Shown: piece by piece, positions 1-64,000 of the stretch | How the letters are laid out: each line of letters starts with the position of its first letter | Numbering within the stretch: position 1 is the stretch's first letter | From: an uncultured Agathobacter sp. | GTDB taxonomy: Bacteria > Bacillota > Clostridia > Lachnospirales > Lachnospiraceae | Direction: 5' to 3' | Length of the DNA stretch: 64,000 nucleotides | Assembly: GCA_945910395.1 (NCBI GenBank) | Contig: CAMDYX010000001.1 | Coordinates: 62,001-126,000 of the forward strand | The notes under the pieces: generated by a model | The model's input: the letters and a program-made list of their open reading frames with translations, nothing else | What the model was told of the DNA's origin: nothing | Databases searched by the model: none | Program-made: the position numbers and the translations under genes

Positions 1-561
1 ATCATTCATTCCACTGTTTATCACAATGTCTGCAAGGTACTTGGTGGGCTCCACATAGACATAGTGCATAGGCTTAACCGTGGTAAGATACTGCCGCATA
101 ATATCCTCCACATCCCGTCCGCGTTCCTTTACATCCCGGACTACCCGACGGAGAATTCTCTCATCCGCATCTGCTTCCACATAGACTTTGATATCGATGA
201 GGCTGCGAAGTCTTTCATCTGCCAAAGCAAGGATACCTTCCACGATGAGTACCCGGCTTGGCTCTATCGTAATTGTCTTATCTGAACGATTATGTACCGT
301 GTAATCATATACCGGACATTCTACGGATTCCCCATTTTTTAGTTTCTGAATGTGCTCAATCAAAAGCTCTGTCTCCAAGGAATCCGGTGAATCATAATTG
401 ACCTTCTTACGTTCCTCCAATGGGATATCGTTCTGGCATTTATAATAATTATCGTAATAAATAACGGAAATCCCATCTTTAAAGCATGCCTTTAATCGAT
501 TGGTAAAGGTGGACTTTCCGGAACCTGTTCCGCCAGCAACTCCAATAATTGTACAATCCAT
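1..561 (-). CDS. udk: Uridine kinase, C-terminus cut by the window edge
   Basis: Read from the minus strand: MDCTIIGVAGGTGSGKSTFTNRLKACF...VIYYDNYYK...; Walker A GGTGSGKST and uridine kinase pattern. Not in the ORF track because it runs off the window. Confidence 0.9.
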   Translation of the reverse strand, partial: MDCTIIGVAGGTGSGKSTFTNRLKACFKDGISVIYYDNYYKCQNDIPLEERKKVNYDSPDSLETELLIEHIQKLKNGESVECPVYDYTVHNRSDKTITIEPSRVLIVEGILALADERLRSLIDIKVYVEADADERILRRVVRDVKERGRDVEDIMRQYLTTVKPMHYVYVEPTKYLADIVINSGMND

Positions 562-615
562 TCTCTCTCTCCATTCTAACTAAAAAACGTGGGCGACAAG
601 GCTCACGACAACAAA

Positions 616-653
616 AACAGGACGTTGGTAAAAACTCCAACGTCCTGTATTTT
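616..653 (-). terminator. Rho-independent terminator after the LCP gene
   Basis: Inverted repeat CAGGACGTTGG-taaaaact-CCAACGTCCTG with a T/A-rich flank. Confidence 0.75.
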
Positions 654-667
654 AACATCATTTTTGT

Positions 668-2221
668 TTATTGTAAATCTTCATCTGTAATAAGTTCACC
701 GGCTTCGATCTTATTAATCAGCTCAACTGCCTTATCTACACTGCTCTGATCCGGTACCATTACATAGGCCCTGGTGTTCGGAACTGAGTAGGTAGTTCTG
801 CTGTCTCCCGTTCCGGTAACCGCATACTGTTTGATATCCCAGCCGCTCATATCAGAAAGCTGCATACGAACAAGTGTGGAAATATCGTCCGAGCTCATAT
901 TGGTAACAAACATTCCCTCCAGACTCTTCATAATATCGCCATATTTTGAAAGAATGGTTGTACCGGATGAGCATTTATCAATGATTGCAGCAACAACCTT
1001 CATGGTATTTCGTCCACGGGCATTATCTCCGTCCGCAAAGGCATAACGTTCACGAATGTATCCTAAGGTTCCCATACCATCCAGTTCATTCTTTCCTTCC
1101 TTGATATGAACATCGTAGTGCAGGGTGGTAAAGCTCTTCTCCGATTCAATGGTAATTCCGCCGATGGCATCCACGAAGGTCATAAAGCCTTCAAAGTTGA
1201 TCTGCATGTAATATTTAATATCTGTACTATACAGATTCTCCAAAGTATCCATGGAGCAATCCACGCCATAAATTCCACAGTGCGTCAGCTTGTCACATTC
1301 TCCACTCTTGCTGATGGAGATTGGCACATAGTAGTCACGCGGCGTATTTACAAGAAGCACCTGATGCTGGCTTGGATTTACAAATGCCACAATGTTTACA
1401 TCGCTTCGGCTGGTGGAAAGCTTCGTGCTTCTGGTATCCGAACCGCTTAAGTAGATTGCAAAGGTATCCTCCGTGATATCGAAATCCTCGTCCACCTCAT
1501 CCTCTACTATCGGAGCTTCAATAACCGTCTCTATACTGTGTTCATAGATAACCCTGGTCTGCTGTGTAAAGGTCTCATACCCCTCCATATCGGAGATAAT
1601 CTCTTCATAGGAATAGTTTAACAGCATGGCATCAACCTGTCCGCCAAGAAGTGCATCAACGGTACTAAATACATCCTCAAACTCTGTTACGGAAATATCA
1701 TGACCTACTTCTTTTTCAATGGTGGCAATAGTCTGCATGGAATTCTCATAATCAAATCCGGATGCCATTCCAAAGCTGTAATCTGCCGTATCCTTAATGG
1801 AAGCAGCCGCATCATCGGCTCTTACATATACTGCAATCGTATCCGTAACAACGGTTTTTTCCACGGTAATATTGTCAATTGTCGTATTTAAGGTTCCAAG
1901 ATAATAGGTAACCATCCAACAAATAATAATCGTAAATATGGAAAGAGAAGTTCCCAACCCTCTCTTTAGATAAAGCGCCTTCTTCGGCTGCCCCTTTCGT
2001 CTTCTTACCAGCACCATTAAGGTAAATGCAAGAAAAAGCATGACCCACAAAACAACAACCAGAAGTAAGACATAGGTCGTCGGGATCATCTTCGATGCCA
2101 GAACCTGAACAAGTGCTACAACGCTTAAAATAATCTGAATTAATAAAATAATATATGCCGCTGTTTTCCAGACAGCCTTTTTCTTCCTGCCCGCCGATGA
2201 TGTTTTTCTTTGTGTACTCAT
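668..2221 (-). CDS. LytR-CpsA-Psr (LCP) family glycopolymer transferase
   Basis: N-terminal transmembrane helices; LCP motifs DVNIVAFVNPSQHQVLLVNTPRDYYV and LGYIRERYAFADGDNARGRNTMKVVAAIIDK. Confidence 0.92.
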   Translation of the reverse strand: MSTQRKTSSAGRKKKAVWKTAAYIILLIQIILSVVALVQVLASKMIPTTYVLLLVVVLWVMLFLAFTLMVLVRRRKGQPKKALYLKRGLGTSLSIFTIIICWMVTYYLGTLNTTIDNITVEKTVVTDTIAVYVRADDAAASIKDTADYSFGMASGFDYENSMQTIATIEKEVGHDISVTEFEDVFSTVDALLGGQVDAMLLNYSYEEIISDMEGYETFTQQTRVIYEHSIETVIEAPIVEDEVDEDFDITEDTFAIYLSGSDTRSTKLSTSRSDVNIVAFVNPSQHQVLLVNTPRDYYVPISISKSGECDKLTHCGIYGVDCSMDTLENLYSTDIKYYMQINFEGFMTFVDAIGGITIESEKSFTTLHYDVHIKEGKNELDGMGTLGYIRERYAFADGDNARGRNTMKVVAAIIDKCSSGTTILSKYGDIMKSLEGMFVTNMSSDDISTLVRMQLSDMSGWDIKQYAVTGTGDSRTTYSVPNTRAYVMVPDQSSVDKAVELINKIEAGELITDEDLQ

Positions 2222-2949
2222 AGCTTACGTTCCTTTCGAATTTCCCGTATTCTATTCTTCAAATGATGATAAATCATCCATCGGTTCTTGATCATAACCC
2301 CCACCGAATTGTGTTCAAAATCCGAAACAGCATTTTCATGCCTACGATATAATAACAACTTTTCCGATAAAAAGCAAGATTTACCAAAAATCCTGTCGCT
2401 GACCATCCCAATCCACTGATCATGCATCGGAATATCCTTTGGAATGGGAACCACAAGGGGAACCAACTCCTTTTTGAATGCCATACAGCACCCCATATAA
2501 CGATTTTTCACCAGATTCGCCGCCACACCGGGTTTTGAACCCCGATAGGCAAAAAACGAATCCATAATTGTATCTCCTAAATCTTCCCCCACCACTTTTG
2601 CGTCATGAATGACCAGATAAATCTCTTTTTTTGAAAAGGCCTCAAGAACCTTCTCTACTTTATCCGGTGCCCACACATCGTCCTGGTCTGCCAGAAAGAT
2701 GTAATCTCCTTCACAGGCCTCTATCGCGTATTCAAAATTAGAAATCACACCCTTATGAGGACCCTCCAGCAGACGGATTCTGTTGTCCTTTTCCTGATAC
2801 TGTGCCAGAATTTCAAGGGTTTCATCCGTCGATCCATCATCGGATATGACAATTTCATCCTCCCCGGACAGATTGTCCAGTATGGAATCCAGCTGTCTGC
2901 GAAGATACTTAGCACCATTATATGTTGCCATTGCCACGGATACTCTCAT
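2218..2949 (-). CDS. Glycosyltransferase family 2
   Basis: Likely start MRVSVAMATYNGAKYLRRQLDSIL within ORF 2218..3084; DEIVISDDGSTD and ADQDDVWAPDK motifs. Confidence 0.9.
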   Translation of the reverse strand: MRVSVAMATYNGAKYLRRQLDSILDNLSGEDEIVISDDGSTDETLEILAQYQEKDNRIRLLEGPHKGVISNFEYAIEACEGDYIFLADQDDVWAPDKVEKVLEAFSKKEIYLVIHDAKVVGEDLGDTIMDSFFAYRGSKPGVAANLVKNRYMGCCMAFKKELVPLVVPIPKDIPMHDQWIGMVSDRIFGKSCFLSEKLLLYRRHENAVSDFEHNSVGVMIKNRWMIYHHLKNRIREIRKERKL

Positions 2950-4489
2950 TATAAAACGGATCCCCTTCTTCAAAATATGCCGTCCAGCGCTCAAGCAGCC
3001 GCATCCGGGCAGACTCATTTTCTCTAAATGCCCGCTTTTGACATGCAACCACCCGGGCATCCAAAAGCACTTGATATCCTGCATCTCTCAAACGAAATGC
3101 AAAATCTAAATCTCTATACGGACCGGGAAGGCTTTCCTCAAAACCGCCCACCTGTTCCAATACACGTTTTTGAATCACACAAAAATCCAGGCTGCAGGCG
3201 CTCACATTCTGTGGCACAACTGCTCTTCGAAAATATCCCTTCCACTTCGAAGAGATACCTTCAAAATTGGAACCGATTCTTCCATCCTTCAAAAAATAAT
3301 ATCCCACAGAACAAATTCTGCCCCGGATTCCCTTTGAAGTGATAAGCTTACCGCCAATCATGCCAACCGGCTCTGTGTGTCCATAGGCATCCAGGATCAG
3401 CCGTTTCGCCCAATCCCCCTTGACCGGCCGCACATCCTTTCCCAGACAGATGACCCAGTCCTCCATCAAAAGCTCTGCAGTCTTTTGTCCACAGCTTCTT
3501 TGAAGCTCGATATACTCCCGTCCTTTCGCCGGCTGTGCCGTTATCTTCACCGAATTTTGATCCGGCAAAGCCTGTTCCATTATCCGGTCTAAATGTGCCT
3601 GTACTGCCCGGATTCCCGCCTCATAGGCATAATCCTTATTTCCGGAAAACCCGGCGGTAGACAAGCCGTGTACTCTCCAATGATACACTATTTTCCCAAC
3701 ATGCGCAATCTGTTGTTTCTTAAGATTTTCTGAACAGCGAAGCACAAAATCATAATCCTGGGCCCCGTCATAGGCACTATTTAAGCCCCCCACAGTATGA
3801 ATAAGTTCCTTCGAAAAAAGAACAAAATGACAGATATAATTATAATGATTTAAGAGTTCCTCGTTATATTCTGTCTTAAAATGGGGCTCATAATACATCG
3901 AACCAGTCTCATCCACCTTATCCTCATCGGAATACAAAAAAAGCGGCCGTACTTTTCGACGGTTGATCTCAGAAACCATCTCATACAGTGCATTTTTTGC
4001 CAGCAGATCGTCATGGTCCAAAAGCGCAATATACTCTCCCGAGGCCATCTCAAACCCGGCATTCGTATTTTCAGAGATTCCGCCATTCTTAAGAAGTGCT
4101 TTGTAAATAATCCTGCTGTCCCTCTTTGCATATTCGGCAGCAATTTTTCCCACCGACGCACCTCCATCACAGGAGCCGTCTGCAAGGCACAGCTCCCAGT
4201 TCCCATAGGACTGCCCCATCACAGATTCCAGCAGTTCTACCAGGAACCTTTCCGGTGTGCGGTAAGTCGGAACTACAATACTGATCTTTGGACAATAGGA
4301 AAAGCTCCTCCAGTCCTTTTTTTGTCTTAAAAGCTCCGCCTCATCTGCCAGAAATTCCTTAAAATGCGCTCTGTAATAACGGTCTGTTTTTTCTGTTTTC
4401 TTTTCCACAAACTTCAAGACCAGGCCAAAAATACCATGCTTTTGTATCAGGCCGGTCAGATAAGAAATTTTCCTTGCGAATCTACTCAT
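2918..4489 (-). CDS. Glycosyltransferase family 2 (two GT-A-like regions)
   Basis: ISIVVPTYRTPERFLVELLESVMGQSYGNWELCLADGSCDGG, ALLDHDDLL; second region with SACSLDFCVIQKRVLEQVGGFEESLPGPYRDLDFAFRLRDAGY. Confidence 0.9.
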   Translation of the reverse strand: MSRFARKISYLTGLIQKHGIFGLVLKFVEKKTEKTDRYYRAHFKEFLADEAELLRQKKDWRSFSYCPKISIVVPTYRTPERFLVELLESVMGQSYGNWELCLADGSCDGGASVGKIAAEYAKRDSRIIYKALLKNGGISENTNAGFEMASGEYIALLDHDDLLAKNALYEMVSEINRRKVRPLFLYSDEDKVDETGSMYYEPHFKTEYNEELLNHYNYICHFVLFSKELIHTVGGLNSAYDGAQDYDFVLRCSENLKKQQIAHVGKIVYHWRVHGLSTAGFSGNKDYAYEAGIRAVQAHLDRIMEQALPDQNSVKITAQPAKGREYIELQRSCGQKTAELLMEDWVICLGKDVRPVKGDWAKRLILDAYGHTEPVGMIGGKLITSKGIRGRICSVGYYFLKDGRIGSNFEGISSKWKGYFRRAVVPQNVSACSLDFCVIQKRVLEQVGGFEESLPGPYRDLDFAFRLRDAGYQVLLDARVVACQKRAFRENESARMRLLERWTAYFEEGDPFYNESIRGNGNI

Positions 4490-4499
4490 ACTTTACCAT

Positions 4500-5744
4500 T
4501 TACCAGATTTTCTTTAACTTTCGCCAGATTATCATCACCTGTACCAGAATTTGCAACAGAATCGTTCCGATCTGGGCATAAATAACGCCCATCATGGAAA
4601 ACTGCCTTACAACCGTAAAGGCAAGAATTGCAGAAGAAAGAATTCCTGCAATACCAATGAGATACTGCTTTTTTATTTCTCTTACAAGCGTACATACATT
4701 AAACAAACAGGAGCACATTGCCACAAGAATCATCATCAGAAAGCTTGGCAACAACAAAAATGTATAGGGCTCAATTTCCGGTCCAAACAGAAGAATTAAA
4801 ACAATTTTTCCAAGAAGGATGGCTCCCAGTATGCAGCCAAAAGCAAAGGCTGCCAAGAGAAGCAGGAACCGCTTCATGATACGGGAAAAAACCGCCCTGT
4901 TCTTTTGCATAAACGCTTCTGTAAGAGGTGTGACAAGGGGTGCAAAAAGCGTCATTGCCACAAGCTGAACTGCCATGCTCGGGGAAGTAACCGAAGAAAA
5001 GTATCCCATCACCTCCGAGCCGAAATAATCCTCCAGCGTAATCTTTGGAAGATTTACCGACAGATTGTTCAAAAAGGCTACCACCGCAAGAGGAATACAG
5101 GTAACCAAAAGATTTTTTACCGCTGCTACGTCAAAGGTAAATGCCTGCTTTAACTCTGCTTCCATTCGTTTGCATTTTGGAATATCAAAGAACCAGATCA
5201 CAGCAAAAGAACAGAGCATGATGATTGATAAACTAAGCAACAGATTGTTCCACAGAATCTGGGCAATCACAAATGGGACGATGGTGCCGATTCCCCGAAG
5301 GGTATAGGAGATTCCCGCAAGATCCAGACGATTATGCCTCTGTTCAATGCCATAGTAGACATCTGCGGTTCCCTCTGCCACCTTATAAAGCATATACACC
5401 AGAATAACCAATGCCTTTTGCAGATTGTATCCCCCCGCAAGAGTCATGCAGATGCAGACAAGATAGGAAAGAATATTGGTTACATGCCTTGAATTCGTAT
5501 AGGTCCGAGTATTATACTCGCCTTTTAAATCCGATACCTGAAATGCCCTTACATTAAACAGGCTTACGATTGCCGGGGCCGCACATACGGTCAGTGCAAT
5601 GGAAAGGACCCCCGCCGCCTCATAACCGGAAATCCATACGATTGCTACCGACAGTGACCACTGGCAGAAGTAATAAATAAGTGCCCCTACTGTATAGAAC
5701 AGCATACTTTTTTGCAGATTCCCTGCTTTGCTTTCGTTTTCCAT
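4500..5744 (-). CDS. Polysaccharide flippase / oligosaccharide repeat-unit translocase (Wzx-like)
   Basis: About 12 hydrophobic helices, MATE/PST-type pattern, located among glycosyltransferases. Confidence 0.8.
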   Translation of the reverse strand: MENESKAGNLQKSMLFYTVGALIYYFCQWSLSVAIVWISGYEAAGVLSIALTVCAAPAIVSLFNVRAFQVSDLKGEYNTRTYTNSRHVTNILSYLVCICMTLAGGYNLQKALVILVYMLYKVAEGTADVYYGIEQRHNRLDLAGISYTLRGIGTIVPFVIAQILWNNLLLSLSIIMLCSFAVIWFFDIPKCKRMEAELKQAFTFDVAAVKNLLVTCIPLAVVAFLNNLSVNLPKITLEDYFGSEVMGYFSSVTSPSMAVQLVAMTLFAPLVTPLTEAFMQKNRAVFSRIMKRFLLLLAAFAFGCILGAILLGKIVLILLFGPEIEPYTFLLLPSFLMMILVAMCSCLFNVCTLVREIKKQYLIGIAGILSSAILAFTVVRQFSMMGVIYAQIGTILLQILVQVMIIWRKLKKIW

Positions 5745-5752
5745 TTGTGCTC

Positions 5753-7501
5753 CTATAAAAGCTGCTTTAAATCAGCAACCAGTTTTTCCTCCAGTATCTT
5801 TGCATTTTCCATGTTATCTGAAGTTACAGAGATATAGAGCTTTAGCTTCGGTTCCGTGCCGGAGGGTCTTACAACAACCGAGCAATTATCTTCTAATAAG
5901 AATTTTAATACATCAGACTTTGGAAGCCCGTCAAGACCCTTTGCATAGTCCAGACAGGTCAAAATTCTCTTGCCCCCAAAGCTCTCTAAGCTGCCACGGA
6001 AGGCTTTCATGATTCCCTGCATTTTTTCTGCCCCAGATGCCCCTTCAAATTCAAAGGAATGAAGGGTATTCAGGCGATATCCATAGGTCTCATAAAGCTC
6101 CTTCAGCTTTTCTACCAGACTGATTCCTCTTGTCTTATAGTAGGCAAACATTTCACAGATTAAGAAGGCTCCGTCCACGGCATCCTTATCCCGCACGTAG
6201 CCGCCGCTTAAATAGCCGTAGCTTTCCTCCATGCCGAAGATATAGGATTCTTCCCTTCCCTGTTTCTCCAGAAGGCCAATCTGCTCTCCGATAAATTTAA
6301 ATCCGGTGAGCACATCAATCACACGGACATGGTAATGCTCTGCCACCTGAGCTGCCATATCTGAGGTTACGATCGTCTTGATGGTAACGGCATCTGACGG
6401 CATGGTGTGATTTTCTATCCTTCTTGCACAGATATAATCCAATAGCAGAATGCCTGTCTCATTTCCAGAAAGAAGCACATATTCTCCCTTTTCCCCACGG
6501 ATTCCATGCTCATCCTTTACCGCAATTCCCACCCGGTCACAGTCCGGATCCGTAGCGAGAAGAAGATCCGCATTATAGCGTTTTGCATACTCCATTCCAA
6601 GAGCCATGGCCTCCTTGATTTCCGGGTTCGGATACGGGCAGGTGGGGAAATTGCCATCCGGTTTTTCCTGCTCCGCTACAACCGTCACATTGGTATAGCC
6701 CGTTTCCTTTAACGTCCGAAGCACAGGCTTTAAGCCGGTTCCGTTCAATGGAGTGTAAACGATTGCCACATTCTTATCGATAACGGCAGGGTCATTTGCC
6801 CCTTCGCCAAGCAGAGACTGCCCCTTTACTTCCTCTACAAATGCGGTATAGACCTCCTCAGAAATGTAGGAAATCTTCCCCTCTTTCATGCCCTGCTCAA
6901 AGCTTCCGAGCTTAACATCGGAAAAAATGTCAAGCTTTTCAATCTCTGCCAGTATTTCTGCAGCGGCCTCTGTTGTAATCTGGCATCCATCCGCTCCGTA
7001 CACCTTGTAGCCATTGTATTTGGAAGGATTGTGGGAGGCAGTAACCATGATACCTGCCGCACAGGAGAGAGCCCGGACTGCATAGGAAAGACAGGGTGTC
7101 GGCATAAGCTCGGAATAGATATAGACCCGGATTCCGTTTGCCGCAAACACAGCGGAAGCAACCTTCGCAAATACATCCGATTTTATTCTGGAATCATAGC
7201 TTACCGCAATACTTCTCTCCTCCGGCTGAAAGCTTTTCGTCACATAATCCGCCAGTCCCTGGGAAGCCTTCGCCACGGTGTAGATATTCATGCGATTGGT
7301 TCCTGCGCCGATGACACCCCGAAGGCCTCCGGTTCCGAATGCAAGGTTGCGATAAAAAGCATCTTCGATTTTTGCATCATCCCCTGCGATTGCAGCAAGC
7401 TCCTTTACCACATCCTCATCCTTGGTTGCAAGCGAAGTCCAACGCTCATATTCTTTCTTAATTTCTACATGATTCATCATTTTTTCCTCGTTTCTTAACA
7501 C
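5753..7501 (-). CDS. Phospho-sugar mutase (phosphoglucomutase/phosphomannomutase, long form)
   Basis: Active-site GIMVTASHNPSKYNGYKVYGADG, metal loop ATDPDCDRVGIAV, C-terminal VVVRPSGTEPKLKLYI. Confidence 0.95.
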   Translation of the reverse strand: MLRNEEKMMNHVEIKKEYERWTSLATKDEDVVKELAAIAGDDAKIEDAFYRNLAFGTGGLRGVIGAGTNRMNIYTVAKASQGLADYVTKSFQPEERSIAVSYDSRIKSDVFAKVASAVFAANGIRVYIYSELMPTPCLSYAVRALSCAAGIMVTASHNPSKYNGYKVYGADGCQITTEAAAEILAEIEKLDIFSDVKLGSFEQGMKEGKISYISEEVYTAFVEEVKGQSLLGEGANDPAVIDKNVAIVYTPLNGTGLKPVLRTLKETGYTNVTVVAEQEKPDGNFPTCPYPNPEIKEAMALGMEYAKRYNADLLLATDPDCDRVGIAVKDEHGIRGEKGEYVLLSGNETGILLLDYICARRIENHTMPSDAVTIKTIVTSDMAAQVAEHYHVRVIDVLTGFKFIGEQIGLLEKQGREESYIFGMEESYGYLSGGYVRDKDAVDGAFLICEMFAYYKTRGISLVEKLKELYETYGYRLNTLHSFEFEGASGAEKMQGIMKAFRGSLESFGGKRILTCLDYAKGLDGLPKSDVLKFLLEDNCSVVVRPSGTEPKLKLYISVTSDNMENAKILEEKLVADLKQLL

Positions 7502-7572
7502 TTCTATTTTTCTGCTTTACTGCATTCTTCTTAAAAATTTTCTTCTTACAGATTACTTTTAGCAATCTCTCT

Positions 7573-7746
7573 TTTCGGAATATGTTCCTGAAAATGAATT
7601 TTGCTATTTGAATCAGAACGTTTCAAAAGCGTCGGCACTTAATGAGCAATTACTTACGAATTTAGTACCGCTACGCTTTTTTCAAACGAAAGTGGGTTCT
7701 GATTCAAATATGCAAATTCATTCAGGAACACGATTCCAAAATGGAA
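7573..7746. repeat. Long imperfect palindromic intergenic repeat, family A, copy A1
   Basis: TTTCGGAATATGTTCCTG...TTTGCTATTTGAATCAGAACGTTTC...GGGTTCTGATTCAAATATGCAAATTCATTCAGGAAC..TTCCAAAATGGAA; near-identical copy at 8049. Confidence 0.9.
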
Positions 7747-7789
7747 GTTGTAAAAAGCGGCTTGTGCTTCATGCTTGATTAGCAAATTG

Positions 7790-8040
7790 TATCATTTCGC
7801 CGCCTGATTTTCTTCCCATACCTAAAATCTTTGAAAAAAACCGCTTTTTAGGCGTTTTTTGGGGTCGATTGTATAATTTCGCCAGATACATTTTAGCCTG
7901 TATCTAAGAAATTGCAAATATCTAGGTATACAGCGAAGTCCACCCTTCAAAATAATACAATTCAAGCGAAAAAGGCGCATTTTGAAGCGGTTTTTCAAGG
8001 ATTTTAGGTATACGATGACTTTTACACCTCAAATCTTTCC
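7790..8040. repeat. Palindromic intergenic repeat, family B, copy B1
   Basis: Outer arms CCATACCTAAAATCTTTGAAAAAAACCGC / GCGGTTTTTCAAGGATTTTAGGTATAC; internal TATCTAAGAAAT..TCTAGGTATACAG; homologous to 18590-18850 and 29350-29495. Confidence 0.8.
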
Positions 8041-8048
8041 AAATATCC

Positions 8049-8226
8049 CATTTCGGAATATGTTCCTAAGAACGAATTTTGCTATTTGAATCAGAACGTT
8101 TAAAAAGCGTCGGCACTTAATGAGCAATTTATTGCGAATTTAGTACCGCTACGCTTTTTACAAACGAAAGTGGGTTCTGATTCAAATATGCAAATTCATT
8201 CAGGAACATAATTCCAAAATGGAATT
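8049..8226. repeat. Palindromic intergenic repeat, family A, copy A2
   Basis: Same as A1 with few substitutions; abuts the manA stop codon. Confidence 0.9.
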
Positions 8227-9272
8227 TAACAATTCACCTGCAAAAGCTGCATTTTTCCATGAATCTTAAGCGCCATGGAATCCGCCGGGATAAAGATACA
8301 GTCTCCCTTAAAGACAGTTATGCTCTCACCGTTTTCCAAAAAGATCATTCCGCATCCCTTGGTGCACAAAAGCACCTGAAAGGAATTACTGTCGGTCTGA
8401 AACGGAAACAGATCATGGTTTCTTTCGGTATTTACCAGCAGACGGTGGACCTCAAAATATTTACATCTGCACAAAAGCTCCGACGCACATCCCTTTTTAT
8501 ACTTCAGCACCCGCATGGGCTGCCTCGGAGAGGAGGAAGCCTTTTTATTTACCACTTCCATAGCCTTATCCACATGAAGCGGGCGAAGCATACCGTTCTT
8601 ATCCACCCGGTTATAGTCATAAAGCCGGTAGGTCAGATTGGAGCTTTCCTGAATCTCCGCAATCAGTGCTCCTGCCCCAATGGCATGGACCGTTCCGGAC
8701 TCAATGTAAAATACATCATCCTTTTGCACGTTTACCTTCTGCAAATATTTTTCCAGAGTGCCTTCTTTTATACTCCTTCGAAGTGCCGCCTCCGTTACAT
8801 CCCGGGAAAAGCCATATACCAGAGATGCCTCGGAGGTAGCATCCAGCACATACCACATCTCGGACTTTCCAAGCTGTCCATTCTCATGAACTGCTGCATA
8901 TTCATCCGACGGGTGAACCTGAACCGACAGGTCCTTTTTCGCATCAATGAATTTAATCAGAATGGGAAGCTCCCCATCGTAAACTGCATCGGGTTTATGG
9001 ATCCCAAGCCCGGCACTGGGATGTGTTCCAAGATATTCCGGATGCTGCTTTAGCACCTCCGGAAGCAGCATACCGTCAAACTCTCCGCCACATACCCTGC
9101 TTGGTCCATCCGGGTGCGTCGAGCACTCCCAGGTCTCTGCCAATGGAGATAAATCAATGTTTTTTGCAAAATCATCATTTAAGCGGCTTCCGCCCCACAG
9201 ATAATCCTTTCCCACCGGTTTTAATAAAAATGGCTTCGTTTTAGTTTTCAAGCTCGAATTTTTGCTTGTCAT
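8226..9272 (-). CDS. manA: Mannose-6-phosphate isomerase, class I
   Basis: KPVGKDYLWGGSRL, LPILIKFIDAKKDLSVQVHPSDEYA, GKSEMWYVL, FYIESGTVHAIGAGALIAEIQESSNLTYRLYDY. Start likely MTSKNSSL inside ORF 8226..9305. Confidence 0.95.
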   Translation of the reverse strand: MTSKNSSLKTKTKPFLLKPVGKDYLWGGSRLNDDFAKNIDLSPLAETWECSTHPDGPSRVCGGEFDGMLLPEVLKQHPEYLGTHPSAGLGIHKPDAVYDGELPILIKFIDAKKDLSVQVHPSDEYAAVHENGQLGKSEMWYVLDATSEASLVYGFSRDVTEAALRRSIKEGTLEKYLQKVNVQKDDVFYIESGTVHAIGAGALIAEIQESSNLTYRLYDYNRVDKNGMLRPLHVDKAMEVVNKKASSSPRQPMRVLKYKKGCASELLCRCKYFEVHRLLVNTERNHDLFPFQTDSNSFQVLLCTKGCGMIFLENGESITVFKGDCIFIPADSMALKIHGKMQLLQVNC

Positions 9273-10557
9273 GAACACTGATCTCCTTACCAAGCTGTAC
9301 CTCAATCACCTGAAGCTCGGTCTCTGCAATAATGGTATGGCGACATCCCGCTTCCATGGTAATGACATCCCCCGCAGAAACCTGCTGCTCCATGCCATCC
9401 ACGATGGTGCGTCCTTTTCCTGAAATAATGGTCCATACCTCATCGCGGTGCTCATGGCTGTGATAGTTCATGGAATGTCCCGGATTCAAGGTAATCTTGA
9501 TGGTCAGACTCTCATCCTCCACATCCACCACCTTAAAGCTTCCCCAGGACTTCTCCGCAAACATGATCTGCTGGTCAATGGAATCCACATAAGGCTTGAT
9601 GTAGCTGGATTCTTCCTTATCCGATACAAGAATTCCTTCCGGACTTGCAGATACCACCACATTCTTTAGTCCCATACAAAGAATCGGCATGTCCAGTTCA
9701 TTGATGACATGCACATTTTCACATTTATCATTCAAGATTGCATTGCCGATGCATTTTTCCTCCATTGCCTCGGTTAACGTATTCCAGGTTCCAAGATCCT
9801 TCCATTCCCCGCCAAATCTCATGACCTGAATCTTATCTTCCTTCTCAACCACCGCATAGTCAAAGCTGATCTTTGTTAAGGTCTCATACTTTGCAAAAAG
9901 ATCCTGATAATCTGAAAAATCAATGAGCTCATGGGCCTTATCCAGAACATATTTTAACTTGTAAGCAAACACGCCTCCATTCCAGAGCGCCCCCTGGGCG
10001 AGATATCCTTTCGCAGTCTCTATATCCGGTTTCTCCTTGAAGGTTTTTACGCTGCTAAGGGCTTCCTTGCTCTCCGGTATGATATATCCGTATTTTTCGC
10101 TGGGGTAAGTTGGCTCCATGCCCATCAGGACAAGATTTGCCTCTCCCTTATCCGCCTGCTCGGAAAGCTTTTTTAACATCTCAAAATAGTCGTCATTTAC
10201 GTACGGGTCTACCGGACAGACCACCACAGAATCCTCTTCGGATACCCCCATCACATCCACCAGATAGGCCGTTGCCAGAGCAATTGCGGGAAACGTATCC
10301 CTTCTGCAGGGTTCCACGGAAATACCAACCGCCTCTCCCAGCTGGTTATTGATGGCCGAAACCTGTGATTTTGAAGTTGCGATGGTTACCTTTGCATCGG
10401 AATCCACCTTGCGGATCTGACGGTACATTCTCTGTACCATGGACTCATATTCTCCGCTTTCACTCTTGAAAATTTTGATAAACTGCTTGGAACGAATGTC
10501 ATTGGAAAGCGGCCACAAACGCTTTCCCGATCCACCGGATAATAAAACGATATTCAT
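9241..10557 (-). CDS. manC: Mannose-1-phosphate guanylyltransferase
   Basis: MNIVLLSGGSGKRLWPLSNDIRSKQFIKIF, FKEKPD, WNGGVFAYK, C-terminal cupin MNYHSHEHRDEVWTIISGKG. Start at M9 of ORF 9241..10581. Confidence 0.95.
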   Translation of the reverse strand: MNIVLLSGGSGKRLWPLSNDIRSKQFIKIFKSESGEYESMVQRMYRQIRKVDSDAKVTIATSKSQVSAINNQLGEAVGISVEPCRRDTFPAIALATAYLVDVMGVSEEDSVVVCPVDPYVNDDYFEMLKKLSEQADKGEANLVLMGMEPTYPSEKYGYIIPESKEALSSVKTFKEKPDIETAKGYLAQGALWNGGVFAYKLKYVLDKAHELIDFSDYQDLFAKYETLTKISFDYAVVEKEDKIQVMRFGGEWKDLGTWNTLTEAMEEKCIGNAILNDKCENVHVINELDMPILCMGLKNVVVSASPEGILVSDKEESSYIKPYVDSIDQQIMFAEKSWGSFKVVDVEDESLTIKITLNPGHSMNYHSHEHRDEVWTIISGKGRTIVDGMEQQVSAGDVITMEAGCRHTIIAETELQVIEVQLGKEISVHDKQKFELEN

Positions 10558-10595
10558 TGTTCTCCTCCATTTTTCTAGCACTTTTTTCTACTTCC

Positions 10596-10674
10596 TTTCC
10601 GGAATTGTGTTCCCAAATGAATTTACATATTTGAATCAGAACCCACTCTCTGGAACACTTTTCCGAAATAGGAG
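10596..10674. repeat. Family A palindromic repeat, internally deleted copy A4
   Basis: TCCGGAATTGTGTTCCCAAATGAATTTACATATTTGAATCAGAACCCACTCTC joined directly to the opposite end GGAACACTTTTCCGAAATAGGA. Confidence 0.8.
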
Positions 10675-10681
10675 TTTCTCT

Positions 10682-12643
10682 CTACCAATCATCGTTTAAG
10701 GAATAGTTCGTATAGACACGGGACAAATTCGGATTGTAGTATGGATCTCCATTTTTTAATATGTCAATCCAATTTGTCCGCATATATTCGATTTCCCGCT
10801 GGAAACGGTCCAGCTTTTCCGGAGTATCCTCCTGTCCTCTGGACTTAGACTCGAAGTGATAGGCTTCCACTCTGGGGTTATATACAATCAGATATCCTGC
10901 CTTTCTTACCCTTAAGCAAAAATCCACATCATTAAAGGCAACGGTAAGCGCTTCCGTAAAACCGCCCACCTCTTCATAAATGGATTTTCTGACCATAAGG
11001 CATGCCGCCGTAACCGCACTGTAATTCATCTGCAGGTTAGCTTTGTGAAGATACCCCCCAAGCTCCCTGGGAAGTCCCACAAACATATTTGCCGCAATTC
11101 CTCTTACGTTTCCGCCGATGCCCACCACGATGCCCGCATGCTGTATGGTATTATCGGGATAGAGAAGCTTCGCACCCACGATTCCCACGCTTCTTCGCAT
11201 GCAGTTTGAAACCATGCGCTCCAGCCAGTCCCTTGAGATCATCTCAATGTCGTTATTCAACAGAACAAGATATTCTCCCCTGGCAAATGCTGCGCCAAAA
11301 TTATTCAGCTTCGAATAATTGAAGCCCTCCCTCCAGACCGCAACGCAGATGCGCTGTCCGCCCCTTAGAGTACCTTCATACCGCGCACCCGGTAATGCAT
11401 CGGAGCTCTTTTCTTTCACGGCACCATTTGTGCTCTTGGATTCCTCCGGTTTTTCAAAATAATTGGAAGTAATCCTCTCATAATAGGAAAAGGTCTGTGC
11501 ACAGCTGTTGTTTTCCACCACAATCACTTCATAATTCCGGTACGTGGACTTCTCGATGGAAGCCAGACATTTTTTTAGGCTCTCCACCTCATCCTTATTG
11601 GGGATAATAATGGAAACAAGGGGATTTCCCTTTACCTGATAATCCGTCATGTAAAAACCGATCTGTTTTGTCGGTGTAACCTCTGCCTCCTCTCCCATCC
11701 GGCGGATGTGGGCTTCAATGGCACGCTTTCCGGCATCCACCACATACCGCTTGGAAAACGGGTCCCCTGCGGTGGAATCCTGATGGGTTCTCCAGTGATA
11801 CAGGATTTTTGGAATATGTCCGATCTTTTCTGCCTTCTCCGAACACCGGAGCACAAAATCAAAGTCCTGGGCTCCATCGAAGGCTGCATCCAGATTTCCG
11901 ACCTGCTCTAATAGCTCCCTTTTTACCAACAGAAAATGCGTAATATAGTTGTTCGAGCGAAGCAGGTCCTCATTAAAATCCGGTTTAAAATGGGGTTCTA
12001 AATGATGCTCCCCAGCTGCATCGATCTTGTCTTCATCCGTATAGATCATGTCGCAGCCCTGCTGCATCAAAAGCACAGCCTCATACAAAGCATCCGGTGC
12101 AAGAACATCATCGTGATCCAGAAAGGCAATATAATCCCCATCCGCCATGGTAAGAGCGGCATTGGTATTTCCCGCAATTCCAAGATTCTTCGGAACGATT
12201 CCATAGCAGATACGCTCATCTTCTATATACTCTCGTATCACCCCATGAAGCCCGTCATCCGGACACATCGCAGGCTTTTGTCCTTTTTCCACCACAACAG
12301 TTTCATCAATCCGGTCGCTTCCATCCGCAAGACACAGCTGCCAGTTCGGATAGCTTTGAGCCAGAACCGATGCAATCATCTCACGCAAAAAACATTCCGG
12401 TGTATGATACAACGGAACAACAATGCTGATTTTCGGTGCCTGAGTTTCTTTTTCAAGCCACTTTTGCGCTGTCTTCTTTTGCTTATCTAACTGCTCGGAA
12501 GTTGCCTTATGCTTCTCGTACCACGGCTCATAGGGAATGTCTTCCCTTTGCTGTTTTTCCTTCAGGCGTATCAGAAATTCCCGAAAGCCGTAGTGCTTCA
12601 GATATTTTATACCTTTTACAATCATTTTGGGTGTTATCTTCAT
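10682..12643 (-). CDS. Tandem GT2 glycosyltransferase
   Basis: Two GT-A domains: ISIVVPLYHTPECFLREMIASVLAQSYPNWQLCLADGSD and VSIIIPNKDEVESLKKCLASIEKSTYRNYEVIVVENNS. Confidence 0.93.
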   Translation of the reverse strand: MKITPKMIVKGIKYLKHYGFREFLIRLKEKQQREDIPYEPWYEKHKATSEQLDKQKKTAQKWLEKETQAPKISIVVPLYHTPECFLREMIASVLAQSYPNWQLCLADGSDRIDETVVVEKGQKPAMCPDDGLHGVIREYIEDERICYGIVPKNLGIAGNTNAALTMADGDYIAFLDHDDVLAPDALYEAVLLMQQGCDMIYTDEDKIDAAGEHHLEPHFKPDFNEDLLRSNNYITHFLLVKRELLEQVGNLDAAFDGAQDFDFVLRCSEKAEKIGHIPKILYHWRTHQDSTAGDPFSKRYVVDAGKRAIEAHIRRMGEEAEVTPTKQIGFYMTDYQVKGNPLVSIIIPNKDEVESLKKCLASIEKSTYRNYEVIVVENNSCAQTFSYYERITSNYFEKPEESKSTNGAVKEKSSDALPGARYEGTLRGGQRICVAVWREGFNYSKLNNFGAAFARGEYLVLLNNDIEMISRDWLERMVSNCMRRSVGIVGAKLLYPDNTIQHAGIVVGIGGNVRGIAANMFVGLPRELGGYLHKANLQMNYSAVTAACLMVRKSIYEEVGGFTEALTVAFNDVDFCLRVRKAGYLIVYNPRVEAYHFESKSRGQEDTPEKLDRFQREIEYMRTNWIDILKNGDPYYNPNLSRVYTNYSLNDDW

Positions 12644-12678
12644 AGTACCCCTTTTCTAAAATGGAAACATAACAAATG

Positions 12679-15168
12679 CTATTCCTTCAAAGAGAAATTC
12701 GCCTTGTCCAGCGTCAGATTCGGATTGTAATATGGATCCCCGGCCGTAAGCTGCTTATTCCACTTCTCAATGAATCTTGCTACCTCGGAATTAAAGCGTT
12801 CCACCTTTTCCGGTGTGTCCTCAAGTCCCCTTGATTTTGACTCGTAATGATATAACTCAACTGCCGGATTATAGACTACGAGCTTTCCTAATTCACGCAC
12901 CTTCATGCAAAAATCGATGTCGTTGAAGGCAACCTTAAAATCCTCCGACAATCCGCCAACCGCATCATATACACTTCGTTTGGTCATCATACAGGCCGCT
13001 GTAACCGCAGTATAATCCTGGGCACAGATGATCCGGCTGAAATATCCGTTCTCATAGCGGGAAGATTCAATGAAAGCGTGTCCCGCAATTCCACCGAAGC
13101 CAAGCACCACTCCTGCATGCTGGATGGTGTCATCCTTGTAGTAAAGTCTTGCACCTACAATGCCTACATCTTCACGCATGCAAAGTCCCAGCATCTCCCA
13201 GAGTCCATCCGGATTGATAAGCTCTGTATCATTATTCAACAGCAGCAGATAGTCCCCCTTTGCCGCCTTTTCCCCAAAGTTATTGATTCTGGAAAAATTG
13301 AAGTCCCCTTCATAATACAGGACGTTCACATTATCCCGCTTGCTGATTTCATCGTAAAAACGGAAGGTAGACTCTTCGGTACTATTGTTCTCCACGATTA
13401 CGAACTCATAGTTACGATATGTGGACTTCTCATCGATAGAATCCATACAGACCTTCAGGTCTTCAATATGATCCTTATTCGGAATGATGATGGAAATAAG
13501 AGGTTTTTCCTCCCATTCGTAAACCGTCTTGTACATTCCGTAAAACTGTCCATGCTCTACCCTTGCAGGAATATGGCATCTCTTATAATGCTCTTCAACG
13601 GCCTTTCTTCCTGCCTCAAAGGCATACATTTTGCTCTCCGGATGGGCTGCTGTTGAATCCATATGACAGCGCCAGTGATATAAAATCTTTGGAATATGAT
13701 GGATATTCTTGGCCTTCTCACAGCATCTTAGGATAAAGTCCAAATCCTGTGCCCCGTCAAAGGCGCTGCGAAGATAATGCTTCTTTCCATCTGCCGGCTC
13801 ATGGATTCCTTCCATTTCATCAAGAAGGGAAGCTTTTAGCACAAACAGATGACAGATATAATTCATGCTGCAGAGGAGATCGATATTAAAATCCGACTTA
13901 AAATGCGGTTCAAAATAAGTCTTTCCCTGCATGTCGATTTTATCTTCATCGGAATAAATGACATCGATAGAACGGTCATTGTTGATAGCCCTTGCACACT
14001 CAAACAAAGCCTCCGGTGGGACAATATCGTCATGGTCGCACAATACGATATAATCTCCGGTTGCCATGCGGATTGCAGCATTGGTATTCTCCGAGATGCC
14101 AAGATTCTGCTCCAATAATTCATAGCGGATATTCAGATTTCGATTTCTATGCTTTGCTATACACTGATCAACAATCGACTTCAACTTAGATTTTTGTCCA
14201 CTTCCATCCGCCAGGCAAAGCTCCCAATTTGTGTAGGTCTGAGCAATAATGGAATCAATCAGTTCCTCAAGGAATTTTTCCTTTGGATTATAGAGTGGAA
14301 TCACAATACTAAAAAGCGGCTCATAGTCAAACGTAACGCTTCTTTGTGCCTCGATTTCTTCCGGCTTTGGCGCATACTTTTTACGCCAGAGAGCATAGTC
14401 ATCCCGATCCAACTTATCTGAGGTAAACTCCCTGCCAAGTGCAGTGGCAAGCACTTTTTGAACCGTAAGACCCAGTCCATAGGTTTTCACCCAGTATGCC
14501 ACCTTTTGCATTGAAGAAGGAGCCTCTCCATTCTTCGAAAAAACAATCGGAATATTTACAATCTTGTTTTCATGGGAAAGTGTAAGCTCAAGTCCATGCT
14601 TGGAAGCAAGCTCTGTCTCCAGAATAAACCCGGACTTGATTTCCCGTGCAATCTCCGGGAACAGATCTGCTACATCTCTTCGATAAGACCAGGAAATATT
14701 TGCATCCACAGGATTTCCCTTCTGGCTCAGAGAGATTGTAGTTTCTCCATTGTCCAGGCACCATCCCAGGATTTTTACGCGGCCTTTGTCAAAGCTTTGG
14801 CTTTCAATATAATGTGGAATATTCTGCTGAAGCTTCTGCAGGGCTGTCCTTGCAAGACTGCGCACCAGAACGCGCTTTTCTCCAAGCACACTGTAGATTT
14901 TAAGCTTTGAAAATTCCTCGATTCCCTTTGAAAAAAAGATTTCTCCCACGATTTCTTCCGATACATTTGCCTTATTTTGAAGATACCGCTGGCGCACACC
15001 GATACCTTTGTGGTACTCATAGCTTACCTCCACCGGTGTCTCATCAAGCAGGACTTCGATTTTTCGTCCCTCCGGATTATCATCCCGAAACCAGCCACGA
15101 AAAAGAAGCGTATTCTCTTTTACCAGATGGAAGCGAACTTCCTCCACATTAAAGTCGACTTCAAACAT
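12679..15168 (-). CDS. Tandem GT2 glycosyltransferase with ~270-aa N-terminal extension
   Basis: FSIVIPLYNPKEKFLEELIDSIIAQTYTNWELCLADGSG and ISIIIPNKDHIEDLKVCMDSIDEKSTYRNYEFVIVENNS; N-terminus has no recognisable GT motif. Confidence 0.93.
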   Translation of the reverse strand: MFEVDFNVEEVRFHLVKENTLLFRGWFRDDNPEGRKIEVLLDETPVEVSYEYHKGIGVRQRYLQNKANVSEEIVGEIFFSKGIEEFSKLKIYSVLGEKRVLVRSLARTALQKLQQNIPHYIESQSFDKGRVKILGWCLDNGETTISLSQKGNPVDANISWSYRRDVADLFPEIAREIKSGFILETELASKHGLELTLSHENKIVNIPIVFSKNGEAPSSMQKVAYWVKTYGLGLTVQKVLATALGREFTSDKLDRDDYALWRKKYAPKPEEIEAQRSVTFDYEPLFSIVIPLYNPKEKFLEELIDSIIAQTYTNWELCLADGSGQKSKLKSIVDQCIAKHRNRNLNIRYELLEQNLGISENTNAAIRMATGDYIVLCDHDDIVPPEALFECARAINNDRSIDVIYSDEDKIDMQGKTYFEPHFKSDFNIDLLCSMNYICHLFVLKASLLDEMEGIHEPADGKKHYLRSAFDGAQDLDFILRCCEKAKNIHHIPKILYHWRCHMDSTAAHPESKMYAFEAGRKAVEEHYKRCHIPARVEHGQFYGMYKTVYEWEEKPLISIIIPNKDHIEDLKVCMDSIDEKSTYRNYEFVIVENNSTEESTFRFYDEISKRDNVNVLYYEGDFNFSRINNFGEKAAKGDYLLLLNNDTELINPDGLWEMLGLCMREDVGIVGARLYYKDDTIQHAGVVLGFGGIAGHAFIESSRYENGYFSRIICAQDYTAVTAACMMTKRSVYDAVGGLSEDFKVAFNDIDFCMKVRELGKLVVYNPAVELYHYESKSRGLEDTPEKVERFNSEVARFIEKWNKQLTAGDPYYNPNLTLDKANFSLKE

Positions 15169-15212
15169 TCTTGTGTTTCTACTCCCTGTTTATCCGCTTA
15201 TTTGTTGCTTTT

Positions 15213-16157
15213 TTAGCGTTCTGCACGCATAGGATTATTTAAAAAGTCCTCATAGGACAGACGGATTCCGTCCTCCAGTTCCGTCATATAGTGCCATCCC
15301 AGTTTTTCTGCTTTGGATACATCCAGAAGCTTTCTCGGTGTTCCGTTAGGCTTAGAGGTATCCCAGAGAATCTCTCCCTCGTACCCGATGACCTTTGCCA
15401 CAAGCTCGGTAAGCTCCTTGATGGTAAGCTCTTTTCCGGTTCCTGCATTTACAGTCTCATCGCCGCTGTAATTGTTCATCAAAAATACGCATAGGTTTGC
15501 AAGATCATCCACATATAAAAACTCCCGAAGCGGAGAGCCGTCTCCCCAGCAGGTCACAGAAGGAAGCTTCTGCTCCTTCGCCTCGTGGAACCGGCGGATC
15601 AGCGCCGGAAGCACATGGCTGTGGGTTGGGTGGTAATTGTCATTCGGTCCGTAAAGATTTGTGGGCATGACAGAAATATAATCCGTTCCATACTGCTTAT
15701 TTAAGAACTCGCAGTATTTCAAGCCGCTGATTTTTGCAAGGGCATAGGCCTCATTGGTCTTTTCAAGCTCACTGGTAAGTAAGCAGCTTTCCTTCATCGG
15801 CTGGGGCGCCATACGGGGATAGATGCAGGAGGAGCCCAAAAATTCCAGCTTCTTGCAGCCATTCTGCCATGCAGAATGAATCACATTCATCTCCAATGTC
15901 ATATTGTAATACATAAAATCCGCAAGAGCCTCAGAGTTTGCAACGATTCCGCCCACCTTGGCTGCTGCAAGAAATACATACTCCGGCTTCTCCTTTGCGA
16001 AAAACTCTTCCACCTCCTGCTGTCTGCATAGATCCAGCTCACTGTGAGTGCGGGTAATAATGTTAGTGTATCCCTGTCTGTTCAATTCACGAACAATTGC
16101 AGAACCAACCATTCCTCTGTGTCCTGCAACATAAATTTTTGCATTTTTTTCCATCAT
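15213..16157 (-). CDS. fcl: GDP-L-fucose synthase
   Basis: IYVAGHRGMVGSAIVREL, FLGSSCIYPRMAPQPMKESCLLT, PTNLYGPNDNYHPTHSHVLPALIRRFHEAK. Confidence 0.96.
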   Translation of the reverse strand: MMEKNAKIYVAGHRGMVGSAIVRELNRQGYTNIITRTHSELDLCRQQEVEEFFAKEKPEYVFLAAAKVGGIVANSEALADFMYYNMTLEMNVIHSAWQNGCKKLEFLGSSCIYPRMAPQPMKESCLLTSELEKTNEAYALAKISGLKYCEFLNKQYGTDYISVMPTNLYGPNDNYHPTHSHVLPALIRRFHEAKEQKLPSVTCWGDGSPLREFLYVDDLANLCVFLMNNYSGDETVNAGTGKELTIKELTELVAKVIGYEGEILWDTSKPNGTPRKLLDVSKAEKLGWHYMTELEDGIRLSYEDFLNNPMRAER

Positions 16158-16231
16158 GACTTTTCTATCTCCCGGTTTTAGTGCTCGAATATTCTTCGTT
16201 TTCTTTTTCCATGAGCACGATTATTCTTTCC

Positions 16232-17263
16232 TTAGTTTTCTTTTGCAACGAGCTCCATGTCATGTCTTACCATGATCTTAACAAGCTCTTCGAAAGTCGT
16301 CTTGGTTGGATTCCAGCCAAGCTCTGTCTTGGCCTTTGTTGGATCTCCCCAGAGGTTTACAACGTCTGTCGGACGATAGAATTCCGGTGATACCTCAATA
16401 ACAACCTTTCCTGTAGCCTTATCAATACCTACTTCATCCATTCCTTCGCCCTTAAACTCTAACTCGATTCCAGCCTCACGGAATGCGTACTCACAGAATT
16501 CACGAACAGAATGCTGCTCGCCGGTTGCGATAACAAAATCCTCCGGCTTATCATTCTGTAGGATCAGCCACATGCACTCCACATAGTCCTTAGCATAACC
16601 CCAGTCACGAAGGGAAGAAAGATTTCCAAGATATAACTTGTCCTGTTTTCCCTGGGCAATTCTGGCTGCCGCAAGAGAGATTTTTCTGGTAACAAAGGTC
16701 TCACCTCTGCGCTCTGACTCATGATTAAATAAGATACCTGAGCAGCAGAACATGTTGTAAGCCTCACGATACTCCTTTACGATCCAGAAGCCATACTGCT
16801 TTGCAACTGCATAAGGGCTGTATGGATGGAACGGAGTGGTCTCCCGCTGCGGTACCTCCTCAACCTTTCCATATAATTCAGAGGTGGAAGCCTGATAGAT
16901 GCGGCAGGTCTTTTCCAATCCGCATACTCGAACAGCCTCAAGAACACGAAGGACTCCTGTTGCAACAACATCCGCTGTGTACTCCGGTACATCAAAGCTT
17001 ACCTGAACGTGGGACTGAGCTGCTAAGTTATAGATTTCATCCGGGCGGACTGCACCGATGATTTTTACAAGGCTCATAGAATCTGCAAGATCACCATAAT
17101 GTAAATGGAAATTCGGATTTCCGTTCAAATGATCAATACGCTCTCTCTTTTCCACAGAGGAGCGGCGTACCATACCATGTACATCATATCCTTTTTCCAA
17201 AAGAAGCTCTGCTAAGTAGCTTCCGTCCTGTCCTGTTACACCGGTAATTAAAGCTGTTTTCAT
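16232..17263 (-). CDS. gmd: GDP-mannose 4,6-dehydratase
   Basis: [77 protein letters not shown]. Confidence 0.97.
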
Positions 17264-17336
17264 AGTTTTCTCCTTCTACATATATGTTTTTATTCTTTCA
17301 TTTTCGTATTCCGCGATTCTGCAGTTATTTTAATCC

Positions 17337-17513
17337 TATTTCGGAGAAGTGTTCCCAAATGAATTTGCATATTTGAAGCAGGACCCACTCTCGTTTGTAA
17401 AAAGCGTAACGGTACTAAATTCGCAATAAATTGCTCATTAAGTGCCGACGCTTTTTAAACGTTCTGATTCAAATAGCAAAATTCATTCTCAGGAACACAA
17501 TTCCGAAAAGGGA
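17337..17513. repeat. Family A palindromic repeat, copy A3 (inverted relative to A1/A2)
   Basis: TTTCGGAGAAGTGTTCCCAAATGAATTTGCATATTTGAAGCAGGACCCACTCTCGTTTGTAAAAAGCGTAACGGTACTAAATTCG..., reverse complement of A1/A2. Confidence 0.88.
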
Positions 17514-17660
17514 TTAATTTTACTCTAATTTCGTATGAATCTGTTTTCAATGCCTTATTATATAGGGAATACGCTGTGTTATTTGTGCCACATAGTAAGA
17601 TAGTATAATTATATCACGTTTTCAATTGAATATCTTGCCTAAAAATGGTATTATCTTGCT

Positions 17661-18539
17661 ATGGATAAATTATTATTTGAAAATTATAAAACTTCAGAAG
17701 CAACTGAAACCCGAAGAGTCATTTGCACTCCGTCTATTTTTACCAAAAGGCACTTTTTCTATGTCCAGGAGGCCGGTTATCTAAAAAGCAGAAAGCCTCA
17801 TCTAAGCCGTCGCTTTGGGTTGGAATCCTACCTTTTTATGATTATCTTGTCCGGTAGTGGGACTGTTATCTATAAGGGGGAGCGCGTAAATGCCCGCCAG
17901 GGGGATTGCTTTTATATAGACTGCCGGAACGAATACTCTCATATCAGCAGCGCCGATGATCCCTGGGAGCTTCTCTGGATTCACTTTAACGGCCCCACCG
18001 CAGAAGGATATTATGACTATTTTGCAGAGCACAACAGCTGGCACTTTACACCAACCTCTGTATCCGAATTGGTTGCCTCCCTTCAAGCCCTGCTTTCCCT
18101 GCATGAAAACCGGGATGATAACACCGACATTCTTGCCGCAAACGAAATCACGAAAATTTTAACATTGATTTCTACCGAAAGCTCCGACAAAGAACAGCCT
18201 TCCTCTGCCTTAGTTCAAAAGCTTCGGGAAATCGTCATCTACCTGGACGAACACTACACGGAGGAAATCTCGTTAGACTTTCTTGCAGAACACTTTTTTA
18301 TTAGTAAATTCTATCTCAGCAGGGAATTTAAAAAAGAATATGGAACCACAATTATTTCTTATATCTTAATCAAGCGCATCACAAACGCAAAAGAACAATT
18401 AAGATATGGCGATTCTTCTATCGAAGAAATCGCCATGTCCTGCGGAATTGCAGATGCCAGCTACTTTAATAAGGTCTTTCGCAAGCTGGAGGGATGCACT
18501 GCTTCCGAATACCGGAAAAAATGGAGGATTGAGAAATGA
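17661..18539 (+). CDS. AraC family transcriptional regulator
   Basis: N-terminal cupin-like region; C-terminal HTH FFISKFYLSREFKKEYGTTIISYILIKRITNAKEQLRYGDSSIEEIAMSCGIADASYFNKVFRKLEGCTASEYRKKW. Confidence 0.95.
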   Translation: MDKLLFENYKTSEATETRRVICTPSIFTKRHFFYVQEAGYLKSRKPHLSRRFGLESYLFMIILSGSGTVIYKGERVNARQGDCFYIDCRNEYSHISSADDPWELLWIHFNGPTAEGYYDYFAEHNSWHFTPTSVSELVASLQALLSLHENRDDNTDILAANEITKILTLISTESSDKEQPSSALVQKLREIVIYLDEHYTEEISLDFLAEHFFISKFYLSREFKKEYGTTIISYILIKRITNAKEQLRYGDSSIEEIAMSCGIADASYFNKVFRKLEGCTASEYRKKWRIEK

Positions 18540-18589
18540 TATCGGTTTATGATTTGTGCCGGTATATGCCCAATGAATGAATCCGCCCA

Positions 18590-18850
18590 AATCGAAAGTA
18601 TAATTTTGACATATAAATTTCTGCTGGTACCTAATTTCCTTGAAAAAAGCCGCGTTTCGCGGCTCAATTCCGGCAAATTGTATTATTTCACCAGATCAAT
18701 TCTTTGCTGTACCTAAGAATTTCCTGTTTTGTAGGTACAGGTCAAAATCAACCTCTTAAAATTATACAATTCGCCTCTCAAAAGGCAAAAAACCGCCTCA
18801 TTTTAATGAATTTTAGGTACCAGCAAAAATTTACCCTTCAAAAACATATA
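18590..18850. repeat. Palindromic intergenic repeat, family B, copy B2
   Basis: GGTACCTAATTTCCTTGAAAAAAGCCGC ... AATTTTAGGTACCAGC arms and internal TGTACCTAAGAATTTCC...GTAGGTACAGGTCAAAATCAACCTCTTAAAATTATACAATTCGCC. Confidence 0.8.
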
Positions 18851-18876
18851 AAAAAGAAAAATAGACATAAAAATCT

Positions 18877-18909
18877 GAGGCTTCCGCCAGATCGGTGGAA
18901 GCCTCTTTC
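18877..18909. terminator. Bidirectional-type hairpin terminator
   Basis: GAGGCTTCC-gccagatcggt-GGAAGCCTC followed by TTTCATTT; lies between the convergent AraC and Rpn genes. Confidence 0.75.
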
Positions 18910-18965
18910 ATTTACATCCATTTCGGAATTGCGCTCCCGAAATGGATGTTCATTTTTCAACTATG

Positions 18966-19904
18966 TTAATTAGAAATTTTCTGCTCAAAGTCTTCTATAG
19001 ATTCTGCTCTTGCTGCAAGCTTTATCCATCGGGTCAAAATGTCCGAATCTTTCTGGCTTCGTATCTGTTCCTCCAGCTTTGATGGAACTTTCCCCACATC
19101 TTCAAGAAGCATAAGTATATCCTTTGTTCTACCACGAACTTCTCCTCGGGCCTCTCCTCGGGCTTCTCCACAAGCCTCACCCTCTAATCTCGCATCCCGC
19201 CTCTCAAGCTCGATTCTTCTTTCAAATGTAAAATCCAGTACCTCCATTCTTTTCACCTCATCCCCGCGCTCCCGGAAGAATTCTTCCAGTACATGCTCAT
19301 CGATACATTCCTTTACTGCTTCATCTAAGGCATCCTTTAGGGGCATGCCCTCCTGCCCACATCTTCGCACCTTTTCTACAAAGGTACAGTAGCCCTCTAA
19401 AACATAACTCTTTTTCTTTAACATTGTGTTTTTGTTCGGGTTGATATTAATTGCCTCGCAGATCAATTCAATCTGTGGCTCGTCTTCGCCCTCTTCAAAT
19501 AAATCTGATAACCGGAATATTTCTCTTTCCGGGCGTTCTTCCAGCCCATTATAAAACACCACGAACTGTGGCCTTGGAAGCTTGATTTTCTTTCGACCAT
19601 ACACATTAATTCTCTTCTCCTTGATCAACTTCGTAATGAGACTCGCAAAATAAATCAACTCCCGAACTGCCATGTTGGGATTGTAGCTTCCCTGATGTTC
19701 ATAGACACATAAATGATTGTAGATGATGAATGATGCATCATTTCGTATGGAAAGGGATATACCGCTCTCCAACAGATAGATTTCCAAATCCTTCGGATTG
19801 CTGTAGTCTGAACCATTCATCGCATTATAGACATCCAGCGCGTACTTAGGATTCTGCAGCAGCATGCAAAAAGCATCACTTTTGTATTCTAAATTTTCGC
19901 TCAT
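18966..19904 (-). CDS. Rpn-family (PD-(D/E)XK) recombination-promoting nuclease/putative transposase
   Basis: YKSDAFCMLLQNPKYALDVYNAMNGSDY, NHLCVYEHQGSYNPNMAVRELIYFASLI, LPRPQFVVFYNGLEERPEREIFRLSDLF; C-terminal GEARGEARGEVRG repeats. Confidence 0.88.
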   Translation of the reverse strand: MSENLEYKSDAFCMLLQNPKYALDVYNAMNGSDYSNPKDLEIYLLESGISLSIRNDASFIIYNHLCVYEHQGSYNPNMAVRELIYFASLITKLIKEKRINVYGRKKIKLPRPQFVVFYNGLEERPEREIFRLSDLFEEGEDEPQIELICEAININPNKNTMLKKKSYVLEGYCTFVEKVRRCGQEGMPLKDALDEAVKECIDEHVLEEFFRERGDEVKRMEVLDFTFERRIELERRDARLEGEACGEARGEARGEVRGRTKDILMLLEDVGKVPSKLEEQIRSQKDSDILTRWIKLAARAESIEDFEQKISN

Positions 19905-20252
19905 CTTCCTCCTATATCTGGTAATTAACGGGAAAAAGGAAGAAGCATAGCACTTCTGTTACTATTTTAGCATCATAAAGCCACTTACTCAACACCTGAA
20001 AAAGTCAGAGACAGCGCAGTTTATCCGATTTTTGTATGGTTTCTGTTAACAAATTTTCTTATATAGAAAAAATCCTCATTATTCATGTAATACTGTACAA
20101 AAAAGTGCCTGTCAAAATCGTCATTTTTTCAACCATCATTTCCTTCTATTTACATGGTATTTAGAAAACCAAATAAAAAGGCGGGTAACGCCAAAGCCTA
20201 GACTGCCAAACTTGAAACGACTCCTCCACCGTCACATGAAAATTGAGCACAA

Positions 20253-20351
20253 GAAAAAGTATGCCGGACTGTTGCAAATACCATTTAGGTACTCGCTAAC
20301 TGCCCGGCATACTTTTTGTGTTCAAACTGATCAAACTACTGCTTGAACCAA
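20253..20351. repeat. Flanking repeat R1, containing a hairpin terminator and the 3' end of the antitoxin gene
   Basis: AAAAAGTATGCCGG...CCGGCATACTTTTT stem, then TCAAACTACTGCTTGAACCA, also present at 21957-22053. Confidence 0.85.
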
Positions 20352-21341
20352 CACATCCAATGAATTGATATACGCTAAAACACCATCCGATTTTTTCAAA
20401 TCATATCTCTTATCCACTTCCATAAAATATGTACGAATCACTTCATCACTAATCTCATTAGTACATCTTTCATTTTCTTCAAACCCCACTCTGGCGCTCT
20501 GCCACGGCCTTTCCTTATGTGTGAACTCACGTAAAGTCCAACCATTATATTTCCCAAATATATTCAAAACATAATCAACCAGAGTCTTTTCTTCTTCACT
20601 TAAAAGAGAATTTAGATCGAACTCCATATTCTCACAGGATAATATCTCTTTACCAAATCCCTTGTATTTGTCATAAATCATTGGAAAAACCGGACCGTTC
20701 ACCCATGCCTCACAGGACATATTCAATATATCTTTTTGATAAAAAACGTAACCGAAACCCTTTATGTAATATAATAATTTTTGCAAAAACAGATTAGTAA
20801 TTTCGTAACCCGAACTAATCATGTAGATTGATATACGTTCTGCAATTGTATTTGTGCTATATAATTGCTTCCGTTTTTCAATTGTTCCTTTTATTTTCTC
20901 GTATGCTTTTTCTGTGATATTTTTTTTGTTTTTTTCAAGGTATTCTTCCATGACGGAATCACTATGTAAGAGTTGAATTAAAACATCCGAATATTTTTTC
21001 CCCGGAAGTTGCCCATCCAGATAACGCGTGATGGTCAGTTCTCCCCATCCTAACAAATTTGATAATGGTCTTTTTTCCACTCTATATTTTTCTAAAATCT
21101 GATTTATTTCTTGAATTGTTACATATCCATTTTTTTTGCGATAAATTTCTTCAATTTTGTTTTCATTCTCATCATCTAATCCCGGGACAGTCAGCTCATT
21201 TCCACATACTGAGCAAATACCATACTTTTCACCATACTCAATCTCAGTATCCTTTACGAATATTTTTTCCTTCCTTACTTGAATCTCATATGAAACCAAC
21301 TTTCGACAGTATGCACAAAGTATCTCTTTTCTCCTTTCCAC
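20331..21341 (-). CDS. Antitoxin with MqsA-like zinc finger/HTH N-terminus and C-terminal SocA/Panacea (DUF4065-like) domain
   Basis: N-terminal CAYC...CSVCG knuckles, HTH region LSNLLGWGELTITRYLDGQLPGKKYSDVL; C-terminal ITNLFLQKLLYYIKGFGYVFYQ...CEAWVNGPVFPMIYDKYKGFG. Confidence 0.82.
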   Translation of the reverse strand: MERRKEILCAYCRKLVSYEIQVRKEKIFVKDTEIEYGEKYGICSVCGNELTVPGLDDENENKIEEIYRKKNGYVTIQEINQILEKYRVEKRPLSNLLGWGELTITRYLDGQLPGKKYSDVLIQLLHSDSVMEEYLEKNKKNITEKAYEKIKGTIEKRKQLYSTNTIAERISIYMISSGYEITNLFLQKLLYYIKGFGYVFYQKDILNMSCEAWVNGPVFPMIYDKYKGFGKEILSCENMEFDLNSLLSEEEKTLVDYVLNIFGKYNGWTLREFTHKERPWQSARVGFEENERCTNEISDEVIRTYFMEVDKRYDLKKSDGVLAYINSLDVLVQAVV

Positions 21342-21468
21342 CTTATTGCTCCTCCTTTTTCACTCTTTTTATCGTATATTTTTCCACGTGCATATCATGT
21401 CGAAATCTGCAAAAAACCTGCAGATTTCAACATATGCATCCCTTATTTTCTATCTTTAGCTTTATTCG

Positions 21469-21834
21469 TTAGTATTCTGCTTCATGAAATGAAATAACTA
21501 TCATCGGCGCTTCATCCGCCAAAACAATCTTAATATAAATTTTTACTATCTTTTCTTCTGCTTCTTCTACAAATCGCTCTCTTAACTTTACAGATTTACA
21601 AAAAATGTAGACCGTATCATCCAAAAAGCATTCATGATTACTCTTGCGGCTTTTTACAAAATCCTTCTTTTCTAAATGTCTTAAAATGTCCCGCACCTTA
21701 GAATCTGTGACATAATATTTTCGTCGCAATGCTATATTCTTTTCCCGATCCATAATCGTATAGTGTTCTCCATACGTGCCGTTCTCAACTATGTCATGTA
21801 TTCTATGCAGGACGAAAGAAATTACTTCCTCCAT
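21469..21834 (-). CDS. MqsR-like toxin (putative mRNA interferase)
   Basis: 121 aa; C-terminal ...DFVKSRKSNHECFLDDTVYIFCK...KIYIKIVLADEAPMIVISFHE resembles MqsR ...DFYKSMTTYSDHTIWQDVYR...VYLKITVIHDVLIVSFKE; directly upstream of the MqsA-like antitoxin. Confidence 0.68.
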   Translation of the reverse strand: MEEVISFVLHRIHDIVENGTYGEHYTIMDREKNIALRRKYYVTDSKVRDILRHLEKKDFVKSRKSNHECFLDDTVYIFCKSVKLRERFVEEAEEKIVKIYIKIVLADEAPMIVISFHEAEY

Positions 21835-21956
21835 CCCAGCTCCTCCTTTCTATTTGATATCTGTATGGTATAGCAATGATACACTTTTGTCAATAGTGTA
21901 TCATCTAATTTCTGTACTTTATACATTATTTGTAGATTTACAAAAAAAAAAATGAT

Positions 21957-22053
21957 AAAAAAGTATGTCGGACAGTCTGTAAATACCTAAATGGTAGTTA
22001 CAGCCCTCCGGCATATTTTTTGCGTTCAAGCTTATCAAACTACTGCTTGAACC
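21957..22053. repeat. Flanking repeat R2, second copy of the terminator/3'-end sequence
   Basis: AAAAAGTATGTCGGACAG...CCTCCGGCATATTTTTTGCGTTCAAGCTTATCAAACTACTGCTTGAACCA. Confidence 0.85.
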
Positions 22054-22257
22054 AAATATCTATTTGAATGAATAAGGAATTATATAAATTATTCGACATT
22101 TTAATTGTCATTACGACTAATATTGTAGTTATTTCTTTATGTGGAAATGCGCATTCTTCATGCGCATTTCCGGGAATATTCAAATTACATATCAGGTACT
22201 TACATCAATTATCCTCATACCACTTTTTGAATAACTACTACTTAGAATAACTGCTGT

Positions 22258-23649
22258 CTAATATACATATGAACCATATACCGAAATGGTACCTGATGTC
22301 ATATTCTGGACATATACACTATAGGTTCCGGTCTGATCCAAGTTAAACGTATGATTTGCATACCCATTACTTGAATCCACATAGCGAAGTGTACCGTCTG
22401 GTTCAATAATTCCGGCTCTAAATGAAATATTAGAATCTCCTTTAACTGTTACTGCAATTACACCACCGGATGAAGCCGAAAAATCATCCGATTTCTTTGC
22501 AGAATTTCTACCGATGGTCCAGTCAAATGCATTTGCACTTCTTGACCTAGAATCCACTTCACCAGCTTCAACTACTATACCTTCTGCAAAGCCTGCCTCT
22601 TCATGCTCTAAAAACTCGTCAGATGTAGTCGTTTTTGTCAAAGCCAAAGCAGAAGCGACCTCCGCTTCTTTCTCCTGTTCAGCAGTTGAAAAATATGCCT
22701 TTACATATCCTCTTCCCGCAGTTATCGTTGCAGCAGATACTGAGCATGTGCTCATAATCATCATTGCTGCTACAAGCAGTCCAGCCTTCAATTTCGATTT
22801 GTTTTTCATCTTGTAACTCCTTTTCATCCGTTCCATGCGGTCAACCAAATCTTCCTTCTTCTCCACCAGATGCGCTGATAACATTCCACGATCATCCTTG
22901 TCAGTCACCATCGTGGCAATCACTTCAAAATAGGATTTCAGTTCTCCTATTCTATGAACCGAGTCATAGTCACAGGCATACTCACCCCAATATTGTACCT
23001 TATCGGCAAATTTCCAGACAAAATAATTGCAAAAATGAAAGCATTTTGCCAGCTCTGATAAATAAATCAACCACAGGTCCTTCTGCTTGTAGTGAGTAAG
23101 CTCGTGTATGAAAATAACCCTTAGCTCTGCCTTTGTATATTCCTTTACCGGCAGCACAATCATGGGCTTAATTACCCCGACAATCTTCGGAATCTCCTCG
23201 TGGATATCCTGCACCAGCTCCACTTTTCCTGCTTTGATATTCAACTCTTTACAAATTTCCTCAAAGAAGTCATATTCCCAGCCGTCACAGAATATCGCAT
23301 ATTTATATGCTCTGCGAGTATTCCAAACATCTACAGTATATCGAATCAAGAAAAATCCGACACCCAACAACCAGATCACACTGAAAATTCTGCAAAACAG
23401 CCAAATGGCAGGTGTACCGACAAATATGAATCCCCCAAAATAAATATTATGGGTATTCTCATATGCCAATATGAAATAAACAACCGGCACATACCAGAAC
23501 AACAGCACCGCCTTCATCATTTCATAAACCACATTTAAGAAGCCGGTATATTCCATTAATCTTCCGATTCCATACCAAAAGCCGAACAAAAATGCTCCTG
23601 TGACGCTGGTCGTTATGACTGCATACGTCAGGTTAATCGTCCAATCCAT
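22258..23649 (-). CDS. BlaR1/MecR1-like M56 family membrane metallopeptidase with non-canonical C-terminal secreted domain
   Basis: VIFIHELTHYKQKDLWLIYLSEL (HExxH) and multiple TM helices; likely start MDWTINLTYAVITTS, overlapping BlaI. C-terminus IAVTVKGDSNISFRAGIIEPDGTLRYVDSSNGYANHTFNLDQTGTYSVYVQN. Confidence 0.88.
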   Translation of the reverse strand: MDWTINLTYAVITTSVTGAFLFGFWYGIGRLMEYTGFLNVVYEMMKAVLLFWYVPVVYFILAYENTHNIYFGGFIFVGTPAIWLFCRIFSVIWLLGVGFFLIRYTVDVWNTRRAYKYAIFCDGWEYDFFEEICKELNIKAGKVELVQDIHEEIPKIVGVIKPMIVLPVKEYTKAELRVIFIHELTHYKQKDLWLIYLSELAKCFHFCNYFVWKFADKVQYWGEYACDYDSVHRIGELKSYFEVIATMVTDKDDRGMLSAHLVEKKEDLVDRMERMKRSYKMKNKSKLKAGLLVAAMMIMSTCSVSAATITAGRGYVKAYFSTAEQEKEAEVASALALTKTTTSDEFLEHEEAGFAEGIVVEAGEVDSRSRSANAFDWTIGRNSAKKSDDFSASSGGVIAVTVKGDSNISFRAGIIEPDGTLRYVDSSNGYANHTFNLDQTGTYSVYVQNMTSGTISVYGSYVY

Positions 23650-24025
23650 CCAAGGTCTCCCTGATCTGTTCGATCTCCTTTTTTGAAAGTTTTTTTGTAT
23701 TGCACAGCGCAGCAAAAAACTTAGGAGCATTTCCAGAAAACCAGAATTTTTCTGTATCCTGGACAATTTTCTCCGTATACTCCTTCTCATCGCGCAGTGC
23801 ATGCACATAGGATGTTCTTCCCTTACGGTAGGTAGAGACAAAGCCCTTTTCTGCCAGACGCTGTACAAATGTAACTACTGTTGTACGGGCATAGTCCTTA
23901 CCAAACCGATTGCGAAGCTCATCAATCAATTCCGGTGTAGAGATATCTTCTTTGGTATCCCACACAATTTTCATGATTAAAGATTCGCAGCCGCTAATTT
24001 CTCTTCCAATCATATTTTCGTTCAT
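23633..24025 (-). CDS. BlaI/MecI/CopY family transcriptional repressor
   Basis: SGCESLIMKIVWDTKEDISTPELIDELRNRFGKDYARTTVVTFVQRLAEKGFVSTYRKGRTSYVHAL. Confidence 0.93.
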   Translation of the reverse strand: MNENMIGREISGCESLIMKIVWDTKEDISTPELIDELRNRFGKDYARTTVVTFVQRLAEKGFVSTYRKGRTSYVHALRDEKEYTEKIVQDTEKFWFSGNAPKFFAALCNTKKLSKKEIEQIRETLDGLDD

Positions 24026-24229
24026 AATTTACCTCTCGAGAATCTATATTTGTCGACATGTATATCATATTCCAAATGACTACACGATTCAACACAATTT
24101 TTATTATAAATAACGCATTTTAAAACTTTGCGAATATTTTTCGTCAATAAATTATATCATATCGAATGCAATTCGCATATATTTTCCAACATTTTCCTAT
24201 AATAAAACTTAAAAAAGGAGAATGCACAT

Positions 24230-24577
24230 ATGAGTTCAAAAAATATACATGATATCTTCGAAAAAAATCTAACCGAATTAATGAATCATGAGCAAAACCA
24301 TTCACCATCCATGCGTTACTTAAGCACATGCATCGGAGCATCGGAAGGCTACATTCAAAAAATATTGTCTACCGACAGTCTTCCATCCATAGACAAGCTT
24401 CAGGCAATCGGTGAGCATTATGATGTGGAGGCCTGGTCTCTCATCTACGATTACGACGATCACGAAAAACAGATCCTGCCGATTCTTCAGCAACTGAATC
24501 GTCTTCCTGAGGAAGAATATCCGGTTGTTGCCCAGTATATTCAGTTCTTAATCGATCAAAATTCGAATAAACAGTAA
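24230..24577 (+). CDS. Helix-turn-helix (XRE-like) regulator
   Basis: MRYLSTCIGASEGYIQKILSTDSLPSIDKLQAIGEHYDV HTH pattern; preceded by AAAAAAGGAGAATGCACAT (RBS). Confidence 0.75.
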   Translation: MSSKNIHDIFEKNLTELMNHEQNHSPSMRYLSTCIGASEGYIQKILSTDSLPSIDKLQAIGEHYDVEAWSLIYDYDDHEKQILPILQQLNRLPEEEYPVVAQYIQFLIDQNSNKQ

Positions 24578-24581
24578 TGTA

Positions 24582-24613
24582 ATGCCCGGCACTTAAGATG
24601 AGTGCCGGGTATT
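24582..24613. terminator. Bidirectional hairpin terminator between convergent genes
   Basis: TGCCCGGCACT-taagatg-AGTGCCGGGTA. Confidence 0.75.
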
Positions 24614-24633
24614 GCTATCTCTCTAACTTGTAT

Positions 24634-25131
24634 CTATGTAATTTTAATCTTTTCCGAATCATTTCTTATATTTGCAAATTTTCCATTCCACAACTTTTTA
24701 ATGTCAAAATGGTGTTCCTTCAATTTTGATGTCAAATTTGATGCCCGAATGAAATCGCGTTTAAAATTACGGACTCCTTGGCTATCAAGAAGTTCGGTAG
24801 CCTTTGATATATCACAGCATTGCACCAGTTCGTCTTCCAAGTTTTTATTTTGTGGAACAATCACAATTTCAGAAACTTGTGAGCAATTTTCTAACATTGT
24901 TATATTGGCATGCAGTATATCCCATGGTCCACGATCAGTATCAAAGATGATTACAACTGTAGTCTTAGGCTTTAATGTCATTAGTCGCATCTTGGTGATC
25001 CTTTCTGTTACAACATTCATTTTTTGAACATTCCTAGGTAAAATTAGTTGTAAATCAGTCTTTAATACAGAAAGAAACTTAACTTCGTCATCTCCTTCAA
25101 CATAATATTGAACAATTTTGTTTTTCCCCAT
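24634..25131 (-). CDS. Small acidic, possibly TOPRIM-like/nuclease partner of an AAA ATPase
   Basis: MGKNKIVQYYVEGDDEVKFLSVLKTDL (VEGxxE), TVVIIFDTDRG, VIVPQNKNLEDELVQCC; start at M12 of ORF 24634..25164. Confidence 0.6.
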   Translation of the reverse strand: MGKNKIVQYYVEGDDEVKFLSVLKTDLQLILPRNVQKMNVVTERITKMRLMTLKPKTTVVIIFDTDRGPWDILHANITMLENCSQVSEIVIVPQNKNLEDELVQCCDISKATELLDSQGVRNFKRDFIRASNLTSKLKEHHFDIKKLWNGKFANIRNDSEKIKIT

Positions 25132-25144
25132 AGTTCCCTTCCAC

Positions 25145-26338
25145 TTATAGATTAGCAATATCAAAAATCAAATCAGTAGCCGGTGCCATCGAAAAAAGAT
25201 CATTTTCCACAGCTCTTCGTAAAGAATCCGTGTTGCGTTTTAGAAAATTTCCTGCATTTAAACACACAATCGGATGTTCTTCATCAGTTATGTCCTTTTT
25301 CAAAAAAGTGTAAGCATGCTTTGGCAATTGCATATCCAAAATATCTGTGTTATGTGTAGTAAAAAACAATTGTTCATTCGGTTGAATGGAATCAATCATG
25401 AGGGAAAGAATTGCTTTTTCAATATCACTATGAATATAAGAAAATTTCTCATCACAATAGTAAAAAGAATTCAAACCTTGCATCAACGATGACACTACCC
25501 TAGCAATCTCTACCCCCGTTTTGGTTCCACTTGATAACAATTCACTGGTTAGTGGCTCACCATCCTGAATTATGACAGAATTATCTCCCACCCGAATGAT
25601 ATACGCATTTTCAACCCCTCTCAGTCTTTCAACCTTCTTAATGTAAGGATCAAGTGCTTTCAAAATTTTTTCTAAAATCTTTCCAAATTTCTTATCATTC
25701 TTCGGCAGCCTCAGTATCCTCCGTCCATCATCATGAGGATGTTCAAAAAACCAATATAACTTATCCATCTTCTCAAGTTCTTCGATATAGTTCGGATTCT
25801 TAATCTGCTCAGATTTTTCCAATCTTTCAATGCAGGACTCATAGCTATCCTTTGCATTAATCGTAACTTTTTTAATATATAAATTAATATCCTCAGATGA
25901 ATAGTCTTCTTCAGCGTTTGGTTTGATAGTGCAAGATATTCTATATAATGTGTCACTATCACCATCAACCATATCCAAAAGGAATTTCGCATTATCCTTT
26001 CTATTCGCAATTACCTCCGTAATTTGTGTATAGTTTTTCTTATCAATAAAATTGAAAATCCTTTTTATCATATGCCCAAACGTTGTCTTTCCGGTAGCAT
26101 TTGCGCCCATGATAATATTGACCTTTTTATATCGAAAATTCGGATGGTTGTCCAAATGCTCATTTTCAATATATGAACCAACAATTTTCTTTGGGTAAGT
26201 CAAATTCATTTTGAAATTACGAAAAGCATAAAAATTATCCAATTCCACATTCAAAATAATCATGTTCGTAGACCTCCGGTGTATTTTTTCGCATTTTACG
26301 AAGCAATCTGTATTCATATAATACACTCCATTTTTCAA
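25145..26338 (-). CDS. AAA family ATPase (OLD/RloA/AriA-like, ABC-type ATPase)
   Basis: LDNFYAFRNFKMNL, Walker A NIIMGANATGKTTFGHMI, LLSSGTKTGVEIARVV signature, QLFFTTHNTDILD. Probable start is the internal M at MIILNVELDNFYAF. Confidence 0.8.
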   Translation of the reverse strand: MKNGVYYMNTDCFVKCEKIHRRSTNMIILNVELDNFYAFRNFKMNLTYPKKIVGSYIENEHLDNHPNFRYKKVNIIMGANATGKTTFGHMIKRIFNFIDKKNYTQITEVIANRKDNAKFLLDMVDGDSDTLYRISCTIKPNAEEDYSSEDINLYIKKVTINAKDSYESCIERLEKSEQIKNPNYIEELEKMDKLYWFFEHPHDDGRRILRLPKNDKKFGKILEKILKALDPYIKKVERLRGVENAYIIRVGDNSVIIQDGEPLTSELLSSGTKTGVEIARVVSSLMQGLNSFYYCDEKFSYIHSDIEKAILSLMIDSIQPNEQLFFTTHNTDILDMQLPKHAYTFLKKDITDEEHPIVCLNAGNFLKRNTDSLRRAVENDLFSMAPATDLIFDIANL

Positions 26339-26390
26339 AAAATCAATTATTACTTCGTAAAATTGTATGTAATATTATTCAAAAATATAC

Positions 26391-26786
26391 TTAACCACGG
26401 GACAACAGTTTCTTAATTCCCAAAATAATCCCACGTATCGCCGCAAACACCGCGAACATCAGCACAAATCCCATCACACCAAACACAATATCCGCAAAAT
26501 CCATTGCACCTGTATGTGACACTTTCTGACCAATCTCAATTGCAAAGGTCAGCACAATAATCATGGTAAATACATAGATCCAGGTAATTACCAGCGTATG
26601 GTTATGCTTTGCCAGCCATGTAAATATCGGATGAATCACAAACACCAAAAGCATCCCGATAATGCCAATCACCAAAAAATGCAACTGCTTGTCCGTAAAA
26701 TTGTATTCGTAGGCATCATTCAGACCAAGAATGGCATTATGCATCTGGGCAATGTAACCTACGACTGTATATAAAAATTCTTTCAT
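26391..26786 (-). CDS. VanZ-like small membrane protein
   Basis: DKQLHFLVIGIIGML, FAIEIGQKVSHTGAMDFADIVFGVMGFVLMF with four hydrophobic segments. Confidence 0.65.
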   Translation of the reverse strand: MKEFLYTVVGYIAQMHNAILGLNDAYEYNFTDKQLHFLVIGIIGMLLVFVIHPIFTWLAKHNHTLVITWIYVFTMIIVLTFAIEIGQKVSHTGAMDFADIVFGVMGFVLMFAVFAAIRGIILGIKKLLSRG

Positions 26787-26808
26787 TTTAACCTCTTTTC
26801 CTGAACCG

Positions 26809-27339
26809 TCAAGATTGTCCTTCCTCCACCACTTCTCCGGCTTCCACCTTCCTACACGCCTTCACAACACCTCTCGCATGCACGATCGCACCGGCATCCA
26901 CATGGCAGCATTCCTCCAAAACCGCATCATGGTCGATAAGCGCACCAATCCCTACAATTGTGCCACGCTTTACCACAGCATTCGCATTCACAACGGCCAT
27001 CGCCTCAACAATAGTACCTTCTTCTATCACCGCGGAGGGGCTTACCCATGCAGTGGGATGAATCAGCACCGGCATTTTTACCCCATGGAGCTGAAAAGCA
27101 TCCATCCATTCTTTCCGTTTTTCATTATTTCCAATTGCAGGAAAAATCCCATCATATTCTCCGTTTGGAGTGATAAACTTCTCCCACTCATTTAGTCCAC
27201 CAACAACATCTAAAGCTTTCTTTCCATCGTCCAAAAAAGCAATCTTATCATATTTCCTAATCATTCTCGCAGTCTCAGCCACAACCTGACCATGTCCTCC
27301 CGCCGTCATAATCAGAAGCTTCTGGTATGTATCACTCAT
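26809..27339 (-). CDS. PglD/NeuD-like sugar O/N-acetyltransferase (left-handed beta-helix)
   Basis: [31 protein letters not shown]; hexapeptide repeats [30 protein letters not shown]. Confidence 0.85.
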
Positions 27340-28259
27340 TCCTGTTCCTTCTCCTCAAAATATGCATCTATTCCGTCCGCAATACCGGTGGCAATCTTCC
27401 ATTGATATTCTTCCGTTGCCATATTGGCATCCTCTGTAGGATTTGTCATAAATCCGATTTCAACAATCGTAACCGGCACCTGGCACCAGTTAATTCCGCT
27501 CATAGTATCCGTTTCCCATACAGAACGCTTTTTGCATCCGGTTGCATCACTTAAGGAATTAAGTACATGAACGGAAAGGCTTTTACTTTCTGCCGCAAGG
27601 GAACCATTGTAGGGATTCGATGATGTCTGGCATATCGTTGTCGCGCCCTTCGCAGAAGCGCTTTCTGAGCCATCTGCGTGCACACGGATAAACGCATCTG
27701 CATTTGCTTCATTTGCAATTTGCGCCCGCTCTGCATTACTGATGTTCACATCGTTTGTAGTACGGATCATCACAACCTCATATCCGCGGTTTTCCAATTC
27801 CTCCTGCAGCTTCAAGGAAACCATCAAGGTAAGCTCGTATTCACGCAGTCCGCTTACCACTCCCCTTGTTCCACTTGCAACCTTTGCCTTTGTAGTAGAT
27901 GCACCGGGTCCGATTGGCTCCTTTTCATTATTGCCATGCTGCTGATGTCCTGCATCAATGGCAACCACGTATCCGGCAGCTGCCAGTTCCTCTTCCGCCA
28001 ACATTTTCGCTTCCTCAACATGTTCACTTATGGTTGCCGCATCTGTCTTCACACGAAGCGCCAGCCCACTGCATTTTCCCCTTGCGTCAACAATAAAAGA
28101 TATCATCTTTCCCATACCGGCATTCATAAAAGAAGCATTTGAATCCTCCGCCGCGAAACCGCAGGCAGGCAAACTGATGATCTGCGCGATAACAAAACAC
28201 ACACTCAATAATTTTACGATAATATGTTTTTTTCTATTATTCATTATCCCTCGCCCCAT
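27336..28259 (-). CDS. N-acetylmuramoyl-L-alanine amidase (Amidase_3)
   Basis: Signal peptide; [57 protein letters not shown]. Confidence 0.92.
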
Positions 28260-28371
28260 CTAATATCTCCATTCAGTCACTTTCACTCGAAAACCCCAAT
28301 CTATTAGCTCAACTCAGTCGCAACATATGAACCGATGCCAACTTGATTTTACCGACTTGATTTTACCGGCT

Positions 28372-29316
28372 TTATCTTATCAGTTCCATCGCCCCGACAA
28401 TTCCGGAATCATCCCCCAGTCCGGTTGGCACGATATAATGGTCCATATCCTTCAAAATCTTATCATGCTGCACATAACCGCCAAGCATATCGATAACCTT
28501 TTCCCGAATCATTGGAAAAAGCTTTTCTACATGCATCACCCCACCACCAAGAACAATTTTTTGCGGTGAATAACACAATATGTAATTTGTAATTGCCTGG
28601 GCCAGATAAAAAGCTTCCAGCTCCCATACCTTTTCATCCTCAGTCAATTCCTTTGCACCTTTTCCCCAGCGGGCTTCAATCGCAGGTCCGCTCGCCAGTC
28701 CTTCAAAACAGCTTGTATGGTAAGGACATACGCCTTGGAAAATGCGCCTCTTGCATCCATCACTTTTTCCCTGCGAGGTTCGCACTCCCTCTTCGAATTC
28801 TCCATTCCCGCACTCGCACGGCTCGCTTCCATGTCTCGCAAGTAAAATGTGTCCCGCCTCCGGATGCACCAGTCCATGTAAAAGTCCACCGTTAACATAG
28901 ACTCCAACACCGATTCCTGTTCCAACCGTGATATAAATAGCCGAATTGCAGCCAACTGCTGCACCTTTTCGGATTTCCCCCAGCATAGCCGCATTCACAT
29001 CTGTATCAATTGCAACCGGAACAAACAGCTCTTTTTTGAAAAAGCCTAAGACATCCAGATTCGACCAGCCCTCTTTCGGTGTCTTCGTAATATACCCATA
29101 GGTTTTAGAAGAAGCATCCAGATCCAACGGCCCAAAGCAGCCAATTCCAAGCGCATCAATGGAAGCATCCTTAAAATAGTCAGCCATAGCTGCCAGTGTC
29201 TTCTGCGGAGTTTCCGTGGGAATCGACATCCGATCGATCAGTTCTCCATTTTCATTTCCAATGGCGCAAACCATCTTCGTTCCGCCTGCCTCTATTCCAC
29301 CGATTCTTCTACTCAT
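28372..29316 (-). CDS. ROK family sugar kinase (fructokinase-like)
   Basis: GGIEAGGTKMVCAIG, IYITVGTGIGVGVYVNGGLLHGLVHPEAGHILL, Zn motif HGSEPCECGNGEFEEG. Confidence 0.93.
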   Translation of the reverse strand: MSRRIGGIEAGGTKMVCAIGNENGELIDRMSIPTETPQKTLAAMADYFKDASIDALGIGCFGPLDLDASSKTYGYITKTPKEGWSNLDVLGFFKKELFVPVAIDTDVNAAMLGEIRKGAAVGCNSAIYITVGTGIGVGVYVNGGLLHGLVHPEAGHILLARHGSEPCECGNGEFEEGVRTSQGKSDGCKRRIFQGVCPYHTSCFEGLASGPAIEARWGKGAKELTEDEKVWELEAFYLAQAITNYILCYSPQKIVLGGGVMHVEKLFPMIREKVIDMLGGYVQHDKILKDMDHYIVPTGLGDDSGIVGAMELIR

Positions 29317-29349
29317 GTAATTCCCTTTCTTTGTCTTTTTTCGCACTAT

Positions 29350-29495
29350 AAAAGCTTCTGTATACCTAAGAATATGCCATTCCTTAGGTACGGGCCAAAA
29401 ATCACTTCATGAAAAAATACAATTGGCCTCAAAAACTGTTAAAAAACGACCCTTTTTCAAGATTTTTAGGTATATACAAAAATTAGTATGGCAAA
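29350..29495. repeat. Family B repeat, partial copy B3
   Basis: TATACCTAAGAATATGCCATTCCTTAGGTACGGGCCAAAAATCACTTCATGAAAAAATACAATTGGCC...CAAGATTTTTAGGTATATACAAAAATTA. Confidence 0.75.
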
Positions 29496-29518
29496 ATATA
29501 ACAAATGACGCAACGCTA

Positions 29519-29992
29519 CTATTTTTCCTTAAACACAAACAACTTGCTCACCACGTAGTTCAGCACGATAACAATCACCTGGGCTACAAGCTTTACTATC
29601 ATACTGTTGAATCCCAGCCATGTAATAAAGATTGCAATAATGATTTCCTCAATAACCAATGTGAAAATTCTTCCACCAAAGAAAGAACCCATCTGCACAG
29701 CAAAGGCTTTTGCACCATCCACACGTCCATCAAATACCCATGTACGATTGGTAAAGAACTGGAACAGTACACACAAGATCCAGCTAAGTATATTTGCAAT
29801 CAATTCATCGATTTGCATCATTTCATGAAATAGTGCAAAAAGCGCAAGATTTAAGAAAAATGCAATCCCACCGAAAAATAGATACATTAAAACTTCTTTA
29901 TTTTTCTTATAAAACGGTTCAAATATCCGAAGAATCGGAAGTGTCATCATACGGTCAAAGATATCCGGTTTTCTCTCTGGTTCATTACTCAT
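29519..29992 (-). CDS. GtrA family membrane protein
   Basis: MYLFFGGIAFFLNLALFALFHEMM...LSWILCVLFQFFTNRTWVFDGR...GRIFTLVIEEIIIAIF...LNYVVSKLFVF. Confidence 0.88.
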   Translation of the reverse strand: MSNEPERKPDIFDRMMTLPILRIFEPFYKKNKEVLMYLFFGGIAFFLNLALFALFHEMMQIDELIANILSWILCVLFQFFTNRTWVFDGRVDGAKAFAVQMGSFFGGRIFTLVIEEIIIAIFITWLGFNSMIVKLVAQVIVIVLNYVVSKLFVFKEK

Positions 29993-30012
29993 AATACGCT
30001 TCCCTGCTCCGA

Positions 30013-31071
30013 CTAACCATAGTATTCTTTATACCACTCAGCAAATTTGCGGAGTCCTGTTCGAAGATCTGTGCTTGGCTTAAAGCCAAAGTCGCACTCT
30101 AGTGCAGAGGTGTCTGCATAGGTGATTGGTACATCACCGGCCTGCATCGCAACAAGCTCCTTGTGTGCCTCAAAATCATAGTCCTCCGGAAGAACCTTTG
30201 CACGAATCAGCTCCTCCTGAAGAATCTGAACGAAATCCAGAAGATTCTCCGGATTGTTATTTCCAATGTTATAGATCTTATACGGAGGAATCAAAAGGCC
30301 ATCCTCACCAACTTCCTTAACCGGCGGCTTTTTCATCACATTGCAGACTCCGGTCACAATGTCATCGATATAGGTAAAATCCCGCTTGCAGTTTCCGTAA
30401 TTGAAAATCTGAATTTTTTCGCCCTTAAGCAGCTTATTGGTAAATCCAAAATATGCCATATCCGGTCTTCCTGCCGGTCCGTATACGGTAAAAAAGCGCA
30501 GTCCGGTAGAAGGAATTCCATAAAGCTTACTGTAAGCATGGGCCAAAAGCTCATCGGATTTTTTCGTTGCCGCATATAGTGAAACCGGATTATCTACTTT
30601 ATCCTCTGTGGAATATGGAACCTTTTTATTGGAACCATAAACCGAGGAGCTGGAAGCATATACCAGATGCTCTACGCCGAGCTTTCCGTCATCATAGCTG
30701 TGGCGGCAGGCCTCAAGAATATTGTAGAAACCGATGATATTGGACTCGATATACGCATCCGGATTTACAATGGAATAACGGACTCCCGCCTGTGCAGCAA
30801 GATTAACCACAATCTGCGGCTGATATTTTTCAAAAATTTCTGTGATGATTGACTTATCCGCTATGCTGCCCTTTATAAAAGTAAAAGAAGAAAAAACATC
30901 CAAAGCTTTCAAACGATCTTCTTTTAAGGAAACATCATAATAATCATTCATATTATCAATGCCGATAACGGTGATGTTTTCGCACTCCTCATACAAGCGC
31001 TTAATCAGATTGCTTCCGATAAATCCGGCGGCCCCTGTCACTAGTATTGTTTTGTTTTCCAATTTTGCCAT
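30013..31071 (-). CDS. NAD-dependent UDP-sugar epimerase (UDP-glucuronate 4-epimerase-like)
   Basis: KTILVTGAAGFIGSNLIKRL, IVVNLAAQAGVRYSIVNPDAYIESNI, LRFFTVYGPAGRPDMAYFGF. Confidence 0.9.
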   Translation of the reverse strand: MAKLENKTILVTGAAGFIGSNLIKRLYEECENITVIGIDNMNDYYDVSLKEDRLKALDVFSSFTFIKGSIADKSIITEIFEKYQPQIVVNLAAQAGVRYSIVNPDAYIESNIIGFYNILEACRHSYDDGKLGVEHLVYASSSSVYGSNKKVPYSTEDKVDNPVSLYAATKKSDELLAHAYSKLYGIPSTGLRFFTVYGPAGRPDMAYFGFTNKLLKGEKIQIFNYGNCKRDFTYIDDIVTGVCNVMKKPPVKEVGEDGLLIPPYKIYNIGNNNPENLLDFVQILQEELIRAKVLPEDYDFEAHKELVAMQAGDVPITYADTSALECDFGFKPSTDLRTGLRKFAEWYKEYYG

Positions 31072-31142
31072 ATTTTGGCCTCCTATGAACATACGAATCT
31101 AGCCTCTATTTCAGGCTCTCCACAAATATACGTATCCAACCT

Positions 31143-32216
31143 CTATTCAAGGCCTTCAACAAATTCTTTAATCTGCCTTTCCATGCATTCTGCAACATCC
31201 CTCTGCTGCAAATATACGATGGACCACTCCACAATCCTTTGCATGGTCATTTCCACATTCCATACCGGTTTCCAGCCAAATGCTTTCCTAATTTTTGAAC
31301 AATCCAATTTTAAGAAATTAGCTTCATGGGGACCCCCATCATACTTGTTGACCCATTGGACCTCATGACCTGTCTGTTCCTTCCATTCCTTACAGAATAG
31401 ATTCACAAGATCACCCGTTGTCCAACAATCCGTGTCATCCGGCCCCACATTATAATTACCTGCAAGGCTTTTGTCCTCGTATTGGACCTGTGCCAACATC
31501 AGATATACCATAACCGGCTCTAGCACATGCTGATAAGGTCTCGTGGAAAAAGGATTTCGAACAATGATATCCTCCCCCTTTTCTACTGCCCGAATACAGT
31601 CCGGAATAATTCGGTCCGCGGCGAAATCACCGCCTCCGATTACATTTCCCGCCCGGCAGGTGGAAATTGCAGTATTCCTATCTTCGAAAAAAGAATTCTT
31701 ATAGCTGCTTGTCACAAGTTCAGAACAGGACTTTGAATTTGAATAGGGATCATATCCATTTAGTTCCTCATTCTCGCGATATCCCCACTCCCATTCTTTG
31801 TTCAAATATACCTTGTCCGTTGTCACATTTACAAAGGACTTTACGCAGGAATTCAGCCGAACACACTCTAGGATATTCACAGTTCCCATCACATTCGTTT
31901 CATAGGTGTAAACCGGATTTCGGTAAGATTCACGCACAATTGGCTGTGCAGCCATATGAATCACAATTTCAGGCTGCACTTCTTCGAATACCTTTTTCAG
32001 GTGCTCCAAATCCCTCACATCACCGATAATGGAATTCATCTGAGACTCTAAATTGCACATGTCAAAAAGATTTGGGATTGATGGTGCCTCAAGGGCATAG
32101 CCCGTCACATCTGCCCCAGCCATGCAAAGTACCTTACACATCCAGGAGCCTTTGAATCCCGTATGCCCGGTAATCAGCACCTTTCTATTTTTGTAAAAAG
32201 CAGGATCAAATTTCAT
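31143..32216 (-). CDS. rfbG: CDP-glucose 4,6-dehydratase
   Basis: KVLITGHTGFKGSWMCKVLCMAGADVTGYALEAPSIPNLFDMC, HMAAQPIVRESYRNPVYTYETNVMGTVNILE, NVIGGGDFAADRIIPDCIRA. Confidence 0.93.
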   Translation of the reverse strand: MKFDPAFYKNRKVLITGHTGFKGSWMCKVLCMAGADVTGYALEAPSIPNLFDMCNLESQMNSIIGDVRDLEHLKKVFEEVQPEIVIHMAAQPIVRESYRNPVYTYETNVMGTVNILECVRLNSCVKSFVNVTTDKVYLNKEWEWGYRENEELNGYDPYSNSKSCSELVTSSYKNSFFEDRNTAISTCRAGNVIGGGDFAADRIIPDCIRAVEKGEDIIVRNPFSTRPYQHVLEPVMVYLMLAQVQYEDKSLAGNYNVGPDDTDCWTTGDLVNLFCKEWKEQTGHEVQWVNKYDGGPHEANFLKLDCSKIRKAFGWKPVWNVEMTMQRIVEWSIVYLQQRDVAECMERQIKEFVEGLE

Positions 32217-32256
32217 TTTACAAGCCCTTTCGCATTTCTTTCTCAGAATCAAACGA

Positions 32257-35200
32257 TTACACATTTATCGACCAGGCAACTCGATGCTTCTTTGCTTTTC
32301 CTCCATACTTTGGAGAAGAAATCAAACTCACATAATAAGTTCCCGAATTTAAAATTTTTCTCTTAATTCTACAGAAAAAACCAATATAATCCAAATCATA
32401 TCTGTTTGGATATCCATCTGCTACATCTGGACGATATACAGTAAATGTATCAAAGCAACGTGACTCTACGATCTGATTGCCTTCTACGCGTTCCAAAAGG
32501 ACATAGCGCGTCACCTCATTATTATTTGTAAAGGTCTCATCCCAGGACCACCCCGCAAAAACAAATTCATCCTCAACACTCAACTGATCTACATTAAGAT
32601 GACTATCAAAATCAACTTTTGCTTTCGGAATCGGTATTTCACTGTTACATATATCCGCTGAATTGTAAGAAAAATCCACATTATTTTGAACTAAATATGG
32701 ATGATAGAACGGATCTTTTTCTGCTAACTTTGGATGGCGTTCATAGAGTTTAGTGCGTTCTCTTTCCAAACGTTCCATCTTTTGCTTATCCAGATAATCA
32801 TATCCACGGCTAACAGACTCATGATGGTACAAAACCGCATCTGTTCGCATCACATTATAATATCCGGCTTCATATAGTTTAAAACACAAGTCTACATCAT
32901 TGTATGCAACTGGAAGATTCTCTTCAAAACCACCCACTTCACGGAATTTATCTGCTGACACCGCAAGACAAGCCCCCGTAACCGCACAATAATTAAAATT
33001 CAAGCAGTTGCGCCCAAAATAGAATAGTTCTTTATCTTCAAATCCGCAAAATGCATGGGATGGTCCGTTTTTGATTTGAATGATTCCAGCATGCTGTATT
33101 TTCTTTGAATCTGGATAATAAAGCTTCGCTCCAACTGCTCCAGAATGTGGAACCTGTGCCTGTCCAGCCATAACGCTCAGCCAATTTGGATGTAGCACCT
33201 CAATGTCATCATTCAAGAACAGATAAATATCTCCAGAAGCTAAGGAAACTCCCAGATTACACATATGTGAAAAATTAAACTGCATCTTCTCATAGTGATA
33301 AATGAATTTCATCTGGGGATTTGCAGTCTGATACTCTTGCATTAGTGCATTATACTTTTTACGGCACTCGTCAGCACTTCCGTTATCCACCAAAATCACT
33401 TCATAGTTTTCGTATGCCGTTATCGACAACAAAGAGTCAATCGCTCGCTTTAATATCTCATAGTTATCCTTGGAAGGAATAATAATACTGACCTTAGGAT
33501 TTCCCTGCGGCACATAAGTCACATGAATCTGGTTCATCTCCTGTGTCAAAACCCCCTGCAATCCACGTCGATTCAGCGCATCCTGTTTTGCACGTTTCTG
33601 TGCTTCAATAACATATGGTTTTGCCTCTATTGATCCGGATGTAGATCCATCAATCTCACGCCAGTGATATAGTACTTTGGGAATATGAAATATATGCTTT
33701 GCCGGAATCTGTTCTGTAAATCGAAGCGTAAAGTCATAATCCTGTGCGCCATCACATTCAGAGCGCAGCCCACCAATTTTCTTTGTAATACTTGTCCGAT
33801 ATACACTAAAATGACTGGTATACATAAATGACATTAGTGTGTCCGGCGACCAATCCGGTTTAAAATGCGGATTATGACGGCCTTTTCCATCCGCAAAAAT
33901 CTTATCCTCGTCACTATAGATAAAATCAAATTGATTATTTTCGTTTAATACTTTTACAACTTCATATAGCGCACTCTTGCTTAACGTATCATCACAATCT
34001 AAAAATCCAACAAACTCACCGCTCGCCATCTCAAGAGCAGAATTTGTACACTTTGAAATATGTCCATTCTCAGTTCGATAGCAGATTTTTATTCGTTTAT
34101 CATTTTCATACCGTTTTAGAATTGTACGAACTTCCCCCTGCGTGGAACAATCATCCGCCAAACATAGTTCCCAATTTGGATATATCTGATTGCGTACAGA
34201 TTCAATACATGCAACCAGATATTCATCAGCCACATTATATACCGGTACCAGAACTGAAATCAGCGGGCAATAAGAAAATTTCTGGTCGTAATCCTCCTTC
34301 TGCTCAAAGGAACGCATCATATTTTCATATACTAAATCTCTGCGTTCCATTTGCTTTTGATACTGTTTCCGCCTTTCTTTGGCAATACTCTCTGAGCCGA
34401 TATGTTTTTGTACTTGTCTTTTCTCAAGCCTATTTTTTACCTTATCTGCCAATGCACGGATCGGCTTTCTTTTTAGATACGCGACACAATCTATATAATC
34501 CTTTTGTGCCTGCATCTGTGCCTGCGCACTTTGCAAATGTTCTGATGCACATTTCAATTCAACATCCCGATGTGCAATCATTGCATTTCGTTCCTCAATA
34601 AGTAAGTCCTTTGCCTTGCCTGCATATTCCAGATTTTGGATATGCTGTTCTTTGTCTTGAAGTTGTCTTGTAAACTTTTCTATTCGTTCTGTTGCGCCAC
34701 CTGCAATCAAATCTTTCCAACTAATACTCGGTTTTTCATAGCGTTGCAAATAATTACATTTTAATCCCTTGCCATGAACATGCTGCTGGAACTGACTTTC
34801 CATTTTATTATATAGCTCAATTTCATCATCTGAAAAATTAAATATCCTTAATAATTCATTCCTACTTATCAGTGCAGAAACAATCTTCTGATTCTCATTA
34901 AAAATATATAATAAACTACGATATTTTACATAATTAACCGGAATTGGAAAATTTGACACCCACTCATAATCTAGGCAATAAACATCCCCGGATTCCATCT
35001 TTACAAAATTGCTTACAATCGAATCCAAATTTGATATCGCATATGCCGGAATGCCATTAGCCGGAGTACATTCCGGAAACATTTTCTGAAATTCATCCGT
35101 CATTGCAAATGGTACGCATATTTCCTGCTTTACATCAAACATTACGGAAAAAGCCTCTTGAATCTTGTTAACAAGAGCCCCCAATGATATTTTTTTCTCA

Positions 35201-36279
35201 TCAGACAGGCAAAAAATCGGTTGCCCCTTTACAAACGAGAAGCAAAGATTCCCCCCGTTCTTTTTGCATTCGACCAGCCGAACCTTTTGATATACTTTTT
35301 CCAGCAAAAAACGGTTCTCCAACATTTGACTCAAATGCTTTTTCGCATCTGAAACCATTGGTGCTTTTTGTACAAAACGGACGCCATTCTCCTCAAAAAT
35401 AGAGGTGCGAAGCTGAAATCTTGCATCACGGATAGAGTTGTATTTTACATACAAGATCTGATCTAGTTTTTCATCTACTTCTGCTTTTGCAATCAGAAGA
35501 TATGAGTTAGCAAACTGCTCAAATAAACCATCTTTGCACAACTCGTCTGCCACAAGGGGCTCATCGAATATCTGGTATCTTGTATTCTCATAATCTCTTG
35601 TATTTGCAACAATGGAGCCTTCCTTGATTGGATATTTCTCTGAAAATATCTCGACTGGCAAGCGATAGTCAGCAGTCGGATAATAGCATATTACAGATGA
35701 TAAACCGGAATCTACAAGTTGTTCCTTTACCTGGGCAAATGTTAATTCCTGAGACAAGCCGGAAATGGTATCAAAACTCTCTCTTGCATTCGAATTTTTC
35801 ATTCCTGCCCAGAATTTGAGCGCATATTTATTATCCATTGCAAGAATTAGCTGACCTCCATGCTTTAAGCATCGAACAGCAAGGTCTAACAATTCACAAG
35901 AAGTCATTTCAAATCTTCTACATTGCTCAGAAAGTCCAAGAAGAATAATCGTATCATATGCCTTCTCTTCACAATCACTAAGAGCTGCCAAATACTTCAC
36001 GTTATTCTTATCACGATTTAGATATTGATTTACTTCCAGATAGTCCCCATTGTTTTCAACTGCAACAACACTTGCATTTCGATCAGCAAGCAGACCAGTA
36101 ACAATACCACATCCCGCTCCAATTTCAAGAACTGCACCATTGTCTTCAACAGGAATCCACTCTATTATATTTTTTCTCATATGCGACAACTGAAAAAGAA
36201 GCTCACTATCATTTTCCGTAGCCAAGAATTCTTCCAGATTGTCTATTTTTTTTACCTTTTCAAGAATTGCATTTTCCAT
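32257..36279 (-). CDS. 1340-aa multidomain protein: SAM methyltransferase, coiled coil, tandem GT2 glycosyltransferase, C-terminal beta domain
   Basis: VLEIGAGCGIVTGLLADRNASVVAVENN; ISVLVPVYNVADEYLVACIESVRNQIYPNWELCLADDCS; VSIIIPSKDNYEILKRAIDSLLS; coiled-coil segment ERIEKFTRQLQDKEQHIQNLEYAGKAKDLLIEERNAM. Confidence 0.92.
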   Translation of the reverse strand: MENAILEKVKKIDNLEEFLATENDSELLFQLSHMRKNIIEWIPVEDNGAVLEIGAGCGIVTGLLADRNASVVAVENNGDYLEVNQYLNRDKNNVKYLAALSDCEEKAYDTIILLGLSEQCRRFEMTSCELLDLAVRCLKHGGQLILAMDNKYALKFWAGMKNSNARESFDTISGLSQELTFAQVKEQLVDSGLSSVICYYPTADYRLPVEIFSEKYPIKEGSIVANTRDYENTRYQIFDEPLVADELCKDGLFEQFANSYLLIAKAEVDEKLDQILYVKYNSIRDARFQLRTSIFEENGVRFVQKAPMVSDAKKHLSQMLENRFLLEKVYQKVRLVECKKNGGNLCFSFVKGQPIFCLSDEKKISLGALVNKIQEAFSVMFDVKQEICVPFAMTDEFQKMFPECTPANGIPAYAISNLDSIVSNFVKMESGDVYCLDYEWVSNFPIPVNYVKYRSLLYIFNENQKIVSALISRNELLRIFNFSDDEIELYNKMESQFQQHVHGKGLKCNYLQRYEKPSISWKDLIAGGATERIEKFTRQLQDKEQHIQNLEYAGKAKDLLIEERNAMIAHRDVELKCASEHLQSAQAQMQAQKDYIDCVAYLKRKPIRALADKVKNRLEKRQVQKHIGSESIAKERRKQYQKQMERRDLVYENMMRSFEQKEDYDQKFSYCPLISVLVPVYNVADEYLVACIESVRNQIYPNWELCLADDCSTQGEVRTILKRYENDKRIKICYRTENGHISKCTNSALEMASGEFVGFLDCDDTLSKSALYEVVKVLNENNQFDFIYSDEDKIFADGKGRHNPHFKPDWSPDTLMSFMYTSHFSVYRTSITKKIGGLRSECDGAQDYDFTLRFTEQIPAKHIFHIPKVLYHWREIDGSTSGSIEAKPYVIEAQKRAKQDALNRRGLQGVLTQEMNQIHVTYVPQGNPKVSIIIPSKDNYEILKRAIDSLLSITAYENYEVILVDNGSADECRKKYNALMQEYQTANPQMKFIYHYEKMQFNFSHMCNLGVSLASGDIYLFLNDDIEVLHPNWLSVMAGQAQVPHSGAVGAKLYYPDSKKIQHAGIIQIKNGPSHAFCGFEDKELFYFGRNCLNFNYCAVTGACLAVSADKFREVGGFEENLPVAYNDVDLCFKLYEAGYYNVMRTDAVLYHHESVSRGYDYLDKQKMERLERERTKLYERHPKLAEKDPFYHPYLVQNNVDFSYNSADICNSEIPIPKAKVDFDSHLNVDQLSVEDEFVFAGWSWDETFTNNNEVTRYVLLERVEGNQIVESRCFDTFTVYRPDVADGYPNRYDLDYIGFFCRIKRKILNSGTYYVSLISSPKYGGKAKKHRVAWSINV

Positions 36280-36367
36280 GCACTAATCCTCTTTTAAAGC
36301 AAATATTTAACTGATTACTTTTGTATTCTATTGACTCAAATATACAAAATCATTAAAGCTAGTGCTA

Positions 36368-37471
36368 TTATAACAAAAGGCTCTCTTGAAGTATATCCGC
36401 AATTCTCTTGCAGGCAAATCCATCTCCGTATGGATTGCTTGCCTTACTCATCTTCTCATATTCTGCCGGATCATCCAAAAGCCTGGTAAACCACTCATAA
36501 ATGGTGTCCTCCTGTGTCCCCACAAGCTTTAAGGTTCCTGCAGCAATTCCCTCCGGGCGCTCCGTCGTATCACGCATTACAAGCACCGGTTTTCCCAGGG
36601 ATGGAGCTTCCTCCTGAATTCCGCCGGAATCCGTAAGAATCATGAAGGAATTTGCCAGGAAATTGTGAAAATCCAGAACATCCAACGGCTCAATAATATG
36701 GATTCTCTCATCATCGCCTAAGATGGCGTCTGCAGTCTCACGAACCACCGGATTCATGTGGATTGGATAAATTGCCTTTACATCCGGATGCTCATCGCAG
36801 ACTCTTCGGATTGCCCGGAACATATGCTGCATCGGCTCTCCAAGATTTTCTCTTCGATGTGCGGTAATCATAATGAGCCGGCTTCCCTTTGCCCACTCAA
36901 GCTCCTCGTGATAATAATCCGGGCGAACCGTAGTCTTTAGCGCATCAATTGCAGTATTTCCGGTCACATAGATAGACTCCGGATTTTTTCCCTCTTTGAT
37001 CAGATTCTGTCTGGACAATTCGGTGGGAGCAAAATTGTACTGGGAAATAATACTGACTGCCTGTCTGTTGAATTCCTCCGGATAGGGCGAAAAAATGTTA
37101 TAGGTGCGAAGTCCTGCCTCTACATGTCCCACCGGAATCTGTAAATAGAAGCACGCCAGGGCCGTAACAAAAGTCGTAGAGGTATCCCCATGAACCAGTA
37201 CCACATCCGGTTTTTCTTTCTCAAGCACCTCTTTGATTCGGTTTAAAATATTCGTTGTTACATCAAACAGTGTCTGCCGGTCTTTCATAATGGAAAGGTC
37301 ATATTCCGGTACTACCTGAAAGGTCTCAAGCACCTGATCTAACATCTGGCGATGCTGTCCCGTTACACAGACAATCGTTTCGATTCCTTTTCTTGTCTTT
37401 AATTCATTTACCAGCGGACACATCTTAATTGCTTCCGGACGTGTTCCGAATACTAACATTATTTTCTTCAT
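36368..37471 (-). CDS. wecB: UDP-N-acetylglucosamine 2-epimerase (non-hydrolysing)
   Basis: MKKIMLVFGTRPEAIKMCPLVNELK, CVTGQHRQMLDQVL, VHGDTSTTFVTALACFYLQIPVGHVEAGLRTY, LTDSGGIQEEAPSLGKPVLVMRDTTERPE. Confidence 0.96.
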   Translation of the reverse strand: MKKIMLVFGTRPEAIKMCPLVNELKTRKGIETIVCVTGQHRQMLDQVLETFQVVPEYDLSIMKDRQTLFDVTTNILNRIKEVLEKEKPDVVLVHGDTSTTFVTALACFYLQIPVGHVEAGLRTYNIFSPYPEEFNRQAVSIISQYNFAPTELSRQNLIKEGKNPESIYVTGNTAIDALKTTVRPDYYHEELEWAKGSRLIMITAHRRENLGEPMQHMFRAIRRVCDEHPDVKAIYPIHMNPVVRETADAILGDDERIHIIEPLDVLDFHNFLANSFMILTDSGGIQEEAPSLGKPVLVMRDTTERPEGIAAGTLKLVGTQEDTIYEWFTRLLDDPAEYEKMSKASNPYGDGFACKRIADILQESLLL

Positions 37472-37520
37472 GTTCAACTCCCATTTTCTGCAAATTTTTA
37501 AAAGTAAATCATGATACAAT

Positions 37521-39062
37521 TTACTTATTTTCCGCAAATTTCACTACAACAATATCATCAATAACCACGATGGAACCATCGGATGGATAGCAATTCATAT
37601 CATCAATTGCATCCGTATTACGAATTTCCTCAAGCTCGGCAAGCTCCGGTGCAAATCCCACCCAAAGCTTTAATGATGTCTTCCATGCATAATTTTTAAC
37701 CATAATATCAGAATTCATGTATGGATTAAGATAGATACATTCAAATTCCGGAATCGTCGGAAATTCTTCCCCAGACATATCGAATTCTCCAATATAAAGG
37801 ACTTTCATATTTTCAGAATATCCTTCACAGCTTTGAATTCTTGTTACCAGACGTTCATAGTAATCCAATGTCTGTTCCTGAACAAATGCTGCTTTTAAAT
37901 AACAGATATTATCAAAACGTACATACAACACACACATCATGCCAATGAGTGCAATTCCACATTTATAAACGCAAGACGTCAATTTTACCTGCTTACACGA
38001 AATCTTCTCCAGCAAAACAACAAACCAAAGAAATATCACAATTTGTCCATAAAGCATTAGTGAAGAAACCGCTGATGCATCACACATCACATAAATCAGG
38101 TTTGTGGATAGCGGAATAAAAAGAAATCCAACCGCACCTAGAACTGCATGTGCTTTATCCTTTTTCCACATAACCAAAAACTGCTTTCCCATCAAAAGTA
38201 TCAAGAAGCATAACAGAATATAGTAGAATATCCTTAGAGAAAACGGGTACATATTTGTTTGTACATGATTGGTCGGATTGAAAAACTCAGTATATGCATA
38301 TAATACTCTCTTAAAATAGCCCAGAGGGCTGGTTAATCCAAAATTGTTTATTCCCTTATACCCCGACAGGCTTGTATGTAAAAGCTTTAACACAAGTGAA
38401 TTTATTCCAAAATAAATTCCCATGAATCCGCAACATACCAGTATACTGCCTGCAATTTTTTTCCAAATTCTTGCAATAGTGATATCTGCATCCAATGTCA
38501 AAGTGAACAGCTTTAGAAGCATCAGACTTACAATAAGAGGTATCACCGCTTGATAAACACCCACCGAACATGCAAGAATCAGCATACCGATTACATAGGT
38601 ATACCACTTCTCATATGCATAGACTAACCATACTCCGCCTGCTGCAAGCAGGAAGCCGAATGCATAGAATGGTGCCGTAAACATGTATCCAAATATGCCT
38701 GTAATAACCGGAAAAGTCACTCCGATTCCGCATATTGCAAAGATGCTCCACTTATTCTGTATTTTCAGTAAATCTATAATAAACAAAAGTGTTAAGGCAA
38801 TAAAAAGAATTGACAGAGCAACATTATATACCGGGACACTATACTGTGTGCTTCCATAGATCTTTTTTGAAAAAACATTAATAATCGAAAGCATCCATCT
38901 TCCCAGACTATAGGTTGTTCCTGCGCCAAAAAGAGATTCCACATCATCAAAGGAAGAAAATTTGTTAAACATGGTCATTCCATGGGCCAGAACTCCCCAT
39001 AGAAAACAACTGATTACTGTAATTTTTGTATTGCGTTTTATGCTTTCCATAATAAATCTCAT
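37521..39062 (-). CDS. GtrII-like glucosyltransferase domain membrane protein
   Basis: SFDDVESLFGAGTTYSLGRWMLSIIN followed by ~10 TM helices and a soluble C-terminus; GtrII family pattern. Confidence 0.75.
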   Translation of the reverse strand: MRFIMESIKRNTKITVISCFLWGVLAHGMTMFNKFSSFDDVESLFGAGTTYSLGRWMLSIINVFSKKIYGSTQYSVPVYNVALSILFIALTLLFIIDLLKIQNKWSIFAICGIGVTFPVITGIFGYMFTAPFYAFGFLLAAGGVWLVYAYEKWYTYVIGMLILACSVGVYQAVIPLIVSLMLLKLFTLTLDADITIARIWKKIAGSILVCCGFMGIYFGINSLVLKLLHTSLSGYKGINNFGLTSPLGYFKRVLYAYTEFFNPTNHVQTNMYPFSLRIFYYILLCFLILLMGKQFLVMWKKDKAHAVLGAVGFLFIPLSTNLIYVMCDASAVSSLMLYGQIVIFLWFVVLLEKISCKQVKLTSCVYKCGIALIGMMCVLYVRFDNICYLKAAFVQEQTLDYYERLVTRIQSCEGYSENMKVLYIGEFDMSGEEFPTIPEFECIYLNPYMNSDIMVKNYAWKTSLKLWVGFAPELAELEEIRNTDAIDDMNCYPSDGSIVVIDDIVVVKFAENK

Positions 39063-39086
39063 CCTCCGGTACGAAACGTACCTTTA

Positions 39087-40565
39087 TCATTCCTCCGCCC
39101 TGATGCAAGCTGTTGGATTACTGTTCCATATACCGAATTCATCCACCACTTGTCCGGTAATATTGTCATATACCACTATATTATAACCATTGTCGGTTAC
39201 TTTTTTGCTTATTCCATCCACATATACCTGATTGATGGCATTCCCCTCTTCATCCGTTTCCCGAACCAGCCGGAACATATGCTGATCCAATTCAATGGCA
39301 AGGTCGATTTGGGTGTCACTATTCCAACAGGTAGCCTTACTGCCATGATAATATATGATCTGAGCATCCTCTAGCATATCGATGGAAATGCCAGAAAGTT
39401 GCGAAAGCTGTTCCTTCGCCCCCTCCTCCGGAGTCCCATCTGCACATATGAACATATCATATTTTCCTTCATCCATCAAATGACATTCATCCTGCACAGA
39501 GCCCATTCTCCGAAAACCACTATTTATTCTTGTGCGTTCCACATATACGGCATCCGCATCCCAGGATGACCATTTTTCATCTCCCCGATGATCGGTAAGT
39601 TCAAAATTGGAAACCAGATATTCTTCCAGGCATTCTGTCAGTTTTTCGCTTCCCACATGATTTAAATGCTCATCATCCGAAAAATCATTTACAGAATCTA
39701 TGCCGGTCTCCTCATACATCAGATTATAATTGATAAAAGGCACTTCATATTCCGCACAAACCATTTCCGTATAATTGTAGATCCGTTCATCATTATCGCA
39801 GATATTCGCATGGGGGGAAACCACCACAACAATCGGTATTTGTTCCTCCTGCGCTAACTCAATAATCATCCGAAAATACTTTTCTGACTTTTCCGCCATG
39901 GGAATTTGATCTGTAATTCCCCTGACATCCGTTACTTCATTGATTTTCGAAAGTGTTCCGCACTTATACCCTTTCCAATTGGTATACCGCTTATCGCCCT
40001 GATCTTTTACAAAATCCGCGTAAGATAAATCGGTATATCTGGAATGATACTGCACATATCCCAAAAGATAACTCCACCACTCCTCTTTCGGAACACTCTC
40101 GCAGATAGCGCGAATTTTATTGAGAGAAAACCGCATTCCAAAGGTGTTACTGATTGCTTTCCCCGGCTCCTGATACTCCTCTGTATATGTAGTCATATAG
40201 CTTTCCAGAACAATTACCTTTGGTTTCTGGTATTTTAGGGCCTCCACCAAATAAAAATAGGTATTCCAGAGCGGTTGTTTTGATCCTCCAAGATCAAATG
40301 CTGCAATTCCATAATCTTCCCACATATCTGCCGTGCTGATATTTTCATAAGCATGACTGCTTCCGAGTACCAGTACATCCACGGAATCTTTTGGCTGTTC
40401 ATAAAACTTTTTCATACTGTAAATTCCGTCTCCGGATTTTATAGAGAATACGTGAACAAACACACAAACCGCACCCAGCAGGAGTAATGCGAACAGGATG
40501 AATTTCAATATGGATTTTTTAAAATTGGAAATAGATAAACTGTGCTGCGTCATATGCCGGTCCAT
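39087..40565 (-). CDS. SGNH/GDSL-fold esterase or acyltransferase partner (DltD/AlgJ-like topology)
   Basis: N-terminal TM; VDVLVLGSSHAYENISTADMWEDYGIAAFDLGGSKQPLWNTYFYL; DDEHLNHVGSEKLTECLEEYL. Confidence 0.78.
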   Translation of the reverse strand: MDRHMTQHSLSISNFKKSILKFILFALLLLGAVCVFVHVFSIKSGDGIYSMKKFYEQPKDSVDVLVLGSSHAYENISTADMWEDYGIAAFDLGGSKQPLWNTYFYLVEALKYQKPKVIVLESYMTTYTEEYQEPGKAISNTFGMRFSLNKIRAICESVPKEEWWSYLLGYVQYHSRYTDLSYADFVKDQGDKRYTNWKGYKCGTLSKINEVTDVRGITDQIPMAEKSEKYFRMIIELAQEEQIPIVVVVSPHANICDNDERIYNYTEMVCAEYEVPFINYNLMYEETGIDSVNDFSDDEHLNHVGSEKLTECLEEYLVSNFELTDHRGDEKWSSWDADAVYVERTRINSGFRRMGSVQDECHLMDEGKYDMFICADGTPEEGAKEQLSQLSGISIDMLEDAQIIYYHGSKATCWNSDTQIDLAIELDQHMFRLVRETDEEGNAINQVYVDGISKKVTDNGYNIVVYDNITGQVVDEFGIWNSNPTACIRAEE

Positions 40566-42015
40566 ACACTCCCCATATTACGATGCTCATAAATATTGCA
40601 ATCGCACACACCCAGGAAAACCAGGTGTCCTGCAATTGAATGATATCTGTAATATTTTTCTTAAAGTGAAGCTTTAGCGCATCTGCAATCAGTAACACAA
40701 CTGTTGCAAGCACTAATATTTTCATTTCTGTCCGATCAAGGGCAATGTTATAAACAGAACCATCAAAAAGTACCCATGGATTCCATCTGGTAAATATTCT
40801 TCCAATATATGCAAATGCAATGCTTACCGAATCTGCCCGGAAAAAAATCCATGCAAAATCCACAAGTAGGAAGGTTCCGATGATGTTAATGATTTTGTGG
40901 CTGAAGGAGTTTTCTTTTATGCCAAACAAGCGGCTGGCAGATTTCCTGATTGGAGAGATCAGATCTCCTATGACCTGATATATGCCATGAAGACCGCCCC
41001 ACGCCACATAGGACCATGCTGCTCCATGCCAGAGTCCGGAAACCAGAAACGTAATGAATAAATTGGCATACTTTCGAATCGTTCCCTTTCGATTCCCACC
41101 AAGAGGGATATATACATAATCTTTAAACCAGGAGCTCAGTGAAATATGCCATCTTCTCCAGAATTCTTTCACACTCATTGCAAGATAAGGCGCGTCGAAA
41201 TTCTCCATCAAAGAAAATCCCATGACCTTTGCAGCGCCAATCGCAATCATGGAATAACCTCCAAAGTCGCAGTAAATCTGTACTGCAAACCAGAATGCTC
41301 CAAGAATCAGTTCAAAGGTTCCATACAGATCATAATGATCAAATACCTCATCTACCAAAATCGCAGCGCGGTCTGCAATTACCATCTTTAAGAAATATCC
41401 CCACAGCATGTAATATGCACCCTGCACCACACGTTTCCCATCCCAAAGCCGGATTTCCTCAATGTTCTGCATTTGGTTAAGGAGATTTTTCGACCTTTCA
41501 ATTGGTCCTGCCACCAGCTGCGGAAAGAATGAGACAAACAGTGCATACCTGATAAAATTTTTCTCTGCAGGAACGTCCTTCCGATACACATCAATAGTAT
41601 AGCTTAAGGCCTGAAACGTATAAAATGAAATTCCTACCGGCAGTAAGATGTCTAACTGTGGCGGAAGCACTGTAATTCCCACTACTTTTAAAACAGCAGC
41701 AACGCTGTTTAACATAAAGTCAAAATACTTAAAATATCCCAGTATCAAAAGATTGACTATGATGCAGCATGCAACCAAACCATTCTTTATTGCTATTCTG
41801 TTTTTTCCTTCTGCCTCTTTTCCTATGAGCAGCCCGCAGGCATATGTAACTATTGTAGAAAACAATATAAGCAGCGCATACCCCGGATTCCAGCTCATAT
41901 AGAAATAGTAGCTGGCTATCAGCAGCCAGTACAGTCTGCATTTCCTTGGAATCACAAAATACACGAATAATACCAGAGGAAAGAAGAACATAAAATCAAT
42001 GGAATTAAAAAGCAT
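40519..42015 (-). CDS. MBOAT family membrane-bound O-acyltransferase (AlgI-like)
   Basis: MLFNSIDFMFFFPLVLFVYFVIPRK, SVKEFWRRWHISLSSWFKDYVYIPLGGNRKG, FITFLVSGLWHGAAWSYVAWGGLHG. Confidence 0.96.
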   Translation of the reverse strand: MLFNSIDFMFFFPLVLFVYFVIPRKCRLYWLLIASYYFYMSWNPGYALLILFSTIVTYACGLLIGKEAEGKNRIAIKNGLVACCIIVNLLILGYFKYFDFMLNSVAAVLKVVGITVLPPQLDILLPVGISFYTFQALSYTIDVYRKDVPAEKNFIRYALFVSFFPQLVAGPIERSKNLLNQMQNIEEIRLWDGKRVVQGAYYMLWGYFLKMVIADRAAILVDEVFDHYDLYGTFELILGAFWFAVQIYCDFGGYSMIAIGAAKVMGFSLMENFDAPYLAMSVKEFWRRWHISLSSWFKDYVYIPLGGNRKGTIRKYANLFITFLVSGLWHGAAWSYVAWGGLHGIYQVIGDLISPIRKSASRLFGIKENSFSHKIINIIGTFLLVDFAWIFFRADSVSIAFAYIGRIFTRWNPWVLFDGSVYNIALDRTEMKILVLATVVLLIADALKLHFKKNITDIIQLQDTWFSWVCAIAIFMSIVIWGVYGPAYDAAQFIYFQF

Positions 42016-42018
42016 CTC

Positions 42019-43008
42019 TTACCTCTTAATCAATCTTACAATTTTACGCCCAATCTTATAAGACGTCGTATGGACGGTTGCAAGAAGGGTTTTCTCCAAC
42101 AGCTCGCTCTTCATCCGATACATATCAGACTGAAGTTCTTCGTATACCGGTGTTTTTTTCGCATAATCCCACCAGATAGTAAGAAGCTTCATATATAAGT
42201 CATCCACTATGAAGCCCTGCATTGCCAAAAGCTCCAATACTCCGTTATCGCGAAGCTGTTCATATTCTTCCCTGGAAAATGCGGCCTGCCAGGGGCGGAT
42301 TCCCGGTCCCGGATAGTGAAGCACAACCGCATCGTCTACTGTAAATCCCGGCAATTCTTTTTGCACGGCATCCTGATATTTTCGATAAAAGGCACAGGTA
42401 AAATTGTATTTCTGCTTCCACACATATTTCGTACCATGCTCTGCAAACTGTGCATTAAGAAGTCCCTGATCCTGATAGTAATCTCCGTGTAAACGTTCCG
42501 ACAACTTTACATACGTCTCAAAGGTAATATCCTTTCGCATCTTCTCCATATCAAACAGGAGCATTCCGGAGTTAAACTCATCCCCGCATTCACACCTTGG
42601 AGAAAAACCACAAGCAGCAAGATATTTCCCGTCTAAATCTGTCTGATACAATTCGTCAATATCTCCATTGACAATCATGTCCCCGTCCAGATATAACACT
42701 CTGTCAAGATTCCTTGGAAAAACATCCTGAATCTCCAAACGAAAATAAGCTTCTACAGAAAATCGCTCATTCCATTCGAATACCTTCTTATACTTTTCAC
42801 CATCAATATAGATAAAATCTATCGTTGCCCCATGTGCCTGGACAAATTCATTTAGCTTTTCCTTTTCCTCATCCTTTAAAGAATAGTACATCACAAAAAT
42901 GCGAAAATTTTTCCCCTGATTATTATCAAACAGAGACTGTAAAAGTACGATGGAGTAATTCACATATACTCCGTTTGGTGCAATTGCAATATTATAACAA
43001 GTCTGCAT
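42019..43008 (-). CDS. Glycosyltransferase family 8
   Basis: NIAIAPNGVYVNYSIVLLQSLFDNN, DRVLYLDGDMIVNGDIDELYQTDL (DxD), FNSGMLLFDMEKMR, DQGLLNAQF. Confidence 0.93.
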   Translation of the reverse strand: MQTCYNIAIAPNGVYVNYSIVLLQSLFDNNQGKNFRIFVMYYSLKDEEKEKLNEFVQAHGATIDFIYIDGEKYKKVFEWNERFSVEAYFRLEIQDVFPRNLDRVLYLDGDMIVNGDIDELYQTDLDGKYLAACGFSPRCECGDEFNSGMLLFDMEKMRKDITFETYVKLSERLHGDYYQDQGLLNAQFAEHGTKYVWKQKYNFTCAFYRKYQDAVQKELPGFTVDDAVVLHYPGPGIRPWQAAFSREEYEQLRDNGVLELLAMQGFIVDDLYMKLLTIWWDYAKKTPVYEELQSDMYRMKSELLEKTLLATVHTTSYKIGRKIVRLIKR

Positions 43009-43019
43009 GAAAAACTCCT

Positions 43020-45020
43020 TTACTTATAATTCTCCTGCAAATAAGAATATGTAGAGTCCGGAACAAGCTTTTTTATCTCATCCCACTTTTGTTCCTTTAA
43101 AAGTGCGCGCACTAAAGATGCACTTACCGCTTTGCCGCCCTCCGTTTTACGCTCGATTACTTCAAAACGAATTCCATAACGCGGCAAAATAGCCTTCATA
43201 TTATCGTTGTACATTCCGGTAAAACGATCGAAGGGTTCTTCTCCTGCAAAACGAACCGAAATGCCAAGCTTAGCCGCAATCTGAACAAATAAAAGCAGAT
43301 CTGTGCTTGCGTCCAGGCAGCAATCCGAAAGCTGCTCTTTTTCAAAATATCCCGGAAGTGTACTGCTTGAAATCATATAGTTTCCACTGGGAAGAACAAC
43401 CAGATTCGAAATATCCTGCGTTCCTTTTTTTACAAGCTCCAGTCGATCCTCAAACGGAAAAACAGATTTGTTCTCCTGAACCACAAAAACGAACAACCGG
43501 TCTACCTTCTTTGCAGAGGTCTCAATCAAATACCGATGCCCATTGGTAAATGGATTGCAGTTCATGATGATTGCGCCACGTGTCTGCCCTTGCACTACAG
43601 GATTCTTCCCGGCAATGTCCTTAAGCCACAGCTTAAATGCCTCATCCTTGCAGAATATAAGTCCGGGGGCACGCTTCGTTTCCGGTCCAAAGGCCACGTT
43701 TCGTTCTCCACATTTCCCTTTGACTTTGGATATATAGGGAAGCAGCTGTGATACAATCTGGTTCTGCACTTCCATATCAAAATGCAGCAAAATATCAAAA
43801 ACATGTCTCTCAACATGAGGAATTTTATTGAAAAATACCGTGAGATCTATCTCTGTGATATCCGGATTTCCCCCTCTTCTCTTACGGTATAGTTCCGGAG
43901 AAAACAAAATCACAATATCGCCTTCCTGATATTCGATGGAGCGCATAATATAACAGCAGGTCTGGAATTCGCTTCCGTAATTATGCACACGATACTCCCT
44001 GCCAAGATCTGCTTGTATCATAGAAGGCAACGTGTCTGCATCTTCACGCGACAATCCGCGAATAAAGCAAGGTCCAAAAATATATATATTACTTTTTGCA
44101 TAGAAATCATTGCCGACAGTTCGACGAAATCCATGATCGAAATTCATATACCTTCCATTGCCATGCATTTCGCTATACCCTTTGGAATTGTCGTTGGTCA
44201 GCTTCCTGACTTCCTCTGCCAGATACTCCTTATTCTCTCTCCGGTTTCGCTTACGCTCAAATGCCGAAGGAAAAAAATGTCTTAGTATACGCCAATGCAT
44301 CCCATAGCATTTTATTCGGGCAGAATGTTCGATTCTGTCGGTATCCGGGACATATAGTTTTATTACGGAAACACCATTTGCCACAAGCTTTGGAATAATA
44401 TGCTCGTCCACATCATACATATTTTCAATTGTTTTTATGGAAGTGCGGTATATGCGCTTTGCAAAAACGGTCAACACCGGTTTTCCGTTTATGTCCTTTG
44501 CAGAATACTCTGCAAACAAATCCAAAAAGAGAAACACTTCCTCTTCCTCGGCAGGAAAAGGAAGCCGATATATCCCATCCTCAAGGATAAGGCTGTCCGC
44601 AGAAAGCCTTTGCACCTTCAGCTTTGGGTTTTCTGCAAAATAGGCATAGCACGCATCTGCATATGCGCTGTCTCCCACAACAGTAATTGCCGGATATGCA
44701 TTTTCCAAGGTGTTCCATAGCTGCGGCATTTCTGCAAATTTTTCATCCGGAGCAGATAGCAATTCCAGCAATTCCTTCTTCGTCAGGAAATACCGTTCTC
44801 CCTGTTTAAATAATGCCGGTATTTCCTCCCTGCTTTCGACAAACACCAATCTTTTTTCGGAATTGACCGCCGGGGAGGTCTTCGCTTCCAAAGCCAAAAC
44901 AAAATCTCTCCACTTACTATGCTTTAGAAATGCACTTGTTCCCTTAATATCTCCGTATTCAAACCTTGCTATTACTGTATTCAGATTTTGGCTCAAAAGC
45001 ATTGATTTTACTGATGACAT
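43020..45020 (-). CDS. Multidomain protein: SGNH-like central region plus C-terminal CitC-type (citrate lyase ligase-like) nucleotidyltransferase
   Basis: SNIYIFGPCFIRGLSREDADTLPSMIQADLGREYRVHNYGSE; GAIIMNCNPFTNGHRYLIETSAKKVDRLFVFVVQENKSVFPFEDRLELVKKG; SASLVRALLKEQKWDEIKKLVPDSTYSYL. Confidence 0.8.
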   Translation of the reverse strand: MSSVKSMLLSQNLNTVIARFEYGDIKGTSAFLKHSKWRDFVLALEAKTSPAVNSEKRLVFVESREEIPALFKQGERYFLTKKELLELLSAPDEKFAEMPQLWNTLENAYPAITVVGDSAYADACYAYFAENPKLKVQRLSADSLILEDGIYRLPFPAEEEEVFLFLDLFAEYSAKDINGKPVLTVFAKRIYRTSIKTIENMYDVDEHIIPKLVANGVSVIKLYVPDTDRIEHSARIKCYGMHWRILRHFFPSAFERKRNRRENKEYLAEEVRKLTNDNSKGYSEMHGNGRYMNFDHGFRRTVGNDFYAKSNIYIFGPCFIRGLSREDADTLPSMIQADLGREYRVHNYGSEFQTCCYIMRSIEYQEGDIVILFSPELYRKRRGGNPDITEIDLTVFFNKIPHVERHVFDILLHFDMEVQNQIVSQLLPYISKVKGKCGERNVAFGPETKRAPGLIFCKDEAFKLWLKDIAGKNPVVQGQTRGAIIMNCNPFTNGHRYLIETSAKKVDRLFVFVVQENKSVFPFEDRLELVKKGTQDISNLVVLPSGNYMISSSTLPGYFEKEQLSDCCLDASTDLLLFVQIAAKLGISVRFAGEEPFDRFTGMYNDNMKAILPRYGIRFEVIERKTEGGKAVSASLVRALLKEQKWDEIKKLVPDSTYSYLQENYK

Positions 45021-46074
45021 AATCCTGTTCTTCCTCTGTCATTCCATTGTAAAGCGGAAGTGACAGTACCTCATTTGCATACTGCTCTGTAATCGGAAGA
45101 TCTCCGACCTTCATTCCAAGATAAGCATAGGCTTCCGACAGATGTGGCGGAATCGGGTAATGAATAATCGTTCCGATTCCCTGTTCCTTTAGGTACTCCA
45201 GAAGTTCATCCCGATACTTTATATGAATCACAAATTGATGCCAGATATGTGTTGCGCCTTCTCTGACCCTTGGAAGCTCCAAATAATCAGTTCGAAGTGT
45301 GCGCAAATACTTCCTGCATAACTCCTGCTTCTCTGTCTCAAGCTCCTTCATATGAGTTAACCGAACGCGAAGCAGTCCCGCCTGCAGCTCATCCAATCTG
45401 GAATTCGCACCAACAACCTTATTGTAATAGCGCTTCTCGCTTCCATAATTCCGGAATGCTTTCACCTCTCTTGCAATATCCGGATCGTCCGTCACGATTG
45501 CACCTGCATCACCAAAGGCTCCCAGATTCTTGGATGGATAAAAAGAAAAACATCCAATCTCTCCAAAGGTTCCCGTCATCTTTCCATCAAAACAGGCTCC
45601 ATGGGACTGCGCACAATCCTCCACCAGCTTCAGATTGTACCTCTCCTTAAGTTCCATAATCGGTTTCATATTGGATGCCTGTCCGTACAGATGCACCACA
45701 AGAATCGCCTTTGTTCTTTCCGTAATTTTCTCTTCAATCTTAGAAGCATCCATATTATTATACTCATCCGGTTCCACAAAGACCGGAGTTGCTCCATTGA
45801 TGGTAATTCCCATCACGCTGGCAATGTACGTATTGCCCTGGACAATGACCTCATCCCCTTTTCCAATCCCAAGGATTCGAAATGCAATCCACAGGGCATC
45901 CAGCCCACTGGCAAGTCCCACACAATATTTACTGCCTGTATAAGCTGCAAATTCTTCTTCAAAGCCTGACACTTCTTTTCCAAGCACATACCATCCGGAA
46001 CGAAGCACCTCCAGGGCTTTGTCTTCAAACTCCTTCTGATACTGATAGAATCCCCGATCCAATCGATTTGCCAT
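44959..46074 (-). CDS. DegT/DnrJ/EryC1/StrS sugar aminotransferase (FdtB/QdtB-like)
   Basis: YCVGLASGLDALWIAFRILGIGKGDEVIVQGNTYIASVMGI, VEDCAQSHGACFDGKMTGTFGEIGCFSFYPSKNLGAFGDAGAIVT. Confidence 0.93.
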   Translation of the reverse strand: MANRLDRGFYQYQKEFEDKALEVLRSGWYVLGKEVSGFEEEFAAYTGSKYCVGLASGLDALWIAFRILGIGKGDEVIVQGNTYIASVMGITINGATPVFVEPDEYNNMDASKIEEKITERTKAILVVHLYGQASNMKPIMELKERYNLKLVEDCAQSHGACFDGKMTGTFGEIGCFSFYPSKNLGAFGDAGAIVTDDPDIAREVKAFRNYGSEKRYYNKVVGANSRLDELQAGLLRVRLTHMKELETEKQELCRKYLRTLRTDYLELPRVREGATHIWHQFVIHIKYRDELLEYLKEQGIGTIIHYPIPPHLSEAYAYLGMKVGDLPITEQYANEVLSLPLYNGMTEEEQDYVISKINAFEPKSEYSNSKV

Positions 46075-46089
46075 TATTTCCATGACTGT

Positions 46090-46506
46090 TTACTCCTCAT
46101 GTTCTTCCAGATATCTGATATATCCGTCATAATCCCTCAAATATTCCAGTTCATCATAATGCTCACTGGCAAGACATAAAAGTACGGAATCCGGACTAAA
46201 CTCATACATTTCTTTCCATACCAGCTTTGGCAGATATAAACCGATTCTCGGCTTATCCAAAGAAAACACCTCAATATTTCCCCTGCCATCATCTACCTTG
46301 ACCTTGCAGGAACCTGCCACATTTACCAGCACAAATTCGCTGTTAATATTGGCATGCTTGCCTCGCACAATCTCACCGTCTGAGCCATAGATATAGAAAA
46401 TTCGCTCGATGGAAAAAGGAATGTCCTGCATTCCTTCCACAACCACAAGATTTCCTCTCTCATCACCGCGCTCATCGAATTCTAAAATTCTAGCTTTCTC
46501 TGCCAT
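46090..46506 (-). CDS. FdtA/QdtA-like cupin 3,4-ketoisomerase
   Basis: DERGNLVVVEGMQDIPFSIERIFYIYGSDGEIVRGKHANINSEFVLVNVAGSCKVKVDDGRG; adjacent to the FdtB-like aminotransferase. Confidence 0.88.
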   Translation of the reverse strand: MAEKARILEFDERGDERGNLVVVEGMQDIPFSIERIFYIYGSDGEIVRGKHANINSEFVLVNVAGSCKVKVDDGRGNIEVFSLDKPRIGLYLPKLVWKEMYEFSPDSVLLCLASEHYDELEYLRDYDGYIRYLEEHEE

Positions 46507-48289
46507 TTTTTAACACATCCTCCAGATTTTCTCTCGGAAATGCTTCCAGCATTCCACCCCTTGTCACATTACAAATCTTGACATGATTTCTTTTTGCCCA
46601 CTCGGCTGCAACCTCAAAGGCCTGAATCATCTTCTCTCCCTGACCGCTGCCCTTTGCAATCTCCTTCTCGCTTCGGTAATCCGTCAGCGACTTTACTCCC
46701 TTTGCATAATTGCAGTCCGACCCAATCAGGTAGATTTCTTTAAATCCCATATATACCGCTAATTGCAATACCGAATATGTGATTGTAAAGCCATCATAGA
46801 CTCTCTTATACGCATTATTCGAAAACTTTTTACACCGATAATTGCATTCCGGATAATGAAAAAAATAATTAAGCACATATAAAGGAAACCGTATCCAGTG
46901 TTTATCCTCATAGAATTCCTTCTTCATCTTCCAATTTCCGATAAACGCATATTCAAAAGTAGCATTCCTAATTTTGTCCCTTATTCGTTCATACACTAAC
47001 CCATCATCAATTGCATAGAAATTCGGCACATAGGACATCTGATCCAAAAGATTCACCACTCCATTCACACCAAAGGTATACTCATTCTTAAGTGCCTCTA
47101 CATCCGAAAGTGTAAGACTCGGACCTGTGGATATTACAAAGCATCGCTCCCCTTCGAATTTGTTCTTTAATGCCTTTAATTCCTTATATCGGGAAGAACA
47201 GCCTAAGCATCTTGGAAGATATCCAAACACATCATCGCAGATTGCCGGCTTCATCTTCTTCCACATCTTCGCATGCCAGCTCAGACGATTTCTTACATAG
47301 ATGATAGCCTGCTTTATTTTTTTCTTCTTGTGAAATACCATATCCAAATGCTTGGTGTACTGCTTCTCATTCATTGCCAGAAAACGTTCTGGTGTCGTCT
47401 GAATATAGCCTTTTGCACTCTGAACATCGTGTTCCCAATCAATCAAAGACACAATAACCTTTAAATCTTCAAACAACTGCTTACGCTCTTCTTCTGAGAA
47501 TAAAAACCATTTCTCGTCGATTCCCATGCAGAACTCTGCCATATGACCCTTTGCCATCGCAAGAAGCTTGTCTTTTCCCTGCATATACTCAAGCACAAAT
47601 CTTCTCCAACGCAAATCATCCCGATAATGCACAAAATCCACGATTTGCATCTCTGAGGCATTCTTCGCATTGGAAGGTCGCATCATATACTCATAGACCA
47701 CATCTGGAATGTATTCTACTTTTTTTGCATGATAAAACACCTGTACACGAAAGCTATTGTCATCACCCATGCGAAATGGCATATATTTAATATCGTTTTC
47801 GCGCAGCATACTTGTCCGGTAAATTGCCCCCAGAGCCCCAATCAGCTGAGTCTTCAGATGATCCTTCGGAGTCCTTTCCCAAAGGCGCACATCGTTATCA
47901 TCCACAATCGTACGCCTTATTGTTCCCTGTACAACATCCGCATCCGTCTCAAGCGCCTTTGCCATAAGCTTGCTGTACCCGTCCGAAGGAACATAATCAT
48001 CATTATCACAGAAAGCAATATACTTTCCTCTCGCAAGTGCAATACCGGTGTTCGGTCCGCTGTGGCAGCCCTCGTTTTTCTTATGTATAACTCGAACTCT
48101 ATTGTCTCTTCTTGCAGCCTCATCACACATTGCCGGGCAGTTATCCGGGGATTCATCATCAACCAAAATCAGTTCCAAATCCTTAAAATCACAATTCAGG
48201 ATACTGTCTACACAACGCCAGAAAAATTCTTCTGTACCATACACTCCCGACACGACGGTAAGAAGTGGTGTATGTTTCATCTCTGCCAT
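46490..48289 (-). CDS. GT2 glycosyltransferase fused to DUF115/MptE-like domain
   Basis: LLTVVSGVYGTEEFFWRCVDSILNCDFKDLELILVDDESPD; C-terminal half GERCFVISTGPSLTLSDVEALKNEYTFGVNGVV...IYLIGSDCNYAKG. Confidence 0.85.
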   Translation of the reverse strand: MAEMKHTPLLTVVSGVYGTEEFFWRCVDSILNCDFKDLELILVDDESPDNCPAMCDEAARRDNRVRVIHKKNEGCHSGPNTGIALARGKYIAFCDNDDYVPSDGYSKLMAKALETDADVVQGTIRRTIVDDNDVRLWERTPKDHLKTQLIGALGAIYRTSMLRENDIKYMPFRMGDDNSFRVQVFYHAKKVEYIPDVVYEYMMRPSNAKNASEMQIVDFVHYRDDLRWRRFVLEYMQGKDKLLAMAKGHMAEFCMGIDEKWFLFSEEERKQLFEDLKVIVSLIDWEHDVQSAKGYIQTTPERFLAMNEKQYTKHLDMVFHKKKKIKQAIIYVRNRLSWHAKMWKKMKPAICDDVFGYLPRCLGCSSRYKELKALKNKFEGERCFVISTGPSLTLSDVEALKNEYTFGVNGVVNLLDQMSYVPNFYAIDDGLVYERIRDKIRNATFEYAFIGNWKMKKEFYEDKHWIRFPLYVLNYFFHYPECNYRCKKFSNNAYKRVYDGFTITYSVLQLAVYMGFKEIYLIGSDCNYAKGVKSLTDYRSEKEIAKGSGQGEKMIQAFEVAAEWAKRNHVKICNVTRGGMLEAFPRENLEDVLKNGRES

Positions 48290-48293
48290 CTAA

Positions 48294-50045
48294 TTAACCC
48301 TTTTCCTTTTGGATTTTTCCATTCTCGACACGATATACCATATCGCATCCTTCAATCGTAGTCAGACGATGTGCGATAATGATCATCGTCTTCTTACCAT
48401 GCAGGCTGTTAATGGATTCCATAATTGCAGCCTCTGTCTCATTATCCAAGGCAGATGTTGCCTCATCAAAAATCAAAAGCTCCGGATCGGTATATAAAGC
48501 TCTCGCAATACCGATACGCTGCCTCTGCCCACCGGAAAGACGAACGCCTCTTTCTCCAATGGAAGTATCAATCCCCTCCGGAAGCGAACGTACAAAGTCT
48601 CCCATCTGCGCCTCTTCCAAAGCTCTCCATACCTGGTCATCCTGAATCTGATCTTCATGGAAACCAAAAGCAACATTTTCACGAATGGTTCCGTCTAACA
48701 TGTATATCATCTGCGGGATATATGCCAGATGCTTAAGCCACGCATCATAATTACAGCGAATGTCTGTATTATCCGAGCAAACCGTTCCGCCCTTTACCTC
48801 AAGTAATCCAAGAAGAATATCCACAGCAGTCGTCTTTCCGGCTCCGGAGGCACCTACAATTCCAACAGATTTTCCGACCGGAATTACCATATCTGCGCCC
48901 TCTAAGACATTTGTCTCTACATTTGGATACGCAAATGTAATCTGGTACAGACCACATTCCTTTCCCAAAGTAATGTTCTCTGTGGCAACAGGCCTATTCG
49001 CCTTACGAGTCTGATCCTCTTTCTCGTATTCCTTTGCGACCCGAAGATTTTCTATGGTCTTATCCAGCTGTGGCTCCAGGAAGGTGATGGAATTCAGGGA
49101 TGTACTCATTCGGTTTGCACTTGGAAGCAGACGAACCGCAGCAACTGCAAAGGCAGAAATCTGTGGTAATAACATACTGATACTGTTCCCCTGATAAACC
49201 ATAATTCCGATGTACCCAAGCATTCCGCTTACTACCACTGCCTCAATAATCAAACGAGGGGCTGAAAGCAGTACATTTTGAATCTTCTCCGAATTTACTG
49301 CCTTACTTGCATAACCGGAATACTCCTCCACAAAAAAGCGTTCCTTGTTCGCCACCTTCATTTCTTTTACACCTTCAATGGATTGCAGAATCCACTGATT
49401 TGCTACTGCATTGTTATACTGATAGTTCTGTCCCTCTCTTTTCAATACCGGTTTGACACCCTTGTATACAATAATCATGACCACAAGTAATAGCGCAGCA
49501 ATCATAAGAGCCATAACCGGATCAACGATAATAATTGCGATAATAAGCGCAAATGCCACAATTCCTTCTGTGAAGAAACTCATGGTGGTATTGAGCAGGT
49601 TAAAGGTTCCTGCGGTATCTGCCTTAATTACCCGCATAATCTCCCCCGAGCTGGCATTTAAGAAAAACTCATACGGGCGGTTTAAATACACTTCCATCAG
49701 ACGTCTTTGTGTTGCCACACGATTGTTACAGGTAAATCTTGTTTGAATGTAATATTCAAAAAACAGGAACACATCTTTCACAATGAACACGGCGATCATT
49801 GCTCCGATAGCAAGAAGGACGAATCCTTTTATTGTCTCAATTCCCAAAATATCGCATATTCCTGCAACGATCTCATTCGTTTCCATAAAGTTTTCCTGCA
49901 TCAGCGCAGTCATGAGCGGAACCACCAAAGATACACTTAAGGTCTCAAGTACTGCACCAATCAGCATCAATACAACTATTACAATAATTCTTTTCTTTTG
50001 CTGCTTTGACAACAGCAGGCTCAGTTTTTTTAATATTCTAATCAT
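48294..50045 (-). CDS. ABC transporter, fused permease/ATPase (PglK-like glycan flippase)
   Basis: Six TM helices; GIVGASGAGKTTAVDILLGLLEV, LSGGQRQRIGIARALYTDPELLIFDEATSALD. Confidence 0.93.
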   Translation of the reverse strand: MIRILKKLSLLLSKQQKKRIIVIVVLMLIGAVLETLSVSLVVPLMTALMQENFMETNEIVAGICDILGIETIKGFVLLAIGAMIAVFIVKDVFLFFEYYIQTRFTCNNRVATQRRLMEVYLNRPYEFFLNASSGEIMRVIKADTAGTFNLLNTTMSFFTEGIVAFALIIAIIIVDPVMALMIAALLLVVMIIVYKGVKPVLKREGQNYQYNNAVANQWILQSIEGVKEMKVANKERFFVEEYSGYASKAVNSEKIQNVLLSAPRLIIEAVVVSGMLGYIGIMVYQGNSISMLLPQISAFAVAAVRLLPSANRMSTSLNSITFLEPQLDKTIENLRVAKEYEKEDQTRKANRPVATENITLGKECGLYQITFAYPNVETNVLEGADMVIPVGKSVGIVGASGAGKTTAVDILLGLLEVKGGTVCSDNTDIRCNYDAWLKHLAYIPQMIYMLDGTIRENVAFGFHEDQIQDDQVWRALEEAQMGDFVRSLPEGIDTSIGERGVRLSGGQRQRIGIARALYTDPELLIFDEATSALDNETEAAIMESINSLHGKKTMIIIAHRLTTIEGCDMVYRVENGKIQKEKG

Positions 50046-50782
50046 TTCTGCTTTTCTTCCATTATCTTTCTTACTTTTTCAAGGTCTCTTGGCGTATCCA
50101 CGGAAAGTGACACGGAATCCACCAAACGATATTTAATATGAATCAAGTTTTCCAAAAATCTCTGAAGTGTTACATCTTCAATCTGCTCCAATGGTCCTTT
50201 TTCTGTGGACACAAAAAAATCCAATGCTCTCTTATCATAACATTCCACACCCACGACCTTCTTATACTTGAACAGAACCGTCTTATATGGGAATGGCACC
50301 GGTGATCTGGAAAGTAAGATGCACTCATCCTTATCATTGGTCACAATCTTGATATTGGCCGGATCCATTACTTCAGACGGTTCCGTAAAATACCGGCACA
50401 GGCCTCCCACATACATCTTATCGGAAGCAGAAATGTCCGCTTCATCCGGTAATGCTCGGCGAATGGTATCCGGCTCGATTAAAGGCTCATCCCCACATAC
50501 CACAAGGTAGTAATCTGCTTCTATTTTCTGGCTTACTTCATGAATTCTGTGCACGTGAGTCGGGTGCCTGTCCGAAGTCATCACAACCGGAATATCGTAC
50601 TCTGCACAAACAGCTTCAATCCGGTCACTATCCGTAGCCACATATATTTCATCAATTTCCGGTATCTTCTTCACTTGTTGATATACCCACCATACCATGG
50701 GTTTCCCACAGATTTCGGCAAGTGGCTTTCCCGGAAATCGTGAGGATTCATATCTGGAAGGAATTACTGCTACAATCTTCAT
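50042..50782 (-). CDS. KdsB-like CMP-sugar synthetase (3-deoxy-manno-octulosonate cytidylyltransferase family, divergent)
   Basis: MKIVAVIPSRYESSRFPGKPLAEICGKPMVWWVYQQ, VCGDEPLIEPDTI; start at M9 of ORF 50042..50806. Confidence 0.85.
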   Translation of the reverse strand: MKIVAVIPSRYESSRFPGKPLAEICGKPMVWWVYQQVKKIPEIDEIYVATDSDRIEAVCAEYDIPVVMTSDRHPTHVHRIHEVSQKIEADYYLVVCGDEPLIEPDTIRRALPDEADISASDKMYVGGLCRYFTEPSEVMDPANIKIVTNDKDECILLSRSPVPFPYKTVLFKYKKVVGVECYDKRALDFFVSTEKGPLEQIEDVTLQRFLENLIHIKYRLVDSVSLSVDTPRDLEKVRKIMEEKQK

Positions 50783-50865
50783 ACTGTTTGCCCTCCGTAT
50801 TGGCATAAAAAATCATGATAAGTATACCATAAGCATGTGCAAAAATCTACCCAGGGACGCAAAAG

Positions 50866-50894
50866 AACCCGGAGCATAGCCCCAGATTCTTTTA
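50866..50894 (-). terminator. Imperfect hairpin terminator of the acyltransferase gene
   Basis: Minus strand AAGAATCTGGGGC-tat-GCTCCGGGTTCTTTT. Confidence 0.5.
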
Positions 50895-51956
50895 TTACCT
50901 CGTAAAAATATGATTCAATGTATTGGAAATTCGTTCCATCTGTGTATCGAGATTTTTCTTATGTGTGCAGGAAAGACACCATGTGCTGATCCGCCGTTCC
51001 ACAAGATAAAACACGCTTCCGACAGCGATTGTGATAACGAGATTTGCAATATTACACAGCAGGACGGACTTGCAGTAAGGATAGAGTCTCGCTGCTGCAT
51101 AGTTAAAGTATACCATTTGAACAAGAAAGATGTTATAGGATGCCTTTCCGACAAATTCCAAAGGCGGGCAGGAAAGCTTCATCAGTTTTTGAGATCGTAA
51201 TATAAAGCCGATAATCGGGATAATAAAAAGTACCGCTATAAAGGAGGTCTGGGTCCAATGTGTGATTACCTTTGGCGTGTAGCCCCGGTAATTGTATAGC
51301 CAGATAAAAGCGGCCCCAACGATCATGGAAACAAGAGACAGCCATTTTTTTGCTTTACTCTTATTCAAGTATACATAACAGCCGAATGCTATCAGAAGGA
51401 TATAGCGGAAAAGAAGCAATCGATAGCACTTATAATCCATTTCAAAAACATACTGAATCCATTCATAGAAGGCATTTAGCAGTCCGCAGAAAATCACCCC
51501 GACAAAATCGTACTTTTTTACAATAAAATACAGAATCGGAAATACGAAAATAAATTGCACGAGAATCGGATAGTAATAAGAGCCTGCGCCCCATCCTCCT
51601 GTGAAAAGTCCTCGTATCCACGCGCCAATGATAGCCCGGGGTCCCATGGAAATGGAGCTGATTACAAATTCCACAAGGAATGCCATCCAAAACGGAATGC
51701 TGTAGCGAAGAAACTTATCCAGTACAAACCGAAGGGAATACGCCTGTGACATCCGGGTAATCGCGTGCCTGTCATAGGATAAGGCATATTGATAACCCAA
51801 CACAATCATAAGCACCGGAACCGCCATCGTAATCCAATATGGAAAAAGCAGCTGTAAGCGTAAGTCTTCCCAGCCGGTATAATGATCCAGAATAATCAGT
51901 ATGATGCATAGTCCTTTTAAAATATCTAACATATGGTTTCGTTTCATAATTATCAC
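50895..51956 (-). CDS. Acyltransferase family 3 membrane protein
   Basis: MKRNHMLDILKGLCIILIILDHYTGW, FVLDKFLRYSIPFWMAF, ~10 TM helices. Confidence 0.88.
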   Translation of the reverse strand: MIIMKRNHMLDILKGLCIILIILDHYTGWEDLRLQLLFPYWITMAVPVLMIVLGYQYALSYDRHAITRMSQAYSLRFVLDKFLRYSIPFWMAFLVEFVISSISMGPRAIIGAWIRGLFTGGWGAGSYYYPILVQFIFVFPILYFIVKKYDFVGVIFCGLLNAFYEWIQYVFEMDYKCYRLLLFRYILLIAFGCYVYLNKSKAKKWLSLVSMIVGAAFIWLYNYRGYTPKVITHWTQTSFIAVLFIIPIIGFILRSQKLMKLSCPPLEFVGKASYNIFLVQMVYFNYAAARLYPYCKSVLLCNIANLVITIAVGSVFYLVERRISTWCLSCTHKKNLDTQMERISNTLNHIFTR

Positions 51957-52073
51957 CCCAGTCTTTAAAGTAATCGTCCTTTAAACATTTGTCAATCCTC
52001 ACTCGTTGCGCAGACTATATAAATTTGATAAAATAATCGAAGATAATTCATAACGAAAAAATATCGAAACGGA

Positions 52074-53126
52074 ATGACAAAGCTTATGCAAAATAAAGAA
52101 AAGAGTTCTTATTTAAGTGCCTTTATGGTTGGATTAAGTATCATGGTGATCATGATACACAATCAGACTTTAGCTCTTCTAAGCTCAAAAATTGATTATA
52201 CGGAAATGAATGATCTATTCATTAGGATTCTAAATGATGGGATTTTAGACATTGCCGTACCCGGCTTTTTCTTTATATCCGGATACTTATATTTTAGAAA
52301 TTTTTCTATAAAATCCTACGGCTCAGTATTAAAGAAGAAAGTACATACACTACTGATTCCATATATTTTGTGGAATCTGATTGGCTTCCTGTATGCTTAC
52401 TGTGTTTCTAATGTTCCATTTTTAAAACAGTTTTCCAGTATGGATACCGTTGAGCTTACACTGCAAACGGTTTTTGAAGCAATATTTCTGCACAGATATA
52501 ACACCATATGCTGGTACATATTAAGCCTGATGGGGCTGATTGTTATTTCCCCTTTAATTGAAGTGTGTATTAACAAAAAGCATAGAGCAATCCTTTTTTT
52601 GCTTTTCTTATTCGCTTATTATTTTTTCTTTCACGAACATATGCTAATCCGTGATTTTGGTACTTTGTCCTTTGTTCTTGGTGGAATAATGGGGAAATGT
52701 AAACCAACTCTTGTTGATAACGAACGGATGATTGATATCAATACCATCACATCCTTCGTACTATTTGCGGGAATAGCTCTTTTTCGCACATGGATTACCG
52801 GTATTGCAGGCAATATACTGCTTCTGCTTGCAAACCACCTTCTCCGGCTTGTCCAGCTTTCTTTGTTGTGGAACTTCATCGGAAGTCTGGTAAAAAATTC
52901 AAATAGAAAGGTAAATAATTATTCATTTCCAATCTATGTCATGCATTGGTATGTTTTATCCATTGTGCAAAAACTATTCATGAAACTGATTCCCGCGAAT
53001 AACATTACTGTTTGGCTTATGTTTATAGGAAGCACATTAACAACGACATTGCTCATCATTCTAATTGTAGACGTATGGGAAAGATTATTTCCACGAATAT
53101 ACAAATGTTTTATGGGAGGACGATAA
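52074..53126 (+). CDS. Acyltransferase family 3 membrane protein
   Basis: YLSAFMVGLSIMVIMIHNQ, DIAVPGFFFISGYLYFRNFSIKSYGSVLKKKVHTLLIPYILWNLIGF. Confidence 0.88.
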   Translation: MTKLMQNKEKSSYLSAFMVGLSIMVIMIHNQTLALLSSKIDYTEMNDLFIRILNDGILDIAVPGFFFISGYLYFRNFSIKSYGSVLKKKVHTLLIPYILWNLIGFLYAYCVSNVPFLKQFSSMDTVELTLQTVFEAIFLHRYNTICWYILSLMGLIVISPLIEVCINKKHRAILFLLFLFAYYFFFHEHMLIRDFGTLSFVLGGIMGKCKPTLVDNERMIDINTITSFVLFAGIALFRTWITGIAGNILLLLANHLLRLVQLSLLWNFIGSLVKNSNRKVNNYSFPIYVMHWYVLSIVQKLFMKLIPANNITVWLMFIGSTLTTTLLIILIVDVWERLFPRIYKCFMGGR

Positions 53127-53160
53127 AAAGGTAAGCGCCTATTAGGCGCTTACCTTTTAG
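53126..53160. terminator. Bidirectional terminator between convergent genes
   Basis: Perfect palindrome AAGGTAAGCGCCTATTAGGCGCTTACCTT with flanking A/T tracts. Confidence 0.85.
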
Positions 53161-55031
53161 TTTTCTTCCACCGGTGCAATATACATATTTTTCATCAGCT
53201 CCTCTTTTGGCAAAAACGGTGCCAGATCTTCAAGTGGAGGGCTGACCAAAGTACCATCTGCAAGACTTTTTGTTGCACTCTTCGGTTCAAATACCTGATC
53301 CGTAGAGACAAAGATTTCACACAGCACCGGTTCATCCAATAAAATCGCCTCATCTACTACCTCCATCATCTCTTTGTTTGAGGAGGCAGATAAATATTTC
53401 CACCCAAAAGCATCTGCGATCTTTCCAAAGTCAGGGAAAGACAAATCCCCGCTTTCCGGACCGATTCCGACTTTCGTATGTTCTTTGAACAGATTGTTCT
53501 GTGTTTGACGGATGGAATGATATCCCTCATTATTAATCAAAAACAACAGAATAGGAAGCCTGTTGGTACTTACCGTCTGAAGCTCCTGCAGGTTCATCAT
53601 AATGCTTCCATCGCCTTCGAGACAAATCGTCCTTCGTTTTCCGGTGGCAATACATGCTCCAATAGCAGCAGGGAGTCCATATCCCATACTGGCAATCGCA
53701 TTATTAATCAAAAACCTTGCATTCTTTTGAATCACATAATTTTGATGTCCCACCACGCACGCACTTCCGTTGGAAACAACCGTCATATTTCCTTCCGGGA
53801 GCCTGCTGCTTAAATACTTAATCAATGCATATACGTTTGCGGTCTGCCCATTTTCTTCCCAATGCTTCGGAAGGGTAACCGGATACTCCTTTTTCCAGCG
53901 TAAGCACTGGTCTCTCCATTCGGCAGCATCCGATAGAGGACTTTGCGGAGTTACCTTCGCCTCCTTAAGTTTTTCTAGCACACCTTCCAAAAAGGCTTTT
54001 GCATCTGCACAGATGGGAAGCTCTACATGTATGGTTGTCTTTTGCAGTTCCGCAGGATCGATATCCACCATGATCACATAGGCCTCCCTGGCCCAAGTCT
54101 TCCAGTTATATCCCACATTTCTTATGGACAGCCGGTTGCCGATTGCGAGTACTACATCTGCATTCTGCACCGCGAAATTACCTGCCCGGTCTCCCATGAT
54201 TCCACCACGGCCAACATATAGCTCATAAGAATCCTCAACTGCATCAATGGAATCCCAATAAGTCACAATAGGAACGCCAAGCAACTCGGCCACCTGGCGA
54301 AACACCTGATATCCACCGGAAAGGCGTACACCGTTTCCCACATACAGCACCGGCCGCTTTGCATTTCTAATCCTTTCAATGACCTCACAAACAGCCTCCT
54401 CCGAAGGTGCCGGATTTTCATCCACATAGCCCTCTGCTTTTGGATCGAACCCTGCCAGATCCTCGGTCTTAATATACATGCCCTGGAAATTTACAGGAAT
54501 GTCAATCCAGGATGGTCCCATTCGTCCTGTTGTAGCAAGGTAAAAGGCCTTTTCCAATTCATACCGTATCTTTTTGGGATCTTCCAGCATTACGGCGTAC
54601 TTGCACATAGAGGATACCGCCGTAGTAATATCAAACTCCTGATCTCCAACAGATCGAAGGGAAGCGCCCTCCACAAACTGATTCATATATCTTGCCGTGG
54701 TATCGTATCTCACCTGTCCGGAAATAATAAGCATCGGAATAGAATCCAGCCAGCCCCCTACTACACCGGTAATGGCATTTGTTCCCCCCGGTCCGGTTGT
54801 CACACATACTGCTGCAATTTTATTATTTACTCTGGCATATGCCTCAGCGGCAATGGCACAAGCCTGCTCATGGTGATTATAGACACAGGTTATCCCCGGG
54901 TGATGCCCCAATGCATCATTCAAATGCATGGCTCCGCCCCCGGTAACCATAAAACAATCTACGATATCATGCTCAACCAGAAAATTTGCTACATAATCCG
55001 CCAATCGGATGTTCATCTTATACTCCTTCAC
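53157..55031 (-). CDS. Thiamine pyrophosphate-dependent, acetolactate synthase-like enzyme
   Basis: YNHHEQACAIAAEAYARVNNKIAAVCVTTGPGGTNAITGV, GDGSIMMNLQELQTV...NNEGYHSIRQTQ. Confidence 0.93.
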   Translation of the reverse strand: MKEYKMNIRLADYVANFLVEHDIVDCFMVTGGGAMHLNDALGHHPGITCVYNHHEQACAIAAEAYARVNNKIAAVCVTTGPGGTNAITGVVGGWLDSIPMLIISGQVRYDTTARYMNQFVEGASLRSVGDQEFDITTAVSSMCKYAVMLEDPKKIRYELEKAFYLATTGRMGPSWIDIPVNFQGMYIKTEDLAGFDPKAEGYVDENPAPSEEAVCEVIERIRNAKRPVLYVGNGVRLSGGYQVFRQVAELLGVPIVTYWDSIDAVEDSYELYVGRGGIMGDRAGNFAVQNADVVLAIGNRLSIRNVGYNWKTWAREAYVIMVDIDPAELQKTTIHVELPICADAKAFLEGVLEKLKEAKVTPQSPLSDAAEWRDQCLRWKKEYPVTLPKHWEENGQTANVYALIKYLSSRLPEGNMTVVSNGSACVVGHQNYVIQKNARFLINNAIASMGYGLPAAIGACIATGKRRTICLEGDGSIMMNLQELQTVSTNRLPILLFLINNEGYHSIRQTQNNLFKEHTKVGIGPESGDLSFPDFGKIADAFGWKYLSASSNKEMMEVVDEAILLDEPVLCEIFVSTDQVFEPKSATKSLADGTLVSPPLEDLAPFLPKEELMKNMYIAPVEEN

Positions 55032-56619
55032 CTTGATATAAGGATTTTGTAAGGAAATTGATTTCCATATCTTCTTTCAGCTTTAATAAACCACTTCTGA
55101 TTTTCTCATTGTTTGCCAGCTTGTACGCTTCATTTCCTGCAAAGGAATAGCTTACGTCATAATAATCCGCTTCTTTCGAAAATCCATCAAAGCCCGCAAG
55201 GGTAGCCTTTTTCATTCCAAGCTTGTGAAGCGCACTTAAGCACAGCAGCAAGGCATTATCATTGTTCTGATGGCTCTCTTCAATAAGTGCAGGATAGTTT
55301 AATACGTAATCCACCACCCCATCCAAAGGTGTGATATTGGATGTCAGAATCAGCTTAAAGGTCCGGGTCTTTATTCTTCTGGAATCCACCAATCTGCTGT
55401 ATCTTTTTGAATTACTTACAAAAACATAATCACACTCATATTCCTTTGGTGCAAAATTAACTGCAACTACAATCGGTTTTTCCGTTGCAATATAATCTTT
55501 AATCTTAACCTGCTCGACGCCTATGCTCTTACCCGGTCCAAGAAGCAGAATATTGCGGTTTGCGCTGGCTTTCTTTAGTTCCTCCAGAGCATTGGTGTCA
55601 TCGATTACTTTTGACTGATGTTCAGAATATGCCTTTTCAATATAGTTTTTATCATAAAGGAGCTTTATTTCTTCCGGAATCTGCGACAATATTTCATTTA
55701 CCGCACTAACGGATAACGTCTTCTTATCCAGGAGAAACTGCACATAACTCGGATGGCAGTTCTGCATTGCGGAAATATAGAAATTGTATTTATAGCCCCA
55801 GTAGAATTTCTGATAAATCGACATCAGATCTGTGTCCAAAATTTCCATGAACTGATTGATATCATAGGATTTCTGATATCTCTCATTCATATGAAGCGAG
55901 ATCAGCTCAATGGGACAGTTCCCGGCACTCTTTCCCATTCCATACACCGTCGCATCTACAACCAGATTGTGGGTTGTCTTCTGGGATATAAATCTGATGG
56001 AATTGCTAAATGCCAGCTGGAAATTATTGTGCGCGTGATATCCAATCGCAATGTCCTTATCCAGATGGTTCTCTAAGAGGCTAAAGTAGTTCGCCAATTT
56101 TTCCTCATCCAGAAGACCATAGGTATCTACAATAGAAAATGCATATGGCTTTATTTCATTGATCTTCTGAATGTAATCCACCATGTCCTGATCGGAATAT
56201 GCAGTGATGGAAATCGCCTGAATAAACAGCTTATAGCCTTTTTCTTTAATTGCCTTGCAAAACGGCAATGCCTGTTCTATTTTTTCCTTTTTGAAAATGA
56301 CACGGATTCCGTCAATAAAAGTCGTGGAAGCATCTTTTATATGCTCTAAGGAACATGTCCCATAATCAATCATTGCTACCGGTATGGCATGCTTCTTTTC
56401 TACATTTTCAAAAATTACGTTCCAGCAATCGGTATCCGGAACAATGGTACGGTTAATGTCAAACTGCCTTCGGTCATCCAAAAAACCGACTTCAATATAA
56501 TCAACTCCGGCCTCGTCCAATCTCTTATAGGTTCCCGTTATCACATTGTGCCCAAACTCCCAATCGTTTATATAGCCACCATCTCTTAAGGTGCAATCCA
56601 ATAAGCTTAATGAATGCAT
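55018..56619 (-). CDS. DRE-TIM/HMG-lyase-like aldolase domain fused to C-terminal DUF115/MptE-like Rossmannoid domain
   Basis: MHSLSLLDCTLRDGGYINDWEFG, GYHAHNNFQLAFSNSI, VDATVYGMGKSAGNCPIELI; C-terminus RNILLLGPGKSIGVEQ...IVVAVNFAPKEYECDYVFVSNSKRY...ATLAGFDGF. Confidence 0.87.
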   Translation of the reverse strand: MHSLSLLDCTLRDGGYINDWEFGHNVITGTYKRLDEAGVDYIEVGFLDDRRQFDINRTIVPDTDCWNVIFENVEKKHAIPVAMIDYGTCSLEHIKDASTTFIDGIRVIFKKEKIEQALPFCKAIKEKGYKLFIQAISITAYSDQDMVDYIQKINEIKPYAFSIVDTYGLLDEEKLANYFSLLENHLDKDIAIGYHAHNNFQLAFSNSIRFISQKTTHNLVVDATVYGMGKSAGNCPIELISLHMNERYQKSYDINQFMEILDTDLMSIYQKFYWGYKYNFYISAMQNCHPSYVQFLLDKKTLSVSAVNEILSQIPEEIKLLYDKNYIEKAYSEHQSKVIDDTNALEELKKASANRNILLLGPGKSIGVEQVKIKDYIATEKPIVVAVNFAPKEYECDYVFVSNSKRYSRLVDSRRIKTRTFKLILTSNITPLDGVVDYVLNYPALIEESHQNNDNALLLCLSALHKLGMKKATLAGFDGFSKEADYYDVSYSFAGNEAYKLANNEKIRSGLLKLKEDMEINFLTKSLYQGEGV

Positions 56620-56722
56620 AGATTCCTATCCTTTCCTGCTTATATTATATTTCAATATTGTTTCTTATCAATGTTTTTTCTTAACATTCTTCTATGCAAA
56701 AGATTCACATCCGTAAATTTAC

Positions 56723-58969
56723 TTACTCAAATGTAATCTCTTCCTCTGCCTTGGCATAAACATCAACCTGAGTATGTACATCAAGTCTGTTAACAATCCA
56801 CCCTCTCATCATGCACATTTTTATAAAGTCATCAATTCTGTTTTCGCCATTCATCTCTTTCAAGGTAACAACAACACCAAATCGCAATCCTCTTCCGGCT
56901 TTTGGATCAAGGCGTTCTTTTGTCTTTATACTCAGTCCCCACATACCGGACTGGTAAGCCTTGCGTGGACGGGCATTTTCTTTCAATGCTTCGCTAATAT
57001 GTTTGACATTGTCCCACTTACGGTACAATTTACGTGCATCCTCCTCATAAATTGTATTGAGCCCTTCTTCAGCCTGTTTGTTGTAATCTATGGCCTTAAT
57101 TACTGCCTTGCCCTTTTGCTCTGCAATTCGCCCAAAGTGTATGTCCATCTCTGTTGATGTATAGTCAACTCCCTGATTTCTATCACTTTTCGGAAAATAA
57201 GCAAGCGTTGCTTTTGCAAAGAAAGGATGTGCATTCATATCCTGCGGTACCGGAATATTGTAAGTGTATACTTCATACTCATCAATGCTTCCTGACATAA
57301 CAAACCTTATTTCATCCTCCTGCGAGTATAAAATATCCTCAATTCTCTTCGGTACAATCCCATACCCTTTTTCATACTTAATGGTATCTTGTCTGTCCCA
57401 CCCTGCAGCAGAATCTATGATTAAAGCCTTTGCCACTTCACGGCTTAACCCCATAACATGTATGAGATATGCCATTTTACGTGTTATCCAGGGAGCCGCA
57501 AAAGATGTGCCTGTCACAGTTGCTTTTCCCAAAGGTTCACAAACCACAATTTTATCCGGACCATCTCCGCCATAGTAGCAAACATCCGGTTTATAAAAGA
57601 AAGATAACACAGGTCCTCTTCGTGTATAAGATGCAGACTGACCATTAAAATCCACAGCATTCACAACCAATGAATTCAAGGAATCTGCCGGAGCGCCTAT
57701 CTTAATAACATCTGAATTTTTCTTCCTATTTGTACCCGCCACCACAAAAATAACATCATATTCATACTGAATTTTATCCAGTTCAGCCGCCTCCGGAGAT
57801 ATAAAATTTGCGTCAATTTCCATTGCGGACCCCAATGATAGATTCCATACTTTTATATCTCGATTTTTCCGAACAATATCACGAATCTGCTTCAATATAG
57901 CGAATGAACTAAATCTCCCAGCCGTGGCAACTCCAAAATGCCGAACCCGAAAATTACCACAATTGTCCTGCAATCTTGGATTAAATGACGGACCATCAAC
58001 AATAATAGATGTTACGGCAGTACCATGAAAATAATCTTCCGGACGCAATTCAATATCATCACTTATACACCTCTGATACTCTACCCAATCGCCAAAATAT
58101 ACTCTTTTATCAAATTGGGTGTCAATAACCCCTACAATCGGTTCGTTTCCGGGCTTTGCAATAGATAATTGTTCTTCATAATCCTTACTATCTGTAATAT
58201 CATAGTCAATTTCCGTAAAGTCCTTAACACTCATTGCAATCAAATAGGGGGCTTTATCCCATAAAATATCTATCTCCTCTTTTTCCATCCGCAAAGTTGT
58301 TTCATCGATCATCTTTGCGTTAATCATATTTATGCCCAAGCCACTTAACAGCTCCGTTGTATCAACGCCCGTTTTATATATCGTTACAATAGACTGTTCG
58401 CTTGCAGTCTTTGGAGCACGGTCTATATGAAAGTTTTCAACATAAAAGCAATCTACCAGTATTTTCAAAAACGGATTTTTTTTCATGATACTATCATTAT
58501 ATTTCCCCGAATTGATAAGCTCTGTATCTTCACTCGAAATATTTCCGTTGTAAAAATTTTGAATAGTGGCCGCACATTTGTCCAAAAGCATTACTGATTT
58601 CTGCAAAGACTCAACAGAAAGGAAGTAAGTAAATACATGTTTTTGTACCCATTCATTCTTTTCATTATAGCCCTCCGAAAATTTAGACCCTCTTACAGAT
58701 AGGTTTGGATGTTTTCCGCCATCAGACAATAGAATTTGAATTCTATTACTCTTTGCTACAACTTTTCTGTAATGTACGCTAACCAAAGCTCCATGAATTG
58801 TCTTCTCTTGATTCCAAAACAAAATAATATCTTGTAACTGTTTTTTCAGTTTCAGAACATGATCTGCACGAACAGATGTCCCTTTCGGTAAATTCGTCGG
58901 TCCAAACCCATCGGGGGCTTTTCGTTTCTGAAATTGACCTTTCAATTGCAAAATATTATTCATCTTCAA
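56723..58969 (-). CDS. ietS: S8 subtilisin-like serine protease, IetS-like
   Basis: Complete triad motifs: PIVGVIDTQF (Asp), YFHGTAVTSIIV (His), VTGTSFAAPWITRKMAYLI (Ser); paired with an AAA+ ATPase. Confidence 0.85.
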   Translation of the reverse strand: MKMNNILQLKGQFQKRKAPDGFGPTNLPKGTSVRADHVLKLKKQLQDIILFWNQEKTIHGALVSVHYRKVVAKSNRIQILLSDGGKHPNLSVRGSKFSEGYNEKNEWVQKHVFTYFLSVESLQKSVMLLDKCAATIQNFYNGNISSEDTELINSGKYNDSIMKKNPFLKILVDCFYVENFHIDRAPKTASEQSIVTIYKTGVDTTELLSGLGINMINAKMIDETTLRMEKEEIDILWDKAPYLIAMSVKDFTEIDYDITDSKDYEEQLSIAKPGNEPIVGVIDTQFDKRVYFGDWVEYQRCISDDIELRPEDYFHGTAVTSIIVDGPSFNPRLQDNCGNFRVRHFGVATAGRFSSFAILKQIRDIVRKNRDIKVWNLSLGSAMEIDANFISPEAAELDKIQYEYDVIFVVAGTNRKKNSDVIKIGAPADSLNSLVVNAVDFNGQSASYTRRGPVLSFFYKPDVCYYGGDGPDKIVVCEPLGKATVTGTSFAAPWITRKMAYLIHVMGLSREVAKALIIDSAAGWDRQDTIKYEKGYGIVPKRIEDILYSQEDEIRFVMSGSIDEYEVYTYNIPVPQDMNAHPFFAKATLAYFPKSDRNQGVDYTSTEMDIHFGRIAEQKGKAVIKAIDYNKQAEEGLNTIYEEDARKLYRKWDNVKHISEALKENARPRKAYQSGMWGLSIKTKERLDPKAGRGLRFGVVVTLKEMNGENRIDDFIKMCMMRGWIVNRLDVHTQVDVYAKAEEEITFE

Positions 58970-60005
58970 CCATCTCCTTTAATTCTCTGGCGACACTACT
59001 CCTTGATACTTTACTCAAAATTTCGATTTCTCTTATCGTAAATTTTTGTTCCTGCAGCTCCTTAATATTTTCCGGTTTTTTACCTGTAACCGTATAATAT
59101 AACCTCCTAAAATAATCCATTTCATCATCCGGATCACTAAATGCCACTGCTGTTTTAATCAAATTTTTCAATTCTCCCGGATATGGTAATGGAGAAAGCA
59201 GCATCATTATTTTTCTGAATAATCTAATATCTTTTTTTGCCAAATTAAATTTAGATAAAAACTTATTTAAATATTCTTCCGAAATATCCATCAAATCATC
59301 CTGTGAATATCTATTAAAATCTATAACAGAGTCAAATCGTCTTATCAGCGCTTTATCAAAATGTTCAAATAAATTCGTAGTAGCTACTAAGACTATTCTC
59401 TCGTCCATACGATCCATATTCTTAAGTAATGATGATGTCACTCTTCCCATTTCACGCAAATCATTCGCATTTGTTCTATCTAAAGCAACAGCATCTATTT
59501 CGTCGAATAAAATTATTACTTTTTCCGGATGAACAAAACTATTAATCTCTTTGAACAGCTCTGACATATTCTTCTGGGTCTGACCCATTTTACTATCAAT
59601 GATAGCCGAAAAATCCACCATATATATTTCTCTATCCAAAATACGTGCCAACTGCTTAACTGCCTCTGTCTTACCGGTGCCGGGCGCTCCTTGAAAAAGG
59701 AATTTATTGATTCCCGCATTATGGGCTACTGCATGTACAATACCCAATAAGTCTTGGGTAATATCCTCCGGCAACCATAAAGGATCACTTATCTTTTCTA
59801 CCTTTTCAAACATGGCAGTCTCATTCTCACTCATTTGTGGAATAAATGTATTGGCATTTGACATTAACGCCATAATATATTCTGCGAGCTGATAGTCTCC
59901 TGATTGATCAAAATCTCGCGCTATCTCATAAGCTTCACTTCGAAAACCAGCATCATTATTCTCTGCATGATATTTAATTAAATTAATAACGCTCTTCTTT
60001 TTCAT
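58956..60005 (-). CDS. ietA: AAA+ ATPase, IetA-like
   Basis: NKFLFQGAPGTGKTEAVKQLARIL (Walker A), KVIILFDEIDAVALDR (Walker B), RIVLVATTNLFEHFDKALIRRFDSVIDF. Likely ATG start is M4 of ORF 58956..60014, with AGGAG 8 nt upstream; 14-bp overlap with the protease start. Confidence 0.9.
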   Translation of the reverse strand: MKKKSVINLIKYHAENNDAGFRSEAYEIARDFDQSGDYQLAEYIMALMSNANTFIPQMSENETAMFEKVEKISDPLWLPEDITQDLLGIVHAVAHNAGINKFLFQGAPGTGKTEAVKQLARILDREIYMVDFSAIIDSKMGQTQKNMSELFKEINSFVHPEKVIILFDEIDAVALDRTNANDLREMGRVTSSLLKNMDRMDERIVLVATTNLFEHFDKALIRRFDSVIDFNRYSQDDLMDISEEYLNKFLSKFNLAKKDIRLFRKIMMLLSPLPYPGELKNLIKTAVAFSDPDDEMDYFRRLYYTVTGKKPENIKELQEQKFTIREIEILSKVSRSSVARELKEMVEDE

Positions 60006-60035
60006 ATGATCCACTCCTAGTTCTTTGATATATAC

Positions 60036-60076
60036 ATCATAATTCCTTGGGACATTTTTGTCAATATTGGGACATT
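60036..60076 (-). promoter_or_regulatory. Sigma-A-type promoter of the IetAS-like operon with two operator-like direct repeats
   Basis: Minus strand AATGTCCCAATATTGACA-AAAATGTCCCAAGGAAT(17)-TATGAT; AATGTCCCAA occurs twice, 20 bp apart. Confidence 0.75.
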
Positions 60077-60095
60077 ATTCTCTATTTTATATCAA

Positions 60096-60284
60096 TCAAA
60101 GGAATTTCGACAGTTCACTCATATTGGACGGGTGAATCATTTCCACACATTCTTTCATTTCATAGAAAGCAATATTTTCATATAGTAACTTACCACAATG
60201 TAAGCACTTGATATGATAGGTATCTGCAATCCCCCAAGAATTTTCATCGGATGGTATGATAGCGATTTTTTTATGATTGCACAT
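60096..60284 (-). CDS. Small putative zinc-binding protein
   Basis: MCNHKKIAIIPSDENSWGIADTYHIKCLHCGKLLYENIAFYEMKECVE: CxH...CLHC knuckles; start at M21 of ORF 60096..60344. Confidence 0.5.
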   Translation of the reverse strand: MCNHKKIAIIPSDENSWGIADTYHIKCLHCGKLLYENIAFYEMKECVEMIHPSNMSELSKFL

Positions 60285-60368
60285 GGATTGTCCTTTGCTA
60301 AATATGGAATAATCTGCTATAGTTAGTTTATACAAAAAGAACAAATGGTATTCTATTAGGGAGCGCGT

Positions 60369-61481
60369 ATGTTTAGAGAGATAAGAATAAAAAGTTATAG
60401 AGGCTTGCGTGATATAAGTCTAACGGATCTGGAGCCGGTAAATGTTCTTGTAGGAGACAACAATTCTGGTAAGACTTCCGTGTTAGAAGCAATTCAATTA
60501 TTTGCAGATAAAAATGTATTAACGAATATGATTTCCATCGCTAGAAAAAGAGAAACACCCTTAAATCCTCTCGGAAGAAATAAATTACAACCATTTGATG
60601 CCCTTTTGTATTCATTTCCCATGAACCAAGAACAACTGAAAGAAGTTTACCTTGAGGCATACTCCGATATTTATGATTATTGTAGAGTAGGGGTACGTGG
60701 GGAAGTACATAGGGATGCTTTCTATAGGGCAGACTTGACACTAGCGGAAATGCGTCGATATGGTACCATCTGTGACGAAGATGGGATGGTTCGCGTAATG
60801 CAAGGCGAATATGTTTTTGAAAAGGATGAAAGAGAATCGGGCGAATATATTTTCCGAGAAACGCAAGTAAAACCCGAGAAGAGAGGGGACGATAGTGCAC
60901 AGTATTTGCCGGTGAAACGAAAAGGAAATATTATGTATATTTCCCCAATGGACATTTATACGGATAAGGTTCTAACTGCCAGTCTGTATAAGGGGATGTT
61001 GGTTGAAGAAAAAGATAGATTGCTCGATTTAATGCGTCTCTTTGATGATAGAATAGTTGGAATTGAAACAGCAGTACTATATGGCAGACCGACTACAATG
61101 ATCGAGATGGAAGGAATGGGATTGATGCCCATTTCTGTTTTTGGCGACGGAGTAAAAAAAGTATTAACATTAGCAAGTGCAGTAATCAAAATGCGCGGTG
61201 GCATAGTATTGATTGATGAGTTTGAAACCGGAATACATAAAAGAGCATTGAAATATGTAGCAGAATGGATGATCTCAATAGCAAATCGATATGAAGTACA
61301 GTTTTTTTTGACAACACATAGCAGTGATGCACTTGCAGCTTTGGTAGAGGCGCAGGGGCCGTATGACAATATGCTTAGTGCATATCGGTTGGAGCATTAT
61401 AAAGATGAATTTTATGTAAAAAGCTTTGCAGGAAATGATTTGCGTATACTAAAGAACAGCCAAGGATTGGATATTTTATGA
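60369..61481 (+). CDS. OLD-like AAA ATPase (AAA_15/AAA_21 type)
   Basis: MFREIRIKSYRGLRDISLTDLEPVNVLVGDNNSGKTSVLEAIQLFA, FGDGVKKVLTLASAVIKMRGGIVLIDEFETGIHKRAL, QFFLTTHSSDALAAL. Confidence 0.92.
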   Translation: MFREIRIKSYRGLRDISLTDLEPVNVLVGDNNSGKTSVLEAIQLFADKNVLTNMISIARKRETPLNPLGRNKLQPFDALLYSFPMNQEQLKEVYLEAYSDIYDYCRVGVRGEVHRDAFYRADLTLAEMRRYGTICDEDGMVRVMQGEYVFEKDERESGEYIFRETQVKPEKRGDDSAQYLPVKRKGNIMYISPMDIYTDKVLTASLYKGMLVEEKDRLLDLMRLFDDRIVGIETAVLYGRPTTMIEMEGMGLMPISVFGDGVKKVLTLASAVIKMRGGIVLIDEFETGIHKRALKYVAEWMISIANRYEVQFFLTTHSSDALAALVEAQGPYDNMLSAYRLEHYKDEFYVKSFAGNDLRILKNSQGLDIL

Positions 61482-62248
61482 GAAATTATTTGATTATTGT
61501 CGAGGGGGCACATGATATTGCTTTACTTGAGAAATTACTGCGATTAAATGGAGTTGATGAAAAAATCAGCAATGAAAATAGCCTTCCAGAAGTTTGGAAA
61601 CATACCATTCCGACAAGATACCCATTTCATGCCGACAGATTGGAGCGGATTACACCAATACCTAGTTTTGTAAAAAATTCTGAGGTTTCTGTTGCAATAA
61701 AAAATGCAAATAGCGATACGGAAATCATGAATGTACTTCAGCAAACATTGCATCTTATGGAAGTTAGAGAATTGGATCAGGTTAGCGGAATTATGTTAAT
61801 CTGCGATGCAGACAATTTAAAAGCGGATGAAAAAAGACACAGGTTGCTGGCTTCCAGAGAAGAGAAAGAAGATTTTATGCTGGATGAGAAGACAATGGAG
61901 CTAAACGTGAGTATAAAGAAAATTCCACTATATACATTTATTTTTCCTGATAATAGCGGTATTGGAAATCTGGAGAATCTGCTCTTGCAAACCGCAGAAG
62001 TAGAATATCCAGAATTGCTCAAATTGGCATCAGAGTACGTAGAGAAGGCTTCCGACATTTGCACCGATTTGAAAAAGGAGCAAAAAGCCAAAAAGGCAAA
62101 AGTAGGGTGTATTGCAAATGCGATGAAGCCGGGGAAAGCAAACCAGGTATCAATTGCGGATGACAATTGGGTATCTCGTAGAACTATGAGCGAATGCTCG
62201 ATGTTGAAAATGCTTGACAAGTCATTAAAGGAAATGATATGTAAATGA
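61478..62248 (+). CDS. TOPRIM-like (DUF3226-type) protein paired with an ATPase
   Basis: MRNYLIIVEGAHDIALLEKLLRLNG (VEGxxD), SGIMLICDADNLKADEKRHRLL, TFIFPDNSGIGNLENLLLQ; 4-bp overlap with the ATPase. Confidence 0.8.
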   Translation: MRNYLIIVEGAHDIALLEKLLRLNGVDEKISNENSLPEVWKHTIPTRYPFHADRLERITPIPSFVKNSEVSVAIKNANSDTEIMNVLQQTLHLMEVRELDQVSGIMLICDADNLKADEKRHRLLASREEKEDFMLDEKTMELNVSIKKIPLYTFIFPDNSGIGNLENLLLQTAEVEYPELLKLASEYVEKASDICTDLKKEQKAKKAKVGCIANAMKPGKANQVSIADDNWVSRRTMSECSMLKMLDKSLKEMICK

Positions 62249-62270
62249 GTCTCGACTTTGTCTACAGTCT

Positions 62271-62298
62271 GAGGCTTTCCATTTGGAAAGCCTCTTTT
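62271..62298 (+). terminator. Rho-independent terminator
   Basis: GAGGCTTTCC-attt-GGAAAGCCTCTTTT. Confidence 0.85.
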
Positions 62299-62320
62299 AC
62301 AACTTAATAATTCTATATTC

Positions 62321-62460
62321 GTAAGCGCCTCATAGTGAGCACTCCCACTATAGAGCGTTTTCGCTTCAACAATGGAAACCAGTGTGTCAATACCAGATCT
62401 CAGGTCCGTATAACCACAGACGATATAGATGTCGTTGGCTACCGAAATATCGCCTAACAT
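62321..62460 (-). pseudogene. Truncated IS66 TnpB (Orf2) N-terminus
   Basis: MLGDISVANDIYIVCGYTDLRSGIDTLVSIVEAKT, then sequence departs from the TnpB pattern and reads out into flanking DNA antisense to 61478..62248. Confidence 0.75.
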
Positions 62461-62846
62461 AAGGGACCTCTCATCGCAAGTATTACTTGCGTTAACAACG
62501 AAGAATCCGTTCCGTTAGGAATTGTCAGCCTGGCACCATTTATTTCAAGAAGCAATGAGTTGGATGAAACCGGTGCTGATTGTTCATCATTAACGACGAG
62601 AGCTGATGGTTTTGGAATCACATCCAGCAACACTACATCCTGATGCTGCGCCGGAAGCTTTAATTCATTCCAATTAGATTCCGGAATATCACAGCTTCTT
62701 TTGCGGAGTCTGGATACCCAGTTGTAAAACGTAGCCGGACGAATTCCGTTTTCAATGCACCACTGTGCATCGGTCTTGCCGCTTCTGCGGCATTCCATTA
62801 CAAGTTTAAGCTGCTGGGCAGCTGAAGTTTTTGAGTTACGACTCAT
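62454..62846 (-). CDS. IS66 family accessory protein TnpA
   Basis: MSRNSKTSAAQQLKLVMECRRSGKTDAQWCIENGIRPATFYNWVSRLRKRSCDIPE ... LEINGARLTIPNGTDSSLLTQVILAMRG. Confidence 0.85.
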   Translation of the reverse strand: MSRNSKTSAAQQLKLVMECRRSGKTDAQWCIENGIRPATFYNWVSRLRKRSCDIPESNWNELKLPAQHQDVVLLDVIPKPSALVVNDEQSAPVSSNSLLLEINGARLTIPNGTDSSLLTQVILAMRGPLC

Positions 62847-63004
62847 GGATAGATACCTCCCATAATTATTAGAGTAAAACACTCGCTTTACTATCAATAA
62901 TTATGAAGAAGATAGAACAATTAAACAATCCGCCCGATTATTAGGCGCTTACTTTCAAAGTGTACTAAGTATATCAAAAACACATCATAATATTCACCAA
63001 TTTT

Positions 63005-64000
63005 TTAAAATATGTATGGAATACTCGATTTTTTTAGAACTATACCACTTCTAGTAAAACGGCATTCATTGAAGTAATTCTTTAGATCCTCACTATACTC
63101 ACTATCTTTATTTATAGTTTTCATAATTTCACGTATTTTCAATTGAAGAAAAATCTTTGCATCTTCTAAATCCACACTTCTTGTCCATGCTCTATTCGAA
63201 AAAATTTTCTGCAATTCCTTATATTCCTTACATTTTTCTAACTCTTTTTTCCATGGTAATAGATAAGATTTTATTCTCTTAACATACTCCTTCGTATCAT
63301 CACATCCAGCTTTTATCTTTGCATAATTTAAAAAATGTTCAATGCTCTCAAACACCACCTGCTGATTAAATCCGGGACCAATCATTATTTCCCAAATCGG
63401 CCATCCACCCTCACACTCAATATCCAAATAAGGCTTCAATACTTTCTTGTCTGGTCGATACTGCACCAATGGCTCATATGCAGATTCATTTGGTTCAAAT
63501 ACCAGCCTACACTCTTCTTCTTGATAAAAGTCATATCTTTTTACTAAAGTACTGACATATCTCCATCGTTCTTTTTTCCATTCTTCTTGATCTTTCGAAT
63601 TATCTGAATATAGTTGGTCTAAGATAGCATATGCTACATCATTGTATTTTACCTTTTTCTTTTTCATAGAATCTAATGTAAAGTAAAATACTTCCCGTGG
63701 CAAAAGATTCCATTCTGCCATAACTTTATCTTCAGTACTTTTTGTTAAAAATCTATAGTACTCCTTCTCAAATTTCATCTTTATGCTGACACCCGATTCT
63801 TTTGCGTATATCGCCCATTGGCTTAGAAGATCATTTTTCTTACAAAAAGATATGGAATAATATTCCATTTTTTGCATATTTTCAGTCAAATTTTCCTCTG
63901 AAAAAACAGCCTGCATTTTATCTCGCCAGTTCGCATCTAGCCCCTTTTTTTTCATCCACCTTCCTACTAGCTGTGTGTCTTTTGATATCTTATATAGTTC
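63005..64000 (-). CDS. DUF2971 domain protein, N-terminus cut by the window edge
   Basis: YSISFCKKNDLLSQWAIYAKESGVSIKMKFEKEYY; reading frame stays open to the window end (ELYKISKDTQLVGRW before the tracked Met). Confidence 0.75.
   Translation of the reverse strand, partial: ELYKISKDTQLVGRWMKKKGLDANWRDKMQAVFSEENLTENMQKMEYYSISFCKKNDLLSQWAIYAKESGVSIKMKFEKEYYRFLTKSTEDKVMAEWNLLPREVFYFTLDSMKKKKVKYNDVAYAILDQLYSDNSKDQEEWKKERWRYVSTLVKRYDFYQEEECRLVFEPNESAYEPLVQYRPDKKVLKPYLDIECEGGWPIWEIMIGPGFNQQVVFESIEHFLNYAKIKAGCDDTKEYVKRIKSYLLPWKKELEKCKEYKELQKIFSNRAWTRSVDLEDAKIFLQLKIREIMKTINKDSEYSEDLKNYFNECRFTRSGIVLKKSSIPYIF

Follow-up and report, generated by a model that had tools for sequence, protein, structure and literature searches.

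A putative pyruvate aldolase fusion with two kinds of partner, a YerE-like ThDP enzyme or a KdsB-type cytidylyltransferase, in glycan loci of the Lachnospiraceae

Within a 64,000-nucleotide stretch of an uncultured Agathobacter genome (the window), a gene for an aldolase fused to a second domain is paired with a gene for a ThDP (TPP) enzyme, and among related genomes the same aldolase is found next to either this type of TPP enzyme or a KdsB-type cytidylyltransferase. We propose, with somewhat more confidence than doubt, that the fusion protein is a pyruvate aldolase whose 3-deoxy-2-oxo acid product would either be activated with CMP or be added, with decarboxylation, to a CDP-3,6-dideoxy-4-ketohexose. 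Under this proposal the aldolase probably supplies the 2-oxo acid donor of the TPP enzyme, and a carbon branch is in turn probably attached by the latter to a sugar of the cell surface.

The aldolase and its neighboring ThDP enzyme

Both open reading frames are real and lie where the first-pass annotation had placed them (Table 1). The overlap that it described between them, 14 shared bases, depends on a GTG start for the TPP gene; an alternative ATG at 55016, six codons in and about one base past the aldolase stop, is the more likely start, and the alignments of most homologs begin there. Whichever start holds, the two genes form an operon-type pair. Their placement at the start of a glycan locus is apt locally, but further glycan genes continue on the same contig past the window, to about C1:285,000. 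The KdsB-like gene reported nearby is indeed present, with 2.4 kb separating it from the TPP gene and 4.2 kb from that of the aldolase, and its product scores 213 bits with NF003952 (cut-off 193) and 120 bits with TIGR00466 (below the cut-off of 155). The protein combining GT2 and MptE-like domains is a candidate transferase for a CMP-activated acid sugar, and relatives of its gene recur in aldolase/KdsB loci.

Table 1. Coordinates of the principal features in the window
Feature	Position	Strand	Evidence and remarks
rfbG, CDP-glucose 4,6-dehydratase	31143..32264	-	TIGR02622, 445 bits (cut-off 278); sole copy over cut-off in the genome
GT2 + MptE-like glycosyltransferase	46490..48289	-	PF00535, PF01973
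KdsB-type cytidylyltransferase	50042..50806	-	PF02348, E 4e-38
Acyltransferase-3 family protein	50895..51956	-	PF01757, E 6e-10; between the TPP and KdsB genes
Acyltransferase-3 family protein	52074..53126	+	PF01757, E 3e-25; opposite strand
JanthE/YerE-like ThDP enzyme	53157..55031	-	624 aa; three TPP_enzyme domains, E 4e-32 to 2e-34
Fusion of an HMGL-type aldolase and a C-terminal Rossmann-like (possibly MptE/DUF115-like) domain	55018..56619	-	533 aa ORF; PF00682, E 1e-24
Aldolase C-terminal domain, residues 342-533	55018..55596	-	hhalign to Maf/MptE; weak SteA fold match
Aldolase catalytic domain, residues 5-261	55837..56607	-	PF00682 (HMGL-like), E 1e-24

The N-terminal domain bears out the earlier assignment to the HMG-lyase-type aldolases: it matches PF00682 over the cut-off and displays the features of the DRE-TIM/HMGL-like metallolyases, namely an Arg-Asp pair that follows the first strand, together with a His-X-His metal motif on the TIM barrel. 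These residues, R12 and D13 (codons at 56586-56581) and H195 and H197 (codons at 56037-56029), are invariant along with E43 and others in an alignment of 66 aldolase relatives. Foldseek searches with an AlphaFold model of the fusion (pLDDT 92) recovered 3dxi as the best match, followed by 4-hydroxy-2-oxovalerate aldolases. The TIM-barrel HMGL fold is thus common to the window's protein, DmpG/BphI and BVU_2661 (3dxi), and the metal-site Arg-Asp and His-X-His are aligned and invariant, whereas the C-terminal domain differs from that of these proteins. Two observations count against our reading: the protein scores 82 bits with TIGR03217, the equivalog model of 4-hydroxy-2-oxovalerate aldolase, far below its cut-off of 286, and an aligned histidine of DmpG is replaced by Tyr16.

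The C-terminal 190 residues constitute a separate domain, which when modeled alone yielded a pLDDT of 92 and a weak fold match to SteA. Pfam returned zero matches for the C-terminal half of the protein, with none for PF01973 even at E 10, and hhalign recovered a distant relationship to the Maf/MptE family (probability 90%, E 1.5e-6). The profile and fold searches hence point to an only distant likeness to MptE/DUF115 and SteA, so that the original label of DUF115-like survives as a remote profile relationship and is not backed by a Pfam match.

The nearest solved structures to the TPP enzyme are 8rph, 8rpi and 8rpj, with similarity over the whole length (E 7e-122; 411 bits for 8rph), as against about 1e-65 and 225 bits for the best AHAS structure, in agreement with its earlier description as YerE-like. 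8RPH and 8RPJ are cited for JanthE, a YerE-like enzyme that couples 2-oxo acids to ketones and accepts 4-hydroxy-2-oxovalerate, and whose physiological substrates are not known (PMC12188165). Characterized YerE-like members add an acyl anion to a ketone, and several favor hydroxylated 2-oxo acids, as do ErwE and MMAR_2332; ErwE couples its donor to CDP-4-keto-3,6-dideoxyglucose (PMC12247030). The window's enzyme has the GDG-N ThDP motif, with the GDG at residue 473 where JanthE has CDG, and its candidate catalytic Glu lies in an N-terminal HHEQ, at residue 55. It also differs from YerE, ErwE, MMAR_2332 and JanthE in the pairing of its gene with an aldolase gene: the review text names no donor-supplying aldolase, and aldolases appear in it solely as separate enzymes for tertiary alcohols.

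The first-pass annotation had itself allowed that this enzyme might prove to be IlvB serving branched-chain amino acids. On such a reading the TPP enzyme would be an acetolactate synthase and the aldolase a catabolic lyase. TIGR00118 (acetolactate synthase) is indeed its best named NCBIfam match, but the 333 bits fall below the cut-off of 538, and two other genes of the genome, one with an ilvN-like gene on its 3' side and the other with an ilvD-like gene on its 5' side, reach 718 and 742 bits and are the true IlvB genes. Moreover, relatives of the TPP enzyme are found in glycan loci. The IlvB reading is therefore largely refuted, and we give it very little credence. A plasmid search with the TPP enzyme recovered only matches of roughly 30% identity, which are acetolactate synthases where annotated.

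Two partner types among related genomes

To place the pair in a wider context, we sampled 250 genomes of the same family, which contained 57 fusion-type aldolase matches; neighborhoods of up to about 20 kb were fetched and annotated by profile and phmmer matches. The 56 loci whose fusion is at least 480 aa long were classed by the partners found within six genes. A cytidylyltransferase, either KdsB-like or PseF/NeuA-like, is present in 29 and a JanthE-like TPP enzyme in 24; both occur in only two, the window and L105, and the gene calls place neither within six genes in the remaining locus (L101), where a TPP gene lies about 0.7 kb off. Thus, every one of the 56 has one or the other partner within 10 kb or six genes. 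In 24 of 31 loci the gene immediately upstream of the aldolase is that of the cytidylyltransferase, and rfbF or rfbG accompanies 13 of the 24 TPP-type loci as against none of the 29 KdsB-type loci. Phosphatase genes recur as well: 11 KdsB-type loci have one of the KdsC type (TIGR01670, 143 bits; cut-off 107) next to the aldolase, HAD phosphatases accompany the TPP enzyme along with the CDP-sugar genes, and 16 of the 56 loci carry a HAD_2 phosphatase, which suggests a phosphorylated intermediate; the lack of a phosphatase gene next to the window's own aldolase counts against our proposal.

The co-occurrence analysis that the first-pass annotation had proposed was carried out on these genomes and supported the association: for 25 of the 80 JanthE-like TPP genes a fusion aldolase is present within 10 kb, the chance of such a placement being about 0.0017 per gene. 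A chance neighborhood in a gene-rich glycan region is ruled out by the tight adjacency and by the segregation of rfbF/rfbG between the partner types. For the other 55 TPP genes a fusion aldolase is absent over that distance, which counts against our proposal, and many such enzymes may hence use pyruvate. These genes favor an alternative in which the window's TPP enzyme is a plain YerE that uses pyruvate to form a yersiniose-type acetyl branch, with the aldolase acting only in a KdsB branch and the adjacency being incidental; so do the proximity of the KdsB gene to the window's aldolase and the arrangement in L105, where the aldolase shares an operon with KdsB and HAD genes and the TPP gene runs divergently. 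On the other hand, 25 of the 57 fusion aldolases have a JanthE-like TPP gene within 10 kb, in many cases directly adjacent and mostly without a KdsB. Furthermore, partner type tracks the aldolase subclades: when partner labels are mapped onto a tree of 76 aldolases, 5 changes account for the TPP label, against a mean of 25 after shuffling, and 7 for the KdsB label, against 23, so that the aldolases switched partners on a few occasions. A mainly TPP-type clade, fully supported (100/100), has the window's aldolase as its first branch. The tree of the TPP enzymes is more mixed, with aldolase-adjacent members interleaved with others. We accordingly regard the incidental-adjacency alternative as unlikely, albeit deserving of attention.

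A further alternative is that the aldolase and KdsB make a single CMP-ulosonic acid, with the TPP enzyme acting upstream to make or extend the aldehyde or keto acid and with no CDP-sugar being branched. The window and L105, where both partner genes lie by the aldolase, fit such a scheme; its rarity (two of 56 loci), the restriction of CDP-sugar genes to the TPP-type loci and the grouping of the TPP enzyme with the ketone-coupling JanthE render it improbable.

The fusion aldolase looks concentrated in this family, because a search across the phylum with the KdsB-type paralog recovered, from 399 genomes, only two besides the window's own, one of them with an adjacent KdsB. Related arrangements are seen elsewhere: in L156 a single-domain relative lies between a cytidylyltransferase gene and a KpsF/KdsD gene; Leisingera plasmids carry an aldolase-KdsB-HAD operon; and a Desulfobaculum plasmid carries rfbF-rfbG-rfbH followed by two transketolase halves and then the aldolase.

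CDP-sugar genes and the place of KdsA

The rfbG gene noted in the first-pass annotation is well supported (Table 1), and rfbF, rfbG and rfbH are each present in the genome as a single copy over the cut-off, all on the contig of the window (C1). Given these three genes, the genome can be predicted to make the CDP-3,6-dideoxy-4-ketohexose acceptor despite their being scattered; the location of rfbF and rfbH, 74-86 kb beyond the window's end and away from the TPP gene, counts against our proposal. In a set of 83 TPP loci (80 related genomic loci and three matches in the window's genome), rfbG is found within the flanks of 50 and a DegT/RfbH-type gene within those of 55, usually in the order rfbG-rfbH-TPP; one of the DegT/RfbH-type genes scores 724 bits as RfbH (cut-off 423). 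Relatives of the window's TPP enzyme thus adjoin rfbF, rfbG and rfbH, as expected of YerE/JanthE-like lyases acting on a CDP-4-keto-3,6-dideoxyhexose. The genome's RfbH gene adjoins a short-chain dehydrogenase of a kind present in 28 of 46 TPP-type loci versus one of 32 KdsB-type loci, and its RfbF gene adjoins a GT2 of a kind present in 23 of 46 versus none of 32. Hence, the original idea of a branched sugar, with a YerE-like TPP enzyme acting in a CDP-sugar route, gains support at the level of genes, its chemistry being predicted.

The same 250 genomes contain 24 KdsB genes over the cut-off, of which 20 have a fusion aldolase within 10 kb, again with a chance of about 0.0017 per gene, and two adjoin a canonical KdsA; in the remaining two cases, an aldolase is found at a distance of about 16 kb from one gene, and the other is near a contig end. 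KdsA exceeds its cut-off in only five genomes and was found in none of the aldolase loci. The window's genome has two KdsB genes and no match to KdsA or NeuB, an absence that is provisional as the genome is 89% complete; only 31 bases separate the second KdsB from a second aldolase, and no TPP gene accompanies them. When compared with the KdsD-KdsA-KdsC-KdsB route to CMP-Kdo, many relatives have KdsB- and KdsC-type genes on the flanks of the aldolase, one has a KdsD-type gene there, and it is the place of KdsA that the aldolase occupies. The KdsB had previously been tied to the sugar of the locus; its pairing with the aldolase does recur, but since the aldolase pairs across genomes with either a TPP enzyme or a KdsB-type gene, KdsB would mark a second fate of the aldolase product rather than simply another step toward the branched sugar.

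A proposed pathway with two fates

From the observed genes, domains, conserved metal-site residues, gene pairing and genome content, we infer every reaction, acceptor and product of the following pathway. The fusion protein would be a DRE-TIM-type pyruvate aldolase that uses a divalent metal, adding the enolate of pyruvate to a probably phosphorylated aldehyde to give a 4-hydroxy-2-oxo (3-deoxy-2-ulosonic) acid. As this aldol step would not need phosphoenolpyruvate, it could substitute for KdsA or NeuB. The acid would be dephosphorylated before either fate. In the first, the ThDP enzyme would decarboxylate it and transfer the acyl anion to C4 of the CDP-3,6-dideoxy-4-ketohexose formed by RfbF, RfbG and RfbH; the new ketone would then probably be reduced by a short-chain dehydrogenase, yielding a long-branch sugar of the caryophyllose or erwiniose type. 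In the second, a KdsB-type enzyme would convert the acid to a CMP-ulosonate for transfer into the glycan. The direct operon pairing with the TPP gene favors the first fate for the window's aldolase, while a KdsB gene at a distance of 4 kb makes the second possible as well; the window could follow either or both.

Erwiniose and caryophyllose are already known sugars of the long-branch type (PMC12247030, PMC5706390), and caryophyllose bears a 1,3,4,5-tetrahydroxyhexyl branch at C4 of a 3,6-dideoxyhexose (PMC5706390). This branch would correspond to the skeleton of a seven-carbon 3-deoxy-2-oxo acid that has been decarboxylated, joined to the 4-ketone and reduced; more generally, an aldol-derived 2-oxo acid could explain the long hydroxylated C4 branch of both sugars (PMC5706390, PMC12247030). 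The two-carbon branch originally envisaged is modified accordingly: a branched CDP-sugar is supported, but with the aldolase as the source of the donor the branch need not derive from pyruvate or 2-ketobutyrate. In the open-licence papers searched, a set with most subscription journals outside it, we found neither role of the aldolase described, be it an aldolase for erwiniose or caryophyllose or a KdsA-less Kdo pathway.

The adjacency of the aldolase to the TPP enzyme, and of its relatives to sugar-acid activating genes without KdsA, suggests that two types of unusual sugar in bacteria draw on a single aldolase family. It would offer a source of the hydroxylated 2-oxo acids needed by ErwE-type enzymes and an acid-sugar route for bacteria that have KdsB but lack KdsA or NeuB. 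More tentatively, a single aldolase family may replace the PEP-dependent ulosonate synthases KdsA/NeuB in anaerobes of the gut and in some bacteria of marine origin, its product being common to CMP-ulosonate formation and CDP-sugar branching, and the window's aldolase may feed both; if so, one glycan would carry two sugars with a common carbon skeleton. If the proposal is true, the two enzymes would also provide synthetically interesting tertiary alcohols by way of an aldolase and a lyase, and for many uncultured Lachnospiraceae of the gut the gene content would allow the type of sugar to be predicted.

Replacements and multiple copies of the paired enzymes in other genomes

In two genomes of the window's own family (loci L171 and L172), canonical KdsD-KdsA-KdsB clusters are found in place of the aldolase. 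On the Desulfobaculum bizertense plasmid (L179, 2992-9014), rfbF, rfbG and rfbH come first, next the two halves of a transketolase, and then an aldolase of the single-domain type; here the position of YerE appears to be taken by another kind of ThDP enzyme, namely the transketolase halves. In genome G104, to which locus L177 belongs, a 35 kb stretch (C1:1327887-1362618) holds as many as three TPP genes of the JanthE-like type, one of which lies near RfbH and a gene with a start resembling that of NeuB.

The glycan-synthesis region and its defence genes

Glycan-synthesis genes, nearly all on the same strand, make up most of a roughly 230 kb region of the window's contig (C1, about 55,000-285,000), and their run is broken up by defence genes. 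A subtilase and AAA ATPase gene pair directly upstream of the aldolase matches models of the IetS/IetA anti-phage system. A second pair is recovered by candidate defence models, indicating that the glycan genes of the window border on a predicted defence island.

Features of the glycan locus and adjoining genes
Feature	Window position	Remark
666-aa protein, citrate lyase ligase C-terminal domain	43020-45020	within glycan locus
Subtilase + AAA ATPase pair	56723-60014	match to IetS/IetA models
AAA ATPase + partner gene	60369-62248	match to PDC-M38A/B candidate defence models
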